NCBI GenBank assembly: GCA_015057835.1
Contig: SVDL01000013.1
Span: 1-32,530 of the forward strand
Length of the DNA: 32,530 nucleotides
Origin: Lachnospiraceae bacterium
GTDB taxonomy: Bacteria > Bacillota > Clostridia > Lachnospirales > Lachnospiraceae
Reading direction: 5' to 3'
The notes below the pieces were generated by a model. It saw nothing but the letters and a program-made list of their open reading frames with translations. It was not told where the DNA came from and searched no databases. The translations under genes were made by a program, and so were the position numbers. Shown piece by piece: positions 1-32,530 of the stretch; position 1 is the first letter of the stretch, and the number at the start of each line of letters is the position of its first letter.

Positions 1-77
1 GCAGTATAGGGAGTATCACACCTTATAAACGTTGATGAAAGACTAAAAACTATGTCTACTTTTCGTTGACTAGTGCA
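1..77. mobile_element. Left copy of 77-bp terminal inverted repeat, probable insertion-sequence end
   Basis: Bases 1-77 are the exact reverse complement of 32454-32530; the first difference is at base 78. Read outward from the array, the element begins TGCACTAGTCAACG, so it starts with TG, as many IS21-type and related elements do. CAACG recurs inside it. The boundary falls where the 64-bp array starts, so this looks like the tip of an insertion sequence whose body lies outside the window. No transposase is visible. The IS family is a guess. Confidence 0.6.
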
Positions 78-335
78 CTTTGAGCCGGACCGAGGCATGT
101 CAAATCAAGTTTTTCTTCAAAAGCAATGCCCACAGCAGGCACTTTGAGCCGGACCGGGGCATGTCAAATCAAGATATTCTTCAAAAGCAATGCCCACGGC
201 CGGTACTTTGAGCCGGACCGAGGCATGTCAAATCAAGATATTCTTCAAAAGCAATGCCTCCAGACGGCACTTTGTGCCGAACAGAGGCATGTCAAATCTA
301 ATTTTTCTTCAAAAGCAATGCCCCCAGATGTGAAT
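78..335 (+). repeat. Left 64-bp tandem repeat array (four copies)
   Basis: GGCATGTC recurs at 94, 158, 222 and 286, an exact 64-bp period. Each unit has a conserved part of about 37 bases (GGCATGTCAAATCAAG, a T/A-rich stretch, then CAATGCC) and a part of about 27 bases that varies but keeps ACTTTGAGCCGGACCG. CATGCC-like and GGCATG arms can pair across the variable part: ATGCCC with GGGCAT at 126-131/157-162, and ATGCCTC with GAGGCAT at 254-260/284-290. The last copy decays near 335. The array is homologous to, and in the same direction as, the one at the right end. Confidence 0.85.
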
Positions 336-363
336 AAAAAGACTGTCACAAATCGGAAGATTG

Positions 364-1203
364 TTAAAGCGCATTTTTAGGGCAGTTCTTTACGCATTCC
401 ATGCAGAGAATACACTCCGTACCGTTTTTTCTTTTCCGCGAATTATCGGTCACATCGACATTCATGGGACATACCCTTCTGCATTTCCCGCAGTTGATGC
501 AAAGGTCCTTATTGCATTTGACGCGGAGCAGCGAGAAATAACTCATAGGTTTGAGGAAAACCGTGACCGGGCAGATATACTTGCAGAACGCCCGATTGTC
601 TTTAAACACGAAGGCAAGAATTATCCCGATTGCATAATAGGCAATATTTCCCGCTATGAATGCCCAAAACATGATCCTTTCGATATTGCCGGCCTTCGCA
701 AGAAAAAGTGCTGATACAAAAATCAGAGATACGGCAAACGTGATGTATCTGATCCATCCGATCTTCTTTCTTGGCTGAGCCGGGGCCTTATACGGAAGAA
801 AATCGAGTATCATTGCCGTCCAGCAGGCATATCCGCACCATCCGCGTCCAAATATCAGCGGTCCAAAAATCTTTGCGACCGCATAATGAATCGTTGCCGC
901 CTCAAAGACACCTGTAAAGAGATAATACCAGAATCCCTCGATTTGCATATTTTCACGGCAGATCAATCCGAGATAGACAAGCATATATAAGCCGACAAAC
1001 AGCTGGACAACGCGTCTGGCGTGCTTGTATTTCCTTATAAAAAGGAAGATGCCAAAAGAAACAGATAATCCGATATAGCTGAAATTGAACAGGTAGAACA
1101 GATTGTTTTTTGTAAGCCACAAGGTTACAGCGACAGACTCAAAGACAATCAGTATGATAAGCGGATGTAAGTACTTTCTGATTTGTTTCATAACTGCCTC
1201 CAT
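364..1203 (-). CDS. NapH-like polyferredoxin membrane protein (4Fe-4S binding)
   Basis: This 279-residue membrane protein has about five to six hydrophobic segments and iron-sulfur sites typical of the NapH/MauN/CcoG-like group. The motifs GRGWCGYACW (middle) and FCKYICPVTVFLKP (later loop) are the family's paired Cys loops. The C-terminus holds two ferredoxin sites, CINCGKCRRVCP and CILCMECVKNCP. It probably passes electrons between the quinone or membrane side and cytoplasmic partners, but no partner gene adjoins it. Two starts are possible: the ATG at 1203 (GAGGAG 11 nt upstream) and the ATG at 1191 (GGAGG 5 nt upstream). The gene stands alone, divergent from the TIR gene and next to the left repeat array. 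Family assignment is firm; the role is inferred. Confidence 0.8.
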   Translation of the reverse strand: MEAVMKQIRKYLHPLIILIVFESVAVTLWLTKNNLFYLFNFSYIGLSVSFGIFLFIRKYKHARRVVQLFVGLYMLVYLGLICRENMQIEGFWYYLFTGVFEAATIHYAVAKIFGPLIFGRGWCGYACWTAMILDFLPYKAPAQPRKKIGWIRYITFAVSLIFVSALFLAKAGNIERIMFWAFIAGNIAYYAIGIILAFVFKDNRAFCKYICPVTVFLKPMSYFSLLRVKCNKDLCINCGKCRRVCPMNVDVTDNSRKRKNGTECILCMECVKNCPKNAL

Positions 1204-1404
1204 AGGAATATCTGCTCCTCAGTCTAAGCAAAATATCATTTTTCACCTAAACGAACCGGCCCATACAAAGCTGAAAAGACTGATAACATGATAATAACAA
1301 AAATGTTTTCTGTTTAAAATCAGGATTCATACAGGGCTTCCATGAAAAGCATTTCATATTTCCTCTTTTTTGTGTAGACAGCCCTGCAGTTCCTGTCGGA
1401 TTCT

Positions 1405-1432
1405 TTGATAATCAACGGATATGCGGTATAAT
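1405..1432 (+). promoter_or_regulatory. Sigma-A-type promoter for the TIR gene
   Basis: TTGATA (1405-1410), a 16-bp spacer and a perfect TATAAT (1427-1432) predict transcription from about 1439, giving a leader of about 88 nt. The 1204-1526 gap (323 bases) otherwise holds only a small palindrome, ATGAAA-AGCA-TTTCAT at 1342-1357, followed by a T-rich run. That could be an operator or a weak terminator. Confidence 0.6.
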
Positions 1433-1526
1433 TTCTATATAAAAATCTTCACCCTGATCTGGAAATCTATTGCGGGGAATCTTCCCCTTTACACTTTTTG
1501 AAAGACCTGCAAAGGAGATCATTGCC

Positions 1527-4500
1527 ATGCCGTCTGAAGCAGCCGTCAACCGTTCATACATTGCCTTTATCAGCTATCGGCACTTACCCCTGGACAGGGA
1601 ATCCGCTGTCCGGATCCAGAAGCAGATCGAACGCTTTATCGTTCCAAAGGAATATCGGGACCGCAGCGGCGGGGCAAAGAATCTTGGGATCTGCTTTCGG
1701 GATGAGGACGAATTGCCCGCCTCCGCCAGCCTGTCTCAAAGCATAACCCAGGCGTTAGACCGGTCGCAGTATCTGATCGTCATCTGCACGCCTGATCTGC
1801 CGCAGTCCAGATGGTGCATGGAGGAAATCCGCTACTTTATGCGCACACACGGTCGGGACCGGGTATTGGCTGTATTAGCTGACGGAACACCGGAGCAGTC
1901 TTTCCCCGATCAGCTGCGCTTTATCAGGGATGATCAGGGAAATATTATTAAGGAAACGGAACCGTTAGCGGCAAATATTGCAGGTCCGGATCATAAGATC
2001 AACACAAACGTTTTAAAAAAGGAATGCGTCCGCATCTGCGCGGCTATGCTTGGCTGTCCCTTTGATGCCCTGTGGCAGCGGGAACAGCGTGCCCGGGTAA
2101 GCCGGATGGCCGTCGCCGCTCTTATCGTCTTTGCCGCCATGGCGGTGTTTATCGGTGTTGTGCTGAATAAAAATTCGCAGATTACAAAGCAGAATCTGGA
2201 GCTGGAAAAAGAAAAATCTTCGGCACTGGTGGATGCCGGGATCGCAAAACTGAAGGAACATAATCAGAATGAAGCAGTGCAGGACGCATTGGATGCATTG
2301 GTAAGCAGTAATCCTTCGGTCTATGACCATCGGGCGGAAAAGCTGCTGGCGGATGCCCTGTCGGTATACAGCTGCGGGGATAAGGTCTGTCACCAGTGTC
2401 TGCAGCTGACCACCGATATCGGGCGTATTTCCGCATCCGGGGACGGGAAAATTGCATTTGCCGCCGATCAGGTCGGCAACATTTATGCCGTGGACATCAA
2501 TGAAAAAGTGCTTTTGTGGAACACTCATGTACGCGCCGGGGAAGTGCCGTTCCTGTATCCTGTCGGCAATGACCGGGTGCTTTGCAAATCTCCGGAGGCT
2601 CTGACCGCTTTATCTGCTGCAGACGGTTCCGTCCTTTGGACTTATGAAAACTATCTGCCTAATTCTTTCCAGGTCATTTCTGATGACGGTTCTCTTTTTG
2701 CGTTGCTGGACTGGGACGTGGAACCGGAGGATGCATATGATGCTTACGTTACCCGTCGATCTGCAGAACAATCTGCAAATTCTCCTTTTGTCTGCGATCT
2801 GCGTCTGTACTGCCTTGACTCAGCGACAGGAGAACCCCGCATTAGTTTTTCCCTGCCGGGTGACGACTACTGGTTTATAACAAATACATCCGCACCTGTT
2901 TATGTTTACGGAGGTGATTTCTCCGACGATAACAAAGCCCTTGCCTTTGCGCTGCCTTCCGCCTTTCAGATGCCGGGGAACGGGCGCAGAAATTACCAAT
3001 TGCTGATGGCGGATCTGTCTGATCCTGACGGTATTCTGACTGTCGATAACAGCATACGTATCGGTACGGACCTCGGTGTGTCCTACATTGTTCCTGACAC
3101 GATTCTTGATGTGTCTGTCGCCTCCGATAAATCTTCCGTCTATTGGGCTATGACCTCCGGAAATAGTCTGTATTCCATGGTCTCTTATATCGATCCCGCG
3201 CAGAAACGGGCACTTAATACGCTGGAGTATGCTCCTAATTTTGATTACGGTCTCCCTTCCGGTGATTCATATGGCAACATGCAATACTTCTCCCCGCTTC
3301 TCATCGGCAGCTCACTGGACAACGGGCAGTATATCCATCCGCTTCACAATAATCAGGTAATCATTCTGTGCAGGCAGAATACAGTCTGGCTTATCGACCG
3401 TTCCAATGGTTCTCTGTTGTATAAAATGATACTGGAAAGCCATGTCAGGGATGCAGTCTGGCTGGATCAGGAAGAAGGTCTTTTCAGTGTTATTACACAA
3501 AACGGTTATACGGCAAAATATCATGCAAGTAATGACACTGAAAAAGTGATCGAGCTGGTTGAGACGGATACCATGCCGGTGAACAGTATTTCCAAAGTTT
3601 TCCAGGTGTATAAAAGCACGGAAGAAAACAATGGCAGCTGCCTCCTTGCAGTCACTTCTGATCAGCCAAATAATCTGGTTAAGATTTTCGAGTTCCGGGA
3701 CAGTGAATATCATTCCTGTTCCGTTGATCACACAGGAGAATGTCTTTTCGCGGAAGCCACCCCCTCCGGAGACCGGCTCTTACTCTTCTATCCAATCGAT
3801 AATGAATCGAAAAAATTCCTGGCCAGGACCATAGATATCCGGACAGGTGATCTCTGTGAACAGGCAACGATAACTCTTGGCAGTACCACAATTAAATCAG
3901 AACTAGCTGGCAGGACCTTTGAATCATACCCATTTCAATCCAAGTTTGAAAAGCCCGTCTTAACCGATGACAGTCACTTCTGGATGGATGGAATGCTCTA
4001 CGGTCTGGACGGAAGCACCACTGATACCCCGTCCGCATCATTTTTATATGAAAAAAAAGCAGCCGTCCTGGAAGACGGCCGGCTGCTGGATGTTCGCTGG
4101 GCTGATTGCAATCTGACCATTATTGATGATCCTTCTGCATCTGATGACGACAGCCAAATGCACTCCAAAGTACTTTTCTGGTGGATTGACGGCAAATCTC
4201 AGGAAGAAAAAAAAGATGTCGATTCCTGTATTTCCATGGAAGTGAATGAGTATGAGGATCAGCTTTCGCACTTTGCCGTTGGAAAAAACGGGTGGATGGC
4301 ATGCTGGGGATATCTTCTGCTGCCCGTTGAAGAAACAGGAACAGGCAATACTTTATTTGCACAGGAAAAATATGAACGCTCAGAGCACATCAATGTTGCG
4401 GCAGAAAACGCTCTGTCCGGCGAAAAAGTAGAGTTCAGCAATCTTTCCGGCGAAACACCCGTAAAGAAAATGATTCTTTCCAATAAAGAGCCCTATATGA

Positions 4501-5015
4501 CTTGTGTTTACGAGACCGGAGATGTGAAATTTTTCGACCTGGAAAAGCGTATTTGTTACGGCCTCTCTCAGATTTATTCCCCAAGCGAAATTTCGGATCT
4601 CTGCTTTTCCGGAAATGACAACTATCTGCTGATCCTGACTGTAAACGGACGGGTCGACTGTTACAGGACGGATACTCTTGAGAAGGCAGTTTCTCTGCCC
4701 CATGGTTTTACCTCAGACAACAATGGCCCAAATGTCCTCGTGCAAGCCATTGAAGATGCAGACAGTGAACGTCTGATTCTGACTGCGGCAGAGGAGCGGA
4801 CGGAAAAAAACAACATAAGCAGCCTCTACCCCTATGATCGTTCGAAATACTGGACGACTGTTCTGGATACCGCTTCCTGGGTGCCCGCAGCGCAGACGAA
4901 AGACGTCTGCTGCTGGTCCGTGAAACATGGGCAGATGTTTTTTGTCAAAGACCTCGAATTGGGCACCTGCAGGATCCGCTCCCTGAAAGAGCTGATAGAG
5001 TTATCAAGGAATTAA
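1527..5015 (+). CDS. TIR domain - transmembrane - beta-propeller protein
   Basis: The protein has 1162 residues from the ATG at 1527, chosen because AGGAG lies at 1513-1517; an upstream TTG-initiated extension from 1470 has no such site. Residues about 8-145 form a TIR domain with FISYRH at the first strand and SRWCMEE at 94-100, matching the SxWCxxE motif whose last Glu is catalytic in NAD-cleaving TIR proteins. A single membrane segment spans about 194-213, preceded by Arg-rich sequence, so the TIR domain should be cytoplasmic. A charged, probably coiled-coil stretch (about 215-260) follows, then roughly 900 residues of WD40/PQQ-like repeats, probably outside the cell. Roles in signalling or defence are possible; nothing nearby decides. 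It overlaps the convergent lipoprotein gene by 4 bases. Confidence 0.85.
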   Translation: MPSEAAVNRSYIAFISYRHLPLDRESAVRIQKQIERFIVPKEYRDRSGGAKNLGICFRDEDELPASASLSQSITQALDRSQYLIVICTPDLPQSRWCMEEIRYFMRTHGRDRVLAVLADGTPEQSFPDQLRFIRDDQGNIIKETEPLAANIAGPDHKINTNVLKKECVRICAAMLGCPFDALWQREQRARVSRMAVAALIVFAAMAVFIGVVLNKNSQITKQNLELEKEKSSALVDAGIAKLKEHNQNEAVQDALDALVSSNPSVYDHRAEKLLADALSVYSCGDKVCHQCLQLTTDIGRISASGDGKIAFAADQVGNIYAVDINEKVLLWNTHVRAGEVPFLYPVGNDRVLCKSPEALTALSAADGSVLWTYENYLPNSFQVISDDGSLFALLDWDVEPEDAYDAYVTRRSAEQSANSPFVCDLRLYCLDSATGEPRISFSLPGDDYWFITNTSAPVYVYGGDFSDDNKALAFALPSAFQMPGNGRRNYQLLMADLSDPDGILTVDNSIRIGTDLGVSYIVPDTILDVSVASDKSSVYWAMTSGNSLYSMVSYIDPAQKRALNTLEYAPNFDYGLPSGDSYGNMQYFSPLLIGSSLDNGQYIHPLHNNQVIILCRQNTVWLIDRSNGSLLYKMILESHVRDAVWLDQEEGLFSVITQNGYTAKYHASNDTEKVIELVETDTMPVNSISKVFQVYKSTEENNGSCLLAVTSDQPNNLVKIFEFRDSEYHSCSVDHTGECLFAEATPSGDRLLLFYPIDNESKKFLARTIDIRTGDLCEQATITLGSTTIKSELAGRTFESYPFQSKFEKPVLTDDSHFWMDGMLYGLDGSTTDTPSASFLYEKKAAVLEDGRLLDVRWADCNLTIIDDPSASDDDSQMHSKVLFWWIDGKSQEEKKDVDSCISMEVNEYEDQLSHFAVGKNGWMACWGYLLLPVEETGTGNTLFAQEKYERSEHINVAAENALSGEKVEFSNLSGETPVKKMILSNKEPYMTCVYETGDVKFFDLEKRICYGLSQIYSPSEISDLCFSGNDNYLLILTVNGRVDCYRTDTLEKAVSLPHGFTSDNNGPNVLVQAIEDADSERLILTAAEERTEKNNISSLYPYDRSKYWTTVLDTASWVPAAQTKDVCCWSVKHGQMFFVKDLELGTCRIRSLKELIELSRN

Positions 5016-5830
5016 TCTTCAAGAATATACTTTTCCCTGTCCTCAGAGAGTACTTTTGTGACATCGACGCCTTCCTTTGCATAGAAGTACAGGATATCAT
5101 CGCTGTCGACGGGATCGACGATGATGACGCCGTCATCGATTGTTCCGTCGGCTGCTCCGTGTTCGTCGTAGAACATGGCGAACAATGTACCGGAGGTTCC
5201 CCATTGTTTGATGACTGTCGTTTCTTCATTGAACTGCAGGGTTCCGGTGCCGTCTTCCTTCAGCGTCATGGAAGAGTTCAGGTTCTGTTCATCGGGTTTC
5301 ATGATTGTGCCGTGTTCATCCCAGGCATATAAGGTGTAGGTGCCGGCGACTTCGGGGGGATTGCTGATGTCTTCCCCGATGGCGGGTTCCCCGACAGCTT
5401 CTTCAGCAATAGGAACTTCCACGCCTTCAGGAGGCAGATTTGCGGGATCAATTGGAGATTCAGGGTCTTCCATTATTACGTTATGGGATTCCTCATTTAC
5501 TGCTGCTGCCTCGCCCAGTGCTTCTTCGGGGACTTCCCCGACAGGTGCTTCTTCGGGGGCTTCTTCGACAGGTGTTTCTTCGTCAGGATCGGAAATATTT
5601 TCTTCTTCAGCGGTCTGTTCCGCAGCAGACGAATCTTCCTGCTTTTCTGTTACCTTTTCTGTACCGCTTTGAGCCTTTGTTTCATTTTCAGAGTTTTTTT
5701 CCGGCAGCTCGGTCGCATTTTCCATACTCTGGGCTTCCTCCGCTGCAGAAACGGTGTCTTTAACAGTTCCGCAGGCGGAAACGGAAGCGGCAAGCAGCAG
5801 CGTGATTGCGAGAGATACGTATTTTTTCAT
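5012..5830 (-). CDS. Acidic lipoprotein
   Basis: The protein has 272 residues from the ATG at 5830, which has AAAGGAA eight bases upstream; the longer reading from 5854 adds eight residues before the signal peptide and is less likely. The N-terminus MKKYVSLAITLLLAASVSAC is a lipoprotein signal with lipobox SVSAC, so the mature protein is anchored through its Cys. Residues about 25-165 are low-complexity and rich in Glu, Ala and Pro, with imperfect EEAP/EVPEEA repeats, a likely wall-spanning spacer. The C-terminal domain of about 105 residues begins VAGTYTLYAWDEHG and includes EDGTGTLQFN, resembling small beta-rich domains of clostridial lipoproteins. Function is unknown. It is convergent with the TIR gene, sharing a TTAA stop overlap. 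Confidence 0.8.
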   Translation of the reverse strand: MKKYVSLAITLLLAASVSACGTVKDTVSAAEEAQSMENATELPEKNSENETKAQSGTEKVTEKQEDSSAAEQTAEEENISDPDEETPVEEAPEEAPVGEVPEEALGEAAAVNEESHNVIMEDPESPIDPANLPPEGVEVPIAEEAVGEPAIGEDISNPPEVAGTYTLYAWDEHGTIMKPDEQNLNSSMTLKEDGTGTLQFNEETTVIKQWGTSGTLFAMFYDEHGAADGTIDDGVIIVDPVDSDDILYFYAKEGVDVTKVLSEDREKYILED

Positions 5831-5976
5831 TTTTTTATTCCTTTCGATGTACATTCTTATTTATTGTCCGGACCAAACGGCCGGATCAACTGATCACGAT
5901 CTGATAATGACCGTCTGAAACAACGATGTCTGATCGGAATGGCATCAAAATGGCATAAATCTTTGAAAACCCTGTC

Positions 5977-6066
5977 TCAATATCTATTCAGCACAAGAAA
6001 ATCTTTCAGCCGGCTCGTTCTCATATCCTCTTCGTTCAGATACAGAAATTCCGTACATTTTCCCAT
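5977..6066 (-). pseudogene. 5' fragment of an ornithine cyclodeaminase / tyramine oxidase subunit B-like gene
   Basis: A 29-codon frame begins 27 bases after the DUF1801 stop with a good ribosome site (GGAGAAGAAAG before ATG). It reads MGKCTEFLYLNEEDM and then RTSRLKDFLVLNRY before a stop. From memory, the first 15 residues match the start of proteins annotated as tyramine oxidase subunit B (ornithine cyclodeaminase family, normally over 300 residues); the rest does not. This looks like the stump of a gene lost by deletion from the end of the operon. It could instead be a genuine tiny peptide. Bases 5831-5976 show nothing else clear. Confidence 0.4.
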
Positions 6067-6093
6067 CTTTCTTCTCCTTTCCCTTATCGGCTT

Positions 6094-6504
6094 TCAGTCT
6101 TTCGCATACTTTTTATAGCACCACCCGGCTATTTTCTTAACCAGTTCTTCCGGCAGCGGCCGGTCGTAGGGCAGTCGGATCGTTCCCTTGCTCACGTCAA
6201 AGTCGGTGAGTTCATTTGAAAAGGCAGTGACCGCTTCATCGCCGGGATAGAGGCCCAGATGCTTTTTGGAAGCAGCAAAATGAATAATATTCCGGCCTTT
6301 CCAGTAAGTGGGCATCGACCAGGAGATCCTTTCTTCCGCTTCCGGCAGCGCAGACTGAAGGACAGCCCGTATCTCACGGAGTCGGGGCTGTATTTTTTCG
6401 TCCTGCACAGCGATATACTCGTCGATATTCTGCGGCTTCACACAATAGTGGTCCTGATTCTGACGGCTGAATTCTCTGCCGCATTTCGGGCATTTCCAGG
6501 TCAT
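6094..6504 (-). CDS. DUF1801-family protein with N-terminal zinc-binding motif
   Basis: The protein has 136 residues from the ATG at 6504, preferred because AGGAG precedes it; an earlier ATG at 6534 lies one base after the upstream stop and would add ten residues. The N-terminus MTWKCPKCGREFSRQNQDHYC holds a CxxC-x13-C pattern with His beside the last Cys, a probable zinc ribbon. The rest matches the DUF1801/YdhG-like fold, with WSMPTYWKG, IIHFAASKKHLGLYP and GTIRLPYDRPLP in the family order. Members have been linked to iron chaperoning (Fra/YdhG), but the role is poorly defined. It directly follows the M42 peptidase gene and is probably translationally coupled to it. Confidence 0.8.
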   Translation of the reverse strand: MTWKCPKCGREFSRQNQDHYCVKPQNIDEYIAVQDEKIQPRLREIRAVLQSALPEAEERISWSMPTYWKGRNIIHFAASKKHLGLYPGDEAVTAFSNELTDFDVSKGTIRLPYDRPLPEELVKKIAGWCYKKYAKD

Positions 6505-6535
6505 GGCGTCCTCTCCTGCTTCTTCCTGCGACATT

Positions 6536-7612
6536 TCAAAATGTTTCCAGAATCTGCGGCGTAAGGTCTTTTGCTATAAGCGAAACCAGTTCGGCAGTAT
6601 TTTCAAAGTCTTCGTACGCGGTGATGCTGTTCATGCTGTGAATGTATCGGACCGGAATTCCGGCAACGACGACCGGAACGCCTTTGTCAGCCAGATTGAT
6701 GACCGAGCCGTTGTTTCCGCCTCCTTCGCGCACAGAAGCCTGGGCTTTGATGCCGTACTCCTTTGCCTTGTCCAGCACCCAGCGCTGGTAGCGCGGGGAG
6801 CAGATCACGGAGCGGTCCATAAAGCGGAACATCGGGCCGCATTTGATTGCGGTCTGTATGGCATAAGGTTCGGTAAATGTGTCATCCGCGGGGCATCCCT
6901 CAAAGCAAACCGCAATATCCGGACGGATCTTATTTACCGCGACTTTGATTCCCCGATCGCCGACTTCTTCCTGCGAGGAGACCACGCCGACGACGTCAAA
7001 CGGAAGGTCAAGGCCGTCGAGCCTCCGGAACGCGGCGATCATGGCAGCCACGCCGATGCGGCAGTCGAAAGCCTTGCCGAAGAACAGGCCGTGCTTTTCG
7101 TCAAATGCGCATTTCGTGGCAGGAATCACGGGCTCTCCGATCCGGATGCCGAACTCCTCTTCGGCTTCTTTTGCGCTGCGCGCGCCGACATCAATGGAGA
7201 ACTCATGCAGATCAAGAGACGGTTCGGAGCTGCCGTTCGAAAAATGAGGCGGCCGGAGCCCTATCGTCCCCTGAATGTATTCTCCCGAAGAAGTCCTTAC
7301 GAGGACATCGGCAGACGCCAGCCCCCTGTTGTCCATACCTCCGATTTTAATGAACCGCAGGGTCCCGTTCGGCTTAATGGAGTGAATCATGAAGCCTACC
7401 TCGTCTCCGTGCGCGTCCAGCATCAGAACGGGCTTGCTGCCGCTGTGATTTTTTCTGAAAATGTAAAGGTTGCGGAGCCTGTCCTCCTCAAAGGTGCAGA
7501 TGCCGCCCAGTTCGCTCCTTACGATAGCAAGGACCGCGTCTTCGAACCCGGACGGACCGGGAGCATTTGAAAGAGCTTTAATCATGCTGATGTTCTGCTG
7601 TGAGTAATTCAT
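6536..7612 (-). CDS. M42-family metallo-aminopeptidase
   Basis: This 358-residue protein has normal length for M42 (PepA/FrvX-like) peptidases, cytoplasmic two-metal enzymes that remove N-terminal residues from peptides. Likely metal and catalytic residues are visible in order: the His in LDAHGDEVGFM, the Asp in FSIDVGAR, the paired Glu in SSQEEVGDRG and the His in RYIHSMNS. NNGSVINLADKGVPVVVAGI is the typical late segment. The start has AAGGA about 11 bases upstream. It follows the sugar-acid genes on the same strand but is separated from them by about 230 bases holding a hairpin and a transporter remnant, so its link to that pathway is unclear. Confidence 0.88.
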   Translation of the reverse strand: MNYSQQNISMIKALSNAPGPSGFEDAVLAIVRSELGGICTFEEDRLRNLYIFRKNHSGSKPVLMLDAHGDEVGFMIHSIKPNGTLRFIKIGGMDNRGLASADVLVRTSSGEYIQGTIGLRPPHFSNGSSEPSLDLHEFSIDVGARSAKEAEEEFGIRIGEPVIPATKCAFDEKHGLFFGKAFDCRIGVAAMIAAFRRLDGLDLPFDVVGVVSSQEEVGDRGIKVAVNKIRPDIAVCFEGCPADDTFTEPYAIQTAIKCGPMFRFMDRSVICSPRYQRWVLDKAKEYGIKAQASVREGGGNNGSVINLADKGVPVVVAGIPVRYIHSMNSITAYEDFENTAELVSLIAKDLTPQILETF

Positions 7613-7645
7613 TTTGATGTCTTATCCTTTCTGCGTTCTGCAAAG

Positions 7646-7678
7646 CAGGGGACGTACCTGCATCAGATACGTCCCCTG
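7646..7678. other. Strong 11-bp hairpin upstream of the M42 gene
   Basis: CAGGGGACGTA (7646-7656) pairs perfectly with TACGTCCCCTG (7668-7678) around an 11-base loop. Neither strand has a following T-run, so it is not a standard intrinsic terminator. On the minus strand it would lie in the leader of the M42 gene, 33 bases before the start, and could be an RNA structure or an operator. Confidence 0.5.
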
Positions 7679-7699
7679 ACTTCGCTGATTAAGTAAATG

Positions 7700-7801
7700 T
7701 TAATGCATGAACATGGAAAGTACAAGCAGTTCTACGACGCCGACGCCGGACATGATCAGCGAGATTGCCGTCTTGCACCGGACCTGGTCTTTCAGCAATT
7801 C
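7700..7801 (-). pseudogene. C-terminal remnant of a membrane transporter (possibly GntP-like)
   Basis: A 33-codon frame closed by TAA (7700-7702) has no credible start and is preceded by an in-frame stop. It encodes a strongly hydrophobic tail, with TAISLIMSGVGVVELLVLSM near its end. This looks like the last membrane helix of a transporter. Its place between a sugar-acid enzyme and a peptidase gene suggests a deleted sugar-acid permease; GntP-family tails are somewhat similar, but the match is from memory. Confidence 0.4.
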
Positions 7802-7841
7802 TCAGTTTCAGCTGTTTTCAGCGCTTCTTACCTTTCTTGAT

Positions 7842-8741
7842 TCAAAGTAAGCCCGCGTCGTCCATTGCTTTCCGGATCTTGTCCAGTACCGGACCCGGTT
7901 CCGTGAGGAGGCTCGGACGGTAAGGCTCTCCCACATCTCTTCCCTGCAGGATCGACATATCCTTCGCCGCAACCGGGAATGATGCGCCGTCCATGGAAAG
8001 ACGCACGGGGTTCAGTTTGAACTGCGCTTCCAGTGACCCTTTCAGATCTCCTTCCATGAACTTGTTGTACACGTCGCAGATCAGGTACGGCATGTAATTG
8101 CCCGCCGTGCACACCCCGCCGACCGCGCCGACGCAAAGGCTTGCGTAAAGGAGCGTATCTTTTCCTCCGAAGACCTTGAAGCCGATGTCCCGGTTCCTGC
8201 GGACGCATTCTTCCGTGAGAGTGATGTCACCGGATGTGTCTTTCATGCCGACGATATTCGGCACGGCATGCGCGAGTTCCGTGATGAGATCCGCCGTGAG
8301 GCCGTATCCGACGCGCCCCGGGTTGTTATAGATCAGCATGGGTGTATCCGGTACCGCTTCCGCGATCGTCTTGAAGTGGAGGAACAGCTCTTTTGCCGTC
8401 GGCTTCAGGAACATCGGCTGCAGGACGGAAATGCTGTCAGCGCCGTTCTCGACCGCCATTTTTGCGAGACGGACGCATTTTTTCGTATTGATGGCGCCGA
8501 TCCCGAAATAGACGGGGACTCTGCCCGCAGCCTGATCGACCATGATCTTAAGGCCGCGCTCCATCTCGTCTTCCTCGATCTGGTAGAACTCGCCGTTCGA
8601 ACCGAACGCGAGGATGCCGGCCAGGCCTCCTTCGATCACGTAATCGACCTGCGCGCGCATTTTCGCTTCGTCGATCCGTTCTTCTTCATCGATCGGGGTG
8701 ATGATCGGCACGATAACTCCTTTTATAAAATCTGTATTCAT
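7842..8741 (-). CDS. Dihydrodipicolinate synthase-family lyase/aldolase
   Basis: The protein has 299 residues from the ATG at 8741, which has AGGAAGAG upstream; a start at 8756 would add five residues. It is a class I (Schiff-base) TIM barrel of the DapA/NanA superfamily. The active-site Tyr is in MLIYNNPGRVGYG and the Schiff-base Lys in IVGMKDTSGD. The substrate loop reads AFGSNGEF in place of the GTTGE common in DapA. Being 84 bases after gudD in the same direction, it likely acts on the gudD product or a related 2-keto-3-deoxy acid, as 5-keto-4-deoxyglucarate dehydratase or an aldolase. A DapA role in lysine synthesis is less likely from context. Confidence 0.85.
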   Translation of the reverse strand: MNTDFIKGVIVPIITPIDEEERIDEAKMRAQVDYVIEGGLAGILAFGSNGEFYQIEEDEMERGLKIMVDQAAGRVPVYFGIGAINTKKCVRLAKMAVENGADSISVLQPMFLKPTAKELFLHFKTIAEAVPDTPMLIYNNPGRVGYGLTADLITELAHAVPNIVGMKDTSGDITLTEECVRRNRDIGFKVFGGKDTLLYASLCVGAVGGVCTAGNYMPYLICDVYNKFMEGDLKGSLEAQFKLNPVRLSMDGASFPVAAKDMSILQGRDVGEPYRPSLLTEPGPVLDKIRKAMDDAGLL

Positions 8742-8825
8742 TCTTCTCTTCCTCATGTCTGTCCGCTGTTGCGGAATGTCAGCCGGGTGTCATGTCTATA
8801 AACTATACAGGATTCCGGACGGTGA

Positions 8826-10157
8826 TTACCGCACCATGCACGGACTCTTCGGGTCAAATTTCCAGCCCGGAATGAGATACTGCATGCCGATCGAGTCGTC
8901 GCGGGCGCCGAGGCAGTTCTCCATATAAAGCTTATTTGCCTTCATGATCTGCTCACGGTCGACTTCCACGCCGAGGCCCGGTTTCTTCGGAAGGTCGATG
9001 CAGCCGTCCACGATCTGAAGCGGTTCTTTTGTCAGGCGTTCTCTGCCTTCCTGCCAGATCCAGTGCGTGTCGATCCCGTTCAGTCTGCCCGGCACCGCTG
9101 CCGCGCACTGTACGACCATCGCCAGGGAAATGTCGAAATGGTTGTTCGAGTGGCAGCCCCACATAAGACCGAAGTCATTGCAAAGCTGGCCGACTCGGAC
9201 GGAGCCGTTCATCGTCCAGAAATGCGGATCCGCAAGCGGGATATCGACGCTCTTGAGTGCAATGCAGTGGCACATCTGCCGCCAGTCGGTGTCGATCATG
9301 TTCGTTGCGGTCGGCATGCCGGACAGCTGGCGGAATTCCGCCATGATCTCTCTTCCCGAGAATACGCCCTCCGCGCCTACCGGATCTTCGCAGTAAGCAA
9401 GGATCTTCTTGAATTCCGGTGCGAGTTCCAGTGCTTTTTCCAGGCTCCACGCGCCGTTCGGGTCAAGGTCGACTCTCGCGTCCGGGAACGCTTCCTTGAT
9501 CGCGCGGACCGCTTCGAGCTCTTTTTCCGGTTCCAGCACGCCGCCCTTCAGCTTGAAGTCTTCAAAGCCGTATTTTTCATAGGTCGCTTTCGCCAGTGCG
9601 ACGATCGCTTCCGGCGTCATCGCCTCTTCATGGCGCAGGCGGTACCAGTCGCATTCCGCGTCCGGCTCTTCCTCATACGGAAGATCCGTCTTTTTCCGGT
9701 CGCCGACATAGAACAGGTAGGAAAGGAAACGGACCCGTTCTCTCTGGATGCCGTCGCCCATGAGCGCTGCTGCCGGAACGCCGAGGTATTTTCCCAGCAG
9801 ATCAAGCAACGGGGCTTCCACTGCGGTCACCGCGTGCACGCCTGTGCGCAGGTCAAATGTCTGCTGTCCGCGAACGTCGTCTTTAATATTTTCATTCATC
9901 CAGTTCCGGATCTTATTCAGTGTCTGCTTATAGTCCCCGATCTCACTGCCAACCACGAGATGCGTGATATCTTCCAGTGCTTTCGTGATCTTCTGGCCGC
10001 CCGGCACCTCACCGATTCCCTCCGCACCGGTCTCATCTGTCAGGATCACGACGTTGCGCGTAAAATACGGAGCATGAGCACCTGAAAGATTCAGTTCCAT
10101 ACAGTCGTGTCCTGCTACAGGGTATACTTCCATTTTCACAATTCTCGGACTTCCCAT
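8826..10157 (-). CDS. gudD: Glucarate dehydratase
   Basis: The protein has 443 residues from the ATG at 10157, which has AAGGAG nine bases upstream; a start at 10205 lacks this support. It belongs to the enolase superfamily and removes water from D-glucarate (and L-idarate) to give 5-keto-4-deoxyglucarate. [13 protein letters not shown] carries the KxK catalytic Lys, [13 protein letters not shown] a metal-binding Asp, [11 protein letters not shown] a metal-binding Glu, ATNMIDTDW the next conserved strand, and [15 protein letters not shown] the catalytic His. Length and motifs match the family throughout. It is the first gene of the sugar-acid operon and sits behind a strong promoter in the intergenic region shared with the YbaK-like gene. 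Confidence 0.93.
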
Positions 10158-10258
10158 AGTATTACTCTCCTTTATTCTTTTAAGCGGGGAAATCCAGCGC
10201 ATCACGCTGGAAACGAACCGTGAGAGGGGTCTTCCTCTTCCAGGAAAGATACATTATA

Positions 10259-10287
10259 ATTATATATAGCGCCCTATAACTATGCAA
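10259..10287 (-). promoter_or_regulatory. Promoter for gudD with a near-palindrome in the spacer
   Basis: On the minus strand, TTGCAT (10282-10287), a 17-bp spacer and TATAAT (10259-10264) form a good sigma-A promoter; a second TATAAT abuts it at 10253-10258. The spacer contains TATAGCGCCCTATA (10265-10278), symmetric in 12 of 14 positions, a possible operator for the sugar-acid genes. Confidence 0.6.
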
Positions 10288-10305
10288 TTTTAAAGTGATT
10301 ATCTG

Positions 10306-10323
10306 TATAAAATTCCTTAAAAA
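10306..10323 (+). promoter_or_regulatory. -10 element very close to the YbaK-like start
   Basis: TATAAA at 10306-10311 lies only 12 bases before the ATG at 10324, so transcription would start about 5 bases before or at the start codon. No Shine-Dalgarno sequence is present in TTCCTTAAAAAATG. This fits a nearly leaderless mRNA, unusual among the well-marked ribosome sites here. Confidence 0.4.
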
Positions 10324-10815
10324 ATGGCACTTGACAGAGCAAAAGAATTTCTGAGAACAAAAGGATTTGAGGACCGGATCATTATCCCGGAACACACCAG
10401 CGCAACCGTGGCGGAAGCGGCGGAAGCGCTTGGCTGCGAGCCCGGCATGATCGCGAAAACGCTGTCTTTCCTGCAGGGAGAGCAGCCGGTCCTGATCCTT
10501 GCGGAAGGCACGGCAAGGATCGATAACAAAAAATATAAAAGCCGTTTCGGCTGCAAAGCAAAAATGATCCCCGCCGATCAGGTGGAATCCCTGATCGGAC
10601 ATGATATCGGCGGCGTCTGCCCCTTCGGTATAAAAGAAGGCGTTATTGTCTATCTGGATGAAAGCCTGAAAATACACGATACGGTCTATCCCGCCGCGGG
10701 AACGGATCACAGTGCTGTCCGGCTTACGATCGAAGACCTGGAAAAAGCCTGTGATTACAAAGAATGGATCGATGTGTGCAAAATGCCGGAACCGGCTGAC
10801 GAAGACAGATCTTAA
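10324..10815 (+). CDS. YbaK/EbsC-family aminoacyl-tRNA deacylase
   Basis: This 163-residue single-domain protein of the INS/YbaK superfamily hydrolyses mischarged tRNA, classically Cys-tRNA(Pro) for YbaK. The N-terminus fits the clostridial EbsC-like group. AEALGCEPGMIAKTLSF contains the conserved Lys region, and DIGGVCPFGI followed by VYLDESL matches the core of the fold. The start is chosen by alignment with family N-termini, as there is no ribosome site. It is divergent from gudD and convergent with the PucR gene, ending 19 bases from it, and appears to be a stand-alone housekeeping gene. Substrate cannot be told from sequence. Confidence 0.85.
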   Translation: MALDRAKEFLRTKGFEDRIIIPEHTSATVAEAAEALGCEPGMIAKTLSFLQGEQPVLILAEGTARIDNKKYKSRFGCKAKMIPADQVESLIGHDIGGVCPFGIKEGVIVYLDESLKIHDTVYPAAGTDHSAVRLTIEDLEKACDYKEWIDVCKMPEPADEDRS

Positions 10816-10834
10816 CAACGGATCCGGACAAAAA

Positions 10835-12406
10835 TCAGAAGCGGTCCTTATACCGGTCAATTGCCATGAACGCCAGTTCCAGAAGAAGCCGGTTCTGAGG
10901 ATCGTCCAGATCAATGCCCAGAATCTTTTCGATCCGGCCTATACGGTACAGAAAAGTATTTCTGTGGATATATGCCCTGCGAACCGTCTCTGCAATGTTT
11001 CGCTCACATTCCAGGTAAGTCCGCAGAAGGGGTGCGTAATTCGTTCCTTTTTTCCGGTCATGTATAAGAAGCGCCTTCAGCCCGTCAGGAATAAGCGTCT
11101 CAGGTACCGTATCCCTGAGATAGCGGTTCATCAGATCTTCCTCCTGATAATCCTCATAACAGAAATACCAATAAGTCGGATCTTTTATAACCCCTATCGC
11201 ACGTGCCGTCTCTGCCTGTTTATTAAAATAATGCAATTGGTAAATACTGTTGAAAGTCGTACTGATACCGGCTTCCAGCAGGTTGTCCCTGAAGACCGGA
11301 AGCAATGTCTCAATCATTCTGGCCCGTACTGTTTCCGGGCGGGACAGATCAAAAACATATATTATACGATCCTCAAATACAGTGTAACAGTCATTTCCCA
11401 GCAGTGAAGACAGAAGCAGACATGTATCCGTCAGAGTCTGCGGCGAATTGACCCTTCCTCTGAGTCTGATGGAAAGGCAGATGAAGCTGTCATTTTCCTG
11501 CCACCGGCAGTGTTTCATGATTTCTTTGACTTTTTCACGCGTCACGGGAATATTTGCCGCCAGGGCGCGAAGCGTCTGATCCATTTCCAAAGGTCTGTCA
11601 AAAGCATTGGTCCCGCTTGTGATCAATGCTTTTTTTACATATTGGCCAAGGACCAGGATCACTGCGTAATCCCGTTCCGTCAGCAGCGAGCTTATTTCCT
11701 GAAATCCAATTCTGGCAAGCAGCACATCATTTGCAAACAGGTTGTAGGTCAGTGTTCTGTACCCTTCGTTTAATCCGGAGTATATGATCGGATCGGCTGC
11801 ATCCATTGTGTTTTGATATTCAGGATCTGTAAGCAGTTCCTCAATCTCTTCCGGCGTCATCGCGTCACCCGTCTGGGGAGGATGCTCATCGATCAGCTTC
11901 CGGATCTGCGGCGTCAGAGGATCCTGCTCCGGTACATATGAAAAATTGTAGCGAAATGATGCTCCTATCGCCCAGATCGGATTCTTATTTCCCAACAGTT
12001 CGGATGTGACTTCCGCCAGTTCTATTAACGGTCTTTTCTCATCCAGGATCCACTGCATTTTCTGCTCCCACTGATTGTATCTCGCACAGATCCTGACAGC
12101 CTGATTCATAAGCAGCGCGGCGATTCCTGTCTGTTCGGTGTAAACAATCTCAATTTTCCCTGAAAGCCACGTCTTTGGCGGTTTGCCGGAGCACAGCACG
12201 GAAGGGATCCCCTCCCCGGTCACCGGCAGACTGTCACTTAACAGACCGGATTCCACAATATAGAGAATATCCCCGCTGAGCGTTTCCGGACACCGGTCCA
12301 CCAGAACAGGATAAGAAAATTTCAGTTTGTAGGGCACGTCCGGATGAGCGGCATGCAGATCGGACTGCGGGAGTTCGTTTTTGAGAACAGACAGGTTCAG
12401 TTTCAT
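10835..12406 (-). CDS. PucR-family transcriptional regulator (first copy)
   Basis: The protein has 523 residues from the ATG at 12406, chosen because GGAG lies just upstream; the longer reading from 12451 adds 15 atypical residues. The C-terminus carries the PucR-type helix-turn-helix: LLRTYLECERNIAETVRRAY, then HRNTFLYRIGRIEKILGIDL. The region before it resembles the GGDEF-like domain of CdaR/PucR proteins. The N-terminal domain (about 1-250) is a probable sensor that I do not recognise. Such proteins usually activate neighbouring catabolic genes when a substrate is present. The gene is divergent from the UroD-MFS-MFS operon, its likely target. Confidence 0.85.
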   Translation of the reverse strand: MKLNLSVLKNELPQSDLHAAHPDVPYKLKFSYPVLVDRCPETLSGDILYIVESGLLSDSLPVTGEGIPSVLCSGKPPKTWLSGKIEIVYTEQTGIAALLMNQAVRICARYNQWEQKMQWILDEKRPLIELAEVTSELLGNKNPIWAIGASFRYNFSYVPEQDPLTPQIRKLIDEHPPQTGDAMTPEEIEELLTDPEYQNTMDAADPIIYSGLNEGYRTLTYNLFANDVLLARIGFQEISSLLTERDYAVILVLGQYVKKALITSGTNAFDRPLEMDQTLRALAANIPVTREKVKEIMKHCRWQENDSFICLSIRLRGRVNSPQTLTDTCLLLSSLLGNDCYTVFEDRIIYVFDLSRPETVRARMIETLLPVFRDNLLEAGISTTFNSIYQLHYFNKQAETARAIGVIKDPTYWYFCYEDYQEEDLMNRYLRDTVPETLIPDGLKALLIHDRKKGTNYAPLLRTYLECERNIAETVRRAYIHRNTFLYRIGRIEKILGIDLDDPQNRLLLELAFMAIDRYKDRF

Positions 12407-12507
12407 ATTTTCTCCGAATTTATAAGCGCTTCTCCACCTATTAGTGAGCATTCCGGACTGTCATGTGCCTGCAGTCCGTTCTGAAGCCTCCGAGAATCTT
12501 TATCTTC

Positions 12508-12536
12508 ATTATAGAAAGTTCGTATAAAATATACAA
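12508..12536 (-). promoter_or_regulatory. Promoter of the first PucR gene
   Basis: On the minus strand, TTGTAT (12531-12536), a 17-bp spacer and a perfect TATAAT (12508-12513) give a clear sigma-A promoter about 100 bases before the start at 12406. For the divergent UroD gene no convincing promoter was found. A GCATATGC palindrome at 12585-12592, flanked by roughly symmetric CCGGAAAA and TTTTCGG arms, may be the PucR operator. Confidence 0.6.
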
Positions 12537-12671
12537 TTAATTCTTTTAAATACGGATATTTTAAAGTCTATCCGGAAAAAAAGTGCATATGCTACCATAT
12601 TTTCGGAGTCGACACCAGGATCATTTTTTGGATAAGTTAACCGAATTATTGGATTTATAGGAGTAATCAAT

Positions 12672-13787
12672 ATGAGCAGAATCAAGTTTGATCCTGAAAA
12701 AGAATTACAGGTGAGGGGAATTTACCCTCAAACCGGCACCTGGTACGGAAATCCTTATATGCCGGTAGAAAAGCTTTCACAGCCCATTACACCCGCGGAG
12801 AATCTTCTGCGGTATTACCGCGGTGAGGATTACGAATGGATCCCTGACCTCAGCAGCGATTCACTTGATATCACACCGGACTGCAATCCTGATGTAACGG
12901 CTTCAAATTACACAGGCGGGCTGGATGCATTCGGAGTAAAGTGGATCCCCGTTGAAGGTGACGCAATGCTCCCGGCTTTCGTGGAACCCGGCTTCTTCCT
13001 GATCGACGACATCGCTGACTGGCGGGATCTCAAATGGCCGGATGTGGAAAGCTGGCCGTGGGAGGAATACGGCAGCGTCTTCCGTGAGAACCACAAGGAT
13101 GACGACCGTCTTATTCGCGGCACGCTGCTCTCCGGATATTTTGAACGGCTTATTTCCATCATGACGTTCGAAGAAGCCGCCATCGCACTGGTCACTGATC
13201 CGGATTCCGTGAAAGAGTTCTTCGGGAAACTTACCGAACTTAATCTCCAGATCATGGATCACTACATCAAAGATTTCGGATGCAGAGCTTTCCTGATTCA
13301 TGATGACTGGTCCGCCCAGCGCTCCCCGTTCTTCTCCCTGAATACGGTTATGGATCTGATCGTTCCGAATATCAAAAAGCTTGCAGACTATGCGCATTCC
13401 AGGGGAATGATCTTTACCCTGCACAGCTGCGGCAACGGCGTTGATCTTATCCCCGCCTATAAAGCGACCGGTATTGACGCCTGGCAGGTACAGGATACCG
13501 CAGTAGATATGGATAAAGCCAGAGAGCTCTGCGGTGACGATCTGATGCTTGAAATGTATCCGGTAATTCCGGACGAACTCACGGGAGAAGATCTGGAGAA
13601 ATATCTCGAGAACATAATGCGTGCGCACTGCACGAAACACCGCGGCATGCTGCTTCTCATGGATTACAATTTTGACCGTGTCGCCACTACAAGAAAGATC
13701 CTCTACCGGCTCGGAAGAGAGATCGCATGGGAACTGAACGGTGCAGAGGATAATCAGCCGTCTGCTCCGACATGTGTTGCCGATTGA
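12672..13787 (+). CDS. UroD-superfamily protein, methyltransferase-like (MtaA/CmuA type)
   Basis: The protein has 371 residues, with GGAG seven to eight bases before the ATG. It shows the uroporphyrinogen decarboxylase/methylcobamide:CoM methyltransferase fold. FTLHSCGNGVDLIP contains the HxC that provides zinc ligands in MtaA/MtbA-type methyltransferases, and FLIHDDWSAQRSPFF is the preceding acidic loop. It lacks the Arg-rich N-terminal porphyrin-binding signature of true HemE, so haem synthesis is unlikely. Members of this group in anaerobes often demethylate small substrates, but no corrinoid protein or activase gene is in the window, so the reaction is open. It leads an apparent operon with two MFS transporters, divergent from a PucR gene. 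Confidence 0.82.
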   Translation: MSRIKFDPEKELQVRGIYPQTGTWYGNPYMPVEKLSQPITPAENLLRYYRGEDYEWIPDLSSDSLDITPDCNPDVTASNYTGGLDAFGVKWIPVEGDAMLPAFVEPGFFLIDDIADWRDLKWPDVESWPWEEYGSVFRENHKDDDRLIRGTLLSGYFERLISIMTFEEAAIALVTDPDSVKEFFGKLTELNLQIMDHYIKDFGCRAFLIHDDWSAQRSPFFSLNTVMDLIVPNIKKLADYAHSRGMIFTLHSCGNGVDLIPAYKATGIDAWQVQDTAVDMDKARELCGDDLMLEMYPVIPDELTGEDLEKYLENIMRAHCTKHRGMLLLMDYNFDRVATTRKILYRLGREIAWELNGAEDNQPSAPTCVAD

Positions 13788-13815
13788 CAATACGGCAGAA
13801 AACCGGAGGTAAATT

Positions 13816-15003
13816 ATGTCCACCAAAATGTCGAAAACCAAATTCATACTGTTCTGTGCAGCCCTGATCCTGACCCATGTGATCTCGATGCACGATATGG
13901 TCATCTATCCTATTGTGAACAATCTCTATGAGATGTTCTATGAAAATATGGCAGGAGTCAACTTCATCATCTCCGGACCGGCGATCTTCATGTTTTTTGC
14001 CTCACTTCTGGCTCCTTATCTCATGAAATTCATCGACAAGAAGACGCTGTTAGTCATATGCTGCGTTATCTTCGCAGTTTTCTCGATCGGAGGATCCGCA
14101 ATTGTCAGCGTACCTTATATTATCGCGGCAAGATCCATCTGCGGTTTTGTGTACGGCATCGTTCAGGTAGTGGTAATCGGTATCGTTGCGGACCACTTTA
14201 TCGACGACAACAAGCGCGCCACATTTATGGGCGTCTATAACGCCGGAATGGCCGCCATCGGAGCTGTGATGAGCGCGGTCGCCGGTGTGCTGGCCGTAAG
14301 CGGCTGGCGCAACGCGTACTACACTTACCTGATTTCGATCCCGATGCTTCTCCTGGTCATCTTTTTCGTTCCCCGCATCCAGAGCCGGCTTGAAGCAGCA
14401 CAGGAAAATACTCCTGCCGCCGCCGCGGGCAAATCCCGTTTCGGCGCAAAATTCTGGATCATGCTGGTCAATTTCTTTATTCTGTGTGTTGCCTATACGC
14501 CGATGATGATGATGACTTCCGTGTATATTGCAGAGAATAATCTTGGAAACGAAGCCTTAGCGGGACTTGCAGGTTCTGTAGGCACCATCGGCAGCGGTGT
14601 TTTCTGTCTGCTCTTCGGTTTTGTTTACAGTAAACTCAAAGCAAGAACCTCCCTGATCAGTTATGCGGGAATGGCGTTAGGCCTGCTTGGCATGTACTTT
14701 ATCAAAGGGCCAGTCATTTTCCTGATCATCTGCACGGTCGCCGGTGCCACCTATGGTTTCCTGTATTCTTATATGTTTACGCAGGTCACTCTGCTCGTAG
14801 CTCCGGAAGACGCAAACCGGGCAATCAGTTACCTCACAGCCATTTACGCCGCCTCCATCTTCCTTGGACCTTATGTGACCACATGGATCATGGGAATGGT
14901 CGGCAATTCGATCACCGTCGCTTCTCTGATCTTCGGTATCGTCTGCGCAGCCTGTCTGGTACTGGAATATTTCAACACCACAAAGATGAGTGCAGCAGGA
15001 TAA
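13816..15003 (+). CDS. MFS transporter (first of two)
   Basis: The protein has 395 residues with about twelve hydrophobic segments in two halves and a short central loop (IQSRLEAAQEN to GKSRFGAK, about residues 190-215). Length and layout are typical of the major facilitator superfamily. AARSICGFVYGIVQVVVIG and YNAGMAAIGAVMSAVAGVLA match helices 4 and 5, with their Arg and Gly-rich stretch. GGAGG precedes the start. The gene begins 28 bases after the UroD stop, so it is co-transcribed and probably imports that enzyme's substrate or exports its product. The substrate cannot be read from sequence. Confidence 0.85.
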   Translation: MSTKMSKTKFILFCAALILTHVISMHDMVIYPIVNNLYEMFYENMAGVNFIISGPAIFMFFASLLAPYLMKFIDKKTLLVICCVIFAVFSIGGSAIVSVPYIIAARSICGFVYGIVQVVVIGIVADHFIDDNKRATFMGVYNAGMAAIGAVMSAVAGVLAVSGWRNAYYTYLISIPMLLLVIFFVPRIQSRLEAAQENTPAAAAGKSRFGAKFWIMLVNFFILCVAYTPMMMMTSVYIAENNLGNEALAGLAGSVGTIGSGVFCLLFGFVYSKLKARTSLISYAGMALGLLGMYFIKGPVIFLIICTVAGATYGFLYSYMFTQVTLLVAPEDANRAISYLTAIYAASIFLGPYVTTWIMGMVGNSITVASLIFGIVCAACLVLEYFNTTKMSAAG

Positions 15004-15030
15004 GACGACAGTGCTGTGTCCTGCGGCATA

Positions 15031-15079
15031 TTCAGAAGGATCTGCTGTTCCGCTGTATTCTGCAGCAAGTCCTTCTGAA
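15031..15079 (+). other. Intercistronic stem-loop between the two MFS genes
   Basis: TTCAGAAGGA (15031-15040) pairs perfectly with TCCTTCTGAA (15070-15079), and TGCTG pairs with CAGCA inside. There is no T-run, so it is more likely an RNA stability or processing hairpin than a terminator. It could lower expression of the second transporter relative to the first. Confidence 0.5.
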
Positions 15080-15162
15080 GCATCATTACAGAAGCAACTA
15101 TTTATACAGATCGAATATTGAACATGCGTAAAGCTAACAGATCCGAAAGGAAGGCAAAAGAT

Positions 15163-16347
15163 ATGCGATCTAATACGTTTTTCAAAAAAGCGGCTCTTCT
15201 ATGCTGTGGATACGGATTGATGTCCGATGCCGTCATTGTCCCGCTGACGACTTCGATCCTAAAAGATTTTCCCGGCACAGGTGAGGTGCTTATCAATTTT
15301 ATTATCGGCGGCTCTTTTATTTTCAGTCTTATCTCTGCTTTAGTGACAGGCAGAGTGATTCATCGTTTCAACAAAAAAAATGTTTTATTGTTCGGAACGC
15401 TTGTCTATTCTATCGCCAGTTTCGCAAGTGCGTTTGCTCCAAACATCGCATTTCTCGCTGTCACAAGAGCCATTGACGGACTGACGGACGGCATGGTAGG
15501 AGTAGCTGTTGTGCTCGCCATCAGCGAACTGTTCGGGGATCCGCTGGAGCGCAACAGTATGTTAGGCCTGCACTGGACCGCAGTATCCGCCTACGGCGTT
15601 GCACTGTCGCTGCTCTCCGGCTTTCTGTGTGTTTACAGCTGGAGAGCCTCTTTGTTCAGCAATATCCTGTCCTTTATCACGCCTCTGTTGATCTGGATCT
15701 ATGTTCCATCAATGCCTCCCCGCGAAACAGCTGTCAGACCTGCAGCAGCAAACGGATCCCACGACAAAGCAAAGGAAAAACTGCCCTGGCTTTGGATCAG
15801 TTTTTCCCTTCTTGCGGCACTGGTGCTTAATTGTTTATCTAATGTCTTCTATTTTACAGCGGATTTCTATGTTGCAGAGAGAGCTCTTGGCAGCTCAGCG
15901 CTTACAGGAGCATTTACCGCGATGTCAACCGTCGGCGGTGCGGCGGGGTTGGTATTCGGCAGGCTGTACGGCAAATTAAAGAATGCATTCCCGGTAATGA
16001 TGTTTGCCGCCGCCGCTGCGGGAACTGCCTCGCTGGCATTTCCCATAGGAGCCCTCTGGATCTGCTTTTTCCATATCATCATCGGGGCGACTTACACGCT
16101 GGGGCTCTCGTACTATCAGGCCTCTGTTGTCGAACGCATCCACTCTGCAAAAAGCGGGCAGATACTGTCATTCTTCGATGTAACGAGCTATATCGGACTC
16201 TCCTCCTCTGCCTATGTTCCCATGGTGGTTGCACTGTTCACCGGCAGCGAAAGCTACGTCACCTGTTATATCCCGATCTCGATCGTTCTGCTGGTTTTTT
16301 CAGGAATCTATCTGCTGTTGCTGTTACATGCCCGGAAAAAAGACTGA
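15163..16347 (+). CDS. MFS transporter (second of two)
   Basis: The protein has 394 residues from the ATG at 15163, which follows AGGAAGG; the frame is open from TTG 15118, but the extra 15 residues are charged and unlikely. About twelve membrane helices are predicted. VTGRVIHRFNKKNVLLFGTL corresponds to the loop 2-3 signature region, and AVTRAIDGLTDGMVGVAVVL to helix 4. A basic central loop lies around residues 190-210. It is similar in size and layout to the preceding transporter, so the pair may handle related compounds or act as importer and exporter. It ends 50 bases from the convergent DUF1097 gene, with no clear terminator between. Confidence 0.83.
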   Translation: MRSNTFFKKAALLCCGYGLMSDAVIVPLTTSILKDFPGTGEVLINFIIGGSFIFSLISALVTGRVIHRFNKKNVLLFGTLVYSIASFASAFAPNIAFLAVTRAIDGLTDGMVGVAVVLAISELFGDPLERNSMLGLHWTAVSAYGVALSLLSGFLCVYSWRASLFSNILSFITPLLIWIYVPSMPPRETAVRPAAANGSHDKAKEKLPWLWISFSLLAALVLNCLSNVFYFTADFYVAERALGSSALTGAFTAMSTVGGAAGLVFGRLYGKLKNAFPVMMFAAAAAGTASLAFPIGALWICFFHIIIGATYTLGLSYYQASVVERIHSAKSGQILSFFDVTSYIGLSSSAYVPMVVALFTGSESYVTCYIPISIVLLVFSGIYLLLLLHARKKD

Positions 16348-16397
16348 ATCCTGATCTGTGTATTCACTTTCCGAATATGCGCCGTCCGTTTCCTCTG

Positions 16398-16895
16398 TCA
16401 CATTTTTGACATCAGGAATTTCTGGAACCGGTCGACCCCGATTCCCACATAGAGGATGCCGGCAGCCATGGCGGCGCCGATCTGGAGAAAATACGAGCCG
16501 GAGGCGGACAGCGGAGCGGGACCCATAATGGTGAGACCGATCGCCCAGCCGCACAGCCAGGCGGGCGTATAGATGAAGCGGGGAGCCAGCGAGCCCAGCA
16601 GGACGGCCAGACCTCCCATGAAGAACAGGGTGAGGAACAGGGTCAGATCCGCCGGGAGAGGCAATGCCGCCATCACATGGACGGCGATCCACGCCCAGAC
16701 GTCTCCGAGCCAGAATCCGATCAGGATTTTCAACGCATCCTCCGTTTTATTGCCGTTCGCGGAGTACACCCCTGCGCATATAAGAGCGACCGCACCGGTG
16801 GTAACACCGATGTGGCCGCTGAGTACTGCCCAAAGCGGCGGAAGAAGCGCAATCGAAAACGCAAGCGTCCAGACTTCTTTTTTTCTGCTATTCAT
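16398..16895 (-). CDS. DUF1097-family membrane protein
   Basis: This 165-residue protein is almost entirely hydrophobic, with about five membrane helices. Motifs typical of DUF1097 are visible: a Gly-rich segment after the second helix (NGNKTEDALKILIGFWLGD) and a closing helix pair ending in VGIGVDRFQKFL. The family has no established function; members are often near transport or catabolic genes. AAAGGAG lies about 12 bases before the ATG. It has the direction of the large operon but is set apart by 304 bases of repeated, structured DNA, so it may be a separate transcript. Confidence 0.75.
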   Translation of the reverse strand: MNSRKKEVWTLAFSIALLPPLWAVLSGHIGVTTGAVALICAGVYSANGNKTEDALKILIGFWLGDVWAWIAVHVMAALPLPADLTLFLTLFFMGGLAVLLGSLAPRFIYTPAWLCGWAIGLTIMGPAPLSASGSYFLQIGAAMAAGILYVGIGVDRFQKFLMSKM

Positions 16896-16920
16896 AATCC
16901 CTGCATACTCCTTTCCACCA

Positions 16921-17175
16921 GCCGTTGCGGCTCGTATGAGACGCGTAAGGCTCCTGGTCGCAGTTAGTGCTTAGCTCGGTAGGCTGATCCCGCCTGCCGC
17001 GGCGGCCCTCTCCCCCGCACGGACGTTAAGGAGCGCCTTTAGGCACTGACGAGATCCAGTGCTTACGGAGACTTGGAGCCGTCGCGGCTCGCATGAGACG
17101 CGTAAGGCTCCTAGTCGCAGTTAGCACTTAGCTCGGCAGGCCGTTGCGACCGTCCGTGCGGGGGAGAGGGCCGCC
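16921..17175. repeat. Composite repeat: 64-bp direct repeats plus 25-bp perfect inverted repeat
   Basis: Copies of a 64-bp sequence lie at 16921-16984 and 17078-17141, differing at six positions; both contain GAGACGCGTAAGGCTCCT and CTTAGCTCGG. A perfect 25-bp inverted repeat (17001-17025 and 17151-17175, core GGCCCTCTCCCCCGCACGG) encloses the second copy. A third, partial piece (AGTGCTTACGGAG near 17058) is also present. The block fills almost all of 16896-17199 and has no coding frame that I believe. It may be an extragenic repeat element or a structured RNA. Confidence 0.75.
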
Positions 17176-17199
17176 ACGCCTGCGTATGCTTATTAACGA

Positions 17200-18663
17200 T
17201 TACTCCTCTTCCAGATCCTCGATATAGTCCGCCGCGCTCTCCGCCGCCATACGGCCGGAGTTTACAGCAAATCCCATCGTATTGCCCGGCAGCGTAAAGT
17301 TATAGCTGTCGCCATAAATAATATTCGCGTCGGAGCCCGCGCTGTAGAGGCCTTCGATCGGGTACTGGTCCTCATTCAGAACTTCACAGTACTTGTTGAT
17401 CCTTACGCCGCCGACCGTGCCGTACGCGCCGAGATAGAATTTACCGACAAGATATTTGCCCTTTCCGGTGATCGGATGCAGGAACTTCTGCGGTTTGTGG
17501 AACTTCGTGTCCACGCCCTTTTCGCACATTTCATTGTACTCATCGATCGTATCCTGAAGGACATCCGGATCGATGTCGAGTTTTTCCGCGAGTTCTTCGA
17601 CCGTTTCCGCCTCGAAATACCCCGGATAGCCCTGTTCGACCGCCTGTGCCGCCTGTCCGTCGAAGGCGAGGAAGGCGTCCGCCGGATGCACGATGTCCAT
17701 GATGTCCGGGCCGTTCTTCTTGTATTCGCGGAGAATGCCTTCATCCATGATGCAGTATGCGTAATGTCCGGGCTGCATGCCGATCGCGTTGCCGGCATAG
17801 GTCGTGTTGCCCATGTAGCCTTCGTTCATGAAGCGCTCGCCGAACTGGTTGATGAGCAGGTTCGGCTGACGGAGCACCGCGTCAAGCAGGAACCAGTTCA
17901 GGTTGTCCGGGATCTGGTAAATGACTTCGATGTTCGGATTGTATTTGACCGCGCCGACTTCCCACATCATACGGAGACCGTCGCCGGTAATGCCCGGGAT
18001 CATGAACGGGAAATAATCTTCCCCGAGGTTGAGCCCGAATTCCTCTTTGATCATATCTTTATTGTTGCCGAAACCGCCGGTGCAGACGATGACCGCTTTG
18101 CCGCGGACTTCGACGTCTTCTCCGTCCTTGTTGACCGCTTTCGCGCCGCAGACCTTGTCGTCTTCCACGATCAGGGAGACAACCGGCGTCTCAAGAAGGA
18201 TCTCGCAGCCGAGTTCTTTCGCGCGTTCGGTCATAATGCGGACCATCGCGCTCGCCGCTCTCGGTCCGATCACGCCGTTGTCCGGCTTGACGATGTGCCA
18301 GGTAGCGGCAGATTCCTTGAAATACCGGAACGCGCCGGCAAATTCGACGCCCATCTCCTGCAGCCATTCGATCGTATCCGCGGACTTCTCAAAATAAGTC
18401 TGTACCAGATTGCTGTCAACGCGGAAATGCGTGTAGGTCATATGCAGATCCAGTGCTTCCTCGACGCTGATGTCGTTGAACATATCCTTCTGGATCTTCG
18501 TGCCGATGCCCAAGGGTCCCATGCCCATGTTGGCCGCGCCGCCTGTCGCGCTTGATTTTTCAAGAATAATGCTCTTTAAGCCTCTTTCTCCTGCCGTGAT
18601 CGCCGCTGCAAGACCCGCCGGGCCGCCTGCTACGATGACAAGATCTGCTTCCATGGTTCTCAT
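17200..18663 (-). CDS. FAD-dependent reductase, fumarate reductase/flavoprotein family
   Basis: The protein has 487 residues, with AGGAGG eight bases before the ATG. The N-terminal dinucleotide-binding motif is VIVAGGPAGLAAAITAGERG, followed by ILEKSSATGGAANMG. VIVCTGGFGNN is the second FAD contact, and GTVGGVRINKYCEVL with GLYSAGSDAN and LPGNTMGFAVNSGRMAAE form the C-terminal FAD region. This is the FAD_binding_2 group containing soluble fumarate, urocanate and enoate-type reductases. There is no signal peptide or flavin-transfer domain, so it is cytoplasmic and likely reduces a double bond in the pathway intermediate. Electrons probably come from the two iron-sulfur proteins encoded just upstream. 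Substrate unknown. Confidence 0.88.
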   Translation of the reverse strand: MRTMEADLVIVAGGPAGLAAAITAGERGLKSIILEKSSATGGAANMGMGPLGIGTKIQKDMFNDISVEEALDLHMTYTHFRVDSNLVQTYFEKSADTIEWLQEMGVEFAGAFRYFKESAATWHIVKPDNGVIGPRAASAMVRIMTERAKELGCEILLETPVVSLIVEDDKVCGAKAVNKDGEDVEVRGKAVIVCTGGFGNNKDMIKEEFGLNLGEDYFPFMIPGITGDGLRMMWEVGAVKYNPNIEVIYQIPDNLNWFLLDAVLRQPNLLINQFGERFMNEGYMGNTTYAGNAIGMQPGHYAYCIMDEGILREYKKNGPDIMDIVHPADAFLAFDGQAAQAVEQGYPGYFEAETVEELAEKLDIDPDVLQDTIDEYNEMCEKGVDTKFHKPQKFLHPITGKGKYLVGKFYLGAYGTVGGVRINKYCEVLNEDQYPIEGLYSAGSDANIIYGDSYNFTLPGNTMGFAVNSGRMAAESAADYIEDLEEE

Positions 18664-18743
18664 AGGGTATTCCTCCTTTTTGCGTGAGCCTGCTCAGCAG
18701 GCTGTCTGTCTGTCATTCCTTCGCGCCTTTGCAGCGCGTTTTT

Positions 18744-20021
18744 TCACTTCTTCACCGGCTTTGCGAATGCGCGTTTTCTCTTGCCGCTCCGCTCCCGTTT
18801 TGCCGTCTCTTCCTGAGCGGCGGCGGCCTCTCCATCCGCACCGGCGGTGGCGGAAACCTCCGCGGACACCTTTTTAAGCCGCACCGGCGTTCCCGCGTTT
18901 CTCGGGACCTTTCCGGAAATGAACCTGACTGCGCCTTCCGGGCAGGCCTCCAGGCATTTGCCGCATCTTGTGCAGGAAAATGCGTCCACGACCGCCGTAT
19001 ATCCCGTCTTCCGCTCGATCGCTCCTGCCGGGCAGACCGTCTCGCAGGCGCCGGAACCGGCGCATTTCGCCGGGTCAATATAATAGTTGAGATACGCTTT
19101 GCACACACCGGCCGGGCATTCCTTACGCCGGATATGCGCAGTCACCTCGTCTCCGAACTTCTCCAGAAGAGAGAGCACCGGCATCGGCGCGTCCTCTCCA
19201 AGCGTGCAGTGATAAGAAACTCTCATCGCGGACGCGATCTCACTCATAAGATCCGTTTCAGAACCCTTCGCAATAGCGTCCTGAATCTGTCCGATCCGTC
19301 CGGAGAGCTGCACGAGTCCTTCCCGGCAGAACGTGCATCTGCCGCAGCTCTTCCCCCGGAGAATAAGCAGTTCTTTCGCCGCCCGGTCCACCATGCAGTC
19401 CGTATTTTTCAGGATCCGGAGCACGCCGGAGCGTCCCGGGAGGTCTTTCGCCTGCATTTTCAGGATCTCTTCCACCGTGAAGAAGGTGTGATCCGTCAGC
19501 ACCGCTTTCGGGGATCCCGCTTCCCACAGTCCGCTGTCTCTCAGAATGCTGTCCACAGATTCTTCCGGATCCGCTTCCATAAGTGCCCCGTCTTCCACCG
19601 CAAGCACTACCCCCGGCGTCTCTCCCGCAAGGAGTTCCGCCGCCCGGTAGAGTTCATCCGCCGGCACATGAAGGTCTTCCCGGTGATCCGTGCGGAGCAC
19701 CATTTCCCCGGTCTCCACTGCAAGAGGAAGACCGGCTTTCTCCGCCGCTTCCAGAAGAGCTTCTTTTCCGTTTTCTTCTCTCAGAATAATCAGCGCTCCC
19801 TCCGCACCGGTATGCAGCACAAACGCTTTCAGCGCTGCGGTCATCCCTTCCGGATCGAGGAAAAACAGCTGTTCTTTGCGGTATTCCGTGTCGCTGTTGG
19901 CGACGGCGCCGACGATCCTGCCGGCCACCGGTTCCATGGTTCCGAGGCAGCCCCGGAGCTTCTCTGTGTCAAAAACAGATTTCTGCTCCGTAAGCCCGTT
20001 ATGCCGCTTTATGGATTTCAT
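18744..20021 (-). CDS. NuoF-like iron-sulfur protein lacking the NADH/FMN site, with C-terminal ferredoxin domain
   Basis: In this 425-residue protein, SCGRCTFCREG (Cys 226, 229, 232) and YHCTLGEDAP (Cys 272) are the N3-type 4Fe-4S site of NuoF/HydB proteins. The N-terminal 200 residues keep only a weak SLBB-like part and lack the Gly-rich NADH/FMN loop. The C-terminal ferredoxin has an intact site at Cys 350, 353, 356 and 360. In its first site (KCAGSGACETVCP, about 320-330) the second Cys is Ser 323, so a 3Fe-4S or altered cluster is possible. The tail is Ala/Lys-rich. It overlaps the upstream fusion gene by 4 bases (ATGA), so the two are surely partners. It should relay electrons rather than bind NADH. 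Confidence 0.82.
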   Translation of the reverse strand: MKSIKRHNGLTEQKSVFDTEKLRGCLGTMEPVAGRIVGAVANSDTEYRKEQLFFLDPEGMTAALKAFVLHTGAEGALIILREENGKEALLEAAEKAGLPLAVETGEMVLRTDHREDLHVPADELYRAAELLAGETPGVVLAVEDGALMEADPEESVDSILRDSGLWEAGSPKAVLTDHTFFTVEEILKMQAKDLPGRSGVLRILKNTDCMVDRAAKELLILRGKSCGRCTFCREGLVQLSGRIGQIQDAIAKGSETDLMSEIASAMRVSYHCTLGEDAPMPVLSLLEKFGDEVTAHIRRKECPAGVCKAYLNYYIDPAKCAGSGACETVCPAGAIERKTGYTAVVDAFSCTRCGKCLEACPEGAVRFISGKVPRNAGTPVRLKKVSAEVSATAGADGEAAAAQEETAKRERSGKRKRAFAKPVKK

Positions 20022-22135
20022 AACGCCGCCTCCTTTCCGCTGCTGTCATAATCGCTCCACAGATGCGGTCCGCTGATCGTGAAGCGCAGGTCGCACTGGA
20101 GGCACCGCTCCGCCTCGCCGCAGTGATCCGCGTCGCAGATTCCTCCGCTCACCTGCCGGAAATCCTGCTTTCTCTCTTCGGCAGCAAGGAACTGCTCCTG
20201 TTTTCTCTTCAGATACCCGAATCCTTCGATCTTCCCGATCGCAGGATCCGTCTCTTCCATCGGAAGCAGGGTCTCGGAAATGTCTCCGTCCCCGCCGAGG
20301 TACCTGTCGATCGCCGAAGCCGCTTCCCGTCCGGATGCAACGGCCTGAATAACGGTTTTTGTCCCGTAAACCGCGTCGCCGCAGGCAAATATGCCCTCCG
20401 TCGAAGTCTCAAGTGTCCCGTTCTTTACGGCGATACTGTTCGCCCTGCCGCGCTCAATGCCGCATTCCGGCAGCGCCGTTCTCTGACCCACGGCGAAAAT
20501 GACAGTGTCCGCAGGGATCTCATATTCCGAATTTTCCACTTTTGTGATCACCGCTCTGCGGTTCTCATCAAAATAAAACTCCTTTACGACGCTCAGCGCG
20601 ACGCCCGTGACCCTTTCCTCTCCGGTAATTTTCTCAAAAGTCCTGCCCGGCTGTACATCCACGCCTTCTTCTTTCGCCTGTTCGATCTCCTCGTCATCCG
20701 CGAGCATCATTTCCCGCTTCTCGAGGCATGCCAGCGCGACCGATTCCGCGCCGAGGCGGACTGCCGTTCTCGCGCAGTCAAACGCGACGTTGCCGCCGCC
20801 GAGGACGACCACATGTTTCCCCATGCCGGTCTCTTCGCCCCGGGACGCCTTTTCAAGAAAATCCGAGTTGAGAAGCACGCCGGGAAGCTCATTCCCCGGC
20901 ATCGGAAGCCGGACGCCCTGTGTGGTGCCTACCGCGATGAGTACGGCATCATATTCGCCGAGAAGAGATGCCGGATCGTCTATTTTCGCGCCTGTTTTTA
21001 CATTTACGCCGGCAAGGGCAAGATATCCCGCTTCTTTCTGCACGACGTCTCTCGGAAGCCGGTAAGACGGAATGCCGAACTGCATCTGCCCGCCCAGGGC
21101 TTCCCGTGCCTCGAAAATCGTCACCGAGTGTCCCTGTTTTGCGAGATAATACGCCGCGCTCATGCCCGCCGGGCCGCCTCCGATGACCGCTGCCTTTTTC
21201 CCTGTGGGCGGCAGCTGCTTCGAAGCGCTGATCCAGAGAGAATTGTCCGTATGCTCCGCCGCGTAGCGCTTCAGATTCCGGATGGAGACCGGCTCGTTCA
21301 CGACGCCTCTCCGGCAGTCCGCTTCACAGACATGCGTGCAGACCCGTCCGAGACATTCCGGGAACGGGAGCTTTTCGTGGATGACAGCGGTCGCTTCCGC
21401 GTATTTTCCCTGTCTGACCAGTCTCAGATACCGCGGTACGTCGGTATGGACCGGGCAGGCCGCCCTGCACGGGATCAGTGTATCCTTCTTTTCGACCGGA
21501 GTGTAATTCAGATAGTCGCGGATCGTTCCGGTCGGACAGACCTCCGCGCACGCGCCGCAGAACCGGCAGTCCGCGTCCGCAAGAAGCCGGTCATGCAGTG
21601 TTCCGACATAAGTTTCCAGTTCTTTTTTGTTGTACTGCAGTACGCCGACTTTACGAAGGTCCCCGCACGCGCGGACACACCGCCCGCACAGCACGCAGCG
21701 GTTCATGTCATGAATGAGGAGCGGATTTCTCTCCTCGGACGGGAATCCCTTCACTCTCGTCATCATCCGGGTCGCCGAAACGCCCATATACTGGATCAGC
21801 GTCTGCAGCTCGCATCTGCCGTATTTGGGGCAGGTCGAGCAGTCCTCGGGGTGCGCAGAAAGCAGCAGTTCCATCGCGAGTTTTCTTAAATGCTGGATTT
21901 CCGGGGTATCCGTGATCACGGACAGCCCTTCCTCCGCTTTCAGCTCGCAGGAAGGCGTCACGCCCTCCTGTCCCTCAACCGCCACAATGCACAGCCTGCA
22001 TGACCCCAGTTCCGGCAGATCCTTATGGTGGCACAGGTGCGGGATATAGATCCCGTTCTCCAGTGCCGCCGTAAGGACGCTTGTTCCCTTTTCCGTCCGG
22101 ATCTCCTTTCCGTCGATCCTGATCGTCACAGCCAT
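20018..22135 (-). CDS. NuoG-type iron-sulfur / GltD-type NAD(P)H oxidoreductase fusion
   Basis: This 705-residue protein has domains in order: plant-type 2Fe-2S (Cys 35, 46, 49, 63); NuoG His-Cys 4Fe-4S (His 95, Cys 99, 102, 108); two 4Fe-4S sites (Cys 147-157 and 190-200); a GltD-like linker with Cys 223, 227, 266, 270 and 274; the FAD motif VIGGGPAGMSAAYYLAKQG (about 318-336); and the NAD(P) motif VVVLGGGNVAFDCARTA. A final FAD segment contains GIFACGDAVYG. The layout resembles the large subunits of NADPH-linked iron-sulfur enzymes such as NfnB and HydA-less hydrogenase or formate dehydrogenase modules. It likely moves electrons between NAD(P)H and ferredoxin-type clusters. It is coupled to the NuoF-like gene by ATGA overlap. 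Confidence 0.87.
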   Translation of the reverse strand: MAVTIRIDGKEIRTEKGTSVLTAALENGIYIPHLCHHKDLPELGSCRLCIVAVEGQEGVTPSCELKAEEGLSVITDTPEIQHLRKLAMELLLSAHPEDCSTCPKYGRCELQTLIQYMGVSATRMMTRVKGFPSEERNPLLIHDMNRCVLCGRCVRACGDLRKVGVLQYNKKELETYVGTLHDRLLADADCRFCGACAEVCPTGTIRDYLNYTPVEKKDTLIPCRAACPVHTDVPRYLRLVRQGKYAEATAVIHEKLPFPECLGRVCTHVCEADCRRGVVNEPVSIRNLKRYAAEHTDNSLWISASKQLPPTGKKAAVIGGGPAGMSAAYYLAKQGHSVTIFEAREALGGQMQFGIPSYRLPRDVVQKEAGYLALAGVNVKTGAKIDDPASLLGEYDAVLIAVGTTQGVRLPMPGNELPGVLLNSDFLEKASRGEETGMGKHVVVLGGGNVAFDCARTAVRLGAESVALACLEKREMMLADDEEIEQAKEEGVDVQPGRTFEKITGEERVTGVALSVVKEFYFDENRRAVITKVENSEYEIPADTVIFAVGQRTALPECGIERGRANSIAVKNGTLETSTEGIFACGDAVYGTKTVIQAVASGREAASAIDRYLGGDGDISETLLPMEETDPAIGKIEGFGYLKRKQEQFLAAEERKQDFRQVSGGICDADHCGEAERCLQCDLRFTISGPHLWSDYDSSGKEAAL

Positions 22136-22197
22136 ACTGATTTCTCCTTCTGTAAGAGGCCCGCGAAGCAGGCCCCTGTCTTATTCGTCAAGAGCGG

Positions 22198-23298
22198 TTA
22201 AAATCCCTGAAAGACCGGTTTCCCGGTATAAATTTTCAGTTCCTCACTGCCCCGGAGCACGCGGAGCGCGCCGGCCGCCATTGCTTCCATCTCGAACTCT
22301 CCCGGATACGCGTAAACCGGCGCGATCCACTCTGTATTTTCCCGGATCTTATTCACAAGATCCTCACTGTGGACCATTCCGCCGCCCAGGAGAATTCCGT
22401 CCGCTTTTCCGCCCAGCGCCGCCGCCATGGCTCCGATCCCTTTCACGATCTGGTAGATCATCGCGTCCCACACAAGGGCCGCATAGCGGTCTCCTTCCGA
22501 AGCCCTTTTTGTGACTTCTTTCGCGTCCGAAATGCCGAGGTGCGAGACAAATCCGCCATTTCCGGTGCACAGCCGCCGCACCGTTTTCACATCGACCTGC
22601 TCCCGTTCCATGTAATCAAGAAGATCATAGACGGAAATGCCGCCGCAACGGGTCGGCGCCATCGGGCCTTCCCCGCCGACGATGTCGTATCCGTCGATCA
22701 TTCTGCCTTTCCTGTGGGCGCTGACCGATACGCCTCCGCCGATGTGGCAGACGACGTAGCTGCATTCCTCATACCGTTTTCCGAGCACCTTTTCGCTGTG
22801 CCGGATCGCGGTCTCTTTGAGGTTCAGCGCGTGCAGATGCACAGTCCTCGCCACGCCTTTAATGCCGGTCACACGCGCAAGATCCGTGAGTTCATCGGTA
22901 TCCGGCGGGTTGACGACCATCGCCCGTCCGCCGTATTCCGCGGCAAATGCTCTCGCAAGCTGCGGCCCCAGCGTAGCGGGGTGAATGACGCCGTTCGCGC
23001 AGGTCCTCGCGTGTTCCAGCACAAGATCCGTGATCTCGTACGTGCCGCCCTCTGTCGGCAGCAGGCCGCCGCCCCGTCCGACAAATACGTCCGTGCCCTC
23101 CAGCGTGAGCCCCTCCTCCGCAAGGATCGAGAGGATCATTTTCTTCCGGTAGGGCAGCTGCATCGGCATTTCCGGAAACTGTGCCAGTTCCGACGCGTCA
23201 TGAGCAACATTTTTGGAAAATACGCACTCATCGCCCTGAAACAGCGCTATTTTCGTCGATGTGGAACCCGGGTTGACGGCAAATATTTTTTCGTTCAT
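22198..23298 (-). CDS. buk: Butyrate kinase
   Basis: The 366-residue length and motifs are those of the butyrate kinase branch of the acetate kinase family (ASKHA fold). FAVNPGSTSTKIALF is the phosphate-1 loop, FVGRGGGLLPTEGGTYEI the substrate loop, VCHIGGGVSVSAHRKGRMID the phosphate-2 region, and ILLGGGMVHSEDLVNKI the adenosine site. It converts an acyl phosphate and ADP to a carboxylate and ATP. Its start overlaps the stop of the phosphate acyltransferase gene by 4 bases, the classic pairing for ATP formation. No butyryl-CoA-forming genes (thl, crt, bcd) are in the window, so the acid may be another branched or short acid. Confidence 0.92.
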   Translation of the reverse strand: MNEKIFAVNPGSTSTKIALFQGDECVFSKNVAHDASELAQFPEMPMQLPYRKKMILSILAEEGLTLEGTDVFVGRGGGLLPTEGGTYEITDLVLEHARTCANGVIHPATLGPQLARAFAAEYGGRAMVVNPPDTDELTDLARVTGIKGVARTVHLHALNLKETAIRHSEKVLGKRYEECSYVVCHIGGGVSVSAHRKGRMIDGYDIVGGEGPMAPTRCGGISVYDLLDYMEREQVDVKTVRRLCTGNGGFVSHLGISDAKEVTKRASEGDRYAALVWDAMIYQIVKGIGAMAAALGGKADGILLGGGMVHSEDLVNKIRENTEWIAPVYAYPGEFEMEAMAAGALRVLRGSEELKIYTGKPVFQGF

Positions 23299-24311
23299 GA
23301 TTGTTTTCCCTTCGCAAGACCGGCGGCGCGAACGGCGGAGATGATGATATTTCCCTTGATCTCCGAAACCGGTGCCCCGCGCGAGCAGTCACAGATCACG
23401 CCGTCAAATCCCTGCAGCATCGGCCCGTACGCGTCCGCGTGTCCGAACTGCTGGATGAGCTTCACGCCGACATTGCCGACGTTGAGATCCGGCCAGATGA
23501 CCACGTTCGCGCGCCCTGCGACCGCGCTTTCCCGTTTTACCTTCTTCGCGGCCACGGCGGGATTGACCGCCGCGTCAAACTGGAATTCTCCGTCTATAGC
23601 GAGATCCGGTCTCTCTTCCTTCGCAATCCGCACCGCGTCGACCACTTTGTCCACGAGTTCCCCCTGGCCGCTGCCGAGGGTCGAGTAGCTCACCATCGCG
23701 CACCGCGCATCCCATCCGAGCAGGGATTCCACTGTCTCGCAGGCCGAGATGGCGATATCCGCGAGCTGTCTCGCCGTCGGGTTGGTGCAGACCGCGCTGT
23801 CGCCGATCGCGAGCAGCCCGTCCTCGCCGCCCTCAAAGCCCGGAATGTCACAGATCCCGATACTGGAGACGGTGCTGATGCCGGGCATCAGGCCGATCAT
23901 CATCTGACCGGCTAAAAGCACATCCCCGGTCGTATTGTCAATGCCGGCAAAGGTCACGCCGACTTCGCCGGTCTTCTGCATTGCCATCGCGAAGTAGAGC
24001 GGATTTTCCATTCGTCTTGCGAGGGCTTTTTCTTTCAGTCTCGTATCCGGCAGCGCGACATAATTTGCGATGACGGCGTTTTTCCGCGCTTCGTCCTGCG
24101 TATCCGCATACGTGAAGACAGACGGGTCATACCCGCGCTCTCCCGCAAGCAGACGCAGTTCTTCTTCCGGCCCTACCAGCACCGGGATAATGTAGCCTTC
24201 TTTGCCGGTCTCATAGGCCGCCTGCATCATTTTTTCGTTCGATGCTTCCGGGAAAGCAACTTTTACAGGATTCTGCTTCGCCTTTTCATAGATCTTTTCC
24301 AGCATGCCCAT
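23295..24311 (-). CDS. Phosphate acyltransferase (Pta/Ptb family)
   Basis: This 338-residue protein has family-typical length and complete motifs: QMMIGLMPGISTVSSIGICD, MVSYSTLGSGQGELVDKVVD, AIDGEFQFDAAVNPAVAAKK and VVIWPDLNVGNVGVKLIQQF. It moves an acyl group from a thioester (CoA, or here possibly the carrier protein encoded next to it) to phosphate. GGAGG lies nine bases before the ATG. It begins 18 bases after the carrier protein gene and overlaps buk. The sequence is closer to acetyl-type Pta in the motif region, but pairing with buk suggests a longer acyl chain; I leave the substrate open. Confidence 0.88.
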   Translation of the reverse strand: MGMLEKIYEKAKQNPVKVAFPEASNEKMMQAAYETGKEGYIIPVLVGPEEELRLLAGERGYDPSVFTYADTQDEARKNAVIANYVALPDTRLKEKALARRMENPLYFAMAMQKTGEVGVTFAGIDNTTGDVLLAGQMMIGLMPGISTVSSIGICDIPGFEGGEDGLLAIGDSAVCTNPTARQLADIAISACETVESLLGWDARCAMVSYSTLGSGQGELVDKVVDAVRIAKEERPDLAIDGEFQFDAAVNPAVAAKKVKRESAVAGRANVVIWPDLNVGNVGVKLIQQFGHADAYGPMLQGFDGVICDCSRGAPVSEIKGNIIISAVRAAGLAKGKQS

Positions 24312-24329
24312 TTTCCGTGTCCTCCGCGA

Positions 24330-24569
24330 TCAGAGTTCCTCTTCCACAAGATCGACCAGATCTCCGACCGTCGTGCATCCCGCGGCATCCTGCAGCTGGA
24401 TGAACGCGTCGAGTTCATTCTCGATCTCGGCGACGAGCGCTACCATCTGGATCGACGCGCCCTGCAGATCTTCCTTAAAACTGGTGGCGGTGGAGAGCTC
24501 CGCGGCGTCTCTGTCATAGGAAATCGCTACCAGTTCCAGCACTTTCGCTTCGAGTTCTTTTCTGTCCAT
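24330..24569 (-). CDS. Acyl carrier protein with altered DSL motif
   Basis: This 79-residue, strongly acidic four-helix carrier protein is close to standard ACP length. The phosphopantetheine site, normally DSL, reads GASIQMVAL here: Ser 39 is kept, but the Asp before it is Ala and the next Leu is Ile. The downstream helix (VALVAEIENELDAF) and the closing TTVGDLVDLVEEEL match ACP helices II and IV. It lies between the DUF35/thiolase pair and the phosphate acyltransferase with gaps of 11 and 18 bases. No fatty acid synthesis genes are nearby, so it likely carries a pathway acyl group. Whether it is phosphopantetheinylated must be tested. Confidence 0.85.
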   Translation of the reverse strand: MDRKELEAKVLELVAISYDRDAAELSTATSFKEDLQGASIQMVALVAEIENELDAFIQLQDAAGCTTVGDLVDLVEEEL

Positions 24570-24580
24570 GTTTTTTCTCC

Positions 24581-24997
24581 TTATTCTTCGTCGAGGTCAA
24601 ATACAACTGTTTTGTAGCCGTCTCTCTGATAGATCGACGCGTGGCAGGGCGCCGGCAGCAGTCCTTTTTCAAGCATTTCCGCTCTCTTTTTCTTGTTGAT
24701 GCCGCGCACGACCGCGTTCAGTCTCGCACCTTCTTCGATCTCTACTTCGCCATACGCGTATTTTCCCAGCGCCTTATATTCCGGTTTTGAAGAGAGCGCC
24801 GCCGGCATGACAATGGAGTGAAGACGCGCTTTTCCGCTGATCTCGACCCATTCCATGTCCCAGCATCCGCATTTGTTGCAAGCGTAGACGGGCGGGAATT
24901 CCACGGCACCGCATTTCAGGCATTTCCGGCCGGTGATTTTCCCTTCTTCCAGATTCTCATAAAACGTCTGAACGACTTTTTCCAGTTTAATAGCCAT
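24581..24997 (-). CDS. DUF35 / OB-fold zinc-ribbon acyl-CoA-associated protein
   Basis: This 138-residue protein has an N-terminal zinc ribbon with Cys 26, 29, 40 and 43 (GRKCLKCG and ACNKCG), then an OB-fold with ISGKARLHSIVMP and YAYGEVEIEEGARLNAVV. DUF35 proteins form obligate complexes with thiolase-like enzymes, for example PhlB with PhlC, archaeal HMG-CoA synthase complexes and steroid side-chain aldolases Ltp2/ChsH2. Here it is 12 bases from the thiolase-like gene, the expected partner. It likely helps bind the CoA or carrier-protein acyl arm. No other fused domain is present. Confidence 0.9.
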   Translation of the reverse strand: MAIKLEKVVQTFYENLEEGKITGRKCLKCGAVEFPPVYACNKCGCWDMEWVEISGKARLHSIVMPAALSSKPEYKALGKYAYGEVEIEEGARLNAVVRGINKKKRAEMLEKGLLPAPCHASIYQRDGYKTVVFDLDEE

Positions 24998-25009
24998 CGC
25001 TTTCCCTCC

Positions 25010-26317
25010 TTATTCCGCCGTCCGGATAATGTAGGTGCAGATGTTCTGCGCTCCGCCGTAGCCGCGCAGCATCGCCGTCTTCGGAAGCCTCTTTACCTGG
25101 CCTTCACCGGCTTCGCCTCTCATCTGCCGCACCGCTTCGTAAAGGTCCGCGAGACCGGACGCCGCGTGGGCGTGGCCGAACGAAGTGCGTCCGCCGTTTG
25201 TGTTGATCGGTTTGTCGCCGTCGTAAGCCGTTCTGCCCTCGCAGATGTATTTCCATCCCTCTCCGTACGGGAGGTATCCGGCAATTTCCGCCGCGATGAG
25301 GTGAGAGGTAATGATAAAGTCATTGGCGTAGAAAATGTCGATTTCTTCCGGTTTTACTCCGGTCAGCTCGTAAACCTGGCGGATCGCCTCTTCGGTTGCC
25401 GTGACCTCAAAATGAGGAGTCGTCGCCTCGCAGGCCGCGCAGCCGATGCCGAGCACTTCGACCGCTTTGTGGGATTTGTTGCCCATAAATTTGTCCACGA
25501 GGTCCGTGGCGCAGATGATCGCGGCCGCCGCGCCGTCGCATTTGAGTTCCAGGCCGCCCGCGCGGAGGAAATCACCCATCTTCGGGTTGTATGGGGAGCG
25601 CATGTAGTCAATGACATTTTCAAAGCCTTTTTCCTTCGCGATGGATTCATAGGTCCGGCGCTCGATCGCAAGTTCATTGACGGACGCGTTCCGGCGGTTG
25701 TTGATGCACATCCAGTTGAGCGTGTCATCCATTTCCTGATCCGTGATGCCGCGGGTCCTCTTGTACCACTCGGCAGCGTCATCGTAGATCAGTTCCTGTC
25801 CTGCCATAAGGCTCCTCGTGTAGTTTCTGTCATAAAGCCATGCCGTCGTCTGGAGGAACTTTTCCATCGTCATTTTTTCGCGCTTGTAGGGATGGTTCGG
25901 GACCGCCAGGGAATCGCCGAACTCGACGCACCCGGTCAGGACGCAGTCATATTTGCCGGAAGCGACCGCATTGACGGCTTCTTCCACTGCGTAATAGCCT
26001 GTGCAGCAGGCCTCGGAATGATGGATCGAGGCTTTGCCCTTCATGCCGAACCAGTTCGCGATCTGGATATTCGGCGTGAGATAGTTGGAGCCGTTTAAGG
26101 GGCTCGCTTCGCCGTGGAAATAAAAATCGACATCTTTCGGGCTGACGCCGGCGTCTTCCATGGCCTTCAGCGCCGCGTAGCCGAACAGCTCGCCTTCCGT
26201 GAGGCCGTTCGTCTCTTCTTTGTCAACCGTATACATAAACGGGGTGCATCCGACGCCAATGATCGAAACACCTCGGCGGTACGGGTGCGGATGGGTCTGA
26301 TTCATGATCTCGGGCAT
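25010..26317 (-). CDS. SCP2/PhlC-type thiolase-fold acyltransferase or aldolase
   Basis: This 435-residue thiolase-fold protein has the nucleophile region IHHSEACCTGYYAVEEAV (Cys 104/105) and the His loop NTNGGRTSFGHAHAASGL. The second catalytic Cys of classical thiolases is missing: the C-terminus reads MLRGYGGAQNICTYII in place of CxGGGxG. This is the pattern of the SCP2/lipid-transfer group such as PhlC and Ltp2, which act with DUF35 partners as acyltransferases or retro-aldolases rather than as ordinary beta-ketothiolases. It lies 15 bases after the flavoprotein gene and before the DUF35 gene. I infer carbon-carbon cleavage or acyl transfer yielding the thioester used by the later genes. 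Confidence 0.88.
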   Translation of the reverse strand: MPEIMNQTHPHPYRRGVSIIGVGCTPFMYTVDKEETNGLTEGELFGYAALKAMEDAGVSPKDVDFYFHGEASPLNGSNYLTPNIQIANWFGMKGKASIHHSEACCTGYYAVEEAVNAVASGKYDCVLTGCVEFGDSLAVPNHPYKREKMTMEKFLQTTAWLYDRNYTRSLMAGQELIYDDAAEWYKRTRGITDQEMDDTLNWMCINNRRNASVNELAIERRTYESIAKEKGFENVIDYMRSPYNPKMGDFLRAGGLELKCDGAAAAIICATDLVDKFMGNKSHKAVEVLGIGCAACEATTPHFEVTATEEAIRQVYELTGVKPEEIDIFYANDFIITSHLIAAEIAGYLPYGEGWKYICEGRTAYDGDKPINTNGGRTSFGHAHAASGLADLYEAVRQMRGEAGEGQVKRLPKTAMLRGYGGAQNICTYIIRTAE

Positions 26318-26332
26318 AATCTTCTCCTTTGC

Positions 26333-27280
26333 TCAATCGATCCCTTTAAACTTCATGTTCAGGTACTTCTGTTTTCTCTCCGCGACCAGCTTCTGTTTCT
26401 CCGGATCCGCGAAGAACCCGCCCTGGGTCTCTCCGATCTCCTGCAGATGTTTTGCGCGTCCCTCTATGGTCGTGCGGTCCTTGAGAAGTCCGTTCGGGGC
26501 AATGACAAATTTCCATTTTCCGTCTTCCGTCGGCTCCAGCGTCCCGCCGGCGCCGCAGACCTGGCATTCCACCGGATAATACAGGCCGTCCCACTGCACT
26601 TCGCCGAGAACAAGGGCGTTGGAGTGGCAGTTCGGGCACCATCCCATGTCTTCCTCACCGAGCCACCCTCTCTCTTCCGGCGGCGTCTTGATCGCGGTCA
26701 TGATGTTTTCGCCCATTTTGTGCGCTCTCTTCATGAGATCCTCATTCAGCAGGCATTGCCCGTTGCCCGGTACGCGCTGCGCGAGGATCATGTCGACGAC
26801 CTTCATGTCCGTCGTGAACATGGTGGCCTGCAGGCCTTCCAGCGCCATGGACTGCCAGGATCTCGTCGATCCGCCGACAGAAATAAGGCCGGCGATGCGG
26901 TCCTTGTGCTCGATCGCGTGGATCGCCTCCAGGAACGCCGTCTCATAGGCAAGGCTTCTCTGCGCGAAAGAAAGATACGTCGCCGTCGGCATAAGGTCAT
27001 ACGTCGGGACGGAATAGATCACCGCGTCCTGCGCCAGCATGACGTCCATGATCTTCTTTTTGTCGTCTTTTTTATCGAGCACACAGCCCACGTTCTTTCC
27101 CTCCGACATGCCCTTTGTACATGCCGTGCAGCCTGTGCAGTCAATGATATGATAGTCGCGCAGATTGATCATCGTGATCTCCGCACCCTGGTCCGCGCAT
27201 GCCGAAAGCGCTTCTTTCAGCAGGAATTCCGCGTTGCTGTTCTTTCTTCCCGCTGTGATTCCCATTACTTTGTATGCCAT
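26333..27280 (-). CDS. Iron-sulfur flavoprotein with C-terminal zinc ribbon
   Basis: The protein has 315 residues from the ATG at 27280, which has AGGAGG six bases upstream; an apparent extension to 27370 runs through the terminator-like hairpin and is rejected. Residues 1-195 are an NADPH-dependent FMN reductase/flavodoxin fold starting KVMGITAGRKNSNAEF. The cluster motif CTGCTACTKGMSEGKNVGC (Cys 48, 51, 54, 66) is close to the compact site of archaeal Isf iron-sulfur flavoproteins. An added zinc ribbon follows at Cys 215/218 and 239/242 (WCPNCHS, ECQVCGAGG). The tail of about 60 residues is charged. It should carry one or two electrons between ferredoxin and a partner. The ribbon fusion is unusual in my experience and may dock a partner. 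Confidence 0.83.
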   Translation of the reverse strand: MAYKVMGITAGRKNSNAEFLLKEALSACADQGAEITMINLRDYHIIDCTGCTACTKGMSEGKNVGCVLDKKDDKKKIMDVMLAQDAVIYSVPTYDLMPTATYLSFAQRSLAYETAFLEAIHAIEHKDRIAGLISVGGSTRSWQSMALEGLQATMFTTDMKVVDMILAQRVPGNGQCLLNEDLMKRAHKMGENIMTAIKTPPEERGWLGEEDMGWCPNCHSNALVLGEVQWDGLYYPVECQVCGAGGTLEPTEDGKWKFVIAPNGLLKDRTTIEGRAKHLQEIGETQGGFFADPEKQKLVAERKQKYLNMKFKGID

Positions 27281-27323
27281 CTTTTCCTCCTGCCGTTTTT
27301 CTTTCCGGAAACGGCTGTTTTTT

Positions 27324-27361
27324 AAAAATGCGCCCGGAAGCTCCCACTGCATCCCGGACGC
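27324..27361 (-). terminator. Internal terminator or attenuator before the iron-sulfur flavoprotein
   Basis: On the minus strand GCGTCCGG (27354-27361) pairs with CCGGGCGC (27330-27337), with one G-U pair, followed by ATTTTT (27324-27329). It lies after the small protein stop and before the flavoprotein. A further GCCGTTT/AAACGGC hairpin follows near 27300-27318. This could cut transcript levels after the first two genes of the operon. Confidence 0.5.
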
Positions 27362-27377
27362 ACTGTACATCGGTTTC

Positions 27378-27674
27378 TTATGCTCTTACGCCGTCACACT
27401 CGAATTCGCCCATCGGGTTTACGGATTTGCCGACCAGGCGGTCGCCTTCCAGTTTGCCGGACAGATGATTCGTCATTTCGCCGACGGCTGTCTTGATCGT
27501 GATCTCATAATCGAACGCGCCATCCTTGAACGTGCCGTTTTCGATCTGCGCAACAGCGCCGTTGCCGGCATCTTCCACCGTACCGGTCAGGGTCTCGCCG
27601 TCGACCTTATAGTCGCACTTCGAAGCCATATCGCCCATAAATGTGTGTACCGTAAGAATCCATTTGCCTTCCAT
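27378..27674 (-). CDS. Small lipocalin-like beta-barrel protein, unknown function
   Basis: This 98-residue protein is built of short beta strands with repeated GxLxGT-type turns: DGETLTGTVEDAGNG, NGTFKDGAFDYEI, GKLEGDRLVGKSV and a closing MGEFECDGVRA. Similar small proteins with TPMG/PMG turns occur in Clostridia and Actinobacteria beside catabolic genes, and I recall no assigned function. There is no signal peptide, so it should be cytoplasmic. It starts 84 bases after the UroD-like gene and precedes the terminator-like hairpin. It may bind a small hydrophobic intermediate; this is only a fold-based guess. Confidence 0.75.
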   Translation of the reverse strand: MEGKWILTVHTFMGDMASKCDYKVDGETLTGTVEDAGNGAVAQIENGTFKDGAFDYEITIKTAVGEMTNHLSGKLEGDRLVGKSVNPMGEFECDGVRA

Positions 27675-27758
27675 TTCATACTCCTTTCCGAACGGTGATC
27701 CCGTTCCGCAAGTGTTTTTATACTTCGTTTATTTTTTCCGGTCCTTTCCGGATTGTGT

Positions 27759-28739
27759 TCATGCGAATTTGAGGTTCTTGTACTGTCCGTATTTCTTTCC
27801 TTCGTCGTCGATAATGCCGTCAACCTTCGGAACGATGGAGAACATGACCGCCGAGGATACCATGAGGCCGCCGCCTTTTCCGAGAGTATCTATGACTCTT
27901 CGGACATCCGCGCGGATATCTTCTTCCGTCGCGCCGGGCACATCCGTGACCTGGGGATCGACCGCTCCCGCGAAGATCAGCTTGTCGCCGTATTTTTCCT
28001 TCAGCATCTTGAGATCGTTGTTCGGCTGGACCGAGTGCCAGCTGTCAACGCCGATCTCCACAAGATCCCCCACGATCGGCGTGATGTAGCCGCAGCTGTG
28101 GTGCATGTATTTCATGCCGAGTTCGTGCGCGGCCGCCGCCAGTCTGCGCTCCGGCTCTTTGTAGAACTTTCTCCACATTTCCGGCGACATGAACAGCTGC
28201 TGCTGGTTGCCCCAGTCATCGTGCATCATGACAAAATCGACATCATAATATTTTTTAATGAAGGGGAACTGCTCCAGCCGGTAATCGACGTAGGCGTTGA
28301 CATATGCCTGATAGGCTTCCTCATCGTCAAACGGCGCCATCAGGGCGTTGACATGGCCCATGGTCGAGCAGATCCGCTCGAATGCTCCCATGTTGCCGAC
28401 GTAATATCCCTGCAGCTGATCCTTCTTGGCCCACATGGCTTTTGTTCTTGCCGCAGCGGCTTCCCAGTTCTTATCCTTGCAGCTCGGGAATTTAATGAAA
28501 TCCTCCCAGTCGCAGATATCCTCGAGCAGCGGCTGACCCGGCTTCACGTGGCTCATCAGCTCCGGGTGCGCCGGATCGACTTCCCATTCCAGGCCGAAAT
28601 CGTCCTTTCCGCTCATGAAGAGCGGCCTGTCGTTGATCTCCGGAGAAATGATCATCTGGGCTGCGGTATTGATCATCGGCACCCATTCCGGCTGTTCGTG
28701 ATTCCAGCACAACTCCATATTTTCGCGTTCTGTAAGCAT
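27759..28739 (-). CDS. UroD-superfamily methyltransferase-like protein (second copy)
   Basis: The protein has 326 residues from the ATG at 28739, which has AAGGAG six bases upstream; a start at 28772 would add 11 unlikely residues. It has the UroD/MtaA barrel: FVMMHDDWGNQQQLFMSP parallels the acidic loop of the first copy, and KYMHHSCGYITPIVGDLVEI carries the HxC zinc motif of methylcobamide methyltransferases. GAVDPQVTDVPG follows as in the family. It is not HemE: the N-terminal RQAGR-type signature is absent. It is the first gene of the large operon, divergent from the second PucR gene, exactly as the first UroD copy is arranged. The reaction is unknown, and no corrinoid protein gene is in the window. 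Confidence 0.83.
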   Translation of the reverse strand: MLTERENMELCWNHEQPEWVPMINTAAQMIISPEINDRPLFMSGKDDFGLEWEVDPAHPELMSHVKPGQPLLEDICDWEDFIKFPSCKDKNWEAAAARTKAMWAKKDQLQGYYVGNMGAFERICSTMGHVNALMAPFDDEEAYQAYVNAYVDYRLEQFPFIKKYYDVDFVMMHDDWGNQQQLFMSPEMWRKFYKEPERRLAAAAHELGMKYMHHSCGYITPIVGDLVEIGVDSWHSVQPNNDLKMLKEKYGDKLIFAGAVDPQVTDVPGATEEDIRADVRRVIDTLGKGGGLMVSSAVMFSIVPKVDGIIDDEGKKYGQYKNLKFA

Positions 28740-28824
28740 GTTTACTCCTTTTTTCCTGCTCCCGCAGGACACCTGTTGCTTATGATCTCAATGAAAGCAG
28801 TTCGTTCTGCGATTTTCTGTTTTT

Positions 28825-28852
28825 ATTATATTGGCACATCCGTTCTTTGAAT
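28825..28852 (-). promoter_or_regulatory. Promoter of the large catabolic operon
   Basis: On the minus strand a perfect TATAAT lies at 28825-28830; the best -35 is ATTCAA (28847-28852) with a 16-bp spacer, a poor match. A strong -10 with a weak -35 is usual for promoters that need an activator, which fits control by the divergent PucR protein. The leader would be about 80 nt. Confidence 0.5.
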
Positions 28853-28893
28853 ATGTTTCTGCATCCCAAATCATCATCTTTATATCGTTTTGA

Positions 28894-28914
28894 ATTTGTG
28901 ATATTATCACAAAT
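28894..28914. promoter_or_regulatory. Perfect 21-bp palindromic operator overlapping the PucR gene -10
   Basis: Ten bases on each side of the centre at 28904 are perfectly symmetric; the inner part reads TTTGTGATATTATCACAAA. It covers TATTAT (28902-28907), a likely -10 for the PucR gene (weak -35 TTTATA at 28879-28884), about 32 bases before the start. It is about 43 bases upstream of the operon's -35. Autorepression plus activation of the operon is a natural reading. Confidence 0.6.
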
Positions 28915-28945
28915 AGAAATATTAATCTGAAAAAGGAAGACGCTG

Positions 28946-30406
28946 ATGTATCTGAGTATGTGGATCCTTGCGGAAAGTCTGAAGGATCATGACATTGATA
29001 CGCACATCATATCCGGGGAAATGTGCATCCGGAACGCTTCGCTCCTGTTCAGCAGCGACCGTTTTCAGCCGCACACGGTCTATGTCGGGCTGTCGGAAGA
29101 CTTTATCCAGAGCATGCCCGGCATGGTGATCTGCGCCAATAAAAATGATTATTTCATTGTGCGGAACGGTACGATCGAGGAAGTGTACCAAAAGATCCTG
29201 GAAGTGATCGATTATTATCTTGAATGGGATCTGTCCGTCCGGGACCGGATCGAAGAGAAATGTCCGCTGCAGGAAGTGGCGGAGATGGGGGCGGAGATCA
29301 TGCATACTCTGATCGGCATCATGAATGCCGGCTTTATCATGCAGGCGGTCGCCGGAAAGGAATACGCGCCGCAGATCAGCGCCGAAAACTTAAATGAACT
29401 GCAGCTGAAAGCCGGACTTCCTCTCCCGCATGTCACAGCCTATACCGATGTCCTGCGGAACCGTCTCAACGCAAAGACGCCTTATATTTTCGAAGAACCG
29501 CTGCTCAAGGCCCGTTTCTTCACTCAGAACATTATGATCAACGGCTGGCTGTGGGGATTCTGTTTTTTCGCGATCCCGGGAGAGACCGTCTCCGAAAAAG
29601 ACCGGCAGCTGTTTCACGTTCTGAACGGTCAGTTCCACCGCTGGTGGGAGCGGAGCGGCATGCAGGCGGACAGGCCTGAACAGAACAACGTCTTTCTGGG
29701 CCTTCTGGACGGCACCTCTGTCATGTCTAAAGATCAGGTGTGGGATTTTTTCACCCGCATCGGATGGAGCGAAACGGATGAAAAGCATCTTTGCGTCATC
29801 CGGGAGCGCTACGGGAACAGTCTTATTTATTCCAGGCTGATCCATCAGATCTCCCAGACATTTTCCGACTGCTATGTACTCGAGCACGAAGGTGCTGTCG
29901 TCCTCATCCTGAACACCTCTCACCTGCCGCTGGAAGTCCTGACCTCCCAACTTCCCCGTATCCTGCACGGAAGCGAGATCCACATCGGGATCAGCTACCC
30001 GTTCCGGAACCTCTTTCATATGCCGCAATATCTTGAGCAGGCTCAGATCGCACTTGAAGCGGCATTTCAGAAGAACCGCAGAATCTGCCACTGCCGTGAA
30101 TGCGCCGTTTCCTACACAAGAAACTTCCTCCGGAAGACCCAGACCGTCAATCTGGAAGATCCGGTCTGCAAGGCGATCCGCCGGTACGACAAGGAACACG
30201 GCACCGAATATCTCACCACCCTGCAGACCTATATCATGGAGGAACGCAGCATTCAGCGAACCGCCGCCGCTCTCCGGATCCATAAAAACACTCTGCTCTA
30301 CCGCATCCGGCGGCTCACGGAAGAATTTCCGCTTGATCTTGACGACAGGGAGGAGCGGTTCCGGCTGATCCTCAATTTTCTGATCTACTCGGATTATGAA
30401 CCCTGA
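28946..30406 (+). CDS. PucR-family transcriptional regulator (second copy)
   Basis: The protein has 486 residues, with AAGGA eight bases before the ATG. The C-terminal helix-turn-helix reads LQTYIMEERSIQRTAAALRI then HKNTLLYRIRRLTEEFPLDL, the PucR/CdaR type in which HKNT-x-x-YR is typical. A CdaR GGDEF-like region precedes it (about 285-400). The N-terminal part (about 1-270) is a sensor domain I do not recognise, with MYLSMWILAESLKDHDI at the start and differing from the first PucR copy. It is divergent from the large operon with a perfect palindrome between them, so it very likely controls that operon in response to the pathway substrate. Confidence 0.87.
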   Translation: MYLSMWILAESLKDHDIDTHIISGEMCIRNASLLFSSDRFQPHTVYVGLSEDFIQSMPGMVICANKNDYFIVRNGTIEEVYQKILEVIDYYLEWDLSVRDRIEEKCPLQEVAEMGAEIMHTLIGIMNAGFIMQAVAGKEYAPQISAENLNELQLKAGLPLPHVTAYTDVLRNRLNAKTPYIFEEPLLKARFFTQNIMINGWLWGFCFFAIPGETVSEKDRQLFHVLNGQFHRWWERSGMQADRPEQNNVFLGLLDGTSVMSKDQVWDFFTRIGWSETDEKHLCVIRERYGNSLIYSRLIHQISQTFSDCYVLEHEGAVVLILNTSHLPLEVLTSQLPRILHGSEIHIGISYPFRNLFHMPQYLEQAQIALEAAFQKNRRICHCRECAVSYTRNFLRKTQTVNLEDPVCKAIRRYDKEHGTEYLTTLQTYIMEERSIQRTAAALRIHKNTLLYRIRRLTEEFPLDLDDREERFRLILNFLIYSDYEP

Positions 30407-30485
30407 GCCCTGTCAGATGTCCGTGCAGCAGCACAGGCAGGATCCGTTTATGAAACGGCGCGGAAATGATACACGTTTAAAGAAG

Positions 30486-30585
30486 CCGGGGTTCCCGGAG
30501 ATTCCTGAAACACTATCCCGGGGATTCCGGGACCAGGAGCCTGTAAATCCCGAGGCTGAGATTCCGGGGATTCCCGGGAACTTTT
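30486..30585 (+). terminator. Three tandem CCGGG hairpins, the last with a T-run
   Basis: Perfect stems are CCGGG-GTT-CCCGG (30486-30498), TCCCGG-GGATT-CCGGGA (30516-30532) and TTCCGGG-GATT-CCCGGGA (30562-30579, one G-U pair), the last followed by CTTTT (30581-30585). The third can terminate the PucR transcript. The three share an ATTCC/CCGGG sequence, suggesting a repeated element. A further CCGTTT-ATG-AAACGG hairpin lies at 30444-30458. Confidence 0.5.
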
Positions 30586-30613
30586 AGGAAAATGACGTAA
30601 AGGAGATATTATT

Positions 30614-32068
30614 ATGATCGGCTGGCTTATTCTCTCTGTGCTCGCTGTACTGATTCTTACAGTTCTTATTCGCGGAGCAATGTTCAGACCTTCCGCCGCG
30701 CAGACGGAAGACAGCTTCGATGATGTCACTGTCGACAACGAGGAGGCGGTCGCAAATCTGCAGAAGCTTGTTCGCTGCAGGACCGTTTCCTATGAAGACA
30801 GCACTATTGAAGACGATAAAGAATTTGACAAACTGACCGGTATGCTCCCCTCTCTTTACCCGGAAGTCATCCGGGTCTGCGAAGAGATCCCTGTTCACAA
30901 GAGGGCGAAGCTTTTCTTATGGAAAGGAAAAAATCACGGAAATCCGGACGCAGAAGCGTCTGTGCTGATGGCACACTATGATGTCGTGCCCGTGGAGGAG
31001 GATTCCTGGGAAAAGCTGCCGTTTGAAGGGATCATCGAAGACGGGACCCTCTGGGGCCGCGGCACGCTGGACACAAAAGTGACCTTCAACGGGATCCTGA
31101 CGGCAGCCAACCGTCTTATCAGGGAAGGATTTGTGCCGGAAAACGATATTTATCTTGCCTTCTCCGGCAGTGAGGAGATCCAGGGTCCGGGCGCAGCCGT
31201 GATCGTGGACTATTTTCAGAAGAACAGCATCCGCCTCTCCATGGTGATCGACGAGGGCGGCGCCGTCGTGGAGAATGTCTTCCCGGGTGTCGCAAAACCC
31301 TGCGCACTCATCGGCATCGCAGAAAAAGGAATCATGAATCTCCGTCTGAGCACAAAGAGCGCCGGCGGCCACGCTTCCGCCCCGAAACCCCATACACCGG
31401 TGGGCGTTCTTGCCGATGCCGTAAAAAAGGTGGAGGACCACCCGCTGCCGATGCATCTGACCGCGCCTGCCCTGAAGATGTTTGACATCATGGGGAGAGA
31501 ATCTACATTCCTGTACAGGATAATATTTGCCAATCTCTGGCTCTTTAAGCCGGCCCTGAACATCCTCTGCAAGAAGACCGGCGGCGAGCTGAACGCTCTT
31601 GTGCGCACAACGGTCGCATTTACCCAGATGGAGGGCAGCAAAGCCCCGAACGTCATTCCGCCGTCCGCTTCCGTCATCGCCAACGTCCGCATCAATCCTG
31701 CGGAGACAATAAAAAGTGTCATTCCCTCCCTGCACAGCAGGATCGGCAATGACGCCGTAAAAATCGAGCCGATAGGCAATTATGCGATCGATCCGAGCCC
31801 CGTCTCCCGCACGGATGTCGAAGGATGGGCGCGCGTCGTCCACGCTGTCAAAGGCACCTGGCGGGGCACCCTCGTCGCGCCTTATCTCATGGTCCAGTGC
31901 TCTGACAGCCGGCATTACCGCGATATTTCCGACCGCGTGTACAAATTTTCCGCGATGCACCTCACGAAAGAGGAACGCGGACTTATTCACGGAAGCAATG
32001 AGCGCATCACGCTTCCGGCCGTCGGCAAGGCGGTGGAGTTCTTCTATCGGCTCATCCGGGAGTCGTGA
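30614..32068 (+). CDS. Membrane-anchored M20-family metallopeptidase
   Basis: The protein has 484 residues, with AGGAG before the ATG. A single N-terminal membrane helix (about residues 3-20, GWLILSVLAVLILTVLI) is followed by an M20 catalytic domain of the PM20D1/carboxypeptidase S type. Metal and catalytic residues are visible: His and Asp in MAHYDVVP, Asp in WGRGTLDTK, the Glu pair in FSGSEEIQG, Asp-Glu in MVIDEGGA, and His in LIHGSNERI. AGGHASAPKPHTPVGVL is the dimerisation-domain entry. It likely cleaves small peptides or N-acyl amino acids at the membrane. It stands alone between the triple hairpin and the right array; a link to the operon is not evident. Confidence 0.88.
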   Translation: MIGWLILSVLAVLILTVLIRGAMFRPSAAQTEDSFDDVTVDNEEAVANLQKLVRCRTVSYEDSTIEDDKEFDKLTGMLPSLYPEVIRVCEEIPVHKRAKLFLWKGKNHGNPDAEASVLMAHYDVVPVEEDSWEKLPFEGIIEDGTLWGRGTLDTKVTFNGILTAANRLIREGFVPENDIYLAFSGSEEIQGPGAAVIVDYFQKNSIRLSMVIDEGGAVVENVFPGVAKPCALIGIAEKGIMNLRLSTKSAGGHASAPKPHTPVGVLADAVKKVEDHPLPMHLTAPALKMFDIMGRESTFLYRIIFANLWLFKPALNILCKKTGGELNALVRTTVAFTQMEGSKAPNVIPPSASVIANVRINPAETIKSVIPSLHSRIGNDAVKIEPIGNYAIDPSPVSRTDVEGWARVVHAVKGTWRGTLVAPYLMVQCSDSRHYRDISDRVYKFSAMHLTKEERGLIHGSNERITLPAVGKAVEFFYRLIRES

Positions 32069-32075
32069 GATTTAT

Positions 32076-32453
32076 CTCTTTTACTATTACTTTGCCCTGT
32101 GCTGACTCTTTGGGGCCGGTCGGGGCATGTCTTATCTTGTTTTTTCTCTTTTACCATGCCCCGCGCTGACTCTTCGGGGCAGGACGGGGCATGTCTTATC
32201 TTAATTCTTCTTGTTTGCCATGCCTCTCACCGGCTTTTTGAAGCTGGATGAGGCATGTCTAATCTTGTTTTTTCTCTTTTGCCATGCCTCTCTCTGACTC
32301 TTTGGCACCGGATGAGGCATGTCAATTCTTGTTTTTTCTCTTTTACCATGCCTTTCACCGTCATTTTGGGTCAGAGCCAGGCATGTCAAATCTTGCTTTT
32401 TCTCTTTTAACATGCCTCTCACCGACTTTTTGGGTCAGAGCCAAGCATGTCAA
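32076..32453 (+). repeat. Right 64-bp tandem repeat array (six copies)
   Basis: GGCATGT (AGCATGT in the last copy) recurs at 32124, 32188, 32252, 32316, 32380 and 32444, again exactly 64 bases apart. The conserved part reads GGCATGTC, then a CTTG and TTTTTTCTCTTTTA stretch, then CCATGCC; the variable part keeps GACTCTTTGG-like sequence. Arms pair with compensating changes: CATGCCCCG/CGGGGCATG (32155-32163/32185-32193), CATGCCTC/GAGGCATG (32219-32226/32250-32257 and 32283-32290/32314-32321), CATGCCT/AGGCATG (32347-32353/32379-32385). The array begins right after the M20 stop and ends at the inverted repeat. Confidence 0.85.
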
Positions 32454-32530
32454 TGCACTAGTCAACGAAAAGTAGACATAGTTTTTAGTCTTTCATCAAC
32501 GTTTATAAGGTGTGATACTCCCTATACTGC
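32454..32530. mobile_element. Right copy of 77-bp terminal inverted repeat, probable insertion-sequence end
   Basis: This is the exact reverse complement of bases 1-77. It cuts the last 64-bp unit soon after GGCATGTCAA-like sequence, at a different point of the unit from the left junction. The two copies face the same element end inward, so the elements outside would be inverted relative to each other, or the end is a shared assembly node. Confidence 0.6.

Follow-up and report, generated by a model that had tools for sequence, protein, structure and literature searches.

A conserved thiolase–DUF35–ACP–Pta–Buk operon of Lachnospiraceae with a probable role in reductive, ATP-yielding polyphenol breakdown

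The contig SVDL01000013.1 from a Lachnospiraceae bacterium carries a gene run in which reductases, a thiolase, a carrier protein and a relative of butyrate kinase are encoded together, and the question is which substrate such a combination would act on and how ATP could be gained from it. The window analyzed here is the whole stretch of 32,530 nt. A sequence-only reading had proposed a logic of cleavage to an acyl thioester, then to an acyl phosphate, then to ATP, with redox genes attached, and this logic agrees with the conserved, catabolic-looking module described below. On balance, we lean towards an operon for the reductive breakdown of flavonoid-type polyphenols, in which the phloretin hydrolase step would be replaced by a thiol-trapping, ATP-yielding step.

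The operon and its conserved core

All named genes of the operon lie on the minus strand at 16398–28772, and profile searches found the expected domains. The co-directional run with small gaps was as first described: the intergenic gaps range from −4 to about 100 nt, with the exception of 304 nt ahead of the DUF1097 gene, and a clear Shine-Dalgarno sequence precedes most operon genes. The operon is real and conserved. Its core encodes a DUF35-partnered thiolase, putatively C–C cleaving or acyl-transferring (25010–26317; Pfam Thiolase_C_1, 3.4e-30), the DUF35 partner with a zinc ribbon and an OB fold (24581–24997; Pfam zf-ChsH2, 8.1e-7), a small acyl carrier protein (ACP; 24330–24569; Pfam PP-binding, 3.2e-6), a phosphotransacetylase-like acyltransferase (Pta; 23295–24311; Pfam PTA_PTB, 5.8e-82) and a kinase of the butyrate kinase family (Buk; 22198–23298; NCBIfam TIGR02707, 361 bits against a cut-off of 289).

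Relatives were collected with the thiolase alone; 257 candidates were confirmed, and the best 80 of them, which are named rumen and gut loci, were compared. Cultured carriers include Lachnospiraceae KH1P17 and MA2020 and Pseudobutyrivibrio xylanivorans MZ8. Around the thiolase, contig ends included, ACP is present in 72 of these 80 loci, DUF35 in 69 and as a fusion to the thiolase in six more (L079 has such a fusion), Buk in 65, and Pta in 64. Since only the thiolase was searched for, the presence of the core partners in most loci indicates that the arrangement is more than chance. In 17 of the best 80, the thiolase is linked to an FLR-like ene-reductase, an FAD reductase and a NuoG/GltD fusion, with five gene orders represented and FLR-like counted from 45% upward; a more distant FLR relative is found in 22 loci. 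Among the 37 well-flanked thiolase loci, only 19 have any of the three linked. The arrangement is thus not unique to this contig, and modules said to be seldom found together are often together in these bacteria. Genes of the relatives were called as longest ORFs, so that their starts are approximate and small genes may be missed, and part of the neighbor functions was assigned by eye. At the genome level, 299 same-family genomes from 298 genera were screened, with tests treating genomes as independent. All eight genomes with the thiolase core have NuoG/GltD (expected 0.64, p 5e-10), and six of them have FLR-like (expected 0.37, p 8e-8); G036 and G075 gave no FLR-like match at 1e-60, just relatives near 28–30%.

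The UroD-like protein, similar to MtaA/CmuA methyltransferases (27759–28772; Pfam URO-D, 1.2e-12; NCBIfam mtaA_cmuA, 40 of 235 bits), had been counted as a member of the system. Its homologue (UroD1) was found within the fetched flanks of one of the best 80 of 257 thiolase loci, and it was therefore rejected both as a member and as the first pathway enzyme and is considered accessory. Also accessory is a 98-aa protein with no family above cut-off (27378–27674), which pairs with a UroD-like gene in G291:C42 (the pair in L152). The DUF1097 membrane protein (16398–16895; Pfam, 8.9e-23), often at one end of the block, occurs in 29 of the best 80 thiolase loci and in both operons with phloretin hydrolase (PHY), L129 and L132. 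Divergent from the operon, a PucR-type regulator is encoded on the plus strand (28946–30406; Pfam HTH_30, 6.6e-17); several relatives, L115, L117, and L120 among them, likewise have PucR-like genes next to the block. The Rfam and tRNA scans of the window gave no matches, the promoter/terminator scan gave no more matches than in shuffled sequence, and plasmid tblastn, with 467 records, gave none with identity of at least 60%.

Association with flavonoid and phloroglucinol genes

The gene upstream of the thiolase (26333–27280; the ATG at 27280 was picked on Shine-Dalgarno and homology, and the longest ORF extends to 27370) had been described as an iron-sulfur flavoprotein and can now be assigned as an FLR-like FMN ene-reductase. 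It matches PDB 7d38 with an e-value of 1.5e-27 and 33.3% identity over 279 aligned residues; this entry is described as the gut flavone reductase FLR (PMC7862272). The equivalents of His271 and Ile275 of FLR are kept in all 22 FLR-like sequences. Two observations speak against a flavonoid substrate: pairwise alignment with FLR shows no conservation of Trp149, Lys282, or the residues contacting the FMN phosphate, and one FLR homologue of Flavonifractor plautii is reported as inactive on apigenin (PMC8398226). At L119, an OYE/FAD protein follows the FLR-like gene, and from its size (about that of Fcr) and its kind it may be an Fcr equivalent. The genome of the window, G000, has just distant OYE/FAD relatives, with 31–34% identity to this protein, which is itself only Fcr-like.

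The redox genes co-occur strongly with PHY and with phloroglucinol pathway genes among the 299 genomes, and at several loci only a few genes separate the two sets. G126 and G265 encode an FAD reductase (82% and 78%) and NuoG/GltD (71% and 68%) in an operon with PHY and DUF1097; these two proteins are the closest to those of the window among 25 NuoG/GltD loci. These operons contain no thiolase, DUF35, ACP, Pta, or Buk, and PHY occupies their position. The best solved relatives of the PHY gene product of G265 are phloretin hydrolases. In G230:C30, the genes for FLR-like, FAD, NuoG/GltD, and NuoF are followed by two transporter-like genes and then by PHY. Altogether, PHY is near three of the 25 NuoG/GltD loci (expected 0.18), where nearby means within the fetched sequence, at most about 20 kb long, and neighbor labels were typed by hand from locus maps.

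The PHY family (PF18089) is present in 21 of the 299 genomes, and G000, which is 91% complete, gave no PF18089 match in this search. PHY and the core are positively associated, not exclusive: four of the eight core genomes have a PHY-family match over the Pfam cut-off (expected 0.51). A second threshold, E 1e-15, was chosen once the list was known, with the Pfam cut-off applied in parallel; among genomes with DPGC, the phloroglucinol ring-cleavage gene, the two differ only for G154 (one match, E 4.5e-7, 29.8 bits).

This coexistence of PHY and core in several genomes, together with the differing FLR pocket residues and the paralogous thiolase/DUF35 loci that, by eye, carry other partners (UroD-like and ApsA-like FAD proteins, a TRAP transporter), would suit a non-flavonoid substrate, i.e., some other ketone or enone of plant or host origin that can be reduced, with the FLR, PHY, and phloroglucinol links merely marking polyphenol specialists. 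The links are, however, local, as same-strand gene runs at L129, L132, L167, L122, L123, and L119, and not just genome-wide, and we regard this substrate class as quite improbable.

DPGC (E 1e-60) is present in 14 of the 299 genomes, of which 12 have NuoG/GltD, 10 FLR-like, and five the thiolase core (p 3e-13, 7e-13, and 5e-6, respectively). A complete phloroglucinol cluster adjoins NuoG/GltD in L122 and L123, a DPGC-like gene is near redox genes in L176, TAL-like and TfD-like genes are near the thiolase in L067, and Pta and Buk lie beside redox genes at L125, L138, and L171, where no thiolase was found. Such neighborhoods would also be expected if the module acted on the ring side rather than on the acyl side chain, where it would thiolytically open either the cyclic 1,3-dione left by ring reduction or a beta-keto acid that arises later than phloroglucinol or resorcinol in the pathway. 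Phloroglucinol clusters already own DPGC and TAL, however, and L122 also has a classical thiolase and a CoA transferase; the core genomes G000, G036, and G075 have no DPGC in the search of all 299; and the local swap is with PHY. Ring-side action is thus judged unlikely. DPGC, FLR-like and the core are all present in G292, a 99% complete genome that gave no PHY match. BKACE matches were obtained in 45 genomes. As G000 gave no match for BKACE, DPGC, or PHY, this bacterium may not use the ring itself. The substrate, which had been left open at first, can be specified only by inference, and the neighbor genes suggest the class of polyphenols with a phloroglucinol-type ring.

The proposed route and known systems

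For the polyphenol operon that we favor, we infer the following scheme in its direction, its every reaction, the role of the ACP and the route of the acyl group. Electrons from NAD(P)H would enter through the NuoG/GltD fusion with 2Fe-2S, 4Fe-4S, and FAD/NAD(P)H domains (20018–22135; domain matches) and pass to the NuoF-like Fe-S relay (18744–20021; Pfam NADH_4Fe-4S, 2.2e-18, and Fer4 motifs). The name NuoF holds in part, as this protein lacks the NADH/FMN domain and its similarity is confined to the C-terminal Fe-S portion of NuoF and to 4Fe-4S motifs. The relay would drive the FLR-like ene-reductase and the FAD reductase of the fumarate/urocanate/vinylphenol reductase kind (17200–18663), which scores below the NCBIfam VprA cut-off (313 of 600 bits) and has flavocytochrome c and urocanate reductase as PDB relatives. 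The FAD reductase is near NuoG/GltD in 21 of the 25 NuoG/GltD loci, and eight different fusions of NuoF-like protein and FAD reductase among relatives (e.g., L061) support the proposed electron path.

Reduction of polyphenol C=C bonds would yield an acyl-phloroglucinol-type (dihydrochalcone) aryl ketone. This ketone would then be attacked by Cys104 of the thiolase, which DUF35 would hold in place, so that the phenol ring is freed in a reverse Friedel-Crafts acylation and the acyl group is handed to either the carrier protein or CoA. Pta would convert the thioester to an acyl phosphate, from which Buk would form ATP and an aryl-alkanoic acid. Cys104, His68, Asn332, and His382 of the thiolase are kept in 87 of 87 sequences, and the zinc cysteines 26, 29, 40, and 43 of DUF35 in 75 of 75. 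Foldseek confirmed the thiolase fold and nothing beyond it; the model is uncertain near the active site (mean pLDDT 64.8), and no pocket was therefore read from it.

The proposed chemistry is the reverse of that of PhlACB (PpATase), the Friedel-Crafts acylase of Pseudomonas, which likewise combines a thiolase with catalytic Cys and His and a DUF35 partner. PhlC has the active-site residues His56, Tyr124, His144, and Tyr298, and that His68 of the window thiolase is the counterpart of His56 is only a guess. Different from PhlACB, the operon has ACP, Pta, and Buk; no separate KAS III-like protein such as PhlA was found among the window proteins scanned; and the thiolase is not specially close to PhlC, being at least as close to archaeal, SCP2, and benzoylsuccinyl-CoA thiolases among the matches listed. 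Benzoylsuccinyl-CoA thiolase BbsAB is also a thiolase with DUF35 and converts an aryl ketone to an acyl thioester, but with 91 of 750 and 26 of 250 bits the window proteins stay far under the NCBIfam cut-offs for its two subunits.

The attachment residue Ser39 of the ACP is conserved in 78 of 78 sequences, and PPTase genes are near the core in several relatives. Both are typical of biosynthesis, and PhlACB is described as an acylase in the making direction (PMC6392133). The module could in this sense run backward, with Buk and Pta loading the ACP with an activated acid, after which the thiolase/DUF35 would acylate or condense a phenol to a small secreted product; the linked reductases, the PHY swap, and the co-occurrence with ring degradation fit breakdown better, and a biosynthetic role appears very unlikely.

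Within breakdown, a bolder version is conceivable, if doubtful: a CoA-free, ACP-based polyphenol fermentation in which the thiolase/DUF35 splits the C–C bond of an aryl ketone straight onto the phosphopantetheine arm of an ACP reserved for it, Pta, having lost a second-site CoA Arg, phosphorolyses acyl-ACP, and the butyrate kinase relative makes ATP from an aryl-alkanoyl phosphate. Pta, nearer to phosphotransacetylase (263 bits) than to phosphotransbutyrylase (56 bits), keeps its catalytic Ser/Arg in 71 of 71 core Ptas; Arg133 of the second CoA site is lost in 71 of 71, and Arg87 is kept in seven of 71. Arg133 is kept in two other Ptas of G000 and lost in the remaining Ptas compared, some from ACP-less loci; its loss is thus a weak hint. 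As described in PMC6461089, the second CoA site affects Km more than catalysis. Standard butyrate formation was rejected, as it had been at the outset: the window has no beta-oxidation-type partner genes, and G000 has further pta-ackA and pta-buk pairs at other places in its genome.

In the gut flavonoid pathway of Flavonifractor plautii and Eubacterium ramulus, FLR is followed by Fcr/CHI and Phy. An FLR-like ene-reductase is common to both systems and PHY takes the same place in some relatives of the operon, whereas the window has no PHY and has thiolase–DUF35–ACP–Pta–Buk instead, as well as an FAD reductase with a NuoG/GltD–NuoF electron feed. The anaerobic phloroglucinol cluster described for Clostridium scatologenes (PGR, DPGC, TfD, TAL; PMC10470551) either adjoins the redox genes in relatives or shares a genome with them. 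That pathway likewise ends in acyl phosphate and kinase steps, and for the steps after phloroglucinol the same source mentions a classical thiolase and butyrate kinase. PGR, DPGC, TfD, and TAL are all absent from the window, and the thiolase of L122 is classical.

Meaning for gut and rumen bacteria

In the known pathway, phloretin hydrolase merely hydrolyses the bond and the energy is lost. If the favored route is true, gut and rumen bacteria draw ATP from this wasted bond, which would help explain how polyphenol breakdown can pay. Among the open PMC papers searched, none was found that ties a thiolase of this kind or a butyrate kinase to phloretin or flavonoid cleavage. NAD(P)H is described as not serving FLR as a reductant, and the chain that supplies its electrons as unknown (PMC7862272); the operon would offer a candidate electron chain for FLR-like enzymes. 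MAGs of C. picagaria are listed with FLR, Fcr, and CHI present and Phy absent in the Catenibacillus paper (PMC11170127); for such flavonoid degraders apparently without Phy, the thiolase would be a candidate cleavage enzyme, and a possible acyl-ACP step would be added to catabolism.

Gene content of the operon and conservation of its core

The window is a complete contig of 32,530 bases. The sequence-only reading placed a candidate catabolic operon at 16398-28739, and the gene set was confirmed on the minus strand. The genes are ordered UroD-like protein, 98-aa protein, FLR-like flavoprotein, thiolase, DUF35, carrier protein (ACP), Pta, Buk, NuoG/GltD fusion, NuoF-like protein, and FAD reductase, followed by DUF1097 304 nt beyond the FAD reductase gene. 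Two genes are renamed. The "iron-sulfur flavoprotein" matches PDB 7d38, an entry leading to a paper on the gut flavone reductase FLR (PMC7862272), and is designated as FLR-like; the phosphate acyltransferase is closer to phosphotransacetylase than to phosphotransbutyrylase. The UroD-like gene, counted earlier as part of the system, is a passenger.

The named loci whose thiolases are nearest belong to Lachnospiraceae of the rumen and gut and to other Clostridia; the best 80 of 257 confirmed candidates were counted, contig ends included. Of these 80 named loci, 72 have ACP, 69 have DUF35 and 6 more have it fused to the thiolase, 65 have Buk, and 64 have Pta. The fused loci (L079, L071, L072, L073, L077, and L090) show a long thiolase frame and no separate DUF35 gene, and the fusion was seen directly in the alignment of L023, which is the same gene as L079. 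Seven close relatives (L022-L028; thiolase identity 72-87%) keep thiolase, DUF35, and Pta together; six of them have a called ACP gene and four a called Buk gene. Their flanks vary from locus to locus and often contain genes judged by eye as house-keeping. The core forms an independent unit.

Cys104, His382, and Asn332 of the thiolase are invariant (87/87), as are four zinc cysteines of DUF35 (75/75) and the serine of the carrier protein (78/78). Up to 20 of the 80 best loci have a phosphopantetheinyl transferase gene within the flanking sequence fetched (two reference proteins gave 11 and 9; three are Pfam-confirmed). Thus, judging from these genes and the invariant serine, the ACP is probably charged. 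The core Pta keeps the catalytic Ser309/Arg310 pair in 71/71 sequences, and in all 71 the second CoA site has lost its Arg133. This loss is a hint and no more, since the site is described as tuning Km only (PMC6461089) and Ptas from loci without ACP also lack Arg133.

Elsewhere on the contig (12672-16347, plus strand), two MFS transporter genes accompany a further UroD-like gene encoding 371 aa, with a PucR regulator gene diverging from them (10835-12451, minus strand); this group may constitute a sister catabolic locus. A DHDPS-family gene adjoining an enolase-superfamily (MR_MLE) gene (7842-10205, minus strand) resembles sugar-acid catabolism in gene content. The 1181-aa protein at 1470-5015 (plus strand) combines beta-propeller repeats with a TIR domain at its N-terminus and is possibly a defence or signalling protein. 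Tandem arrays of similar 64-base units occupy both ends (75-327 and 32104-32438), and each end of the contig seems to have broken within this kind of repeat.

Redox genes and the candidate electron path

The redox genes belong to the core module. The FLR-like, FAD reductase, NuoG/GltD, and thiolase genes are all linked in 17 of the best 80 loci, in five gene orders, and in 14 of the 37 loci flanked by 8 kb or more on each side; 19 of these 37 have at least one of the three redox genes linked and 18 have none. A run FLR-FAD-NuoG/GltD-NuoF-thiolase-DUF35-ACP-Pta-Buk-DUF1097 is present in strains KH1P17 and MA2020, and also in Eubacterium plexicaudatum ASF492, where the NuoG/GltD and Buk frames look broken, through either error or decay. 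Among 299 same-family genomes, the eight with the thiolase core all encode NuoG/GltD at E 1e-150 (24/299 overall; p 5e-10), and six encode FLR-like at E 1e-60 (14/299 overall; p 8e-8).

All 25 NuoG/GltD loci of the 299 genomes were mapped. A FAD reductase gene lies near 21 of them. In 19 loci the NuoF-like gene stands alone, and in four others (L129, L132, L168, and L169) it is joined in frame to the start of the FAD reductase; four more such fusions occur among the named thiolase loci (L051, L061, L077, and L090). These natural fusions suggest that the NuoF-like protein gives electrons straight to the FAD reductase. FLR is reported to be unable to use NAD(P)H as its electron source (PMC7862272). 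Candidates for the electron chain serving the FLR-like protein are NuoG/GltD, which carries an NAD(P)H domain, and the NuoF-like relay, which lacks one.

Polyphenol-pathway neighbours and co-occurrence

The sequence-only reading left the substrate unnamed; neighbour genes now point to its class. In 14 of the 25 NuoG/GltD loci, an FLR-family, phloretin hydrolase (PHY), or phloroglucinol-pathway gene lies in the same stretch. L122 (genome G050) and L123 (genome G292) contain the phloroglucinol cluster with all four of its genes (SDR, cyclase, 3-hydroxyacyl-CoA-dehydrogenase-like, and BKACE), described as PGR, DPGC, TfD, and TAL (PMC10470551). PHY lies within ~5 kb of three of the 25 loci against 0.18 expected (p ~8e-4). 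L129 (genome G126) and L132 (genome G265) carry an operon of FAD reductase, NuoG/GltD, DUF1097, and a DAPG-hydrolase-family gene, and their FAD reductase and NuoG/GltD are the closest to the window among the 25 loci (82/71% and 78/68% identity, respectively). The best solved relatives of the G265 hydrolase are the phloretin hydrolases 5xe5 and 5xey (E 4e-30), with PhlG at 1e-21. PHY in these operons occupies the position of thiolase-DUF35-ACP-Pta-Buk in the window. The L167 run (genome G230) consists of FLR-like, FAD, NuoG/GltD, NuoF, two genes transporter-like by eye, and PHY.

Phloretin-hydrolase-family matches number seven in G230 and five in G219, some fragmentary, which suggests substrate diversification. 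At L035, L036, L038, and L030, paralogous thiolase/DUF35 genes lie, by eye, in varying mixes with Pta or Buk and with UroD-like, ApsA-like FAD, small ferredoxin, acyl-ACP-thioesterase-like, or TRAP transporter proteins, and L035 also has a PHY-family gene. They are probably related pathways for other substrates.

The phloroglucinol ring-cleavage enzyme DPGC, sought in all 299 genomes at E 1e-60, was found in 14. These encode NuoG/GltD in 12 (p 3e-13), FLR-like in 10 (p 7e-13), PHY over the Pfam cut-off in 11 (p 7e-13), and the thiolase core in 5 (p 5e-6). By these counts, a small set of genomes tends to contain the core together with FLR-like, the redox pair, PHY, and the phloroglucinol pathway. 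All ten genomes with DPGC and FLR-like have PHY (nine by Pfam cut-off, eight at E 1e-15) or the core; G292 (99% complete) has the core and clearly lacks PHY, and G154 (87% complete), a second such case, has one weak PHY-family match. Genome-wide, PHY and core are positively associated rather than exclusive (4/8 core genomes with PHY vs 0.51 expected), and the case for their substitution comes from the local operons. The pathway context gains strength from the DPGC search and the NuoF-like/FAD fusions; genome-level complementarity is weakened by the association of PHY with the core.

"Flavonoid" is a class guess. The FLR-like proteins keep the equivalents of FLR His271 and Ile275 (22/22), while Trp149, Lys282, and the FMN-phosphate contacts are not kept in pairwise alignment. 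All 11 FLR homologues chosen for testing were reported active (PMC7862272), and one homologue was reported inactive on apigenin (PMC8398226). Other polyphenols giving acyl-phloroglucinols or acyl-resorcinols are equally possible substrates.

Proposed cleavage step

In the published route, FLR reduces the flavone; Fcr, or CHI together with a reductase, opens the ring to give a dihydrochalcone, in which PHY then hydrolyses the acyl-phloroglucinol bond (PMC8398226, PMC10470551). The DUF35-partnered PhlC is reported to perform Friedel-Crafts acylation via an acyl-cysteine (PMC6392133), making the same kind of bond that PHY breaks. In sequence and fold, archaeal, SCP2, and benzoylsuccinyl-CoA thiolases are at least as close to the window thiolase as PhlC is. 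In the proposed step, thiolase/DUF35 would run the PhlC reaction in reverse. Whereas PHY passes the acyl group to water, it would be passed here to a thiol of ACP or CoA, and Pta and Buk would then yield ATP from the acyl thioester. The sequence-only reading was right about both the operon and the ATP logic. Reductive polyphenol breakdown with thiol-trapping, ATP-yielding cleavage is the favoured reading of the combined analysis, with moderate confidence. The energy-conserving cleavage step is a proposal, and literature searches found no match for it in print.

The core is present without DPGC in three genomes, G036, G075, and that of the window, and searches of the latter (assembly 91% complete) for BKACE, DPGC, and PHY found none. 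Thus, the organism may release the phloroglucinol-type ring instead of consuming it. The operon is real and conserved, and represents a variant of a process that is probably anaerobic polyphenol breakdown.
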